Positions 1-64,000 of a stretch of DNA of 64,000 nucleotides are shown piece after piece. Source of the DNA: Ascidia mentula. Lineage: Eukaryota; Chordata; Ascidiacea; Phlebobranchia; Ascidiidae. Made by a program: the position numbers and the translations under genes. Location: the NCBI GenBank assembly GCA_947561715.1, contig OX387199.1, forward strand, positions 20,403,001 through 20,467,000. Direction: 5' to 3'. Positions within the stretch are counted from its first letter, which is position 1. Each line of letters opens with the position of its first letter. The notes beneath the pieces were generated by a model. That model did no database searches and was not told the origin of the DNA. It saw only the letters and a list, made by a program, of their open reading frames with translations.

Positions 1-185
1 AAAGTTGAGACCTTAATTACAAGAGTTTGGAAAAAAATCACTTCGAAGCGTTATTTTAACTATAAAAAGCAAATAGGTATCGGTGTCTGTTGTTCAGTAT
101 TGTTTGTCATAATGCCCTTTGTTGAATCTTTCGCACACAGTTAACCACAAAGACGGTTTAAGTATTTTACAGACTTTTGCGACAG

Positions 186-3100
186 ATTTCTGTCAACAAA
201 TCGGATGTTTGTGACCTCACAATTAACTGCGATGATCAAAGTGACGAAATAAACTGCACAAATGAGGGATGGTTTTATTGCGAAAACAAAGATCCATTGT
301 TCGTTAAGAAGGAGAAGGTAAACACATGTAAACAATATTTAAAGTTTTGTGTCCCGTGGCAAAGATGTTTTGATTCCGTGCATGTTACTATTGTGACCTA
401 AATAAAATCAGTGTTCCCGAATTAGGACAAAAGTTATTGGAATGGCGGGTATGGAAGTTTTAGAACCGATTTAGGAAGACCTTTTCTCTGTTTTTTTGGC
501 GCCAAACTTTTAAAGTTGATCTTCGCTGGATTAAAATGTGCGTTTCCGTCACACAATAGGTCTAAATAAAGCCTTATGAACTTATAGTTTTGAATTTAGC
601 ACAAATGTTTGAGAATCTCTGATCTAAACCAACCGTTCACTCCCAATCTGATCCATGTACTAACGCGCACCTCCAACCCCAACCATAGTAAACGCTCAGT
701 TCACCCTGCACTAACGGCTCACCGTCAAAACAAATGTTGGGACCCAAACTACACAGGCGGCTACTTTTATAATTAAATAAACTGACGCCAAAGTAAAAAA
801 TTATATAGAAACACCCAATATTAAAAGGACCAACACCAAACAACATTAATTTAATTACGACCCACTTCACAAATCATGTTCTTGACACCTAATCACACAA
901 GCACACCTTAACGTTTGCCACCAGATGAGAACTGCCAGTTTACCAATTAATTTCTTATTTTTGTCGCCAGCTTTCTGGTCAATTAGCGCGTCACACGCCT
1001 TCCACGTACCCAAAACTACACATGCATCCTGCAGTACATATTTTTTGTCAAATTTCCATAGTTCCGATGTTCGCAAATTATATGCAAGACAGTAATTTCA
1101 CAATGTGTTGTTTACGGACACCAATGTGGCTAACTTAACTACAAAGTTTTCTTAAAATCTTATAATTTACACAGAAATTCAATGGAGTCGGCGACTGCTC
1201 TGATTGGTCAGACGAGTGCCCAACAAATACAAAAGTGATCAACGAAAACATATTTTCATCACGATACGAGTTGATTGCAAACCCATTTCTACGAGCCATT
1301 GTGTGGATAATGGGGATGCTCGCCATTGCCGGCAATTTGGTAAATTTAACTAAGTTTATATGCCCAAAGGGCCATAATAGTCAATAAAGCTGCAGACATT
1401 GTGTGTACACGCACTGTTTCGACCTGTAAGGTCTCAATAGTGCGGCTGTTGAAGTGGCACTGTGCTAGCTGGTAGACTTTGGGTGAAAGCCGAGCCGAAA
1501 GCTCTATTGGATCCCAAACAGTTGTTTTGGCCATAGTGCGCTCCACGGTGGTTCGTCTATGTTGATTGTTACCTGGTTTGGTACCCAACACATCGACCAT
1601 TGACCGAAAGGTACCACAAAGTGGAAATATGTGTGTCTGCTAGTCTACCAGCTAGCACAGTGCCACTTCAACAGCTGCACTGATGAGACCTTACAGGTCG
1701 AAACAGTGCGTGTACACACCCTGAATGCAGCTCTCATTAACTAAGTTTGTTTTGTTTTCCTTGTGCAAAAATAAGAACACTCGTTCACATTTTCATTTAA
1801 TTTGTTTTCAGGTTGTCATGGTGATAGAAAGTAAAACGTTGGCAACGACAAAATCACAATCTGCTGCATTTCGCACAAACCATCTGCTCGTTTTGAATCT
1901 ATCCGTTTCCGATCTACTCATGGGATTTTATCTGATCATGTTGGGAGCCGCTGGTGTCAGATATTCCGGAAATTATTGTGCCAATGACCTTATTTGGAGA
2001 TCAAGCGGAAGTTGCACCACAATGGGGGTATTGGTTTTGCTTTCAAGCGAAACATCGGTGTTTACAATGGTTCTGTTGACCATATTCCGACTGTTTGCTG
2101 TGAAAAACGTAAGTGAAACAATTGTATTTGGTTAAGTCAGCTATTGCCAACTTCGTTGAACCGGTGACGGCCCGTTCCAAAATTTTACGACAACTTTATC
2201 TTTGGAAATCTATTATCTCCAGAAAGTGGGTAAAGAAAGAGGTAGCAATTTCAGTCCGATGGGATTCGAACTGACAACTACATTCCCCGTCCTTCGAATT
2301 GAAAGGAACGCCCAGCTTGCAAACTTACTGCTTTTAATGAAAACACGTTAATGTTCTCTTTTGTTTCAGCCACACGATGCATCCTTGAAACCGGAATTGA
2401 AAACTGTCATCCTTTCCATTATCCTATCCTGGGCATTCTCGTTTACAATTGCTTTTATTCCACTCACAACTCAACTTCAACATTTGTTTGAAACCAAAGC
2501 TTGGATGAATGAGAATCCGTTTTATAACAATGTTGCCGTCGACTTTTCTAGTAAGTTATTATCATTGATGTTGGTGGTGAAACCAGTTTCGAACGACACT
2601 AGCGTTGCGTATACAGGCATGAATAACTTCATGGATCGATTTGTAACTTTTCAACACAACTTCACAAGCAATGATTCCCAAGAACTCAACACTGCCCTCA
2701 TGCGAGTAAATGATGCTAATTCCTGGATGGATTTTATGGATATTCTTGACGATTACAATTACACTGTGCTTTTTGATATTTCTGGATATTTGGGGTTTGT
2801 GTTTTATTTGTGCAAAATTTTAATTTTGTATCCACAAAATTGTTTATGTGTAGATATTACAGCAGCAGCAGTGTTTGCATCAGCAAACTGTATGTAACAA
2901 CCAACGACAAGGCATGGGGATATTCAATCGCTATTATTACTCTTAACTTCCTGGCCTTCATGTTCGTTGCAATTACGTATATTTGGATTTACAAGAAGTC
3001 AACTGCCAGTGCCAGGCAAGTGAACGAGAGACTAAGAAGTGGAAGGGCGGCAAGACAAGACAAAGGTAAGCACATTCGTATTTACAGACATATTATACCA

Positions 3101-3438
3101 TTAAAGCTGTTTCGGCAGAAATACAAAAGAAAATCATCCGACTGATAATTACCGATTTTCTCTGCTGGGTTCCAATTTCCATTATGTCATTTGTAAACAT
3201 CGGTGGAGTCCCTATGCCTCCAGTGATGTACGCTGTGTCAGCAATCATCCTGCTTCCCATAAACAGCTCTCTAAATCCCCTCATCTATTCCAACGCACCG
3301 AAACTGCTTTATGATAGAGTCCGGGATGGCCTACGTACCGTTTTCAGACGTCAACCACAGGAAGAGCAACAGGAAAATGTGGTTGTGGTTGCTAACCGAG
3401 AAAACTTACATGTGGTTGAAGTAGAAACTGATCTGTAA
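186..3438 (+). CDS. LDLa-7TM receptor, copy A (3' half, cut by window start)
   Basis: Last seven exons of a receptor gene: 186-317, 1175-1339, 1812-2108, 2370-2550, 2617-2794, 2854-3065, 3119-3438. All have GT-AG borders and compatible phases, giving about 495 codons with the stop. The first two exons encode the last LDLa modules (CDDQSDEINC; GDCSDWSDEC). Exon 1175 continues into TM1 (GNLV motif). Exon 1812 gives TM2 (LNLSVSDLLMG) and TM3, exon 2370 TM4, exons 2617 and 2854 a long second extracellular loop and TM5, and exon 3119 TM6 (TDFLCWVPIS) and TM7 (SSLNPLIYSN). TM6 and TM7 resemble the glycoprotein-hormone/relaxin receptor (LGR) branch of class A GPCRs; R3.50 is kept, but in FRLF rather than DRY. 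It is expected to be a plasma-membrane receptor with unknown ligand. Upstream exons lie left of the window. The 66-nt intron at 2551-2616 is open in frame. Confidence 0.88.
1358..1748. mobile_element. Foldback MITE in the TM1-TM2 intron of copy A
   Basis: A region of about 390 bp whose two ends are inverted repeats of roughly 90 bp (1389-1475 against 1645-1730; shared core CACTGTTTCGACCTGTAAGG). The direct repeat TTAACTAAGTTT lies at 1346-1357 and 1737-1748. Copy C has one TTAAACTAAGTTT at the equivalent place (about 58154-58165) and no insert, so C is close to the empty state. There is no coding potential; superfamily uncertain. Confidence 0.7.
2230..2335 (-). repeat. tRNA-like (SINE-head-like) sequence in the TM3-TM4 intron
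   Basis: On the minus strand there is a match to the Pol III B box (AGTTCGAATCCC at about 2260-2272), with further sequence that could be a decayed tRNA body. The same sequence is in copy B (about 23290-23370) and, damaged, in copy C (about 57480-57560). I see no full cloverleaf and do not call it a tRNA gene. Confidence 0.3.
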
Positions 3439-3443
3439 ATAAA
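3438..3443 (+). terminator. Poly(A) signal overlapping the stop codon, copy A
   Basis: AATAAA begins at the last base of the TAA stop, implying a very short 3' UTR. The same arrangement is present in copies B and C. Confidence 0.55.
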
Positions 3444-4548
3444 CCTTGCATTCAGTTTGTGCAAAATGTGTATTTTTCCTGGCATCGAATGGATAGAACC
3501 GAATCTTGTTTTTGACGTCACGCGTACCTTCCATGTGTAGAATAATATTTAGTTTGTGATGGCAAAGTTACTACAACACAAAATTGATATTCCAAGTTAC
3601 AACTTTCCATTTAAAAATCTCACAAGTAGGACAAAGTAACATCTTTGACGACAGACCCAAACAAAAGAACGAAACTACGTGAATTTTGGTTGATGTACGC
3701 ACTCCGTTTGCTTAGTTTTGTTTATTGGTCGTATGTGGTGGTTCTACCTTTTATGTACCATGGTTTGAGTCACGTGTTGAGTTGATCGGAATCGTCGTCC
3801 ACGTTCACACGTCATCCAACACATGGACACTCTTATCATGTGTGAGTGTTAGAAAGCTTGACATCAACTTGGGTAGAATCATTTTGGACAAAACTATGAT
3901 GCGGTGATTCCCCTTGCTTCCACTGACTTCCCTATACTACGTTTTGTTTCTGGATCAACGTTTACTTGTAAATATGATGTTGGAAACATTCCATGTGATC
4001 AACTCATGGAATACAAACCATTGGCTCATGAAAATATAGTCTGCTACCTTCAAATATCACCAAAAAAAAGTTTAAAACACCCCCTCAAAACCCCCTCTCG
4101 CACGCCTTGTACATAAACCTCGCCATGTGTATTTTGTATATCATTGATAAGTATATTTTAATGCAAAAAGTATGTCGTAAAATTCTTGGCAGGACAAACT
4201 CTCTGTATAAATCGCATCACAATTCACATTCCACCGTCAACTTTGCATCAAATGGTCAGCAGCAAGATTTTTGTTTAAAGTTATTTTTCTAACGATCAAT
4301 TACTGTTTGGCATTCAATATCAACTGGTTCGTTCGCGGCTAATTTAAACTTCCACGAAAATTCAATCGTTTTGTTGAATGTTTGCTGATTGCGCATATTT
4401 ACTGATACTTGTTGTTGTTACCAATAAACACAGTGTTGAGAGGGTAAAAGTGTGTGTATTCTTAAACTTGTGGATTCTGATGAGGTTTATGTTTCAACCA
4501 CACTTCATAAGTTTGTTGAGGAATTCCTCACCTGTTTGAGTTGGTTCT
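3444..4548. other. Intergenic 3' flank of copy A, duplicated
   Basis: No gene recognised. The sequence is repeated downstream of copy B (24502-25470, direct) and copy C (about 55440-56354, inverted), so it is part of the segmental duplication. Short open frames here are not conserved between copies. Confidence 0.7.
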
Positions 4549-4549
4549 T

Positions 4550-5270
4550 GTTTGAATTGTTATCATGACGAAAACAAAACAGGTTCTTTCCTGTGCTTGA
4601 TCGCTAAGCAACTACACCCGTGTTTCGCCCTCAACACACCTCCTCGACAAGCCATGGTTATGTTCGAGAAAAAAAGCGGGGATAATTGTTTGCGTTACAT
4701 CAATGTAACCCACCTCTTGTTGTCACTTTACGTCATTTTTTATGAATGATTTAGCTTCAGTGTGGTAAAAAAACTCGCGCCTGTGGGCGATCGAGTGCGC
4801 CGAGCCAAACGACAAATATCGGTCGAAATGAGTTAATTTGTTGCAGACACATGTGGAAAGGGTTGCCCGATCATGAAGTTGGCAACAGCAACGGAGAGAG
4901 GAGACCATATTCCCGTAAAGGATCACCTCTGAAACAAAGGTAGGTGGCATCGAGGACCAAACGAAGACATCTACAATGTGTGACAGCAACGAGCAACGTT
5001 GTTCCAATGTTCCGTCGTTTCGTAATCTTTCTGCTGCTACGTTCGCGGCCAACATTTCCGGTACGTTGGAGAACAGGAAAACACATCCAATGAAACCATT
5101 ACCTCTTCTTGCACACATAGCTCTTTTATCTGCACAGCAAAACTTTTTGACAGTTTCAAAACTTGCCCACGTTCAGCAAAATTGTCCGTAATCATGTCTA
5201 TCTCACAGAGTTTTTCGGGTATTCTGTAAGTCCGGGATTCGCCGAATGTTTTAATATTCATCCAAACCCG
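4550..5270 (-). pseudogene. Penelope-like reverse transcriptase fragment, copy A
   Basis: On the minus strand, fragments in shifting frames match the Penelope-like RT: a palm motif A region (VMVSLDVF then FLFSNVP at about 5118-5070), then LTHFDRYLSFGSAHSIAHRR at about 4820-4770, the conserved block after the RT core. The segment with the YVDD catalytic motif, seen in the copy C equivalent, is deleted here. Frameshifts and the deletion make it non-functional. I identified it from remembered family motifs only. Confidence 0.6.
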
Positions 5271-8200
5271 AATGTTGACCGAATCTTGTTAATTTTGCAC
5301 AAAAGTACTTGAACATAAACAATCAATATAAATGTCATGGGCACCGATAAAACCATAAGGGTTATCCAGTCAAGAAGCCAACATAAAATTTGCCAGACTG
5401 GCAGGCAAGAGGCGCCGTGCACGAAGCTGTCAATCAACTTGCAACCATTGTTTCATCGTCATAATTATGGAAATATCAGTCGTCAAACCTTTGAAGAGGG
5501 AGGCCGAGTGTTGAAATAAAAATCTGCGGGAAAACGAAGCGGGAACTCCGGCAAGGTAAAAATTTAATTTTGCACAAATTCTCAAACATCCTTTAGGAGG
5601 GAAGAAGTCAACACAATACTCACAGACTGTTTAATCCGCGCGATTCTATCACCAACTCCCGTGGATATTTTCTTCATCTGACTTTAAATGTCTAAATTTG
5701 AGTCAGTAATTAATGCGGGCGTCCCAACATGCAAATATTACGAACGAGATGGGCTTCAGATAAAGGTATTCGTATTTTATAACCTCATATAAAATGTATT
5801 ATGATAAAGAATAGCGTTCTAACAATATAGTAATGGTAGGAGTTATTTGATGCAGAAAAATTACTTGGAATGAAAATCTATTATTTACACTTGATTATAT
5901 ATTTCTTTTCATTTGTGTATCAACGACAAAGCTTTCAAGTGGTTACTGCTGCTCATGTTAGGCTTGATCACTTTGAAACCGGCGCCAATGTTGCGAATCC
6001 AACACGGTTGTTGGCGATATCGAAAGTTGTGTAGTAATCTCATAAAAAAGACACCAAAAACCCTCAATGGACCACCTTCTGACATCATGTTAATGCTGTA
6101 AAACCTCAAGACCGACGCGAGGATTTACCCGATGACACACAGAACATGAACTACACACACCATATCAGCACCATCCTTTATAAATAATGAAATCATCATT
6201 TTGTTCATAACTTTTCTTTTTGCAGTTTTGCTACGGTTTCTGTCCAACGCCATTCAAGATGCGAAACATCAATCCACAGTGGACTAATTTCTGAGACAGA
6301 ATTGTTGATGTATCGATATTTGTTGGACTTCCGTCTGTTTCGGCCAAGCGTGGCTGCCTGTTGCTTGTTCAAGGAATACGTGGATTAAGTAGCGCACTTT
6401 GTCCTGAAATAAGCAATGTGAACATTATTGACTCTTGTGCAAACGAACATGGTTAAATAAGTAACGTTTTGATTTAAGAACCTTGTCACCCATACGTTGA
6501 TCTTGTCTGGCTTTACATGTAGGCGGTACATTTGTGTCATACGCCATCATGTTTGTCCATTGCACAGTGAGTCAAAAAATATCAACACGTCATAAAATAC
6601 GCCCATATGACTTACAGGCGGTATTGTTCAATCGCCTCCTATGTTCAAAAAAAGTTATGTTATTAGTTCTCCGAAGTTTAGCAAACAATACATCGGTGTT
6701 GTTCACTCGTTTTAAGTCACATTACAAAACAGAATGACAAAGGAAAACCGTTGATTGTAAATTAGCGTTTTGCCGGTAACTTTGGCAATCGCATTTGAAT
6801 CACGTTTTGCAATATTTGATGTGTGTTTCTTGTTTCATTTATTATGGTCGCAAGCCACTTTCAAAAAAACAAACTAGTCCTGTCCATTTCGCAATGGTTT
6901 TTGCCACTAAAATGGTTCCACCAGGTACACTAATTAGCCCACTCTCAAATAAAATAAAGACTTGGTTCATCTGGGCGATCAGCATTATAATGTGGTTGTT
7001 CTTAACCTTTTTTCTCTCATTTCCCCATGTTTTGTGAAGGGAAAACTTTTTTCCCACTTGTGTTTAAATTTTTACCGAAGAATTTAATTATTGCATTTGT
7101 GCTATATCTGTCATACACTTTAGACATTTTTAGGTGGATACAGAACATAACAACTACCTTCGTACAATTGATGCCCACTAATTACCCACCAACAACCATA
7201 TAATTTCCCACTAATGGGAACTTTCCCACAGGTAAAACGCATTTGAATTTTTAGGTGTTGTTGATTTGGAAAAAAATTAGCTTGCAAGCAAACATATTTG
7301 CTACTATTTAAGCTGCGAAAGTATAACAAAAATTTACTTCTTGCCTACAATTGGTCACCTGAAACATAACAAAAATATTGTCTCCAACCTTTTTTGTCTT
7401 CGGTCTTAAGTACAATGGACATATTTAAATTTATTAGTTTCGTGTGCCAAATTAGTTGCTTTAGGAAATATCTGCATGACAGGGAAGTTTAAAGCATGCC
7501 ACCATGACTCATTAAAGAACAAGAAAATAACGAATGACCTAAGAAGAAGAAAATTTATCGATGACCTAAATATTTTTTGCAAAAATGGGAACACTTAAAA
7601 ATTCAAATGTTGCTCATGATCCCCAAAGGAGGATGTGGGATGGATTTTGGGCGGTCTGTAAACGAACAAAAGCACACAAAAAATGCCGCAATTTTGTTTG
7701 TTTCGGTTTACTTTTTTGTTGAATTACAAATATATTTGTGATTCTGGTATTTTAACAAATACACAATTTAGTTTGTTAGAAAAGCTTCCGTCAAATTTAA
7801 CACAGGGGTACATGACCACAAAAGGTTGGGATTCACTAATCTTAACTGTGACTTCCAACAACATGTATGTAATAAACAAACGGCGAAGAGTTCTAAATTA
7901 CACCCATGCCATGGCCAGTCAGTTTCACATTTTCTGATGGCTATGTATAGCAACTACTGATCTCTATTAATTAATGCAAAAAATGCTTGAATCAACACAT
8001 GTTAAAAAAATTTGAAAAGGTTTTTTTTTATTTAGCCCAAAAACCAGTCTACTACAATAAAAAAAAAACAGTCACTACTAGGATTAAAAAGCCACAAATA
8101 CAAACAAACACACAGAACTACAACCTGAAAATCAATAACAATAAAATGAGACAAGCATGCAGACATTCAAACAAACAAATGACCATAAACAAACCAACTA

Positions 8201-8960
8201 ACAGCAAATGAACAACTAATAGCAAAAAAGTTGATAATATATCACAGCAATTCTGTTCTCTCTGTATAAACCATTAAAACTCACAAATGGCTTGGACAGA
8301 TGAACAGATGCCATTTCACTTGTTGCCTGTTTGAATAAAGGTTCTCAACCTAGTAGTTCAAAGTATCTCTCTTAACTTAAAGCAAAACACAAACCAGCCA
8401 GCTCCACAACAAATTTTGTCTGGTGAGAACGGCATAGGTTTCTGCACGAAAAGACAACCAACCCAACATTCATGATCTGCAATTTCAGAAGGGAAAATTT
8501 AACAACATCAACGCCAACAAAACTGGTGTTTGTGATGATAGGCATATTAGCTTTGGCTATTCAAAGTCATTTACTCAATTCCCAATGTCCGTTGTTGGTT
8601 AATCTTCGAATAGAATCTTAATTCACAAGAAATCATCCAATTTGCTACCAATGTGTTGGAAAGTGCTCATACCTAACAAAACATTATGTGGTCAAAGAAC
8701 GCAACCTTCTAGATACAAACTCGCTTACATATGGGAAGAATTATTTATCATGATATTCAGAAACCCGTAAAAGTCGATTTTGTCTGCAGTTTGCTACCGG
8801 ACTCAGAAGACAAAGTCGACACGCATGTTACAGAAGATGAGATCAAAGAAGGTTGCATTGAAAGCTTCATAGCAGTTCTATGTTAATAAGCTGATAACGC
8901 AAAACACATGCATTCTTTATAAGCAATTCCTGCTTTTATCCGCAGAACTCAACGCAGAAA
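5271..8960. other. Intergenic region without recognised gene, duplicated inverted at about 50.8-54.5 kb
   Basis: About 3.7 kb of AT-rich DNA. It matches the reverse complement of 50754-54520 along its length with small indels. Open frames of 60-80 codons are unrelated to known families and not preserved between arms. Around 7380-7845 the ends (CTCCAACCTTTTTTG and the inverted AAAGGTTGGGATTC) look like a worn hAT-type MITE, but no target duplication was found. Confidence 0.6.
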
Positions 8961-8989
8961 GATAGGCAGAAAAATGAACATCCGGTTAA

Positions 8990-9034
8990 CAAACCACCAG
9001 AGGCTGTTAACATACCAACATAGAGTGTTGTTAA
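8990..9034. repeat. Two degenerate units of the 21-bp minisatellite
   Basis: Two diverged units related to the reverse complement of CTGGTGGTATGTTAACACT. In the inverted arm the same position carries 18 units (50380-50753). This looks like the unexpanded state. Confidence 0.6.
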
Positions 9035-9212
9035 GCAAAAAAACAAAACTCGTTCTTTATTACGAGGACATCTTGGCCAATCCAATTTTCAACGTGAGAA
9101 AGATGGTTGAATTTCTTCCAAATACCGCACTTCACCCGAAAAACCTGAGAGATCGACTCGCCTGTCTCCGCTTGGAACTCGCAGGTTTTGCCAAACGAAA
9201 GCCATGCCTGTA
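9035..9212 (+). pseudogene. Orphan sulfotransferase-like exon
   Basis: The open frame contains KLVLYYEDILANPIF, then KMVEFL and a RLACLRLELAGFAKRKP tail. The YEDILANP...KMVEFL pattern is that of the C-terminal part of Golgi-type or WSC-domain sulfotransferases (the region after the 3'-phosphate-binding loop). It ends in TAA at 9210-9212. No other exons of such a gene were seen nearby, and the inverted arm lacks it: there the minisatellite abuts the sequence corresponding to about 9236. It is probably a captured or relict exon. Identification is by motif memory only. Confidence 0.5.
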
Positions 9213-9842
9213 ATCATTTGTAATTTATTCACCAGACGTACGGGAAGTAATCAATAAGAACATAATACTGTATTCACAGAAATAGGATGCCTATGGCGCA
9301 GCTTGGATTCCATTTGTGTATAACCTCAAAATGTCCATTTGGAAGAAGACCTTGGTGTTTGTATTTTGAGTGAACATTGTCCCAGCGTTTTTTCATTACG
9401 TCATCTATATGATAAAACTTGCAAAGCATTGGGAAGTAAAAAAACCCTGTGTGTATGGACTAATTCTGTTTATGCAAAGTGGTTGCTATAAACTACGTCA
9501 TTTCTACAACTTTGCATATCTACCATGATATATTTATCAGGTATTTAAATGGAGACTCATAATAAGTACTTGGGTTAATGAAATACAAGCAGAAAACGTT
9601 TTGAGGAATATTGCAGTATATTCCTAAAAGCGCGCAAACACGTCTGTTATGCAACATTTTAACAAACACTTGTCACCGTTGTTTATTATCACATGTAAAA
9701 AGCAGATAATCGGTAGTTGCAATAAAAGCGTGTACCACAAACGAGAACATTAAAACCATTAGGCCAACATGCTTGCTGGGAACATATCTGCATATGTTAA
9801 AGAGCCTCTAACATTAAATCATTGTAAATTAAAAAAACTTCA
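9213..9842. other. Intergenic, no recognised feature
   Basis: AT-rich sequence matching the inverse of about 49690-50370 in the right arm. No gene recognised. Confidence 0.6.
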
Positions 9843-10113
9843 TGCATCGTTTACAAAAAGACGAAAATCTTGAAAAGCGAACGCTGCTGTCTCGCGAGGA
9901 CATTGCAGAAGGGCTTAATTTATGCATCAAAAGTCGCAAGGAAGACAGCGTTGGCCAAGCATTCGACAAGGACGAGGTTCTTGAAAGGGAGGTGGATCAT
10001 ACAAAGCGCCTTTTTCTATAAGCGCTCCATATCCACAAGAACAATCGCTGTGTTAATGATAGAAAACAGTGCATATATTTCCTGGTGCTTTACAACAACT
10101 TGCTGTAACTGTT
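9843..10113 (+). pseudogene. Deleted Penelope-like element remnant, copy A arm
   Basis: The frame reads an RT block (LEKRTLLSREDIAEGLNLC) and then jumps directly to the GIY-YIG endonuclease domain (ASKVARKTALAKH). About 990 bp that the right arm retains (48597-49588) are missing, apparently between short TGC(A/T)TC repeats. A further 28-bp deletion follows KH, exactly where the right arm carries the palindromic element. The downstream part corresponds to the domain end (KVLEREVDHTKRLF in the right arm), but out of frame. Non-functional. Confidence 0.65.
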
Positions 10114-10929
10114 GTTTCCAGCCCTTTTTATAACATCACGTGATATCATAAGCGGTGTTAGCGTTATTTTTTCGTGTTGGTATGTTTTCTTGGTGTTGTG
10201 TGCTGAACCATTAGCCTATGAAAGCTTAGCTGGATAGCAAGCGAAGCGTCGATGAATATGAGTTACAGTTTTATGTGAAAAACGAACTATTTAAATATAA
10301 TATGCCTGGCAGGAACAGCAACATTATCTGTGTATTTTATACAGGTATTCACACCACAGGGCGCGCTATTGCCTTGAAAATGGCGCGCAGTTAATTTTGA
10401 CCGAAAATTTGGAAACTATATTCCAAGCGTCGTCCGTAATTAAACATTGTTTTGAATCCAACAATCTTATGTTTTAGATCATCAAAGGAATAATGGCAAG
10501 TTATTCAATAATTTGGCCCGTTCGACCACTTCCTGGCTGTGCCTCTATTGCAAATTAACTTGAAACATCTGTTCAATTGTCTAATTTGAGTCAGTAGTTG
10601 ATGCGTGCGTCTCAATATGCAAATATTACAGCACTCTAGAAAACGAAGGAGGTAGGCCTCACATAAAGATATTCGCATTTTCAACATAACGTCGTAATGT
10701 ATTATGATGAAGAATACCGTTCTGACAATATAGTAATGGTTGGAGTTATTTAATGCAGCCTACATATATGCATTCGTTTAACATAACGACGTTATATTAC
10801 GCCATCGGGTTGTTGACCACACGTGGTCATTAAAAAAAATATTGGATTCGATGGCCGTCAAATAATTTGATTGGTTTTTACCAGCGTGCATTGAGTTAAA
10901 CATATGTTCATTGACATTGCAAGCGATTT
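10114..10929. other. Intergenic, duplicated in inverted orientation
   Basis: No gene. It matches the reverse complement of about 35030-35860, including the region just outside the hAT-type element. Confidence 0.6.
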
Positions 10930-10937
10930 GTTTAATC

Positions 10938-11597
10938 CAGTGTTTCTCAAACTTTTTTTCAGTGCCGCCCCCCAAACACCTTAGTCATTTAACAACGCCC
11001 AACAGAACAGACAAAAAACATAACGAATTTATTGTTGCTTGTCAATTAATGCGATGGGTGAGGTTGGTGGAATGACACCAATTTCGTCTGATTTCTAATA
11101 TTTCAATACCAAACTCTAGTTAACAACAAGTAAACCATACCACCGAAAATCCTCATTTTTACTTCTAGTTCTGCATGCGAGAAAAGCCCTTTTTGCAGTA
11201 GCAGAAATTATACAAAGATTGGACTAAATCATTTGGGCCAGTGATTCCCAACCTTTTTGTGGTTGCGTATCACTTGGAGGTAAAACAATTTCGTCGTGTA
11301 CCACCTTATTGAATGTTACAAAGTAACCTAGGGGATGAACTATCCGAAATTTTGAAATCAGTTACGATTTATTAAATTCGAACTATACCAGGAAATTACG
11401 GAAAGGTGCTCACGTACCACCTGGAATGCGGTCGCGTTCTACTAGTTGTACACGTACCACCGGTTGGGAAACACTGACTTACGCTACAAGAGAAAATTTG
11501 CCCTGTCACAAAGCGCTCATTTATTTCCTAGCGCCCCCAGTTGCCCATTTGGTCTCCAGCGCCCCCCCTACGATTGCGCCTATTTTGGGAACCACTT
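10938..11597. mobile_element. Non-autonomous hAT-type element with 8-bp TSD
   Basis: 660 bp bounded by CAGTGTTTCTCAAAC and the inverse of AAGTGGTTCCCAAAA. An exact 8-bp duplication GTTTAATC lies at 10930-10937 and 11598-11605, as expected for hAT. A second pair of hAT-like ends (CAGTGATTCCCAACC at 11239 and GGTTGGGAAACACTG ending at 11476) is nested inside. No transposase. The whole unit is also in the inverted arm (34359-35020) with the same duplication, so insertion preceded the segmental duplication. Confidence 0.75.
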
Positions 11598-11605
11598 GTT
11601 TAATC

Positions 11606-12526
11606 AAATATACACAATATCTTGCACGATTACATTTTTAATTGAATCATGAAAGTTGCAGCATCACTAAATATTGACAAATCCCATCATTTTTATTTTT
11701 CGCGCTAACTACGATGTTGAACAACAAATATGAACACAAAATATCATGGGTCGATGAAACCATTGATGGAATAAATCCAAATAGTCCCAGACGAAGTCCA
11801 AGTTAAGTCCGAGGGGTAACAAACATGACTTGTGACCCCAAGTTCAGTCCCAATTACTTGAAGTAAGAAGTTTCTTATTTGTGAGGCAGAGTTGCGTTCG
11901 TAAGTAAGCAAAACACAATTACGCTGTGAATAAATATTGCGTCAAGTGATATTAGTTTGTAGAAAGACAATCGTATGGAAGCCGCGCAATGCCCGACCGT
12001 GTGGCCCTTGTGCCCTAGCCTCAGTCTCGTGTTGGGACAATAGGAAGTGCAAAGAAAAAACAAATATCGTCATAATGAATAGGGACGGTAAAAGGAACAA
12101 TGCAGAATATCCATGTCATTTGCGTAACAATGCCTGTCTATATTTAATCGCTGGCGATGTTTAGTACGAAAGCAAATCTAAGGACAATAGTAAGGTTGCA
12201 TGAATATAGACTGGGCATCATACTTAACAATATACATTGATATATTGGTATTTCCCTTGGGAAAATTTTTTCGTTGGAGTTGGATATTTTGCTGTGATCT
12301 AGGCTAGCTTATTTGCCAACAACTTTTCCAACCTTATACAGGTATGCGTAGATTGGTTGTTACGAATCCACGTCAACAGACATTATGTCAGATAAAGTCG
12401 TTTAATTCTGGTTATTTTTGCGAGGATTTCTTAAATTGTAACAAACATTTTGTGTTGCTGCAGAAGTCGTTGGTGGATCAGAGAGAGGATTTGAGACGGA
12501 TCAGGGAAGAGTCCGACAGACGAAAA
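11606..12526. other. Region upstream of copy B; possible promoter/5' UTR, duplicated in part
   Basis: 11606 to about 12310 is repeated inverted at about 33650-34350. Unique sequence starts near 12310. Between 12470 and 12526 an open frame rich in charged residues leads into the chosen start codon; it may be 5' UTR or an N-terminal coding extension. No TATA box stands out. Confidence 0.4.
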
Positions 12527-15500
12527 ATGGGAGCAAGGTTTGTGAGCTATTTAAATTATTAACATGGTGAAATATAGCCACATTTTTGTCGTAAAAACAA
12601 TAAAGCATAATTTTTGCGCGGGATAAAAATGAACATAAATATCTACCCCGTCTAAGCGTGGACGTTGAAATTTTATGTTAAGCAATGTGGAGCCAATAAT
12701 ATGAATTGTGTTTTAACTGCAGACAGATGGCCACTGTTTCGACCTAAAAGGTCTCATCAGTGCAGCTTATACACAAGTTTAAATTTTAGTTTGTTATTTC
12801 TATGCAAGTCTTAGCATGGTTGGGGCTACGGTTTATAGAGTGAGGTTAAACTCGGTCTGGTCTGTGATCGAGTTTACAGGTGTTATTGACTTGCACGGTG
12901 TCTTACGCTTCTCCAGGCGCATTGTGAGCCCGGTACGAAATTTTGGTTTCTTAATATCGCACAAAAATTATGCCTGGTCATAATCTTACAGCTGATTATA
13001 AACGGTCGCTTACAATATATATGCCGCGCCTTTGTAAGCGATGGAATCCCGACGGATCGGCTGGAGTAAACTAAACGTGGTTTAGTATTTAAATCAGATA
13101 TATGGTTGAACCAGTGTGGTGATTAAACCTTCGTTTTCCAAAAATGACATTAAAAACTCTTTGAATATAAGGTTTATCAAAAAATATGAATGGTTCCGTG
13201 AGCTGTCGAGATTTGGCGAAAACTACTAAATATTTATTCTAAGCGTTTGGGCAACAAGCGGATGAGAATAAAAACGAAATAAGGGAAAAAGTGACGACAG
13301 TTTATCTAAAAAGCCATTGAAATTTTGGCGGTTACCAGTTAACTTAAATAACCTTGCAGTGTTCCTTAGACATAAAGTTTGTAAAACTGAAATCCACGAT
13401 GACGTCATCCCCCTGAATAAGAGAAATATATCATTACAAGATATAAACTCTTTGTGTTTTTATCAGGTATTGGTTGAAGGTGGTTGGAATCCTGCTCTCC
13501 TTCATCACAATTGCTGCAGCGGGGTATAAATATGGCGCAAGTAAGTATTTTGTTGCAAATCATCAACTCTAAATTAATTTAATATGTTGGTTCGTTTTAC
13601 AAATTTTGATGGATTTCAAATCGATTTACGTTCATGTGTCTTGTGCAGAGTTCACTTGTGATAATGGGAGGAAGGTGTGGGCTAGGTGGTTTTGTGATGA
13701 TTCTCTTCGTGGTCCCCATTGCAGGGACGGAAGTGATGAGAAACTGGCCAACTTTTCCACTTATCCTGAAAACCTCACCAGTCCTTACATGAGGTGAAAG
13801 CACTTAAATATGTTCCCTACATTCGTTGTATTAGTGTTGACCAATCAATAGACGATGTTATCAGTGTTTGACTTTTGTTAAAATAACGAATTTTGAACGG
13901 TTCATAATATAGTCGGGTCAAATAAGAGAGTTTCAAAACCCCACGCATTTAGAAGTGTTTTCAATATTTCAAGAGAATTATTGATTGCGAAACACTCACA
14001 TGTAACAATAATGTTGTTGAGGTAAGAAGTGGCCAGTGGGTGGCGCAAAGAGTGAATCTAAGATAAGTAAAGGTTTATATCAGAGGTGGCCAACACGTCG
14101 ATCGCATCACAGGTTTGCGTTGACTTCACAAAATTTTAAATAAACATAATCGTCAATCTTTTTGCATAAATTGTCGTGATAAGTAAAAGTTTCAATAATG
14201 TTCGCCTGTTTAACACATTGTTTTTAAATTGAGCATTGTTAGCAAACACGTGGCAATGTTACGTAAAACATGTGGAATTGTTTGGTAATACAAAGAAGCA
14301 ACACTCGGTGCCTTTATTACCAGTATCAGGTTTCCTCAGTAAACCATTTTTGGCGCAGAACGAAAGTTAAAATATTTTTGATATTGTAGGTGGTATAAAT
14401 ACGTTACCATCATAATGCATTTACTTTTGAAACGTCGTATTGAGGAATTGACTATTATAGCGCACGAAAAGTGTATTCCCACTAGCAAGTTTCATGTTGA
14501 AGATTTTTAGCAGGCGTTGCTTATCTTTTACACAAGCAAAGTGGAGCCAATAATATGAATGCTGTGAGCTGCAGACAGATGGCCACTGTGTATTTTTGTT
14601 TTCTGGAAAACCAATCCGCCACAACGAATATCACACAAAAATTTACACAAAGCAATAGAAAAAGAAATATCATAAACGATGGCAAAAAAGAAATTAAAAG
14701 AAAAATGTGGGAGAAGAGTAAAGAGGTTAAGAGAAAAAAACAACAGAAAAAAGTAAGCTATGTTAAGCGTGAATAGCAAAAAAAAACAAATTAAGTAATG
14801 GTACAGGATTAAGTTTTGTTGATGTAAGAATGGGGTGGAGAGAAGGTTAATTAATTTATAGAATGTTTGACATCGGCCAGGACGCCTTCAGGAAAGGTGT
14901 TGTCCCTGTTCCGCTGGCTTACGAACTTAAAGTTTATGGACTGTTTAAGGGATTGGATGAGGTGTTGGGGGGTCTTGTTCAAAGGGCAAGGGTCACTGCG
15001 GATTTAGTTACGATTTTTCGAAATGGAATGGCAACATAGAGGTGTTCAGAAGGGCTGTAAGGGTTGTGGCGTAGGGTGTACTAGGTTGTGGGAGTTTGGA
15101 AAAGTTTAGGTGTGCAGCGGTGTCAAAGTAGGTGGTGTTCATATTAGCAAGTGCGTGTTTCTAATTCGAAGGTCGAGTAATTTAGGGAATTTCAAGGTTG
15201 TATTCAATGAGGGATAGTTGGGGTGTTGTGGGGGTTTACAGTATGCGGGGTTTGTAATATTGTTTTAAAAGAAGAGAGAGGTGAGAGGTCAGCAAAGAGG
15301 GGGATGTTGACCATCTCGTAACAACCAATCCCTGCAGAGGCACCGAGTTTAAGAGGATGGGACCGGAAGTCCGAAATGCACACACGTATGTACGAAGTGG
15401 ACGCCATTGTCAAAAACAATAACATAAGTACAAGATATTGGCTTGCTAAAAACAGTTTGTGTTGAAGTCATTTGGTACTATTGCCTTATAGTATACATAA

Positions 15501-18500
15501 CCTTCTCTCCGGGAATTAGATTATAACATGTGCCACATGTTCAACTAATCTATAAACACTGGTAGTTTGTGTTGCTACAACGGCATGGACTTCATTCGAA
15601 GCAGCAGTATTTTGAATGTACTTTGCCACATAGACGTTTAAGATGCTTGCCTGATGTTGCGTATGTAGTGTGGCAATACGATGTTTTCTTCCGTGTGTGG
15701 GACCGCATTTCGGTAATGCCGTCGTCCCGCATAGTTGACTTGTGACAACTGGTTGCGTGGGTGCTTCAGATGGAACCCCAGGGCGGTATCGTTTTTTACC
15801 ACACCGGGATTTGAACCCAGGTTAAGATACGAGTCAGGCGTCTGTCTTGCTCTTATCTACGGTTTGCGGTGGTTTTGCGTCTGCTGCCTCGTTTGCAGCT
15901 GCTTTTCGTTCATTGACATTCGTCGAAATCCTTTCGAAGGAATAGAAATCTTAGCGCAAGATTTGATAAATTTGGCATTGCTTGACAGAGTTACACGAAT
16001 AATTACCTGATTCCAATAGTTTTATTCCACCTTGTTCTCCGTATGGATGCACCTATTTTGGTGCCCAACGTATGACGGTGACTGTATTGTCACCACAAAG
16101 TGGAAGTATTTGTCTGACCGGATGGTCGGCATGATCGTCAGCATCAGTGGCACCAAGCTGTACTAATAAGACCTTATAGTACGAAACAGTGGTCACCTGT
16201 TTGCAGCTCACAGTATTTACGATGTTGGCTCCAATTTACTTCCTATTAGTTATTTTCAGCAGATGTAACGCAAAATTATTGTAAAGTCGTAGGTTGTGTT
16301 TTGTTATTCACACATCTGCATACACAATCATGCATGACAAGTTGGCGTTAATCTGGTTTATTTAAAAACAAACCTAACATTAACAGATTGTCAGCCATGA
16401 CGACTCTTCATGTTTAACATTAACAAACACAATATCTTGCGAAACTATTGATGTGTGACGTAATAGATTACTTTTGTTGCAGTTGCGATAACAAGTTGGA
16501 CTACGACCATTCAAACAAAGTATGCGCCCTAAGAGTGGAAGAGTTTTGCAAAGGAATAATCCAATGTGTTGGAAAAACACCTTGTGACGGTGGATGCCCT
16601 TCCCACTTTCAGTGTCTGAATTCATCTTGTTGGAAACGTTCGACTGTTTGTGATGGCGATCCTTGCAATGACTGTCCAGCTTTCCAACACTGGAATAATG
16701 GACATGGATTCAAATGTGTTCGGAATGGCAGGAATTGCAATCTTCCGCAAATGTTTCTATGGGACGGCATTGCCGATTGTGACGATAAATCTGATTTGTG
16801 TTACACCTCGGAGAATGGAGATGTCAGGTATTTAGTTGTTGATTGTGTTTTGCATATGCGTACTTGCCATCACTGCCCCAGACTTCCCTCTCCCAATGTG
16901 TTCCTTATCTTACTATATATCATATTTTCTTTTAAGGCCATTGGATAGGTGTGTCTACGTGCGTCATTCTTCCTATTGAAGTGAAAACGAAAAAAAAGAA
17001 ATGTTTTGAAGGAAAATATAATTTTAGTCATGAACTTTGTTGTTTATATTGATGGTTATGATAATAAAATGAACAGCTTTAACTGCCTGCTTATGGGCAA
17101 AGTATGGCATCTATAAACAAATTTGTTATTGCAGAGATATTCGTACTTCTTCATCTCTGAACGAACGACTGTGTTTCCAATGTACAAATGACCCTATGAT
17201 CATCTCAAGGTCAAGTGTTTGTGATGACGTCATAGATTGCCCTGATATGAGTGATGAAGCCTGTTTTAATGGGAAATTCCCTCAGCAGTGTAGCAACAAC
17301 AATATATGGTATTTTTGTAGTTATGAAAATACCTTTTATTTCGTTGATGCAAATAACTATTAATTTTATTTAGTTCAAAACCACGTTGTGATTGTTTCGA
17401 CAACAATGGAATCTGTTACAACACATTGGATGCAGCCAACATTTCCTGTAACTCAAAAAATGAAATCTGCGACAAGCTCGCCCATTGTTTGGGGAAATCC
17501 CCATGTGAATACCTCTGCCCCTCCCACTTCCAGTGTCCAAATTCAGCTTGTTGGAAACGTTCGACTGTTTGTGATGGCGATCCTTGCAATGACTGTCCAG
17601 CTTTTCAACACTGGAATAATGGACATGGATTCAAATGTGTTCGGAATGGCAGGAATTGCGATCTTCCGCAGATGTTTCTATGGGACGGCATTGCCGATTG
17701 TGATGATAAATCTGATTTGTGTTACACCTCGGAGAATGGAGATGCCAGGTATTTGTGAACTGTTGTGGTTGGTTAAAAATTCCTACAGGTTAAGATAAGA
17801 CAGAATGGACTTGTGTCATTTGCAGAGACATTCGAAGTTTGGGGACCTTTTATCATCGTTTATGCTTCCAATGTACAAATGACCCTATGACCATCTCAAG
17901 GTCAAGTGTATGTGATGACGTCATCGACTGTCCCGATAAAAGTGACGAATGTTTTTGTCAATCTGGGAAAACCAAAGATTGTGACAAGTTTCATTAGTAA
18001 GTGATAAAGCATTAGTTTATTCTTTTTTGGATTGAAACCACTGACATCCAATGCGTCACCAGAAATCTATGACTTGCAATAGTGTAAGGTGTGTTAAGTG
18101 TCTGTAAATACTATACATGACTTGTTTTCATTTGCACGACTCATAAATAATGCAGTTTAAAATGATGTATTTCGCTGCTGTGGGAAAATACCCATTCCTT
18201 TACTGTCATGACATCATAAAGGCGTTTTAGGCCTTCAATACAAAGTATTGTAGTCGAAAAAGACTTTAAATGCAAGTCATCGCATATCTTGGCACTATAC
18301 AAGCGAACAACCTTTGTGACCTGACAGTGTTTCAATAATGGGCGAAAAACCATAGGAAATTTACATAATACTAAGTTGACAGTTTTAGTTGTTGGGTTAA
18401 AGTGGTTTCAATATGTTTGTCTGTTCCTCAGCTATCCTGCAGTACATGTTTGGAGGTTAAGCGTCTTTTCGTAATTTTGGGTCAGTTCTGAGCTGAATTT

Positions 18501-21500
18501 CTATGTATGGGTTTTAAAAACGTTTGTTTAATTACTACAGGAGTCGCAAGTAAATCTCATCTGTACTCAATTTGAGTTTTTAATTATAAAATAAACGCAA
18601 AACAATCAAATATTTTCAGTGTTGATGACGAAGTGAAGAACGACTGCTCAACAACAACAACAAACTACATGGAGGGGGAGTGGGAGTGTTGGGTAAGTGA
18701 GAATGCATAACTTATTGTTTTGTCGGAAATAAACGGTTTAGATGTTTACGGGCATTTGTAGGTTCTTACGAACACAATGTACTTACTCACTTTCTGGACA
18801 AACTCCAGTTTAAACAAACGTTTGCAACAATGTTTACGCAGTCAAACGTAATTATGACACGAACTTACAAAGATTTTGACTTACTTCGCCAAACGTGAAT
18901 ATTTGTTACCTTCATGGTTTGGTTCCTGTAGTTTTCTAAACTACTGTGGAACAAACCAGCAATCAGAGACATGAAGCGAGTTACAACCAATGTTGTAGTT
19001 TTGCAATTTAACTTGTTCGTTTCAAAGCGAACTAATCCACGAAGCACAATGGAAAGATTTTTTAATAAAATGCTTCATTCTTATATGATCACAGAACGTC
19101 ACACTGCGCAGAAATTTAAAGTGCATGTGACACGAAAAAATCAAACATGTCAATAATTAAACTAAAAGATGTTCGTAACTTTAAAGTGCAACAAACGGAT
19201 TTTGATGTTAATTTGGGCTGCAGAAAGATGGCCGCTTTTCTGAACTTTTGAAAACACTACAGAGACAAACCGTCAGTTTAGCATTGTCGTTATGTCCACT
19301 CACAGCAAAAGATAGAAGTAGGTTTATTGAATTTTGACCGCCGAGAAAGGCCGACCAAATTAGTTGATTATGCAACGCAGTTATTCTGTCATAGTACCAC
19401 GTTTTGCGTTGCAGTAGCGTTGCCTACGAGTTCGAGTCATAAATGAACCATTTAATTCGCCACAATCAACCACTAAAACTAGAAATGATGCTGGAATCAT
19501 TTTAAAGTCAATGCAAAGAGGAAAGTTAAAGTTACCAAAAAATGGCGTCATGTAATGTCACTGAGCAATGAAACGCACCAACCCCGTCTCATCGAAGTAC
19601 AGAGTAATGTCGTTACTGCTATACCCTTTGGTCTTCAGGTAATTAGGGACAAATAATCCTTTGGTTTGTAACGTCACTGTGACATATTTTTGTGCGATGT
19701 AAAACCCTGTCCTGACCTTTGACGTAACGTAATCTGTGGATTGTTCTATGTTTGAAACTATTTGATATCTGCAATACAAGACGCCTTCTCCTATCTAAAC
19801 AATGCATTTTTTCGACGCGAGTGCCTTGTATGATGTCAATTTCGCCACAGTGCAAAAGGTTTACGATTTTTGGTCGCCGCCAGTTCTCGTGCAGTTTTCT
19901 ATGTTGTTTAGTTGACGTAGAACCGAAAAACTTTGGATATAAGTTGGTTGTAGTAGTTTTACGCAAAGTTGCCATGACCGTGTCATATGCGCTTTATGTG
20001 CTTGTGCAAAGATTACGTTGTACAGAAGTTGTTATATACTGGTGGGGAACATTCAGTGACATCATACACAATAACCACACTACACCTACTTCGTTGCTAC
20101 AAAACATAGGGTTCAACTAATTCCTGCAAAGCGCGTGGCATTCGGTGGAAATGGCTTTCGCCGTGCAAGACTTCAATTATACGTGATAATAATTTTTACA
20201 AAATCCTATTACATTACTAAAGAAATACCTTTAAAGTCGTTAACATTTGGAACTCGTGTTTGTACCGAGTTCCCCAGACGTTTTCTGTGCAACGTTGAAA
20301 CGGCTTGAATTTATGTGGTGTTTGGGTTGCACTAAACCACCCAACAAGGCATGTAGTACTCATATGTAATACCCACATTTTTAACAATTGGCACAAAATA
20401 CCAGCAGACATATCCCTTTTGTGGGTACCTAAAGTACTGCAACCACGGCGAAAAAAGTCGCGTGAAAAGTCAATTTCGTCGTCTAATTCCACACGTTTAA
20501 GAGTTTGGTCACAAATTATTTTTGTTCGTCAAGCTTGTTTTGCTATTTTCTTTGTTTTTTACCTGGTTGATGTAAAACTTTAACAAACTTTTTAGATATA
20601 AACATCTTGTAATGCATGACAATCACATAGTGATCACATTTCCAGGTATAAAAGTCTCGAACAAGTTGTCATGACGTCTGTTGCTGTCGATGTGTGGTTG
20701 GGCGTTTCTAGGTGTCCCACATGGGCACTGTTACCTGACAAATTGAGTTTGTGACAAAAGTTTACGGTCCCTGCTGGTCTGTCGCTACCTGATTTACAGA
20801 TTTTGTGGCCATACCTGCTTCAAAACTTATGATAAAACCTAATGTTTTACCTAAAAAAAACCTTAAAAAACAGCCAGGAAATCCCGACAAGCCTTACAAC
20901 AACTGAAAAAAGATTCGTTTAAAATAATAACAAAACTATTCCTTCCAACATGAGCAACAAATCGTTCGCACAAAAACATAACAGGAACCACGTGATGTGT
21001 TTTACATAGGATGGGTTCAAGTGGAAGAGGTTCGACAACAAACTACTGTGCAATGGGTGGCGGGATTGCAGTGGTCGGATCTACACTTCTGACACAGGAC
21101 GAGGCTTCGCCCATGATGAAGATTCTCAACTTTGCAAACATCGGAAACCCTGCTACACAAAAGTCGGACTTCTCAATATTCCTATGTCCAAAGTATGCAA
21201 CGGTTTCATCGATTGCAAGGATGAAAGTGACGAATATCCAGAAGAGTTGTGCTCAAAGGAAGGAAGATTCTACTGTCCAGCGTTAAATGGAGCCAAAGTA
21301 AAGTTATTTGTTGTCAACAAAACCACAAAAAATTGAGACCTTAATTACAAGAGTTTGGAAAAAAATCACTTCGAAGCTGTATTTTAACTGTGAAAAGCAA
21401 ATAGGCATCGGTGTGTGTTGTTCAGTATTGTTTGTCATAATGCCCTTTGTTGAATCTTTCGCACACAGTTAACCACAAAGACGGTTTAAGTATTTCACAG

Positions 21501-24496
21501 ACTTTTGCGACAGATTTCTGTCAACAAATCGGATGTTTGTGACCTCACAATTAACTGCGATGATCAAAGTGATGAAATAAACTGCACAAATGACGGAAGG
21601 TTTTATTGCGAAAACAAAGATCCATTGTTTGTTAAGAAGGAGAAGGTAAACACATGTAAACAATATTTAAACTTTTGTGTTCTGTGGCAAAGATGTTTTG
21701 ATTCCGTGCATGTTACTATTGTGACCGAAATTAATTCAACGATCTCGAATTAGGACAAAAGTTATTGGGATGGCGGGTATGGAAGTTTTAGAACCGATTT
21801 AGAAAGACCCTTTCTCCGTTTTTTTGGCGCCAAACTTTTAAAGTTGATCTTAGCGGGATTAAAATGTGCGATTCGGTCACAAAATAGGTCTAAATAAAGC
21901 CTTACGAACTGAAGGTTTCTAATTTAGCACTAAAAATGTTTCTCTGATCTAAAACAACCGTTCACTCCCAATCTGATCCATGTACTAACCCGGGCCTCCA
22001 ACCCCAACCATAGTAAACGCTCAGTTCACCCTGCACTAACGGCTCACCGTCAAAACAAATGTTGGGACCCAAACTACACAGGTGGCTACTTTTATAATTA
22101 AATAAACTAACGCCAAAGTAAAAAGTTATATAGAAACACCCAATGTTAAAAGCACCAACACCAAACAACATTAATTCAATTACGACCCACTTCACAAATC
22201 ATGTTCTTTACACCTAATCACACAAGCACACCTCAACGTTTGCCGTCAGATGAGAACTGCCAGTTTACCAATTAATTCTTATTGTTGTCGCCAGATTTCT
22301 GGCCAATTAGCGCGTCACAGGCCTTCCACGTACCCAAAACTACACATGCATCTTGCAGTACACATTTTTCGTCCAATTTCCATAGTTCCATTGTTCACCA
22401 ATTACATACAAAACAGTAATTTCGCATTATGCTGTTTACAGACGCCAGTATGACCAATTTAACTACAAAGTTTTCTTAAATTCACATACTCTATATAGAA
22501 ATTCAATGGAGTTGGCGACTGCTCTGATTGGTCGGACGAGTGCCCAACAAATACAAAAGTGATCAACGAAAACATATTTTCATCACGATACGAGCTGATT
22601 GCGAACCCATTTCTACGAGCCATTGTGTGGATAATGGGGATGCTCGCCATTGCCGGAAATTTGGTAAATTTAACTAAGTTTATTTTAGTTACACAGGGTG
22701 TGTACAGCTAGCACAGTGCCACTTCAACAGCTGCACTATTGAGACCTTACAGGTCCAAGCAGTGCGTGTACACACCCGGTCTGCAGCTCTCATTAACTAA
22801 GTTTGTTTTGTTTTCGTTGTGTAAAAATAAGAACACTTGTTTACATTTTCATTCAATTTGTTTTCAGGTTGTCATGGTGATGGAAAGCAAAACGTTGGCG
22901 ACGACAGAATCACAATCTGCTGCATTTCGCACAAACCATTTGCTCGTTTTGAATCTATCCGTTTCCGATCTACTCATGGGATTTTATCTGATCATGCTGG
23001 GAGCCGCTGGTGTCAGATACTCCAGAAATTATTGTGCCAATGACCTTATTTGGAGATCAAGCGGAAGTTGCACCACTATGGGGGTATTGGTTTTGCTTTC
23101 AAGCGAAACATCGGTGTTTACAATGGTTCTGTTGACCATATTCCGACTGTTTGCTGTGAAAAACGTAAGTGAAACAATTGTATTTGGTTAAATCAGCTAT
23201 TGCCAACTTCGTTGAACCGGTACCGAGCCGTGCCAAAAGTTTATGACAACTTTCTCTTTGGAAATCTTTTATCTCCGGAAAGTGGGTAAAGAAAGAGGTA
23301 GCAATTTCAGTCCGATGGGATTCGAACTGAAAACTACATTCCCCGTCCCTCGATTTGAAAGGAACGCCCAGCTTGCAAACTTATTGCTTTTAATGAAAAC
23401 ACGTTAATGTTCTCTTTTGTTTCAGCCACACGATGCATCCTTGAAACCGGAATTGAAAACTGTCATCCTTTCCATTTTCCTCTCCTGGGCATTTTCGTTT
23501 ACAATTGCTTTTATTCCACTCACAACTCAACTTCAACATTTGTTTGAAACCAAAGCTTGGATGAATGAGAATCCGTTTTATGACAATGTTGCAGTCGACT
23601 TTTCTAGTAAGAAATTGTCGTTGATGTTCGTTGTGATACCAGTTTCGAATCACACTATAACGTTGCGTATACAGGTATGAATAACTTCATGGATCGATTT
23701 GTAACTTTCCAACTCAACTTTACAAGCAATGATTCCCAAGAACTCAACACTGCCCTCATGCGAGTAAATGATGCTAATTCCTGGATGGATTTTATGGATA
23801 TTCTTGAGGATTACAATTACACTGAGCTATTTGATATTTCTGGATATTTGGGGTTTGTGTTTTAATTGTGCACAATTTTAATTTTGTATCCACAAAATGG
23901 TTTATGTGTAGATATTACAGCAGCAGCAGTGTTTGCATCAGCAAACTGTATGTAACAACCAACGACAAGGCATGGGGATATTCAATCGCTATTATTACTC
24001 TAAACTTCCTGGCCTTCATGTTCGTTGCAATTACGTATATTTGGATTTACAAGAAGTCAACTGCCAGTGCCAGGCAAGTGAACAAGAGACCAAGGGATGG
24101 AAGGGCGGCAACACAAAACAAAGGTAAGCACATTCGTATTTGCAGACATATTATACCATTAAAGCTGTTTCGGCAGAAATACAAAAGAAAATCATCAAAC
24201 TGATAGTTACCGATTTTCTCTGCTGGGTTCCAATTTCCATTATGGCATTTGTAAACATCGGTGGAGTCCCTATGCCTCCAGTGATGTACGCTGTGTCAGC
24301 AATAATCCTGCTTCCCATAAACAGCTCTCTAAATCCCCTCATCTATTCCAACGCACCGAAACTGCTTTATGATAGAGTCCGGGATGGCCTACGTACCGTT
24401 TTTAGACGCCAACCACAGGAAGAGCAACAGAAAAATGTGATTGTGGTTGCCAACCGAGAAAACTTACATGTGGTTGAAGCAGAAACCGCTCTGTAA
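12527..24496 (+). CDS. LDLa-7TM receptor, copy B (apparently complete, 16 exons)
   Basis: Exons: 12527-12537, 13467-13540, 13649-13793, 16483-16827, 17135-17308, 17374-17748, 17826-17996, 18620-18692, 21010-21297, 21514-21645, 22499-22663, 22868-23164, 23426-23606, 23675-23852, 23912-24123, 24177-24496. Every border is GT-AG and the phases chain without a break to 1046 aa. Residues 1-28 look like a signal peptide (basic start, core VVGILLSFITIAAA). Residues 29-640 hold about eight or nine LDLa-like modules, some with non-canonical cysteine patterns. Residues 630-1020 form a 7TM domain with GNLV (TM1), SVSDLL (TM2), C3.25 and FRLF (TM3), a 100-residue second loop with N-glycosylation sites (NFT, NDS, NYT), TDFLCWVP (TM6) and NPLIY (TM7). 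No LRR was found. Family: LGR-like class A GPCR; ligand unknown. The start Met at 12527 is a choice: the reading frame stays open upstream (KSLVDQREDLRRIREE), so an N-terminal cytosolic extension with a signal anchor is the alternative. Confidence 0.85.
13794..16482 (+). other. Intron of copy B containing an insertion with MITE-like ends
   Basis: A 2.7-kb intron. At 14530-14590 and, inverted, at 16140-16250 lie related ends (GAGCTGCAGACAGATGGCCA and its partner near GTTTGCAGCTCACAG). They belong to the same repeat family as the copy A MITE, so 14.5-16.25 kb may be one larger non-autonomous element. No transposase frame was found. 14860-15430 is GT-rich on the plus strand with no recognised product. 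Confidence 0.4.
15785..15880 (-). repeat. tRNA-derived sequence (possible SINE head)
   Basis: On the minus strand GGGTTCAAATCCCGG is a perfect B box with T-stem. It is preceded by a possible anticodon arm (GACGC-CTGACTC-GTATC, one mispair). The D-arm/A-box half is poor, so this is more likely a tRNA-derived relic than a gene. Confidence 0.35.
18693..21009 (+). other. Large intron of copy B (between exons 8 and 9)
   Basis: 2.3 kb with no exon: flanking exons join in phase 0. It contains the repeat at about 19550-20010 and a MITE-end fragment (19205-19240). TATAAAAG at about 20645 is also present in copy C (near 60110). Confidence 0.6.
19550..20010 (-). repeat. Interspersed repeat R1, copy in intron of gene B
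   Basis: About 450 bp, similar to 60790-61270 (copy C intron, as expected from the duplication) and also to 38480-38940 and 46260-46740 in the arms of the palindromic element. A shared block is GCAACTTTGCGTAAAACTA. No coding potential. Confidence 0.65.
22690..22800. mobile_element. Solo end of the foldback MITE, copy B
   Basis: At the position of the copy A MITE only one inverted-repeat end remains (TAGCACAGTGCCACTTCAAC followed by the GACCTTACAGGTC block). This suggests internal deletion of an ancestral insertion. Confidence 0.6.
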
Positions 24497-24501
24497 ATAA
24501 A
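24496..24501 (+). terminator. Poly(A) signal overlapping the stop codon, copy B
   Basis: AATAAA starts on the final A of the TAA stop. No better signal is apparent in the next 100 bases. Confidence 0.55.
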
Positions 24502-25469
24502 CCTTGCATTTTTTCCTGGCATCGAATGGATAGAACCGAATATTTTTTTGACATAACCCGTACCTTCCATGTGTAGAATAATATTTAGTTTGTGATGGCA
24601 AAGTTACTACAACATAAGATTGATATATCAAGTTACAACTTTATATTTAAAAATCTCACAAGTAGGACAAAGTAACATCTTTGACGTCAGACCCAAACAC
24701 AAGAACAAAAATACGTGAATTTTGGTTGGTGTACGCATTCAGTTTGCTTAGTTTTGCTTTTTGGTTGCATGTGGTGTTTCTTCCTTTTATGTACCATGGT
24801 TGACATCAACATGGGTAGAATCATTTTGGACAAAACTATGATGCGGTGATTCCCTTTGCTTCCAGTGACTTCCCTACTACGTTTTGTTTCTGGATCAACG
24901 TTTACTTGTAAATATGATGTTGGAAACATTCCATGCAATCAACTCATGGAATATAAACTATTGGCTCATGAAAATATAGTCTGCTACCTTCAAATATCAT
25001 CAAAAAAATGTGTAAAACACCCCCTCAAAACCCTCTCTCACACGCCTTGTACATAAACCTCGCCCTGTGTATTTTGTATATCATTGATAATTTTATTTTG
25101 ATGCAAAAAAAGATGTCGTAAAATTCTTTGGCAGGACAAACTCAATGGGGAAATCGCATCATAATTCACATTCTATCGTTAACATTGCATCAAATGTCCA
25201 GCAGCAATATTTTTGTTTAAAGTTATTTTTCTAACGATCAACTACTGTTTGGCACTCAATATCAGCTGGTTCGTTCGTGGCTAATTCAAACTTCCACGAA
25301 AATGTAATCGTTTTGTTGAATGTTTGCTGCTTGCGCATATTTACTGATACTTGTTGTTGTTATCAATAAACACAGTGTTGAGAGGGTAAAAGTGTGTGTA
25401 TTCGTGAACTTGTGAATTCTGATGGGGAACGAGTTCCAACCACACTTCATAAGTTTGTTGAGGAATTCC
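24502..25469. other. Intergenic 3' flank of copy B
   Basis: Direct repeat of the copy A flank (3444-4548) with small indels. No gene recognised. Confidence 0.6.
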
Positions 25470-26045
25470 TCACCTGTTTGAGTTGGTTCTTGTTTGAATT
25501 GTTGTCATGACGAAAACAAAACAGATTTTTTCCTGTGTTTGATTGCTAAGCAACTGCACCGCCCTCAACACTCCTCCTTGACAAGCCACGGCTACGTTCG
25601 AGAAAAAAGCGGGGATAATTGTTTGCGTTATATCAATGTAACCCATCTCTTGTTGTCGCTTTACGTCATTTGTTATGAATGATTCAGCTTCAGTGTACAG
25701 TGAAAAACACGCCTGTGGGCGATCGGGTGCGCCGAGCCGAACGACAAATATCTGTCGGAATGAGTTAATTTGTGGCATACTCTTGTGGAAAGGGTTGCCC
25801 GCTCTTCTCTTCGAACAAAAACATCGAAAGAAGACAACCTACTGCCTTGCTCGCTCTCCATTGTGAAGTTGGTTCAACAGAGATGTAAGAGCAGCGACTA
25901 CACGTCATCCCGTTGCATGGCAACGAATGAGTCACCAACAAAACGTCTCCAAAACTGAGGAGGGCTGACTAACGATGTTCAATGTTCAACCGACCATCAT
26001 GAAGTTCACAACCACAACGGAAAGTGGACTTTATATGGGATATTT
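25470..26045 (-). pseudogene. Penelope-like RT fragment, copy B
   Basis: The minus strand carries PPQFWRRFVGDSFVAMQRDD (a mutated YVDD region, D lost), then SSFDVFVRREERATLSTRV, LTHSDRYLSFGSAHPIAHRR and YTEAESFITNDVKRQQEM in shifting frames. It is truncated upstream where the Gypsy sequence begins near 26050. Decayed. Confidence 0.6.
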
Positions 26046-27023
26046 AAAACGGGGCCGATAATCTGTACGAAATGCAATTTGAAGAGATAGTTACCAAAGC
26101 CAAAGCAGTCGGAGTAAACGGCACTGGCCAATGCGAGCTGAGAAGCCAGTTGGTCAACCGAATCCAAGGGCCACAAGAAGACGGTAGCACTTTTGTGTAT
26201 GCCATAGAAGCTTTAGCCGCCCGTGCGTACCCGAGGGCAGCCGACGCCATGCGCCGTGATCTCGACGTACTCCAGCGACCTGGACCACCGGGGTTGCGCC
26301 CAAGTAAGTCTACAAGCGCTTGCTACAACTGTGGGGTACGTGGCCATATGGCAAGAAATTGCTGTCGACCACGCGGCGGCGATAGGACGATTAAATCTAC
26401 ACCTTTTAGACCATCAAGTCAACAATCCCCATCGCAGGTGGTGAACACCGCCCAGCAAAGGCCGACACCAAGTAAGTCGCGGGTTACCTTGCAAGGAATA
26501 GCCAAGACGAACAAACAAAATCGCTACCTGAACATATTGTTGGGAGATCGGATCGTGTGCGCTCTAGTAGACACTGGCGCGACAATAAGCGTATTAAACC
26601 GTCGCGTATATAAGTCACTTAAAGCTACACCTAATAGGGTGTTACAATCCTTACCGTTGGAAACAGAGTATGTCAACGCTTCCGGAGAAGTTATTTTGAT
26701 GGACGGCGCTGTCGATGTTGACGTAAGGATTTGCGGGTTAAGGTGGCTGTACACAGAATGCGTAATGCGTGAACGTACGTAAATCGCATCCGAAAACGGA
26801 CCGACAGATTACGCACGTAAACGGACCGAATTTTCGTTCCGAACCATCCGTTAAAAGGCACTGTACACAGAATCCGTTATCGTACGAATTTACGCTTGGT
26901 TGCGCATGTCAACAAAGGACCGATGACTGCTGCTGCTGCGCACATGTACAATACAAATTGCAGATCAGTGATTTTCCTTTGGTATCCTTGCTCAAAGATG
27001 GCGGATACTTAGATCAACAATAA

Positions 27024-27345
27024 TGGCAAACGTTGAAACTGCAACTCAAGTTGTTAAGGCTACTGTGGTTTTACATAACTGGTTGCAGAGCAAAAATTTG
27101 AAGAAGTCTTTGGAAACTAGGGAATACAGTGCATTGGTGCCTATGAAGTAACTGTTGAACTTGTTGAGGGAGCTTGACGACAAGAGGAAACTGTATGTCT
27201 TCCCAACATCAAAGATTTCACCACTATTCATTGTATGCAAGGCAAATAAGAGACTTGCTGAAGGACTACTTCAGCAGCAGCCAGGGGGAAGTTGCTTGGC
27301 ATTACAACATTTTTTTCCCTGTTTCACAGGGAACAACCCTTGAGT
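27024..27345 (+). pseudogene. Harbinger transposase, C-terminal remnant
   Basis: [14 protein letters not shown] matches the VVKA..VLHN helix at the end of Harbinger DDE transposases. RDLLKDYFSS and GEVAWHYN further on match the usual R..L..YF....G.V.WQ tail in another frame. The catalytic DDE region is absent and the remnant has a stop and a frameshift. Confidence 0.7.
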
Positions 27346-27636
27346 AAGACCGACTGCTTTTCTTTTTTATGTTTATTGTTTTTTTTTGTAATAAAATAAC
27401 AGTTAATGCATACTGAATGTTGGCATATATAACAATGCAAATTGAAGAGGTATTTGAAGGAAATAAAAAACACTACAGATGAATAGAACAGAACACTGGC
27501 AGTAAAATACTAAAGAAAGTGAACAGTGAAATGAAAAGAGCAGTACCAATACTTGTGTTTCAAGTAAATTGCAGTCAAACATGTGAAAAAGAACTGAAAG
27601 CAGTTTGATATTTGCATATATACAATGAATACAAAG

Positions 27637-28701
27637 CTATACAATCTCCGCAGTTTCCTGCATCTCAACTTTGTCATAATCTGCCAGTATTACAGTAATG
27701 GCTACAAAAGCTTTATGCATGTTGTTTGGCAATGCATCTAATCTTTGTTCAATAATTTTGGCATAATGGAATGCTGAGGTTTTTTTAGTTGTTCAGAAAT
27801 CAAAGCATTGGTTGTGTGCAAAGTTTCACCCAATTGTTCCCATGCAAAATCATTGCAATTAAATGATATAAATTATTTTACATATCCTCTTGCTAGGTTT
27901 AAATAATATTACCGATAGATCCACACCCGCTGCCTTCCTCCTTCTCTTTTTACCAACTGAACTGGGTGAACGACCAGTTAATGCTTGTGGATTTTGTTTT
28001 TTTGGGGTTTCTAAACTTTCAGGTGTACCAATTTCATGTACTTCGGGCTGTTTACCTGAAGTATCAGGACTTATGCCTAAAATTACAGGACCTTGTCCTA
28101 ACAGTTTATTAACATGCTGTTGATTGTATTACCAATGTCTGCTGCCTCACAAAAAGCAGAGTAAACTTGTTGTTCTGCTGTCAAAGTTGGGTCCTCTTGC
28201 AAAATGTGAGACTCAGTCCTAAACATGTAGTAAGTTCAGATACAACCACAGAAGTTTAATAACAATATTGCATGCGATGCTTTGTATAATTGTCCAAAAA
28301 CATCATTGATGAAAAGTATGGCCAGGTTGGTGTAGGTATGTAACCAGATCCACTTGGTCTCTGCTTCTTTCTTTTTGCGTACATACGTATCTCTTAGGTT
28401 TCTCCATTTTTCTTTGGCACTTTTATCTTTCAAAGGCAGGCGAAAACATTATCTTTGCTTGGACAAATTGTACAACAATAAAATTTCGAAGTTTTTGTTA
28501 CCTGTTATACCACACGCTTTGCCAACAGCATCCCATGCATTTTTGAAAATATATTTTGACACAATGTTTTGTATTTTTTATATCATATAAAGCTGGTCTT
28601 TCACGGACAAGTTCAATCAGTTTTTTTTTCTTTACTATATTCCATTTTAGGGGCCTACCAGTTGTTATGCCATTGTAACAGCTATTATTACTGATAATCA
28701 C
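27637..28701 (-). pseudogene. MADF-domain accessory protein of the Harbinger element
   Basis: The minus strand reads LIELVRERPALYD, then (one frame over) KNAWDAVGKACGIT, and after a probable short intron DKSAKEKWRNLRDTYVRKKK: the three helices of a MADF (Myb/SANT-like) DNA-binding domain. A C-terminal block (AFHYAKIIEQRLDALP...FVAITVIL) before the stop at 27637-27639 is reminiscent of a BESS tail. In this superfamily the partner protein binds DNA and brings in the transposase. At least one frameshift is visible, so it is probably inactive. Confidence 0.7.
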
Positions 28702-31700
28702 TGCCTCAAAAAGATATTTATCCCAAAAAAGGGTAAAAAATCAACTGTTGATCTTAAAAGTACCATTTTAACCTTTCAAGTATGCATAAATATTACAAAA
28801 ACCCACTTCATTAAAGATGGGTATATTTTCACAGCAACAAAATCGCATGCGTACGTGCGTAAAAATCAAACATGTTTGATCGCGTCGGATGGCCTTGCGT
28901 TAACGCATGGTTCGCAAGTTTCGGACGTTACGCATTCTGTGTAAAGACCCCGTCGGAAGGCGACGGACCGAATTTTTACGCGCGTATGCGCTTACGGACG
29001 AAAACGGACCGAAACGCATCCTGTGTACAGCCACCTTTACGCTTATCGCAAAGAATGTGCGTGACACGCTACATTCAAGAAGAATGCATTTTAGGCCGGG
29101 ACTTCATTCAGAGCAACGGTTGCCAACTCTGTTACAAAAAAATGTTGTTCTACGTTGGATCGGGTTCCGCGGCTCTACTTTCTTCCCCCTTCCACTGTAA
29201 ACGCACATATGTACGTCTAAAAGAAGATGTGACGATCCCACCATTTTCAGAGGTATGCGTTGTTGGTTCATTCATAAGGAATCCCCCAGAAAATATCCCT
29301 AGTGCGATGCAAGTTCTTGTTGAGAAAAACCTTGACTTCACACTCCGAAATAGTTTACTCGGCGGAACTTATGTAACTATAACTTCGCAAGCAACTGTTC
29401 CAGTATTTTTAGCAAATTTGTCCGACGACCCGGTGAGGTTGCTTGCAGATTCGCATGTTGCTCGCCTGACTCCGATACTAACCTCCGGCAACGTCACATG
29501 CTCGTCTGACGACAACTGTGTTGCAGTGGAATCCTTTCCATCGCCAGGTTGTGATTGCGAAGACAGAGGATGTGAATATATTGCTTCGATCACGACAGCA
29601 GCGCAACGAACCGCAAAGGCCGGCCGCTCACGAGCGTGTAGGATTATAGATTCCGATTCAATTAATGAGGGACTGACGTCCGCTCAGATAAAACGTGTCG
29701 AAGAATTAATTTCTAGGAAACAAGCCGCGTTTTGCACAGAGGCATGGGATCTCGGTCGGACCTACTTGGCCGAACACGCGATAGATACAGGTGATCATGC
29801 ACCGGTCCGACAACCGCCACGACGGATGGCCCCAGGAAACAAAAGGAAAGTGGAGGAAATTGTCGGGGAGATGGAGCAACAGGGTTTGGTGCGCCCTTTG
29901 CAATCGCCGTGGTCAAGTCCCGTCGTTCTGGTTCGGAAAAAGTCTGGTGAGACGAGGTTTTGTGTGGATTACCGGCAAATAAACATTCTTACGAAAAAGT
30001 GGAGCTACCCCATACCAAGGGTGGAAGATAGTTTAGACGAAATGGCTCATGCGAAGTTTTTCTCAACTCTTGATCTTAAGTCAGCCTATTGGCAGATTCC
30101 ATTGCGGAATGACTGCCGAGAGAAAACCGCTTTTTCTTCGCACATGGGACTTTACGAGTTTAATGTTATGCCCATGGGACTGTGCAATGTCGCGGCTAGT
30201 TTTCAGAGATTAAATGCGGCTAGTTCTAAACGGGATGGAATGGCGCAGCGCTTTGGCATACCTCGACGATATTATAGTGTTTGCCACTACCTTTGAAGAG
30301 CACATGGATCGTTTAAGTAGAGTACTCGATCGGTTAGTAGAAGCGGGTCTCACGTTAAAACCGACCAAATGCAATTTGTTTCAATCGCAAGTAAGCTTTT
30401 TGGGGCATGTGATTTCCGATAAAGGAGTGCGACCCGGCAAAATAGACGCTGTAAGTTCCTGGCCTACCCCGAGGAGTGTTAAACTCATTCGACAATTCGT
30501 TGGCCTTACTTTATCGCAGATTTATCAAAGATTATGCTCGGGTGGCTGGTCCGTTACACAAGCTTACAGAAAAGGGTCGAACATTCAAATGGGGGGAAGA
30601 GCAACAACATGCATTCGACGAACTAAGGCGACGCCTTACACAAGCACTTATTCTACAGCACCCGGACCTTTCAGCGACTTTTGCATTAGATACCAACGCT
30701 TCCAATAACGCGGTGGGATGTGTGTTGTCCCAGGTAGTAGATGGCAAAGAACATGTGATCGCCTATGGCAGAAAATCGCTTTCGAAAACTGAGCGCAATT
30801 ATTCTACTACGCGAAAATAATTGTTAGCTGTAGTATACGCCGTTAAATTGTATAGGTGTTATTTGCTTGGCAGGCATTTTCTACTGCGGACTGACCATTC
30901 GTCACTCCGGTGGTTGTGGAAGTCGCGGGAGATGTATGGCCAGTGTGCGCGTTGGTTTGAACGCCTCGCAGAGTACGACTTCACACTGATTCATCGCCCG
31001 GGGAAAAAACACGGCAACGCCGATGCACTAAGCCGCTTGACCGGTGAAGAAGAAGAAGCGATGCCGTTCCCGGTCAACACTTCCTACGGCACAAACAGTC
31101 GTCGCAACGGTACAGAAGAAGTTTATTCCTTAGACTTGCGTCGCTCCATTGGACTGTCATACGAGGAAATAAGTAAAGCCCAACACGACGACGCCGAAAT
31201 TTCCCCGGCTTTTAGGTGGTTAAACCTTGGCAAGAGACCACCTTACCGAACTGTTAGGTCTGCCTCGACGATGACTAAACACCTTTGGGGGCAATTCGGG
31301 CGGTTAATCGTTCAAAACAACTTGTTGTATCAAACGAGTGACTCCTTACATCAACCGGGCGCGTGTGTGTACCGCCTTATCACTCCACAGACTACCAGAG
31401 AAACGATTATGTCCGTTTTGCACGACGCACCACTTGGCGGTGGCCACCATGGGATGGCAAAAACCTGTCCGAAGATCGAAGAAAGACACTTCTGGCCCGG
31501 TTGGAGGGCCGACGTTGAGGCTTATGTCCGTTCCTGTCGCCACTGCCAAAGAAGTAAGAAGTTTACAGCAAGGCCCCGTGCTTCGTTGGTTCCTTCCGGG
31601 GAGATGCAACCAATGGAGCGGGTCGAGGTGGACATAATGGGGCCACTTCCGGCGACCTCCAGTGGTAATCAATACGTATTGGTTGCATGCGACATATTCA

Positions 31701-32658
31701 CTACATACGTGCGCGCATGGCCACTCAGGACGCAAAGGGCAGAAGACCTAGCCGGGACAATGTTTCATCGTTGGTTTACGGTACACGGCGTCCCGGACGT
31801 AATCCATTCCGATCAAGGTGCAAACTTTGAATCTATTTTTTTTAAAGAGCTAGCACGGTTGATGGGCTGCCGAAAGACCCGGACGACCACGTATCATCCT
31901 CAAGGAAACGGTGCGTGCGAACGCAACAACCAAACAATACTCTCCATGATACGGAATTACGTACAGCGAGATAAACGGTGCTGGGATGAGGCGCTGTCGG
32001 CGGTGGTCGCGTGTCCATGAAAGTACAGGTGTGTCACCACATTATTTGTTAAATGGCCACGCTCTACGACTCCCAGCAGATTTATTCAGCGCGATCCATT
32101 CCCGGCACCACTGGAAGGTCTACGCGCCAGGCTCCAGTTAGCTGAAGAGGTGGCCCGTGAGACGTTGCGGAAACAAAGACGGCGCATGGCGTCGCAGTAC
32201 GACCGACATAAGAGGGGCAAACCGCTGAATGTGGGTGATTTTGTTCTCTTAACAGACCCCGCGGTGAAGCCAGGGATGGCGAGGAAATTCCACCTTCCGT
32301 TCAAAGGCCCGTACAAAGTGGTGGACATCAAGTCAGCCGTGACGTATGAGATCGACGACGAAGAAGGACACCGAAAAGTCGTCCATTATAATCGCCTCAG
32401 ACAAACTCAAGGTGGAGGGGCGGACAAGACGGAGGTGCGACCAGCCGTGGAAGAGGAAGTCCGGACATTGCCACCTACGGGAGACCCCACGACACAGGTG
32501 GTGACCTGGACCAATATCACCGAAAACGAAGAAAATGCGCAGGCACCGAACTCTCGTGATGACAACGGAATTGCCAGTCGCCTACGCGTAAATCGCCGTC
32601 CCACTCAGCGCTATTTCCCATAAGTCTGCACGGGAGTGCCTCGACATAGAGGGGGGAG

Positions 32659-33097
32659 TGTGTAGCGCAAAATAATTTGCCCACTTGTTCCGTTTCATTT
32701 TCAAGTTGCACGGTTTGTTTTATCACTTATTCTTTTACGCCACGTTCTTTTTCACCTTTTGTTATTTCACCTTCCACCTGTTCATTTAAATGTTTTGTGT
32801 TGATTTATATTTTTATTTACGAAGTGTCTCGAACGCACCAGTCACCGCACGTTGATTTTATATCGCAGCGCTAGCTCCCTTCCTCTCACGTGACACGGTT
32901 GGGCCAATGACGGGGTAAACAAAAGATAAACCGGCCTAACACGAGACTCTAAGAAAAAAGACAGACCGTTTTTGGCAGATTGTGATTCGTCTGTGGTATT
33001 TTAAGAGTTTTTATGAACAAGATTGAATAGAATTGTTTAACCGTTGTGCTGGAACAGGCTTGTGGTTGGCCGTTAATGCAGCGTCCTGAGGACCTTG
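32659..33097 (+). repeat. Partial 3' LTR of Gypsy 1
   Basis: Starts TGTGTAGCG right after the polypurine tract. Its later part (GTGGTTGGCCGTTAATGCAG) resembles the LTR of the 39.6-43.0 kb element (GTGGTGAGCCGTTATTGCAG on its minus strand), which continues for about 150 bp more. Truncated by the breakpoint. Confidence 0.6.
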
Positions 33098-33549
33098 GGT
33101 ATAGTTCGAATTTAATAAATCGTTAATGATTTCAAAATTTTGGATAGTTCATCCCCTATGTTACTTTTTAACACTCAACTTGGTGGTACACGACGAAATT
33201 GTTTTACCTCCAAGTTGTGCGCAACCACAAAAAGGTTGGGAATCACTGGCCCAAATGATTCAGTCCAATCTTTGCATAATTTATGCTACTGCAAAAAGGG
33301 CTTTTCTCGCATGCTGAACTAGAAGTCAAAGTGAGGATGTTCGGTGGTATGGTTTACTTGTTGTTAACTAGAGTTTGGTATTCAAATATTAGAAATCAGA
33401 CGAAAATGGTATCATTCCACCAACCTCACCCATCGCATTAATTGACAAGCAACAAATAAATTCGATATGTTTTTTGTCTGTTCTGTTGGGCGTTGTTAAA
33501 TGACTAATGTGTTTGAAGGGCGGTACTTAAAAAAGTTTGAGAAACACTG
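33098..33549. mobile_element. Extra, truncated copy of the hAT-type element
   Basis: Direct duplicate of 34564-35020 (ends AGAAACACTG, then GATTAAAC). Its left end is cut at the Gypsy 1 junction. It shows a local rearrangement at the centre of the inverted duplication. Confidence 0.65.
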
Positions 33550-33649
33550 GATTAAACAAATCGCTTGCAATGTCATTGAACATATGTTTAACTCAATGCA
33601 CGCTGGTAAAAACCAATCAAATTATTTGACGATCCAATATTTTGTTTAG

Positions 33650-34350
33650 CCTAGATCACAGCAAAATATCCATCTCCAACGAAAAAATTTTCCCTAGGGA
33701 AATACCAATATATCAATGTATATTGTTAAGTATGATGCCCAGTCTATATTCATGCAACCTTACTATTGTCCTTAGATTTGCCTTCGCACTAAACACAGCC
33801 AGCGATTAAATATAGACAGGCATTGTTACGCAAATAATATGGATATTCTGCATTGTTCCTTTTACCTCCATATTCATTATGACGATATTTGTTTTTTCTT
33901 TGCACTTCCTATTGTTCCAACACGAGACTGAGGCTAGGGCACAAGGGCCACACGGTCGGGCATTGCGCGGCTTCCATACGATTGTCCTTCTACAAACTAA
34001 TATCACGTGACGCAATATTTATTCACGGCGTAATTGTGTTTTGCTTACTTACGAACGCAACTCTGCCTCACTAATAAGAAACTTCTTACTTCAAGTAAAT
34101 AGGACTGAACTTGGGGTCACAAGTCATGTTTGTTACCCTTCGGGCTAAACTTGGACTTCGTCCCGGACAATTTGGATTTATTACATCAATGGTTTTATCG
34201 ACCCATGATATTTTTTATTCATATTTGTTGTTCAACAGCGTAGTAGCGTAGCGCGAAAAATAAAAATGATGGGATTTGTAAATATTTAGTGATGCTGCAA
34301 CTTTCATGATTCAGTTAAAATAGTAATCGTGCAAGATATTGTGTATATTT
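33650..34350. other. Inverted copy of 11606-12310, no gene
   Basis: Intergenic sequence, the reverse complement of the region upstream of gene B. No gene of its own recognised. Confidence 0.6.
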
Positions 34351-34358
34351 GATTAAAC

Positions 34359-35020
34359 AAGTGGTTCCCAAAATGGGCGCAATCGTACGGGGGGCGCTGG
34401 ATACCAAATGGGCGATTGGGGAGCGCTAGGAAATAAATGAGCGCTTTGTGACAGGGCAAATTTTCTCTTATAGCGTAAGTCAGTGTTTCCCAACCGGTGG
34501 TACGTGTACAACTAGTAGTACGCGACCGCATTCCAGGTGGTACGTGAGCACCTTTACGTAATTTGCGGGTATAGTTCGAATTCAATAAATCGTAACTGAT
34601 TTCAAAATTTCGGATAGTTCATCCCCTATGTTACTTTGTAACACTCAACTAGGTGGTACACGACGAAATTGTTTTACCTCCAAGTTGTACGCAACCACAA
34701 AAAGGTTGGGAATCACTGGCCCAAATGATTCAGTCCAATCTTTGTATAATTTATGCTACTGCAAAAAGGGCTTTTCTCGCATGCTGAACTAGAAGTAAAA
34801 ATGAGGATTTTCGGTGGTAAGGTTTACTTGTTGTTAACCAGAGTTTGGTATTCAAATATTAGACATCAGACGTAATTGGTTTCATTCCACCAACCTCACC
34901 CATCGCATTAATTGACAAGCAACAAATAAATTCGTTATGTTTTTTGTCTGTTCTGTTGGGCGTTGTTAAATGACTAATGTGTTTGGGGGGCGGTACTGAA
35001 AAAAAGTTTGAGAAACACTG
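34359..35020. mobile_element. hAT-type MITE, inverted copy
   Basis: Same element as 10938-11597, with 8-bp duplication GATTAAAC at 34351-34358 and 35021-35028. Confidence 0.75.
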
Positions 35021-35859
35021 GATTAAACAAATCGCTTGCAATGTCAATGAACATATATTTAACTCAATGCACGCTGGTAAAAACCAATCAAATTGTTTGA
35101 CGGCCATCGGATCCAATATTTTTTTTTAATGACCACGTGTGGTCAACAACCTGATGGCGTATAACGTCGTTACGTTAAACGAATGCATATATGTAGGCTG
35201 CATTAAATAACTCCAACCATTACCATATTGTTGAAACGGTATTCTTCATTATAATACATTACGGCGTTATTTTGAAAATGCGAATATCTTTATGCGAGGC
35301 CCACATCGTTCGTTTTCTAGAGCGCTGTAATATTTGCATATTGAGACGCACGCATCAACTACTGACTCAAATTAGACAATTTAACAGATGTTTCAAGTTA
35401 ATTTGCAATAGAGGCACAGCCAGGAAGTGGTTGAACGGGCCAAATTATTGAAATAACTTGCCATTATTCCTTTGATGATCTAAAACATAAGATTGTTGGA
35501 TTCAAAACAATTTTTAATTACGGGCGACGCTTGGAAAATAGTTTCCAAATTTTCGGTCAAAATTAACCTGCGCGCCATTTTCAAGGCAATAGCGCGCCCT
35601 GTGGTGTGAACACCTGTATAAACTACGAAGATAATGTTGCTGTTCCTGCCAGGCATATTATATTTTAATAGTTCGCTTTTCACATAAAACTGTAACTCAT
35701 ATTCACCGACGCTTTGCTTGCTATCCAGCTAAGCTTTCATAGGCTAATGGTTCAGCACACAAACAACACCAAGAAAACGTACCAACACGAAAAAATAACG
35801 CTAACTCCGCTTATGATATAACGTGATGTTATAAAAAGGGCTGGAAACAACAGTTAGAG

Positions 35860-36023
35860 CAAGTTGTTGTAAAGCACCAGGAAATATACGCACTGTTTCC
35901 TATCATTAACACAGCGATTGTTCTTGTGGATATGGATCGCTTCTAGAAAAAGGCGCTTTGTATGATCCACCTCCCTTTCAAGAACCTTGTCCTTGTCGAA
36001 GGCAATCCGATGACCTTTTAAGG
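35860..36023 (-). pseudogene. Penelope-like element, end of the GIY-YIG domain
   Basis: The minus strand reads ALKGHRIAFDKDKVLEREV followed by DHTKRLFLEAIHIHKNNRC, the typical end of the Penelope endonuclease domain. The rest of the protein lies on the far side of the 12.5-kb insertion (48549 upwards), in the same frame apart from the insertion. Confidence 0.75.
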
Positions 36024-36383
36024 CAGCATAGTAGTAAAGGGTGACAGAGTAGAGAACGGGGTGACTTCCTTCCTGTCTCTCTGCTACTCTTTCCGGTTAG
36101 GGAGACAGGAAAGAGCACTGTTTCCGTTCTCTTTCGTATGCATTTCAAAGGGGGACATGTGTCAGGGAGATACTCACAGTTACTCATGAGCCTCCCGGTC
36201 TTGATTGGGAGTAAAATAAGATTCTCCTATTGTTTGTCTCTTTCCGGTGTCGCAATCGTGATTCTATTTTTATCTTGAGCGTGTGAACTTTGTTTGAGAT
36301 GTCCGCGCCAAGGAATTCGAGGTCACACGCAGTTCACTGTATGGTCGTGTGGCGTTTGTGAAACTATCTGGTGAATTATTTCC

Positions 36384-37770
36384 TGAATGCAACCGGTTCC
36401 CAATGCCTTCACCATGACGTCACGCGAGATGCGACGAGATCAACAAACAATTGTTTGTCGATCAGCTGTTAATTGTATCCGCTAGCGAAAATTCAGCGTG
36501 CCTCGTTTTCAGAGCTCTTGAAAAGCATAAACATACAAAGACTTGGTACATCGTGCGTTCGTATTGCCCCTAGCTTGACCCTTTCCAATAAGTTGGATTT
36601 GCAAAGTTGGGAGTATTTAGGGTCAAGGTCTTCGGTGACCTGAATACCCAACATTGACCTGATTGCGTGTGGATTGTTTTCGAGCATGAAGCACTGACAT
36701 GTTCGTGTAGGTAGTTGCTATCTTTATCACAAGACCGATGTGTCGGATTTTTTGTCGATCGGCATGTTTTGTCGGGCCACTTGTTCGACCTCTGTTTAAA
36801 TCGACCCAGCAAACGTTACCTTAAAGTTTCTGGACTTTGCAGTCACATTACAGTTGCAGTAATTACAATGGCGAACACGTCTCTTTTTGCTACGAAAGCA
36901 AAACGCTTTTGGGCTTGGGCAACAAACCTCAACGTCTTGGTTAGATTTGACGTTTAATCGTTCAAGACTGTTGGATAACAGATCCTTGTAATATAATGAG
37001 CGATGGGTTTCGAATTTGAATCAATCGTGACGAGTGACATATCATAAAATGTGCCAATCGCAAACCTCCTGTCTGTAAATTCGATTGGTGGGCCACAAGA
37101 TCTTAGGTGGCTGAGGTCGTGCATGGATTGTTAACATATATGGTATTGGTGTGTTTGTGTAGGTAAACGTTACTGAATGCAACCGATTCCCAATGCCTTC
37201 ACTATGACATCACGCGAGATGCCTTCACGATGACGTCACGCGAGCTGCGACGAGATCAACAAACAATTGTTTGTCGATCAGCTGTTAATTGTATCCGCTA
37301 GAGAAAATTCAGCGTGCCTCGTTTTCAGAGCTCCTGAAAAGCATAAACATACAAACACTTGGTACATCGTGCGTTCGTATTGCCCCTCGCTTGACCCTTT
37401 CCAATAAGTTGGATTTGCAAAGTTGGGAGTATTTAGGGTCAAGGTCTTCGGTGACCTGAATACCCAACATTGACCTGATTGCGTGTGGATTGTTTTCGAG
37501 CATGGAGCACTGACATGTTCGAGTAGGTAGTTGCTATCTTTATCACAAGACCGATGTGTCGGATTTTTTGTCGATCGGCATGTTTTGTCGGGCCACTTGT
37601 TCGACCTCTGTTTAAATCGACCCAGCAAACGTTACCTTAAAGTTTTTGGACTTTGCAGTCAAATTACAGTTGCAGTGATTACAATGGCGAACACGTCTCT
37701 CTTTGCTACGAAAGCAAAACGCTTTTGAGCTTGGACAACAAACCTCTACGTCTTGGTTAGATTTGACGTT
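36384..37770. repeat. Direct tandem duplication in the left arm
   Basis: About 575 bp at 36384-36958 recur at 37174-37770 (offset 790, then 816 after a 26-bp internal duplication around 37210). Only parts are present in the right arm. Confidence 0.7.
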
Positions 37771-38479
37771 TGATCGTGCAAGACTCCTTTCTGTAAATTC
37801 GATTGGTGGGCCACAAGATCATAGGTGGCTGGGGTCGCACATGGATTGTTAACATATAGTATTGCTGTGTTTGAGTAGGTAAACGATCTGTGTATCACAG
37901 GTCGAATGGTGTATCGCGACGGACGCTGTCTGAATGGTTTTTAATGACATTACGCTGGTCACTTAGTTAATTTTCTGTCGATTGCCATGTTTTGTCGGTC
38001 ACATGTTTCCTTTTTGCAACTTTCGGGACCAAATACTTATGTAACGATCCAGGGATGGTATACGATCGACAAGAAAATGTTCGATTCGGGTCGAGTTTTC
38101 GCAAAGTAGTTTGCGTAATTGTCTTGCGTTACTGAAATATATTTTCTAAAGACATAACAAAATCAGACGCCATTGATCAGTTATAGTAAAACGACGTGTT
38201 GGCCACCCTAAGGTGTAACATACATGCGTAAACTGATGATGTCCAGATCTAGGCGGAATAACCAAGCGGTTTGGCATTGCAAAGTACACGAATTATCGCT
38301 TACATTGCCTGCTATTGGTCCTAATTATGTATCTTGTAACCTTATCCATGACATCAGCAAAACGAGAGGATTGAAGTAATGCGTGGAGTTTTATGTGTCA
38401 TTATTAAAGCTGTGTCTGTGACAATTGATATTCCACCTATGTTGCGTTTCTTGGTCGTAAATGTTTAGGAATGCGCTTA

Positions 38480-38940
38480 AAGTGCAAGTAACACGGTCAT
38501 GGCAACTTTGCGTAAAACTAATGGTTTATCCGCAATAAACATATTTCGAAAGTATTTCGGTGCTACGACCAAAAATCGTAAACCTGCGGCGACCAAAAAT
38601 TGTAAATCTTTTGCGTTGTAGCGAAATTGACGCCACGTAAGGCGCTCGTGTCAAAAAATGCATTGTTTACATAGGAGAAGGCACCTTATATTGCAGATAT
38701 CGAATAGTTTCAAACATAGAAGAATCCATAAATTATGTTACGTCAAAGGTCGGGACAAGGTTTTATATCATACAAAAATATGTCCCTGTGACGTCACAAA
38801 TTCATTGCTTATCTGCCCCTAATTATGGGAAGACGAAAGGGTATAGCAGCAACGACACTAATCTGTACTTCGATAAGACGGAGATGATGCGTTTCTTTGC
38901 TCAGTGACATTACATGACGTAATTTTGTGTGTGATGTCAC
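38480..38940 (+). repeat. Interspersed repeat R1, left arm copy
   Basis: Similar to 60790-61270 and, inverted, to 19550-20010 and 46260-46740. Confidence 0.65.
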
Positions 38941-39275
38941 AACTTTAACCTTATTTTTGTGTTGGGCAAGTGCCTGGGATACTCTAGCTGAGGCTAATCG
39001 CGCACGCGGTTCACCATTAATTTAACGTCATGGTCGTGTAGTGTCGTTGTTGGTCCATCTGGTGAATTGTTTCCTAATGCCTTCACGATGACATCACGGG
39101 AGAGGCGACGAGATCAACAACAGTTGTGTTTCGATCAGTTGTTATTTGTATCCGCGGCGAAAATTTTGCATGCCTCGTTTTGAGAGTTCACTCGTTGGTT
39201 GAAAGGCACATACATACAAAGACTTTGGGTACATCGTGCGTTCTTATTTCCCCTAGCATGACTTGTCAAAGATAT

Positions 39276-39412
39276 GCTAACATCAAAATACTTCATGCCA
39301 CTAACATCAAAATGCTACATGTCACTAACATCGAAATGCTACATGTCACTAACATCGAAATGCTGTATGGCACTAAAATCAAAATGTTACATGTCACGAA
39401 CATCAAAGTGCG
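39276..39412 (+). repeat. 24-bp tandem repeat, left arm
   Basis: About five and a half units of ACATCAAAATGCTACATGTC plus ACTA. The 147-codon open frame across it (39126-39569) has the repeated peptide NIEMLHVT. The inverted equivalent is at 45791-45927. Confidence 0.75.
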
Positions 39413-39569
39413 CAAGTGCGGCTTAACGCACCTTCTGTTTTGTATTTGCCCGCTTCCGTTTCAGAACACCAATATTCCATACAATGGTAAAATACAACGA
39501 ACAAAAACCTGGTGGTCTACGAAGCGGCACGTAAGTTCAACGAAACGCGATGTGATTAAACTATGCTAG

Positions 39570-40201
39570 TGTTACGGAATTATTTCGGCAGCTTTGCAAT
39601 TCGGCGGTCAGATGTTTTTGGGTGGCGATGTTATCCCCCAATTAACCCTTCTACCTAATTCGGTACTTTTCACAAAGCTGCCTCCCTAATTCTGATACTG
39701 CCCAGAACCCTGCAATAACGGCTCACCACAAAGCCAAAGTAACCCAGGCTGATTTAACTTATTGGACGTCGTGTTAAACTAAAACGATTAAAAACAATAC
39801 AAAACGCCAGTAATCAAGTTCCCAATAACTCACAACACTGTAACAGAGATGCTAACCACGCGACGCCCAGAAGAAGACTCGCCCGTTTTAGGGAAATCGT
39901 TCGTTACATGCAATCGCCAACCAATCAGGATGCGCCTTGCCGACACGCGGCACATCCGGGGCATACAAAAATAAACGGAGCGTGAAATAATAGGAAAGGG
40001 GAGACGAATGTAATAAACTAGTGTGGTGAAAGTGAAGTGAGAGAAGCGATATACGTGCGTAAAACAATATAATAAATAAGTGGTTACAACGAAAGAAAAC
40101 AGTGATATTACAAGGTGCCAGCAAGAAAGGTGAAAACAATGAAATAGATACAATGACTAACCAAAGTGAAAGGTGACGTGAAGGAAAGAAAATTCGTAAC
40201 A
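39570..40201 (-). repeat. LTR of Gypsy 2 (3' LTR in element orientation)
   Basis: 632 bp, TG...CA ends on the element strand, preceded on that strand by the polypurine tract. Nearly identical to 42411-43042. Confidence 0.93.
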
Positions 40202-40245
40202 CTCCCCCCAACCCAAGAATTGTCCTACTCCTGTTGGACATTGGT

Positions 40246-42300
40246 CTACACGTGTGTCTCCGACGAGAATCGAACTGGCCGGCGCCGGGTCCGTGTAGAC
40301 CTTCTGCATCCGCCCGAATTATCCGGTGAACTCGATACCTCTCCATTGTCCACTCGGGTTGTATTTGGCCTAAATACATACACCAACGTAGGTTGTTGAT
40401 CTTCAGCCTGCGGAGGTTCCGCCGTTTGCTCAGCGGGCATTGGGAATGTATCTGTGGTCGGTTTCAGCCGATTGAAATGGACAGTCTGTTGTTTACCAGT
40501 CCCATCTTCAATGACATAGTTCACAGGCCCGCGTACTTCGACCACTCGGTACGGACCTTTGTAGGGATACTGCAATTTCTTGCACCGACCTACGGGAACG
40601 ACCGGGTTCGTTAACAGCACATAGTCTCCCATCGAGTATGGCTTTCCCCGTTGTCGCAAGTTGTAGCGGTCTTCCATACGCTTGCGCTGTGTCATGAGAC
40701 TTTCCCTGACAATTTCTTCGGCCAGCTCTAGGCCGTCGCGTAACTGGTCGATCTCCACTCCGTAAGATCGTCTTGAATCTTCTCGGAGGGATCCCAATAA
40801 ATCTGCCGGAAGGCGCAACGGTCGGCCGGTCAGAAGGGTGTGCGGAGCTTCTCCCGTTGCTTCATGGGCGCTTGCGTTGTAAGCCGCGACTACTCCTGGC
40901 AACGCCTCGTCCCATCGTCGTTCGTCTTTCTCGGTAAACGCGGGGACGGTGACATCGTCGACGACGTACACCTCGGAAGGTTGTGGCAACGGCACCGGAG
41001 AATGCGAGAGTGGCACGCTTGCATCCCCTGCTGTTAGCACGTTGGCTTCGTAGCAGATCTGGCATTTGTTTGACTGGAGGAAATCTAATCCTAGAATAAG
41101 GTCGTGTGTAAGATTGTCCACAATGTAAAAACTCGCGTGAGTCATCAATCCTCCCACTCGGAGGGGAAGCTCGACGCAGCCTTTTACCGCCAACTGGTGT
41201 CCGCCAGCCCCGACCAAGTTCTTCTTTGTGCACCTCTTTACCCGGTCGTGATGCTCGGCGCTTAAGGAATGCCACTTTAGGGTATTAATCAAGCAGACAC
41301 TGGACCCGGTGTCCAACAACGCACACATCCTCGTCCGGTCGACCAGTAGGTTGACAAACCGCAACGGCGCTGCGGGTGTAGCGGGTTTTTGTACCGACTT
41401 TGGCGCCAAACATTTGGGTGCATCTCGAGTTATACGTTTTTGGTCGAAGTGACATTTTATCTCCGGTGCGCGACGAATCGATCTGGGAAACGCAGGTGTA
41501 CATGGTATGTTTTGACGTCTCGTGTCGACGTCCTTTGTGCGCATACCCGTATGCGGGCAGTCGCGCCTCATATGGCCCAGTCCACCGCAACCATAGCAAG
41601 TCCGTGCTCGCACGTTGTTGTATTGTGGTCGTTCGCGCTTTATGGCATCCACTTGAGCTTGTAACGCCGCTAAGGTGTCCTCGAGTTGTGTGTTCTTTTC
41701 CTTGGACCGTTTCTCCATGTCTTCTAACTTTTTTAGCACTAATTCCATCTCTGATGCTCTTGTGTTCACTGCAGCGACTTGGACAAAGCTCGGTGTTTGC
41801 GTATTGACAACGACTTGAGCTGCGGCTCTGAATGATCGCTCATACTTCATGGTGATCGGGATAGTGTCCGCGAGGCGCCGGTCTTGCAAGCCTTGCAGTA
41901 AGGTAATGTACAGAACCTCATTTTTAAGGGCCGCGTCAGCGGAGTTGCTGTAGGCACCATAGCCCAGTGTCTGTAGGGCGTAAACAAATTCACGTGCTGA
42001 TTCGCCAGGTAATTGCACGCGCCTTATCAGCTCGGCGCGTTGACGCTCTGCGTGTTGACCAGTAGCCCTTTGGCGCAATGCGCGTTCTTTGAGGTCTTTG
42101 TAGGAAACCTCGAACAAGTTTGCGTCTTTTTCTTGTATTGTCCATTTCAAGTCGTTGTCAATGCTTGCCAGGAACAGGTGTCGTTTCATTTCTTCTGAGG
42201 CCTCGACGCTCATACAATATGACTCAAATACATTAAAATACTGTCCTAGGTCAGCTCCCGGCCGTAAAGGCGGAGGTTGCATTAAAACATTAAAAGCCAT
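40246..42300 (-). CDS. Gypsy 2 Gag-protease-integrase C-terminus fusion (684 aa)
   Basis: A single uninterrupted frame. Residues 1-230 are Gag, with capsid-like helices (GESAREFVYALQTLGYGAY) and a coiled coil near 185-220. A CCHC knuckle (CYGCGGLGHMRRDC) lies at about 235-250. The aspartic protease runs over about 320-430 (ALLDTGSSVCLI; LILGLDFLQ). Near residue 455 (about 40935) the frame passes from the sequence after protease (DDVTVPAF) directly into the region after the integrase core (RRWDEALPGVVAAYN), then the GPY/F module (YPYKGPYRVVEV). Compared with Gypsy 1, about 2.7 kb holding RT, RNase H and the integrase zinc finger and core is absent, and the junction is in frame. It could assemble and mature particles but cannot copy or integrate itself; mobility would need a helper. 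Confidence 0.88.
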   Translation of the reverse strand: MAFNVLMQPPPLRPGADLGQYFNVFESYCMSVEASEEMKRHLFLASIDNDLKWTIQEKDANLFEVSYKDLKERALRQRATGQHAERQRAELIRRVQLPGESAREFVYALQTLGYGAYSNSADAALKNEVLYITLLQGLQDRRLADTIPITMKYERSFRAAAQVVVNTQTPSFVQVAAVNTRASEMELVLKKLEDMEKRSKEKNTQLEDTLAALQAQVDAIKRERPQYNNVRARTCYGCGGLGHMRRDCPHTGMRTKDVDTRRQNIPCTPAFPRSIRRAPEIKCHFDQKRITRDAPKCLAPKSVQKPATPAAPLRFVNLLVDRTRMCALLDTGSSVCLINTLKWHSLSAEHHDRVKRCTKKNLVGAGGHQLAVKGCVELPLRVGGLMTHASFYIVDNLTHDLILGLDFLQSNKCQICYEANVLTAGDASVPLSHSPVPLPQPSEVYVVDDVTVPAFTEKDERRWDEALPGVVAAYNASAHEATGEAPHTLLTGRPLRLPADLLGSLREDSRRSYGVEIDQLRDGLELAEEIVRESLMTQRKRMEDRYNLRQRGKPYSMGDYVLLTNPVVPVGRCKKLQYPYKGPYRVVEVRGPVNYVIEDGTGKQQTVHFNRLKPTTDTFPMPAEQTAEPPQAEDQQPTLVYVFRPNTTRVDNGEVSSSPDNSGGCRRSTRTRRRPVRFSSETHV

Positions 42301-42410
42301 TGTTAAGAAAAACCAACCTTTAAAATATCATAAAACCAAAGTACACGTGGGGAGTCTTCCCAGTAAAACCAGCCGGGTGTGGTGACAGGGTCCTGGCGTG
42401 CTCGCCAAGT

Positions 42411-43042
42411 TGTTACGGAATTATTTCGGCAGCTTTGCAATTCGGCGGTCAGATGTTTTTGGGTGGCGATGTTATCCCCCAATTAACCCTTCTACCTAAT
42501 TCGGTACTTTTCACAAAGCTGCCTCCCTAATTCTGATACTGCCCAGAACCCTGCAATAACGGCTCACCACAAAGCCAAAGTAACCCAGGCTGATTTAACT
42601 TATTGGACGTCGTGTTAAACTAAAACGATTAAAAACAATACAAAACGCCAGTAATCAAGTTCCCAATAACTCACAACACTGTAACAGAGATGCTAACCAC
42701 GCGACGCCCAGAAGAAGACTCGCCCGTTTTAGGGAAATCGTTCGTTACATGCAATCGCCAACCAATCAGGATGCGCCTTGCCGACACGCGGCACATCCGG
42801 GGCATACAAAAATAAACGGAGCGTGAAATAATAGGAAAGGGGAGACGAATGTAATAAACTAGTGTGGTGAAAGTGAAGTGAGAGAAGCGATATACGTGCG
42901 TAAAACAATATAATAAATAAGTGGTTACAACGAAAGAAAACAGTGATATTACAAGGTGCCAGCAAGAGAGGTGAAAACAATGAAATAGATACAATGACTA
43001 ACCAAAGTGAAAGGTGACGTGAAGGAAAGAAAATTCGTAACA
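42411..43042 (-). repeat. LTR of Gypsy 2 (5' LTR in element orientation)
   Basis: 632 bp partner LTR. An inverted CCAAT box (ATTGG, minus strand) lies inside. The candidate primer-binding site follows after 2 nt. Confidence 0.93.
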
Positions 43043-44017
43043 CTAGGCAATTCGCTTGTTTTGCAGATGTCATAGATAGGCAAGATACAAAGTTAGGACA
43101 AATCGCGGGCAATGCACGCGATTAATCGTGGTACTTTTTCATCTTGATTCATGACATAACCTATGTGTTTGATTCATGACATAACCTATTTACACTTTGC
43201 CACAAGTTTCATTTCCTACGAATAGAAATATGTCATTGAAATTGCATCATGTTCGTCGTTATTTTTGCTTGCAGTAGAGGTCATGACGATGCTGAGTTCT
43301 GACGTTGATTCCTGTGAGAATGTAAACCTCCCCATGCGCATTTTTACATGTCCGCCTAAAGGGTTAAACCTTATTTTGCCAAGTCACGCGCTGTCGCGTT
43401 CAATTCTGTCGAACTGAAAATTGTCTTGTAAATTGAGAGTGATGCAACAGGCATCTACCAAATGTCTTAGCAACGCCAAACCGCCTGGTTAGTCACCCTG
43501 GATCTGGATTCATCATTAAAAGAATGTACGTTACATATCACGGTTTGACAATACGTTGATCAAGATTGATCAACCGATCGTTTAACTGGAAGATCGCGTC
43601 TGATTTTGTTGTGATTTTCTCGAATATATTTCAGTATCGTAAGGCGACTAACCGCAAACTACTTTGCGAATCTCGACACAAATCGAACGTTTTCCTGACG
43701 ATCGTATTCGCTGCTATGTTGACCATCCCTGGTACATATCGTTACATGGCCAGAAAGTCGCAAAAAAGGAAACAAGTGGCCCATAAAACATGGCTATAGA
43801 CGGGAAATCAGCCCAGACAACGTGAACAGGACATGACCAGCGTGATGTCATTAAAATTATGAATCCATTCAGACAGCATCCCGCCGCGATGTATCCTATC
43901 GGTCGTGTGATGCTAATAGCAAATTAACCGACAGTTCTCTATATGCCCGAGAACAATCCACAACCTGAGTCGCCGAAGACCTTGACCCTGAATACATTCA
44001 GCATTACAAATCCATCG

Positions 44018-44658
44018 TACAAGCAAGGGTCAAGCGAGGCCAGTAAGAACGTACGACTAACCGAAACGCCGATTCTGGCGAGAGACGTAAGGATGTACAA
44101 AAGTCTTTGTAGTATGTTCCTTTCTTTAGGTCTTTAGGCGCCCATATTGCAGTAATTAAAAACATGCTGCTAATTGTTGTCAGCAAGTTTAAACGCCTAT
44201 AACTATATTTCTATAGACGCTAGACGAAACCCTACTGCGCGCTTAAACGTTCGCAAACTGAAACGCTCGCATTCAAGCCCCACCTGTGATTTACTACAAC
44301 GATACTTCTCAGTTTGAAATCGTAAATTTGTATTCGGATGATTTGCGTGGTAATGATTTATTTGCGGAGCGATTTGTATCGGATTTGTGAGTACACGGAC
44401 ATGATTTATTTCTGGGTGTTTTGTGTCTGACAAGGGGCATTTTCTCACTGTATTTTTTTTTTTTATTCCACGCGGAAAAGGCGTCAAAACAACAAACATC
44501 GGCACAAAATCCCGTGACAAGGCGCAAAATTTTTTCGCGGCAGCAAACAAGTCAATTTAGTGTCGTCGTGGTGTGGGATTAATATGTTGCAGCTTGCTTT
44601 ACATATTTTCAGGCTTTGATAGCTGACGCTAATCGCGCACGCGGTTCACCAAAATCGG
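44018..44658. other. Loop (unpaired centre) of the palindromic element
   Basis: 641 bp between the arms. No gene recognised. An oligo-T run is at about 44453-44463. GCTAATCGCGCACGCGGTTC near 44628 is also found in each arm (38992 and 46190). Confidence 0.6.
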
Positions 44659-47600
44659 CGATGGATTTGCAATGCTGAATGTATTCAGGGTCAAGGTCTT
44701 CGGCGACTCAGGTTGCGTGTGGATTGTTCTCGGGCATATAGAGAACTGTCGGTTAATTTGCTATCAGCATCACACGACCGATAGGATACATCGCGGCGGG
44801 ATGCTGTCTGAATGGATTCATAATTTTAATGACATCACGCTGGTCATGTCCTGTTCAAGCTGTCTGGGCTGATTTCCCGTCTATCGCCATGTTTTATAGG
44901 CCACTTGTTTCCTTTTTTGCGACTTTCTGGCCATGTAACGATATGTACCAGGGATGGTCAACATAGCAGCGAATACGATCGTCAGGAAAACGTTCGATTT
45001 GTGTCGAGATTCGCAAAGTAGTTTGCGGTTAGTCGCCTTACGATACTGAAATATATTCGAGAAAATCACAACAAAATCAGACGCGATCTTCCAGTTCAAC
45101 GATCGGTTGATCAATCTTGATCAACGTATTGTCAAACCGTGATATGTAACGTACATTCTTTTAATGATGAATCCAGATCCAGGGTGACTAACCAGGCGGT
45201 TTGGCGTTGCTAAGACATTTGGTAGATGCCTGTTGCATCACCCTCAATTTACAAGACAATTTTCAGTTCGACAGAATTGAACGCGACAGCGCGTGACTTG
45301 GCAAAATAAGGTTTAACCCTTTAGGCGGACATGTAAAAATGCGCATGGGGAGGTTTACATTCTCACAGGAATCAACGTCAGAACTCAGCATCGTCATGAC
45401 CTCTACTGCAAGCAAAAATAACGACGAACATGATGCAATTTCAATGACATATTTCTATTCGTAGGAAATGAAACTTGTGGCAAAGTGTAAATAGGTTATG
45501 TCATGAATCAAATACATAGGTTATGTCATGAATCAAGATGAAAAAGTACCACGATTAATCGCGTGCATTGCCCGCGATTTGTCCTAACTTTGTATCTTGC
45601 CTATCTATGACATCTGCAAAACAAGCGAATTGCCTAGCATAGTTTAATCACATCGCGTTTCGTTGAACTTACGTGCCGCTTCGTAGACCACCAGGTTTTT
45701 GTTCGTTGTATTTTACCATTGTATGGAATATTGGTGTTCTGAAACGGAAGCGGGCAAATACAAAACAGAAGGTGCGTTAAGCCGCATTTGCGCACTTTGA
45801 TGTTCGTGACATGTAACATTTTGATTTTTGTGCCATACAGCATTTCGATGTTAGTGACATGTAGCATTTCGATGTTAGTGACATGTAGCATTTTGATGTT
45901 AGTGGCATGAAGTATTTTGATGTTAGCATATCTTTGACAAGTCATGCTAGGGGAAATAAGAACGCACGATGTACCCAAAGTCTTTGTATGTATGTGCCTT
46001 TCAACCAACGAGTGAACTCTCAAAACGAGGCATGCAAAATTTTCGCCGCGGATACAAATAACAACTGATCGAAACACAACTGTTGTTGATCTCGTCGCCT
46101 CTCCCGTGATGTCATCGTGAAGGCATTAGGAAACAATTCACCAGATGGACCAACAACGACACTACACGACCATGACGTTAAATTAATGGTGAACCGCGTG
46201 CGCGATTAGCCTCAGCTAGAGTATCAGGCACTTGCCCAACACAAAAATAAGGTTAAAGTTGTGACATCACACACAAAATTACGTCATGTAATGCCACTGA
46301 GCAAAGAAACGCATCATCTCCGTCTTATCGAAGTACAGACTAGTGTCGTTGCTGCTATACCCTTTCGTCTTCCCATAATTAGGGGCAGATAAGCAATGAA
46401 TTTGTGACGTCACAGGGACATATTTTTGTATGATGTAAAACCTTGTCCCGACCTTTGACGTAACATAATTTATGGATTCTTCTATGTTTGAAACTATTCG
46501 ATATCTGCAATATAAGGTGCCTTCTCCTATGTAAACAATGCATTTTTTGACACGAGCGCCTTACGTGGCGTCAATTTCGATACAACGCAAAAGGTTTACA
46601 ATTTTTGGTCGCCGCAGGTTTACGATTTTTGGTCGTAGCACCGAAATACTTTGGAAGTATGTTTATTGCGGATAAACCATTAGTTTTACGCAAAGTTGCC
46701 ATGACCGTGTTACTTGCACTTAAAGCGCATTCCTAAACATTTACGACCAAGAAACGCAACATAGGTGGAATATCAATTGTCACAGACACAGCTTTAATAA
46801 TGACACATAAAACTCCACGCATTACTTCAATCCTCTCGTTTTGCTGATGTCATGGATAAGGTTACAAGATACATAATTAGGACCAATAGCAGGCAATGTA
46901 AGCGATAATTCGTGTACTTTGCAATGCCAAACCGCTTGGTTATTCCGCCTAGATCTGGACATCATCAGTTTACGCATGTATGTTACACCTTAGGGTGGCC
47001 AACACGTCGTTTTACTATAACTGATCAATGGCGTCTGATTTTGTTTTGTCTTTAGAAAATATATTTCAGTAACGCAAGACAATTACGCAAACTACTTTGC
47101 GAAAACTCGACCCGAATCGAACATTTTCTTGTCGATCGTATACCATCCCTGGATTGTTACATAAGTATTTGGTCCCGAAAGTTGCAAAAAGGAAACATGT
47201 GACCGACAAAACATGGCAATCGACAGAAAATTAACTAAGTGACCAGCGTAATGTCATTAAAAACCATTCAGACAGCGTCCGTCGCGATACACCATTCGAC
47301 CTGTGATACACAGATCATTTACCTACTCAAACACAGCAATACTATATGTTAACAATCCATGTGCGACCTCAGCCACCTATGATCTTGTGGCCCACCAATC
47401 GAATTTACAGACAGGAGTCTTGCACGATTAAACGTCAAATCTAACCAAGACGAAGAGGTTTGTTGTCCAAGCTCAAAAGCGTTTTGCTTTCGTAGCAAAG
47501 AGAGACGTGTTCGCCACTGTATTCACTGCATACTGTAATGTGACTGTAAAGTCCAAAAACTTTAACGTGTCGTTTGCTGGGTCGATTCAAACAGAGGTCG

Positions 47601-48542
47601 CGGCAAATCAAGTAAATGATTTTGGAAAAGATGCACGTGCAAATATACAGCAAAAATGACTTGCACGACATCTGAACATTGGATAGGCATGATGTTCCGA
47701 AAAGCAACGTTTCACGGTGCGCTTCACGCGACCGAAACATTGTTCGACCAGTCACCCTGGAATAGGTGGTACCACAGCTAGTGCGATGTCATTAAAATGA
47801 TGACATCAATCATACTGCCTCAGGGTTAGGACACATTGGACTGCGAGAAAACACCACGAAGTAAGCGATCTTTGCACCTAAAGTGGCAAGATAATCAAAG
47901 CTGGACATCACTTTAACGAGTACATGTTACACATGACGGGTGGCAAAAAAGCGTCACAAGTGAACCGACAAAACATGCCGATCGACAGAAAATCCGACCA
48001 GTCAACTTAAACAGGATATGTCTAGCGTGATGTCATTAAAATTATGAATCCATGTTGAGGGCAGCCCTCCGCGATATACACATCGATCTTGTGATAGAGA
48101 TAGCAACTACCTGCACGAACATGTCAGTGCTCCATGCTCGAAAACAATCCACACGCAATCAGGTCAATGTTGGGTATTCAGGTCACCGAAGAATAATTCA
48201 CCAGATAGTTTCACAAACGCCACACGACCACACAGTGAACTGCGTGTGACCTCGAATTCCTTGGCGCGGACATCTCAAACAAAGTTCACACGCTCAAGAT
48301 AAAAATAGAATCACGATTGCGACACCGGAAAGAGACAAACAATAGGAGAATCTTATTTTACTCCCAATCAAGACCGGAAGGCTCATGAGTAACTGTGAGT
48401 ATCTCCCTGACACATGTCCCCCTTTGAAATGCATACGAAAGAGAACGGAAAGAGTACTCTTTCCTGTCTCCCTAACCGGAAAGAGTAGCAGAGAGACAGG
48501 AAGGAAGTCTCCCCGTTCTCTACTCTGTCACCCTTTACTACT
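44659..48542. repeat. Right arm of the palindromic element
   Basis: Inverse of the left arm: 44659-45633 pairs with 43047-44017, 45640-47160 with 38040-39566, and 48150-48542 with 36030-36400. 47600-48150 is rearranged relative to the left arm, with about 350 bp not found there. Open frames such as 45634-46077 mirror the left arm and are not recognised as genes. Confidence 0.8.
46260..46740 (-). repeat. Interspersed repeat R1, right arm copy
   Basis: Mirror of 38480-38940, also similar to the receptor-intron copies at 19.6 and 60.8 kb. Confidence 0.65.
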
Positions 48543-48548
48543 CAGCAT

Positions 48549-49690
48549 GCTTGGCCAACGCTGTCTTCCTTGCGATTTTTGATGCAACGTCGCGGCGGTG
48601 CTCCTTAATTCTGGTTTTCAGGGCTCTTCCGGTATCCCTGTAGTAGACCCCCTCGCACTCTCCACATGGAATTGAGTAAACCACTCATTTTGGTTACGGT
48701 GCTTCCGTAGTAATGAGGTGCGACAATAATCTACGGAATGTTGTGTGTGGCCTAATGTAGACCCTAATGCCATAATCGGTCAGCACTCGCTGTAAAATCT
48801 CGGTGAGTGTGGAGACATAGGAAAGAACCACCGAACCGAATGTTGGCGTCGGGTCATTTAATGTGACGCCCGACCTTCTACGAGATATCCACGAGGGGTA
48901 CGAGTTTTCCCGCAGCTCGTGTCGAATGATATTGATCTCTTAGTCATGATCTTCTTCGCTTGAGATCAAAATATCAGCTCTTACTATAAGGGACTTCACA
49001 ACCGCCTTTTTGTGTTGTAATGGATGCGCCGACTAGAAGGAAAGGTAGCGGTTTGCGTGAGTCGGCTTATGGTAGACGCGAGTGCCGATTTTGCCGTCCA
49101 CGTTTCGGTACACTTCCACATCGAAGAATACACGATGTCAGAATTACTTCAACAATGCAACAATTTCACGCTGATACTATTGCGTCAAAAATACACAATA
49201 AAGAAAACCGACATCATGTATTTGCAGCGGCTTTGGCTTCTGCAAAGTGCGGCAAATTGTATAGAGTAGACTAAATCGCGTACCACTTGAAAAGCTCTCG
49301 CGTACCACTAGTGGTACGCGTACCACAGTTTGAGAACCACTGCTCTAGAGTAAACTTTATAGAATCGCCAATGCCGTTCTGGTGGGCAAGGAAGGAATGG
49401 AGGACCGATACATCGATAATGCAAAACGTATCATCAACTCAAGGCCTCCAAAAACGAGGAAGATGTGCAAATGTTGCAAGCGCCCTATTTTCAATCGTCT
49501 CCATTACCGCGTTGGCAATCACCCATCGCCGTTCAAAATACCTGTTGGTTAGAAATCCCTCAAAAAGAGAAGTAGGTCGCGTTGAAGCATAAATTAAGCC
49601 CTTCTGCAATGTCCTCCCGAGACAGTAGCGTTCGCTCTTCAAGATTTTCGTCTTTTTGTAAACGGTCCATGAGTTTTTTTTTAATTTCCA
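48549..49690 (-). pseudogene. Penelope-like element, RT and GIY-YIG portion
   Basis: On the minus strand, in order: RT entry block (partner of LEKRTLLSREDIAEGLNLC in copy A), VIANAVMETIENRALATF, PRFWRP then VDDTFCI (catalytic YVDD region, frame broken), FFDVEVYRNVDGKIGTRVYH and KPTHANRYLSF, then the GIY-YIG domain IPCGECEGVYYRDTGRALKT, RIKEHRRDVASK and KTALAKHA. The coding frame is interrupted by several stops and frameshifts and by a hAT-type end at about 49260-49345. The C-terminus continues at 35860-36023. Penelope proteins couple an RT to a GIY-YIG endonuclease; this copy is dead. Confidence 0.75.
49255..49350. mobile_element. hAT-type MITE end inside the Penelope remnant
   Basis: The minus strand has CAGTGGTTCTCAAACTGTGG followed by palindromic GTACGCGTACCACTAGTGGT. 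The left end is typical of hAT MITEs; the opposite end and target duplication could not be found. Confidence 0.45.
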
Positions 49691-50379
49691 GTGATTTAAA
49701 GTTAGAGGCTCTTCAACATATGCAGATATGTTCCCAGCAAACATGGTGGCCTAATGGTTTTAATGTTCTCGTTTGTGGCACACGCTTTTATTGCAACTAC
49801 CGATTATCTGCTTTTACAGATGATTGCAACAGAAGCAAATCAACTTTTCTCAAAACCAAACTTGTCCACATTCTGCTGCCCACAATAATATTTGAAGTCG
49901 GGCCTACATTGATAGCACATGTGATAATAAATAACGGTGACAAGTGTTTGTCAAAATGTTGCAGAACAGACGTGTTTGCGCGCTTTTAGGAATATACTGC
50001 AATATTCCACAAAACGTTTTCTGCTTGTATTTTATTAACCCAAGTACTTATTATGAGTCTCCATTTAAATACCTGATAAATATATCATATTTTTGCAAAG
50101 TTGTAGAAATGATGTAGTTTATAGCAACCACTTTGCATAAACAGAATTAGTCCATACACACAGGGTTTTTTTACTTCCCAATGCTTTGCAAGTTTTATCA
50201 TATAGATGACGTAATGAAAAAACGCTGGAATAATGTTCACTCAAAATACAAACACCAGCAAGGTCTTCTTCCAAATGGAAATTGTGAGGTTATACACAAA
50301 TGGAATCCAAGCTGCGCCATAGGCATCCTATTTCTGTGAATACAGTATTATGTTCTTATTGATTACTTCCCGTACGTCC
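49691..50379. other. Intergenic, inverted copy of 9236-9842
   Basis: No gene recognised; part of the inverted duplication. Confidence 0.6.
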
Positions 50380-50753
50380 CTGGTGGTATGTTAACACTCC
50401 CTGGTGGTATGTTAACACTCTCTGGTGGTTTGTTAACACTCTCTGGTGGTATGTTAACACTTCCTGGTGGTATGTTAACACTCCCTGGTGGTATGTTAAC
50501 ACTCTCTGGTGGTTTGTTAACACTCCCTGGTGGTATGTTAACACTCTCTGGTGGTTTGTTAACACTCCCTGGTGGTATGTTAACACTCCCTGGTGGTATG
50601 TTAACACTCCCTGGTGGTATGTTAACACTCCCTGGTGGTATGTTGACACTCTCTGGTGGTATGTTAACACTCTCTGGTGGTATGTTAACACTCCCTGGTG
50701 GTATGTTAACACTCTCTGGTGGTATTGTTAACACTCTCTGGTGGTTTGTTAAC
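50380..50753. repeat. 21-bp minisatellite, 18 units
   Basis: Eighteen consecutive units of CTGGTGGTATGTTAACACT plus CC/CT, the last shortened and one (about 50722) 22 bp long. Units vary mainly at two positions (A/T in GGT[A/T]TG; CC/CT/TC at the end). Because 21 is a multiple of 3, open frames run through it on both strands (MLTLPGG and SVNIPPG peptides); these are not genes. The other arm has only two worn units at 8990-9034. Confidence 0.95.
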
Positions 50754-53700
50754 CGGATGTTCATTTTTCTGCCAATCTTTCTACGTTGAGTTCTGCGGAT
50801 AAAAGCAGGAATTGCTTATAAAGAATGCATGTGTTTTGCGTTATCAGCTTATTAACATAGAACTGCTATGAAGCTTTAAATGCAACCTTCTTTGATCTCA
50901 TCTTCTGTAACATGACCAATGTGTCGACTTTGTCTTCTGAGTCCGGTAGTTAACTGCAGACAAAATCGACTTCTACGGATTTCTGAATATCATGATAAAT
51001 AATTCTCTCTATATGTAAGCAAGTTTGTATCTAGAAGGTTGCATACGTTGACCACATAATGTTTTGTTAGGTATGAGCACTTTCCAACACATTGGTAGCA
51101 AATTGGATGATTTCGTGTGAATTAAGATTGTATTCGAAGATTAAACAACAGTGGACATTGGGAATGGAGTAAATGACTCTGAATAGCCAAAGCTAAAATG
51201 CCTATCATCACAAACACCAGTTTTGTTGGTGTTGATGTTGTTAAATTTTCCTTTCTGAAATTGCAGATCATGAATGTTGGGTTGGTGGTCTTTTCGTGCA
51301 GAAACCTATGCCGTTCTCACCAGACAAAATTTGTTGTGGAGCTGGCTGGTTTGTGTTTTGGTTTAAGTTAAGAGAGATACTTTGAACTACTAGGTTGAGA
51401 ACCTTTATTCAAACAGGCAACGTGTACAATGGCATCTGTTCATCTATCCAAACCATTTGTGAGTTTTAATGGTTTATACAGAGAGAACAGAATTGCTGTG
51501 ATACATTATCAACTTTTTTTGCTAATAGTTGTTCATTTGCTATTAGTTGATTTGTTTATGGTCATTTGTTTGTTTGAATGTCTGCATGCTTGTCTCATTT
51601 TATTGCTGTTGATTTTCAGGTTGTAGTTCTGTGTGTTTGTTTGTATTTGTGGCTTTTTATTCCCAGTAGTGACTGTTTTTTTTTTTGTTTTAGTAGACTG
51701 GTTATAGGGCTAAATAAAAAAAAACCTTTTCAAATTTTTTTAACACTGTGTTGATTCAAGCATTTTTTGCATTAATTAATAGAGATCAGTAGTTGCTATA
51801 CATAGCCATCAGAAAATGTGAAACTGACTGGCCATGGCATGGGTGTAATTTAGAACTCTTCGCCATTTGTTTATTACATACATGTTGTTGGAAGTCACAG
51901 TTAAGATTGGTGAATCCCAACCTTTTGTGGTCATGTACCCCTGTGTTAAATTTGACGGAAGCTTTTCTAACAAACTAAATTGTATATTTGTTAAAATACC
52001 AGAATCACAAATATATTTGTAATTCAACAAAAAAGTAAACAGAAACAAACATAATTGCCGCATTTTTTGTGTGCTTTTGTTCGATTACAGACCGCCCAAA
52101 ATCCATCCCACATCCTCCTTTGGGGATCATGAGCAACATACAAATTTTAAAGTGTTCCCATTTTTGCAAAAAATATTTAGGTCATCGATAAATTTTCTTC
52201 TTCTTAGGTCATTCGTTATTTTCTTGTTCTTTAATGAGTCATGGTGGCATGCTTTAAACTTCCCTGTCATGCAGATATTTCCTAAAGCAACTCATTTGGC
52301 ACACGAAACTAATAAATTTAAATATGTCCATTGTACTTGAGACCGAAGACAAAAAAGGTTGGAGACAATATTTTTGTTTTGTTTCAGGTGACCAATTGTA
52401 GGCAAGAAGTAAATTTTTGTTATACTTTCGCAGCTTAAATAGTAGCAAATATGTTTGCTGGCACGCTAATTTTTTTCCAAATCAACAACACCTAAAAATA
52501 CAAATGCGTTTTACCTGTGGGAAAGTTCCCATTAGTGGGAAATTGTATGGTGTTTGTGGGTAATTAGTGGGCACCAAGTGTACGAAGGTAGTTGTTATGT
52601 TCTGTATCCACCTAAAAATGTCTAAAGTGTATTACAGATATAGCGCAAATGCAATAATTAAATTCTGCGGTAAAATTTAAACACAAGTGGGAAAAAAGGA
52701 TTCCCTTCACAAAAAAATGGGGAAATGAGAGAAAAAAGGTTAAGAACAACCACATTATAATGCTGATCGCCCAGATGAACCAAATCTTTATTTTATTTGA
52801 GAGTGGGCCAATTAGTGTACCTGGTGGAACCATTTTAGTGCCAAAAAACATTGCGAAATGGACAGGACTAATTTGTTCTTTGAAAGTGGCTTCCGACCAT
52901 AATAAATAAACAAAGAAACACATATTACCAAATATTCCAAAACGTGATTCATATGCGATTGCCAAAGTTACCAGCAAAACGCTAATTTACAATCAACGAT
53001 TTTCCTTTGTCATTCTGTTTTGTAATGTGACTAAAAATGTGACTTAAACGAGTGAACAACACCGCTGTATTGTTTGCCAAACTTCGGAGAACTAATAACA
53101 TAACTTTTTTGAACATAGGAGGCGATTGAACAATACCGCCTGTGAGTCATATAGGCGTATTTTATGACGTGTTGATATTTTTTGACTCACTGTGCAATGG
53201 ACAAACATGATGGCGTATGACACAAATGTACCGCCTACATGTAAAGCCAGACAAGATCAAAGTATGGGTGACAAGGTTCTTAAATCAAAACGTTACTTAT
53301 TTAACCATGTTAGTCAGCACAAGAGTCAATAATGTTCACATTGCTTATTTTAGGACAAAGTGCGCTATTTCATCAACGTATTCCTTAAACAAGCAACAAG
53401 AGTTGCTAACAGGCAGCCACGCTTGGCCGAAACAGACGGAAGTCCAACAAATATCGATACATCAACAATTCTGTCTCAGAAATTAGTCCACTGTGGATTG
53501 ATGTTTCGCATCTTGAATGGCGTTTGGACAGAAACCGTAGCAAAACTGCAAAAAGAATGAACAAAAAGTTATGAACAAAATGATGATTTCATTATTTATA
53601 AAGGAAGGTGATATGGTGTGTGTAGTTCATGTTCTATGTGTCATCGGGTAAATCCTCGCGTCGGTCTTGAGGTTTTGCAGCATTAACAAGATGTCAGAAG

Positions 53701-54510
53701 GTGGTCCATTGAGGGTTTTTGGTGTCTTTTTTATGAGATTACTACACAACTTTCGATATCGCCAACAACCGTGTTGGATTCGCAACATTGGCGCCGGTTT
53801 CAAAGTGATCAAGCCTAACATGAGCAGCAGTAACCACTTGAAAGCTTTGTCGTTGATACACAAATGAAAAGAAATATATAATCAAGTGTAAATAATAGAT
53901 TTTCATTCCAAGTAATTTTTCTGCATCAAATAACTCCAACCATTACTATATTGTTAGAACGCTATTCTTTATCATGATACATTTTATGTGAGGTTATAAA
54001 ATACGAATATCTTGATCTGAAGCCCATCTCGTTCGTAATATTTGCATGTTGGGATGCCCGCATTAATTACTGACTCAAATTTAGACATTTAAAGTCAGAT
54101 GAAGAAAATATCCACGGGAGTTGGTGATAGAATCGCGCGGATTAAACAGTCTGTGAGTATTGTGATGACTTCTTCCCTCCTAAAGGATGTTTGAGAATTT
54201 GTGCAAAATTAAATTTTTACGTTGCCAGAGTTCCCGCTTCGTTTTCCCGCAGATTTTTATTTCAACACTCGGCATCCCTCTTCAACGGCTTGACGACTGA
54301 TTTCCTGCTCAGCGTTCAAATATTTCCATAATTATGGCGATGAAACAATGGTTGCAAGTTGATTGACAGCTTCGTGCGCGGCGCTCCTCGCCTGCCAGTC
54401 TGGCAAATTTAATGTTGGCTTCTTGACAGGATAACCCTTATGGTTTTGTCGGTGCCCATGACATTTATATTGATTGTTTATGTTCAAGTACTTTTGTGCA
54501 AAATTAACAA
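50754..54510. other. Intergenic, inverted copy of about 5.3-8.95 kb
   Basis: AT-rich, no gene recognised. Conserved with the left arm as DNA rather than as reading frames. Confidence 0.6.
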
Positions 54511-54519
54511 GATTCGGTC

Positions 54520-55440
54520 AACATTCGGGTTTGGATGAATATTAAAACATTCGGCGAATCGCGGACTTCCAGAATACCCGAAAAAATATGTGAGATAGAC
54601 ATGATTACGGACAATTTTGCTGAACGTGGGCAAGTTTTAAAACTGTCAAAAAGTTTTGCTGTGCAGATAAAAGAGCTGTGTGTGCAAGAAAAGGTAATGG
54701 TTTCGTTCGATGTGTTTTCCTGTTCACCAACGTACCGGTAATGTTGGCTGCGAACGTTGCAGCAGAAAGATTACGAAACGACTTAACATTGGAACAACGT
54801 TGCTCGTTGCTGTCACACATTGTAGATGTCTTCGTTTGGTCCTCGATGCCACCTACCTTTGTCTCAGAGGTGATCCTTCACGGGAATTACGGGAATAGGT
54901 AATCCTTATAAAAAGATTTTTGTTTGCGGGAATATGGTCTCCTCTCTCCGTTGCTGTTGCCAACTTCATGATGGTCGGTTGAACATTGGACAACGTTAGC
55001 CAGCCCTCCTCAGTTTTGGGGACGTTATGTTGATGACTCATTCGTTGCCATGCAACGGGATGACGTGCAGTCGCTACTCTCGCATCTCTGTTGAACCAAG
55101 TCCACAATGGAGTGCTAGCAATGTAGTAGGTTGTCTTGTTTCGATGTTTTTGTTCGAAGAGAAGAGCGGGCAACCTTTCCACAAGAGTATGCAACAAATT
55201 AACTCATTCCGACAGATATTTGTCGTTCGGCTCGGCGCACTCGATCGCCCACAGGCGTTTTATTCACTGTACACTGAAGCTGAATCATTCTTAACAAATG
55301 GCGTAAAGCGACAACAAGAGATGGATTACATTGATGTAACGCAAACAATTATCTCCGCTTTTTTTCTCGGACGTAACCATGGCTTGTCGAGGAGGTGTGT
55401 TGAGGGCGAAACACAGGTGTAGTTGCTTAGCGATCAAAAC
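54520..55440 (+). pseudogene. Penelope-like RT, longest copy (copy C arm)
   Basis: In order, in shifting frames: SKSFAVQIKELCVQEKVMVS then FDVF / FLFTNVPVMLAANVAAERL (motif A), SPLSPLLLPTS (the GSPLSPxxAN position), FWGRYVDDSFVAMQRDD (catalytic YVDD intact), FDVF with EEKSG/EERATLST, HKLTHSDRYLSFGSAHPIAH-like block, LYTEAESFLTNGVKRQQEM. It covers most of the RT domain, but frameshifts and stops prevent expression. Partial equivalents are at 4550-5270 and 25470-26045. No GIY-YIG domain was seen attached. Confidence 0.65.
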
Positions 55441-56354
55441 TCAAACAGGTGAGGAATTCCTCAACAAACTTATGAAGTGTGTGTGAAACTTAAACCTCAT
55501 CAGAATCCACAAGTTTAAGAATACACACACTTTTACCCTCTCAACACTGTGTTTATTGGTAACAACAACAAGTAGCACAAAATATGCGCAATCAGCAAAC
55601 ATTCAACAAAACGATTGAATTTTCGTGGAAGTTTAAATTAGCCGCGAACGAACCAGTTGATATTGAATGCCAAACAGTAATTGATCGTTAGAAAAATAAC
55701 TTTAAACAAAAATATTGCTGCTGAACATTTGATGCAATGTTAACGATGGAATGAGAATTATGATGCGATTTACACGGAGAGTTTGTCCTGCCAAGAATTT
55801 TACGACATATTTTTTGCATTAAAATATACTTATCAATGATATACAAAAAACACCGGGCGAAGTTTATGTACAAGGCGCGTGAGAGGGGGTTTTGAGGGGG
55901 TGTTTTCAAATTTTTTTGGTGATAATTAAATGTGGCAGAATATATTTTCATCTTCCGATAGTTTATATTCCATGAGTTGGTTGCATGGAATGTTTCCAAC
56001 ATCATAACATCATATTTACAAGTAAACGTTGATCCAGAGACAAAATGTAGTAGGGAAGTCACTTGTATCAAGGGGAATCACCCGCATCATTGTAATGTCC
56101 AATACACCAACCAAAATTCACGTATTTTTGTTCATTTGTTTGGGTGTGACGTCATAGTTGTTACTTTGTCCTACTTGTGAGATTTTTAAATGGAAAGTTG
56201 TAACTTGATATATCAATTTTATGTTGTAATTACTTTTCCATCACAAACTAAATAGGATTCTACACAAAGAAGGTACGCGTGACGTCAAAAAAAGATTCGG
56301 TTCTATCTATTCGATGCCAGGAAAATACACATTTTGCACAAACTACATGCAAGG
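55441..56354. other. Intergenic 3' flank of copy C
   Basis: Inverse of 3444-4548 with small indels. No gene recognised. Confidence 0.6.
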
Positions 56355-56360
56355 TTTATT
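56355..56360 (-). terminator. Poly(A) signal overlapping the stop codon, copy C
   Basis: TTTATT on the plus strand, that is AATAAA on the gene strand, overlaps the last base of the stop, as in copies A and B. Confidence 0.55.
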
Positions 56361-59300
56361 TACAGATCGGTTTCTGCTTCAACCACATGTAAGTTTTCTC
56401 GGTTAGCAACCACAACCACATTTTCCTGTTGCTCTTCCTGTGGTTGAGGTCTGAAAACGGCACGTAGGCCATCCCGGACTCTATCATAAAGCAGTTTCGG
56501 GGCGTTGGAGTAGATGAGGGGATTTAGAAAGCTGTTGATGGGGAGCAGGATAATTGCTGACACAGCGTATATCACTGGTGGCATAGGGACTCCACCGAAG
56601 TTTACAAATGCCATAATGGAAATTGGAACCCAGCAGAGAAAATCAGTAATTATCAGTCGAAGGATTTTCTTTTGCGTTTCTGCCGAAACAAACAGCATTA
56701 ATGGTATAATATGTCAGCAAATACGAATGTGCTTACCTTTGTTTTGTGTTGCCGCCCATTCATCCCTTGGTCTCTCGTTCACTTGCCTGGTACTGGCAGC
56801 TGTCTTCTTATAAATCCAAAGGTACATAATTGCCACGAACATGAAGGCCAGGAAGTTGAGAATAATAATAGCGATTGAATATCCCCATGCCTTGTCGTTG
56901 GTCGTTACATACAGTTTACTGATGCAAACACTGCTGCTGCTGTAATATCTACACATAAACAATTTTGTGGCGAAAAAATTGAAGATTTTGCGCGAATAAA
57001 AACAAACCCCAAATATCCAGAAATATCAAATAACTCAGTGTAATTGTAATCCTCAAGAATATCCATAAAATCCATCCAGGAATTAGCATCATTTACTCGC
57101 ATGAGGGCAGTGTTGAGTACTTGGGAATCGTTGGTTGTGAAGTTGTATTGGAAAGTTACAAATCGATCCATGAAGTTATTCATGCCTGTATACGCAAAGC
57201 TAGTTTAATTCAAAATTGGTTTCAACACCTAAATCTATGACAATATCTTACTAGAGAAGTCGACTGCAACATTGTCAAAAAACGGATTCTCATTCATCCA
57301 AGCTTTGGTTTCGAACAAATGTTGAAGTTGAGTTGTGAGTGGAATAAAAGCAATTGTGAACGAGAATGCCCAGGATAGGACAATGGAAAGGATGACAGTT
57401 TTCAATTCCGGTTTCAAGGATGCATCGAACGGCTGAAACAAAAGGGGAACATTAACGTGTTTTCATTAAAAACAATAAGTTTGCAAGCTCGGTGGTTATT
57501 TCAAATCGAAAGATGGGAAATGTAGTTGTCAGCTAGAATCCCATCGGACTGGAAATTGTTTTCTCTTTCTCTAACTGTAGTTCCCAAATTGGGCAAAACT
57601 GCGTCATTTTAATAATATTGGTTTCACTTTCGTTTCGCATGTCAGGCTTTAATTCCAGCGATAGCTGTGAGAGTGATAATAAATAGGTTATAATAGAAAA
57701 AAAGTAATAGAAAGTTGTCATGAACTTTTGGAAAGGGACGTCACCTGTTCAACAAAGTTGGCAATAGCTGGCTCAACCAAATAAAATTGTTTAACTTACG
57801 GTTTTCACAGTATACAGTCGGAATATGGTCAACAGAACCATTGTAAACACCGATGTTTCGCTTGAAAGCAAAACCAATACCCCCATTGTGGTGCAACTTC
57901 CGCTTGATCTCCAAATAAGGTCATTGGCACAATAAGATCCGGTGTATCTGACACCAGCGGCTCCCAGCATGATCAGATAAACTCCCATGAGTAGATCGGA
58001 AACGGATAGATTCAAAACGAGCAGATGGTTTGTGCGAAATGCAGCAGATTGTGATTGTGTCGTCGCCAACGTTTTGCCTTCCATCACCATGACAACCTCA
58101 AAACAAATTGGAGCAATATGTAAACACGTGTTCTTATTGCGCCTAGACAAAACTTAGTTTAATTTACCAAATTTCCGGCAATGGCGAGCATCCCCATTAT
58201 CCACACAATGGCTCGTAGAAATGGGTTCGCAATCAACTCGTATCGTGATGAAAATATGTTTTCGTTGATCACTTTTGTATTTGTTGGGCACTCGTCTGAC
58301 CAATCAGAGCAGTCGCCGACTCCATTGAATTTCTATATGGAGTAAATTAAAGAAAACTTTGTAGTTAAGTTGCTCATATTGGCGTCCGTAAACAACACAT
58401 TGCGAAATTACTGTCTTGCATATAATTTGCAAACATCGGAACTATGGAAATTTGACAAAAAATATGTACTGCAAGATGCATGTGTAGTTTTGAGTACGTG
58501 GAAGGCGTGTGACGCGCTAATTGGCCAGAAAACTGGCGACAAAAAAAAAGAATTGATTTGTAAACTGGCAGTTCTCATCTGGTGGCAAACGTTAAGGTGT
58601 GCTTGTGTGGTTAGGTGTAAAGAACATGATTTGTGAAGTGGGTCGTGATTAATGTTGTTTGGTGTTGGTCCTTTTGACATTGGGTGTTTCTATATAATTT
58701 TTTACTTTGACGTCAGTTTTTTTAATTATAAAAGTAGCCACCTGTGTAGTTTGGGTCCCAACATTTGTTTTGACGGTGAGCCGTTAGTGCAGGGTGAACT
58801 GAGCGTTTACTATGGTTGGGGTTAGAGGCCCGTGTTTTTTGGTGCTAAATTAGAAACCTTAAGTTCGTAAGGCTTTATTTAGACCTATTTTGTGACCGAA
58901 TCGCACATTTTCATCCCGCGAAGATCAACTTTAAAAGTTTGGCGCCAAAAAAAACGGAGAAAAGATCTTCCTAAATCGGTTCTAAAACTTCCATACCCGC
59001 CCTCCCAATAACTTTTGTCCTAATTCGGGATCGCTGAATTAATTTCGGTCACAACAGTAACATGCACGGAATCAAAACATCTTTGCCACAGGACACAAAA
59101 CTTTAAATATTGTTAACATGTGTTTACCTTCTCCTTCTTAACGAACAATGGATCTTTGTTTTCGCAATAAAACCTTCCGTCATTTGTGCAGTTTATTTCG
59201 TCACTTTGATCATCGCAGTTAATTGTGAGGTCACAAATATCCGATTCGTTGACAGAAATCTGTCGCAAAAGTCTGTGAAATACTTAAACCGTCTTTGTGG

Positions 59301-62300
59301 TTAACTGTGTGCGAAAGATTCAACAAAGGGCATTATGACAAACAATACTGAACAACAGACACCGATACCTATTTGCTTTTTATTGTTAAAATAACGCTTC
59401 GAAGAGATTTTTTTCCAAACTCTTGTAATTAAGGTCTTAATTTCTTTGTGGTTTTGTTGACAACAAATAACTTTACTTTGACTCCATTTAACGCTGGACA
59501 GTAGAATCTTCCTTCTTTTGAGCACAATTCTTCTGGATATTCGTCACTTTCATCCTTGCAATCGATGAAACCGTTGCATACTTTGGACATAGGAATATTG
59601 AGAAGTCCGTGTTTTGTGTCGCAGTGTTTCCGATGTTTGCAAAGTTGAGGATCTTCATCGTGGTCGAATAATCGACGTGTGTCAGAATTAAAGATCCGAA
59701 AATCGCAATCCCGCCTCCCATCGCACAGTAGTTTGTTGGTGACATTCCACATCATCGTTTCCTATGTAAAACACATCACGTGGTTCCTGGTATGTTTTTG
59801 TGCGAACGATTTGTTGCTCATGCTGGAAGGAATATTTTTGTTATTATTTTAAACGAATCTTTTTTTTAGTTATTGTAAGGCTTGTCGGGATTTCGTGGCT
59901 GTTACATTAGGTTTTATCATAAGTATTGAAGCAGGTATCGCCACAAAATCTGTGAATATGGTGGTGACAGACCAGCAGGGACTGTAAACTTTTGTTACAA
60001 ACTCAATTTGTCAGGTAACACTGCCCATGTGGGACACCTAGAAACGTCCAACGACACATCAACAGCAACAGACGTCATGTCAGCAAACTTGTTTGAGACT
60101 TTTATACCTGGGAATGTGATCACCATTCGATTGTCATGCATTAAGATGTTTGTTTTTTAAGTTTTGTTAAAGTTTTTACATCAACCAGGTAAAAAACAAA
60201 GAAAATATAAAAATAAGCTTGACGAACAAAAACAATTTGTGACCAAACTCTTAAACGTGTGGAATTAAACGACGAAATTGACTTTTCACGCGACTCCTCT
60301 TCTAAACTCTCGTTGGAAAGGTTTCGCAGTTTTCTCAGCATTTTACAATATTCTTTCCGCCGTGGTCGCAGTACTTTGAGTACCCACAAAAGGGATATGT
60401 CTGCTGTTATTTTTGTGTCAATTGTTAAAATGTTGGTATTTTACATATTAGTGTACTGTACTATAGTACATGCCGTGTTGGGTGGTTTAGTGCAACCCAA
60501 ATACCACATAAATTCCTGCCATTTCAACGTTGCACAGAAAACGTCTGGGGAACTCGGTACAAACACGTATTTGTTTAGTAATGTTATAGGATTTAGTAAA
60601 TAATTATTATCACGTATAATTGAAGTCTTGCACGGCGAAAGCCATATCCACTGCAGAGAAGCCGAATGCCACGCGCTTTGCAGGAATTAGTTGAACCCTG
60701 TGTTTTGTAGCAACGAAGTAGGTGTAGTGTGGTTATTGTGCATGATGTCACTGAACGTTCCCCACCAGTATATAACAACTTCTGTACAACGTAATCTTTG
60801 CACAAGCACTTAAAGTGCATATGACACGGTCATGGCAACTTTGCGTAAAACTACTACAACCAACTTATATCCAAAGTTTTTCGGTTCTACGTCAACTAAA
60901 CAATGTTGAAAACTGCACGAAAACTGGCGGCGACCAAAAATCGTAAAACCTTTTGCACTGTGGCGAAATTGACATCATACAAGGCACTCGCTTTGAAAAA
61001 ATCCATTTTTTAGATAGGAGTAGGCGCCTTGTATTGCAGATATCAAATAGTTTCAAACATAGAACAATCCACAGATTACGTTACGTCAAAGGTCAGGACA
61101 GGGTTTTTCATCACACAAAAATATGTCACTGTGACGTTATAAACCAAAGGATTATTTGTCCCTAATTATCTGAAGACCAACGGGTATAGCAGCAACGACA
61201 TTACTCTGCACTTCGATGAGATGGGGTTGGTGCGTTTCATTGCTCAGTGACATTACATGACGCCATTGTTTGGTAACTTTAACTTTCCTCTTTGCATTGA
61301 CTTTAATTTGAAAATAATTCCAGCATCATTTCTAGTTTTAGTGGTTTATTGTGGCAAATTAAATGAATCATTTATGACTCGAACTCGTAGGCAACGCTAC
61401 TGCAACGCAAAAAGTGGTACTATGACAGAATAACTGTGTTGCATAATCAGCTAATTTGGTCGGCCTTTCCTGGCGGTTTTTGCCAGCCTCAAAATTCAAT
61501 TAACCTACTTCTATATTTTGCTGTGATTGGACAAAACGACAATGCTAAACTGACGGTTTGTCTCTGTCGTGTTTTTTAAAAGTTCATGCATCACGTTAGC
61601 GATCATAAATGCCTATAACAACAAGAACACCCAGTCCCAGTAACTGTTTTATTATTACACAACTAAATAAGACATAATAGGTCTAAATAGCGGCCATCTG
61701 TCTGCAGCCCAAATTAACATTAAAATCCGTTTGTTGCACTTTAAAGTTATGAACATCTCTTAGTTTAATTATTTACATGTTTGATTTTTCCGTGTCACGT
61801 GCACTTTAAACTTCTGCGCAGTGTGACGTTCTGTGATCATATAAGAATGAAGAATTTTATTAAAAAATCTTTCCATTGTGCTTCGTGGATTAGTTCGCTT
61901 TGAAACGAACAAGTGAAATTGCAAAACCACAACATTGGTTGTAACTCGCTTCATGTCTCTGATTGTTGGTTTGTTCCACAGTAGTTTAGAAAACTACAGA
62001 AACTAAACCATTGAGGTAACAAATATTCACGTTTGGCGAAGTAAGCCAAAATCTTTGTGACTTCGTGTAATAATTACGTTCGACTGCGTAAACATTGTCG
62101 CAAACGTTTGTTTAAACTGGAGTTTGTCCAGCAAGTGAGTAAGTAGCCTACATTGTGTTGGTAAGAACCTACAAATGTACGTAAACATCTAAACCGCTTA
62201 TTTCCGACAAAACTATAGGTTATGTATTCTCACTTACGTAACACTTCCACTCCCCCTGTATGTAGTTGGTTGTTGTGGTTGTTGAGCTGTCGTTCTTCAC

Positions 62301-63789
62301 TTCCTCATCCACACTGAAAATATTTGAATGTTTCGCGTTTATTTTATCATAATTAAAAACTCCAATTGAATGCAGATGAGATTTACTTGCGACTCCTGTA
62401 GTAATTAAACAAACGTTTTTAAAACCCATACATAGGAATTCAGCTCAGAACTGACCCAAAATTACGAAAAGACGCTTAACCTCCAAACACGTACTGCAGG
62501 GTAGCTGGGGAACAGACAAACATATTGAAACCCCTTCAACCCAACAACTAAAACTGTCAACTTAGTTTTGTGTAAATTCCCTTTGGTTGCCCATTATTGA
62601 AACACTGTTGCGTCACAAATGTTGCTCGCTTGTATCGTGCCCAGATATGCGATGACTTGCATTTAAAGTCTTTTTCGACTACAATACTTTGTATTGAAGG
62701 TCTATAACGACTTTATGATGTCATGACAGTAAAGGAATGGGTATTTTCCTACAGCAGCGAAATACATCATTTTAAACTGCATTATTCATGAGTCATGCCA
62801 ATGAAAACAAGTCATGTAGTATTTACAGACACTTAACACACCTTACACTATTGCAAGTCATTGATTTCTGGTGACGCATTGGATGTCAGTGGTTTCAATC
62901 CAAAAAAGAATAAACTAATGCTTTATCACTTACTAATGAAACTTGCCACAATCTTTGGTTTTCCCAGGTTGACAAAAACATTCGTCACTTTTATCGGGAC
63001 AGTCGATGACGTCATCACATACACTTGACCTTGCGATGATCATAGGGTCATTTGTACATTGGAAGCATAAACGGTGATTGAAGGTCCCCAAACTTCGCAT
63101 GTCTCTGCAAATGACACAAGTCAATTCTGTCTGATCTTAACCTGTAGGAATTTTTAACCAACCACAACAGTTCACAAATACCTGACATCTCCATTCCCTG
63201 AGATGTAACACAAATCAGATTTATCATCACAATCAGAAATGCCGTCCCATAGAAACATTTGCGGAAGATTGCAATTCCTGCCATTCCGAACACATTTGAA
63301 TCCATGTCCATTATTCCAGTGTTGGAAAGCTGGACAGTCATTGCAAGGATCGCCATCACAAACAGTCGAACGTTTCCAACAAGCTGAATTTGGACACTGG
63401 AAGTGGGAGGGGCAGAGGTACTCACATGGGGAATTCCCCAGACAATGAGCAAGCTTGTCGCAGATTTCATTTTTTGAGTTACAGGAAAAGTTGGCTGGAT
63501 AAATTTTGTTGTAACAGATTCCATTATTGTCGAAACAATCACAACGTGGCTTTGAACTAAATAAAATAAATTTGCATCAACGAAATAAAAGGTATTTTCA
63601 TAACCACAAAAATACCATATATTGTTGTTGCTACACTGCTGAGGGAATTTCCCATTACAACTGGTTTCATCACTCATATCAGGGCAATCTATGACCTCAT
63701 CACAAACACTTGACCTTGAGATGATCATAGGGTCATTTGTACATTGGAAACACAGTCGTTCGTTCAGAGATGAAGAAGTACGAATATTT
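56360..63789 (-). CDS. LDLa-7TM receptor, copy C (5' exons beyond window end)
   Basis: Inverted paralogue of copy B. Exons, from 5' to 3' on the minus strand: 63616-63789, 63182-63556, 62934-63104, 62238-62313, 59477-59761, 59128-59259, 58168-58332, 57800-58096, 57252-57432, 57008-57185, 56737-56948, 56360-56679. Lengths match copy B except exons 62238 (one codon longer) and 59477 (one codon shorter). No frame-breaking change was seen in the exons read. LDLa modules and all seven TM segments are present, so the gene looks functional. The TM3 exon acceptor is TTGAG rather than TTCAG but remains AG. In the last exon an AAAG acceptor possible in A and B is AATG here, so only the site 12 nt downstream (CGGCAG) works in all three copies; I used that site throughout. 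The next exons (equivalents of 12527-16827) should lie just right of the window. Confidence 0.85.
59762..62237 (-). other. Large intron of copy C
   Basis: Counterpart of 18693-21009 in copy B. It contains repeat R1 (60790-61270) and a MITE-end fragment (about 61680-61715, GGCCATCTGTCTGCAGCCCA). About 60 bp around 60300-60360 are absent from copy B. No exon expected, since phases join at 0. Confidence 0.6.
60790..61270 (+). repeat. Interspersed repeat R1, copy C intron
   Basis: Counterpart of 19550-20010 and related to 38480-38940 and 46260-46740. Confidence 0.65.
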
Positions 63790-64000
63790 CTACAATAACA
63801 AATTTGTTTATAGATGCCATACTTTGTCCATAAGCAGGCAATTAAATCAGTTCATTTTATTATCATAACCATTAATATAAACAACAAAGTTCACATGACT
63901 AAAATTATATTTAACTCAAAAACGTTTCTTTTATTTCGTTTTCACTGCAATAGGAAGGATGACGTCAGTAGAAACACCGATCCAATGGCGTTAAAAGAAA

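Follow-up and report, generated by a model that had tools for sequence, protein, structure and literature searches.

A palindromic element with an exact target-site duplication

The window, a 64,000-nucleotide stretch of the genome of the ascidian Ascidia mentula, contains an element (W) at positions 36030-48542. W begins with AGTAGTAAAGGG at 36030 and ends with CCCTTTACTACT at 48531-48542; each of these sequences has a single + strand occurrence in the window. Both sides of W carry CAGCAT, which is an exact 6-bp duplication, and direct reading confirmed these boundaries and the duplication to the base, as originally predicted. The prediction had also described mirror-image arms of about 4.5 and 3.9 kb around a 641-bp loop. 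A search for inverted pairs bore this out (the right arm is 3.88 kb): W contains 25 inverted pairs of at least 40 nt, and the main ones are 1306 nt (99% identity), 920 nt (99%), 592 nt (100%), and 351 nt (99%). The features are listed in Table 1.

Table 1. Features of W and its immediate flanks (window coordinates)
Feature	Position	Strand	Remarks
Left target site duplication, CAGCAT	36024-36029		Direct reading and empty site
Left arm	36030-44017	+	About 4.5 kb once the nested LTR element is excluded
Left terminal repeat, 351 bp	36030-36380	+	Ends of the five gene-bearing Polintons match at 96.5-97.4%
Nested LTR retroelement	39570-43042	-	TG..CA ends, duplication CTAG; outside the palindrome proper
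Loop of the palindrome	44018-44658		641 bp
Segment X	44018-44315	+	Innermost arm sequence on both sides in other copies; single in W
Polinton remnant	44316-44527	+	About 89% identical to the centre of gene-bearing elements
121-bp piece	44531-44651	+	Found in the right arm of E3, in opposite orientation, 98% identical
Right arm	44659-48542	-	3884 bp; inner part left-type
Piece of another dispersed repeat, in the arm	46237-46737		82-84% identical to five loci that were read
Right terminal repeat, 351 bp	48192-48542	-	Ends of the five gene-bearing Polintons match at 98.0-98.9%
Right target site duplication, CAGCAT	48543-48548		Direct reading

The left arm includes an extra segment that is tandemly duplicated with a shift of 816 bp (36569-36854 recurs at 37385-37670). 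At the five loci that match the dispersed repeat in the arm, no clear inverted ends were seen among the first eight matches listed for each locus. The nested LTR element is in one arm of W only, and its LTRs (about 632 bp) have 1 mismatch in 634 aligned positions.

The Pfam scan found just one clear coding ORF within 36030-48542, and it belongs to the nested LTR element. The arms and loop have seven ORFs of at least 80 aa; we scanned six of these, one of which also stands for the seventh, its mirror copy. They had only weak matches (E = 0.026 or worse, none near the cut-off), and the six included no PolB, rve integrase, protease, ATPase, or capsid domains. So, as predicted, no mobility gene was found in ORFs of this size. 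Calling W gene-free goes slightly too far, because a Polinton protease gene has left its 3' end in the loop: 44316-44390 corresponds to the last 24 codons and stop of this gene, followed by downstream intergenic DNA. Those 24 codons are all that is left in W of the gene set of an autonomous Polinton/Maverick.

Joining the flanks of W in silico restores a 103-aa frame across the insertion site. In a genome search with the joined 300-bp site (40 of 205 candidates scored), all 300 bases were matched at 37 of the 42 places listed; of the remaining places, two matched at 297 bases and three matched partially. We read two of the matching loci, and each has one CAGCAT, so the empty site is real. The original prediction was right that a frame runs across the site. 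It named the frame as Penelope GIY-YIG, a putative assignment by motif; a Pfam scan of the joined 103-aa frame gave no match.

Relatives with the same ends

A genome search with the end of W gave at least 45 matches (40 of 99 candidates scored). We read eleven end-paired elements, including W. Six of the eleven have the arms and are palindromic (W, E2, E3, E5, E9, and E10), and the other five (E4, E6, E7, E8, and E11) lack these arms and have Polinton genes. Eight of the 11 elements have an exact 6-bp duplication, E10 has one that is displaced by 20 bp, and E6 and E7 have none. Since E6 and E7 also share both flanks, they are probably one insertion within a duplicated segment. E12 and E13, which are both on C2, have truncated right ends.

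Palindromes are prone to assembly error, so we considered whether W is an artefact of assembly. However, the six palindromic copies have different flanks; five have exact duplications, and in the sixth the duplication is displaced. Also, the inner arms of E3 differ from each other by about 15%, and the LTR element is nested in only one arm of W. We give an artefact almost no weight.

Among the gene-bearing copies, E8 has ORFs that match adenovirus-type protease, rve integrase with a chromodomain, and Adeno_IVa2/A32 ATPase above the Pfam cut-off. Its matches to PolB and to the DJR capsid are below the curated cut-off, and homologues were found for its MCP. Read from sequence, then, the gene-bearing partner has putative genes for PolB, INT, PRO, ATPase, and MCP. 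E4, E11, and E6 were assigned as gene-bearing on the strength of a DNA identity of 96-99% across one half, and E7 was assigned by its integrase.

The gene-bearing elements have terminal repeats of about 565 bp, versus arms of about 4 kb in the palindromes. What the two groups share is mainly the outer 350 bp or so, a central stretch, and a few short pieces. At their ends, W, E2, E3, E5, and E9 are about 96.5-99.4% identical to the five gene-bearing copies, and E10 is 92-96% identical to them. With three parts of W as queries (right arm, loop, and inner left arm), only short pieces beyond the ends and centre were found in the gene-bearing copies: 116 bp of the end is repeated inside E8, E4, and E11, and another piece is 45 bp at 80% identity. 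In E6 and E7, the right-end match extends to about 445 bp of the left arm of W, at 90% identity. An exact 28-base pattern from the end sequence had no matches in IMG/VR.

Descent from Polintons

Most of the arm sequence is not matched in the gene-bearing copies, and the arms are internally repetitive, like those of Galileo (PMC3573991). This could point to a foldback-type element of independent origin, with Polinton ends acquired through recombination. But the centre is also derived from a Polinton: in W and in the gene-bearing elements, it has the same order over a span of about 590 bp and lies near the middle. This largely refutes the capture of ends, and the 6-bp duplications also argue against it. 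We consider it improbable, and a new foldback family, which had been offered as the second option, is not needed.

The protease 3' end in the loop settles that the element descends from a Polinton. The ends are more similar between the two groups (94-99% identity) than the centre is (79-89%). This holds in 16 of 16 comparisons between four palindromic and four gene-bearing copies (Fisher P from 1.2 · 10−3 to 1.2 · 10−7, although the 16 comparisons are not independent). W thus has what is expected of a non-autonomous Polinton: ends in common with a gene-bearing element of the same genome, inherited internal sequence, and a 6-bp duplication. Together, the additional copies with 6-bp duplications and the gene-bearing Polintons with the same ends, which the genome search had been proposed to find, support the first option of the original prediction, a non-autonomous and almost wholly inverted-repeat derivative that would be moved by a Polinton-like integrase.

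Arm types and copying between arms

We typed the arms at diagnostic sites that were defined against E3 and E5. In segment K, the left types of E3 and E5 are 97.5% alike and the right types are 99.3% alike, with about 90% identity between types, and the two elements are at different loci. Of the 68 diagnostic sites in the inner right arm of W, 67 are left-type. The right arm of E2 switches type: 22 of the first 26 sites are right-type, and 41 of the last 42 are left-type. In some copies, then, the arms within one element overwrote each other, so that the mirror image was kept or restored. We read the 121-bp piece in the loop of W as the scar of a rebuilt right arm. Bases that are private to W are mostly in one arm only (8 in segment K, 12 in M, 4 in T, and 0 in N) instead of both (4, 4, 1, and 0), so homogenisation in W has been occasional and not continuous.

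Another way to make and remake palindromes is by strand snap-back during episomal, protein-primed replication, as for the defective DNAs of adenoviruses, with insertions that capture newly folded molecules. The Polinton ends and the type of polymerase fit this, and the inner right arm of W does look rebuilt from the left, with the 121-bp relic at the turn. However, the distinct left type and right type are the same in E3 and E5, which are at different loci, so in these two, both arms were inherited and there was no refolding. This route is doubtful, yet it deserves to be taken seriously.

Alternatively, gene-bearing Polintons might have inserted first, and each might have become palindromic later at its site. 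In E10, the 20 bp after the right end are an exact inverse copy of the left flank (hence the displaced duplication), and this copy cannot predate the insertion. There are no long mirror-image flanks around E10 beyond these 20 bp, and its two ends differ by 5%, so this footprint is not fresh. Against formation in place, the same junctions and arm types are found at unlinked sites, and E2, E3, and E5 have the centre junctions in common. We think that formation in place is very improbable. Rather, the same arm types and centre junctions in copies at different sites, with different duplications, imply that the palindrome itself has been moving.

Proposed origin

Overall, it is very likely that W is a non-autonomous Polinton that was moved in trans, whose palindrome arose in two steps, and whose arms have at times overwritten each other. 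First, a non-coding arm would have replaced the polymerase half of a Polinton. Second, template switching would have replaced the integrase/protease half with a mirror-image copy of this arm. The finished palindrome would then have spread in trans, with arm-to-arm copying continuing. We infer that W was moved by the Polinton-like, retroviral-type integrase of the gene-bearing copies, and replication was probably by their protein-primed polymerase.

The two steps are suggested by the junctions and by two one-armed loci (C70:4.48 Mb and C72:17.53 Mb), which share this arm/gene junction beside integrase and capsid remnants. Both loci are degraded and rearranged, and they might instead have come from recombination of a palindrome with a gene-bearing copy.

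More speculatively, the palindromes might be a satellite or defective-interfering form of an endogenous virus-like Polinton, which would be replicated from its ends, as self-complementary DNA, by the helper's protein-primed polymerase, compete with the helper for the helper's proteins, and undergo arm copying as part of its cycle. We consider this unlikely. If it is true, and if the palindromes are read through by RNA polymerase, they could give hairpin RNA against the shared ends.

This one genome has palindromes, gene-bearing partners, possible half-way forms, and scars of conversion, so the birth and upkeep of giant palindromes can be read from it. Also, the ends of about 350 bp and the centre are short natural substrates for studying what Polintons require in cis.

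Comparison with known systems

In the open literature, we found no papers with the phrases "nonautonomous Polinton" or "non-autonomous Polinton" or the same phrases with "Maverick" (Repbase and subscription papers were outside the scope of this search), and none of the titles listed described gene-less or palindromic Polintons. The available portions of PMC3573991, PMC6431247, and PMC12220804 do not treat gene-less Polintons. PMC3573991 briefly notes earlier reports of expanded inverted repeats in Polintons, and PMC6431247 places Polintons at the core of the evolution of eukaryotic DNA viruses.

Like Polintons/Mavericks, W has a 6-bp duplication, AG...CT ends, about 350 bp of the terminal repeat, and a central sequence that includes the 3' ends of two convergent genes, and it has gene-bearing relatives in the same genome. 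Unlike W, Polintons have genes and terminal repeats of about 565 bp; both halves of W are instead mirror-image, non-coding arms of about 4 kb. The long, internally repetitive inverted arms resemble those of Drosophila Foldback, by description and not by a reference sequence. Adenoviruses, whose replicon is protein-primed, give rise to defective DNAs that are palindromic, mirror-image genomes with viral ends; in contrast, the W family consists of inherited insertions at many loci of a host genome. Galileo, from the P superfamily in Drosophila, has its longest arms in gene-less copies, as here, and a proposed mechanism for lengthening its arms is that one arm is copied to the opposite side (PMC3573991). 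Galileo has 7-bp duplications and its longest arm is 1.26 kb, versus 6 bp and about 4 kb for W, and it belongs to another superfamily: the partner of W encodes an rve integrase, not a P-type transposase.

The window element and its insertion site

Direct search located the ends of W, the palindromic element in the window, at the boundaries of the original prediction, and it also confirmed the CAGCAT duplications on both sides and the mirror arms. An LTR element is nested in the left arm only, so the palindrome proper is about 9 kb. The LTRs of this nested element have just 1 mismatch in 634 aligned positions, so its insertion was recent. It has a single 693-aa stop-to-stop frame, with a gag zinc knuckle, a protease, and the C-terminal part of an integrase; no match to reverse transcriptase was found in this frame.

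If the flanks of W are fused at a single CAGCAT, a 103-aa frame runs across the joint without interruption. A Penelope GIY-YIG frame had been proposed here. The continuity of the frame stands, but the label lacks support from Pfam, which did not recognize the joined frame. We compared the 300-bp joined site to the genome (195.8 Mb in 79 contigs), and 40 of 205 candidates were scored. These gave at least 42 matching places, of which 37 match over all 300 bases, two over 297 bases, and three partially (we read two of the places). Fifteen copies of the insertion-site sequence (14 whole and one partial) lie within 0.67 Mb of C52, the contig that contains the window, all in one orientation and at 95-98% identity. 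This looks like a young cluster of tandem or segmental duplications. The mitochondrial COX1 of this genome, at positions where glycine is conserved, translates to Gly under the ascidian code but to Ser under the invertebrate code. Its protein shows 89% identity to that of Phallusia, as compared to 79% or less for the next one listed, which places the host among the ascidians close to Phallusia.

Coordinates of features in the window (no contig name) and on contigs of the same genome
Feature	Location	Duplication	Content
Palindromic element W	36030-48542	CAGCAT	
Nested LTR element	39570-43042	CTAG	gag, protease, integrase-tail domains
Loop of W	44018-44658		
Segment X (innermost arm sequence in other copies, single in W)	44018-44315		
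Protease remnant in loop	44316-44390		
Match to middle of gene-bearing copies	44316-44527		
Inner arm segment K	44720-45630		
Degenerate element	26048-32623		longer, Ty3/gypsy-type by reading of frames; possibly akin to the nested LTR element
Minisatellite frame	50363-50815		built of PPGSVNI/PPESVN repeat
Exon-like frames	16424-16948, 22712-23191, 63048-63851		LDL-receptor-A-like cysteine repeats and a seven-helix receptor fragment (named by reading only)
Insertion-site repeats	C52:19836965-20502239		encloses the window
One-armed locus	C70:4479500-4489499		
One-armed locus	C72:17534800-17542300		
Integrase/arm remnants	C72:17534800-17577000		

A family of palindromic and gene-bearing elements

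With the first 301 bp of W as the query, we found at least 45 matches in the genome (40 of 99 candidates were scored). We read eleven elements with facing ends, counting W; two additional facing pairs on C70 are outside this set. Six of the eleven (W, E2, E3, E5, E9, and E10) are made up of the same arms, with further inserts in some. The other five (E4, E6, E7, E8, and E11) are 14.8-20.5 kb and bear genes. With the palindromic copies they have in common the outermost ~350 bp, a stretch in the centre, and a small number of short pieces. (The right-end match is longer in E6 and E7, where it takes in ~445 bp of W's left arm at 90% identity.) E12 and E13, on C2, are two additional palindromic copies whose right end has been lost. 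Of 9 elements tested, 8 (W, E2, E3, E4, E5, E8, E9, and E11) have an exact 6-bp duplication. In E10 the duplication, GTCTTC, is displaced 20 bp outward. No 6-bp duplication was found at E6 and E7, which have both flanks in common. So, as foreseen, the genome contains both further copies with 6-bp duplications and gene-bearing elements with the same ends.

ORFs of E8 match an adenovirus-type protease, an integrase with a chromodomain, and a packaging ATPase. Others match PolB (E = 3.5e-5, below the curated cut-off) and the DJR capsid domain (below cut-off). The capsid ORF has 563 homologues at E ≤ 0.001 among the 8000 scored, the closest of these being from Phallusia (52%). The terminal repeat of E8 is ~565 bp. 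E4, E11, and E6 are 96-99% identical to E8 or to one another over the single half that was compared, and the integrases of E6 and E7 have matches at 97 and 96%.

W had been described as gene-free. It has no Polinton genes, which rules it out as an autonomous Polinton, but its loop keeps the end of a protease gene. W does have the testable features of a non-autonomous Polinton derivative, and we conclude that this is a real, multi-copy family of non-autonomous, palindromic Polintons. The palindromic copies would move in trans.

Descent of the centre

Part of W's loop matches the central region of the gene-bearing copies at ~89% identity. The loop reads EIVNLYSDDLRGNDLFAERFVSDL and then a stop; the end of E8's protease ORF reads EIVNLYSNDLRGNDMLVERFVSDL and then a stop. 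The centre is longer in E5, E3, and E2 than in W. In E5, three matched pieces over a ~590-bp span keep the order of the gene-bearing elements: the protease end, the intergenic region, and the 3' end of the convergent ORF on the other side. W has no counterpart to the second half of such a centre, and its loop terminates in 121 bp that E3 has in its right arm, in the opposite orientation.

We compared W, E2, E3, and E5 with E4, E6, E8, and E11, using the longest matched piece only. In all 16 of these comparisons, which are not independent, the ends resemble the gene-bearing copies more (94-99%) than the centre does (79-89%; P = 1.2e-3 to 1.2e-7). This suggests that selection or exchange keeps the ends matched to the gene-bearing helper.

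How the palindrome was probably built

Both arms meet the centre at an identical point of the arm. On the side of the convergent gene, the junction is at CAGTTTG, which is present in that ORF of E8. The arm of the protease side likewise finishes in CAGTTTG, but the protease ORF of E8 lacks this motif there, so the protease-side arm is probably a copy of the arm on the convergent-gene side.

Two degraded loci fit the predicted half-way form, with one arm, or they may be recombinants rather than intermediates. At the C70 locus, E8-like sequence leads to the convergent-gene end, the same junction, and arm segments X and K; beyond these, no match to the arm was found. The E8-like part matches the integrase, capsid, and protease region at 76-84%, with deletions, along with a 28-bp piece at 96%. 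At the C72 locus, the same junction has ~250 bp of arm remaining, and then capsid and integrase sequence (76-90%). An ATPase and a right end of the same family directly precede this arm, so the place is rearranged, and it is perhaps a tandem array. A longer stretch of C72 has three similar integrase/arm remnants at a spacing of ~18-20 kb, which suggests that one-armed Polinton copies are arrayed there in tandem.

How the arms stay alike

In E3 and E5, the left and right types of K are ~90% alike, while between the two loci the left types are 97.5% alike and the right types are 99.3% alike. Thus, both arms were inherited from a common palindromic ancestor. The two types differ at 68 diagnostic sites. 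At 67 of these, W's right arm has the left-type base, in agreement with its left arm. In E2's right arm, the first 26 sites are mostly right-type (22, with 2 left and 2 neither), and 41 of the last 42 are left-type. These mosaics show copying from arm to arm, which may take place on the chromosome or in an episome. Bases private to W are common to both arms in segments K (4), M (4), and T (1), or are in one arm only (K 8, M 12, T 4); segment N has 0 of either kind. So the arms were copied and then diverged.

The right end of E10 is followed by 20 bp that exactly invert the 20 bp preceding its left end, and then by the duplication. In the remaining eight elements tested, the inverse flank is 0 or 1 bp. 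A palindromic target without duplication would be a less simple explanation; it is simplest to suppose that the left arm once served as the template for re-copying the right end and that this copying overran into the flank. The two ends now differ by 5%, so this re-copying would be old.

W's right arm is itself repetitive, with five internal repeat pairs (68-85%), and a 500-bp part of it belongs to a different dispersed repeat (82-84% identity to the five loci read). K and X are also found elsewhere in the genome as more divergent fragments.

Comparison with known elements

Phrases that would name a non-autonomous Polinton or Maverick had no match in the open-access papers searched, and no palindromic Polintons like W were found among the listed titles of papers that combine Polinton and palindrom-. 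Repbase may have entries for gene-less Polintons. PMC3573991 mentions earlier reports of expansion in the inverted repeats of Polintons, so it is not new in itself that Polinton repeats can grow. The closest described process to the history of W's arms is arm extension in Galileo. There, the longest arms are in gene-less copies, and copying of TIR1 over TIR2 is proposed; the longest Galileo arm is 1.26 kb (PMC3573991), as compared to arms of ~4 kb in W.
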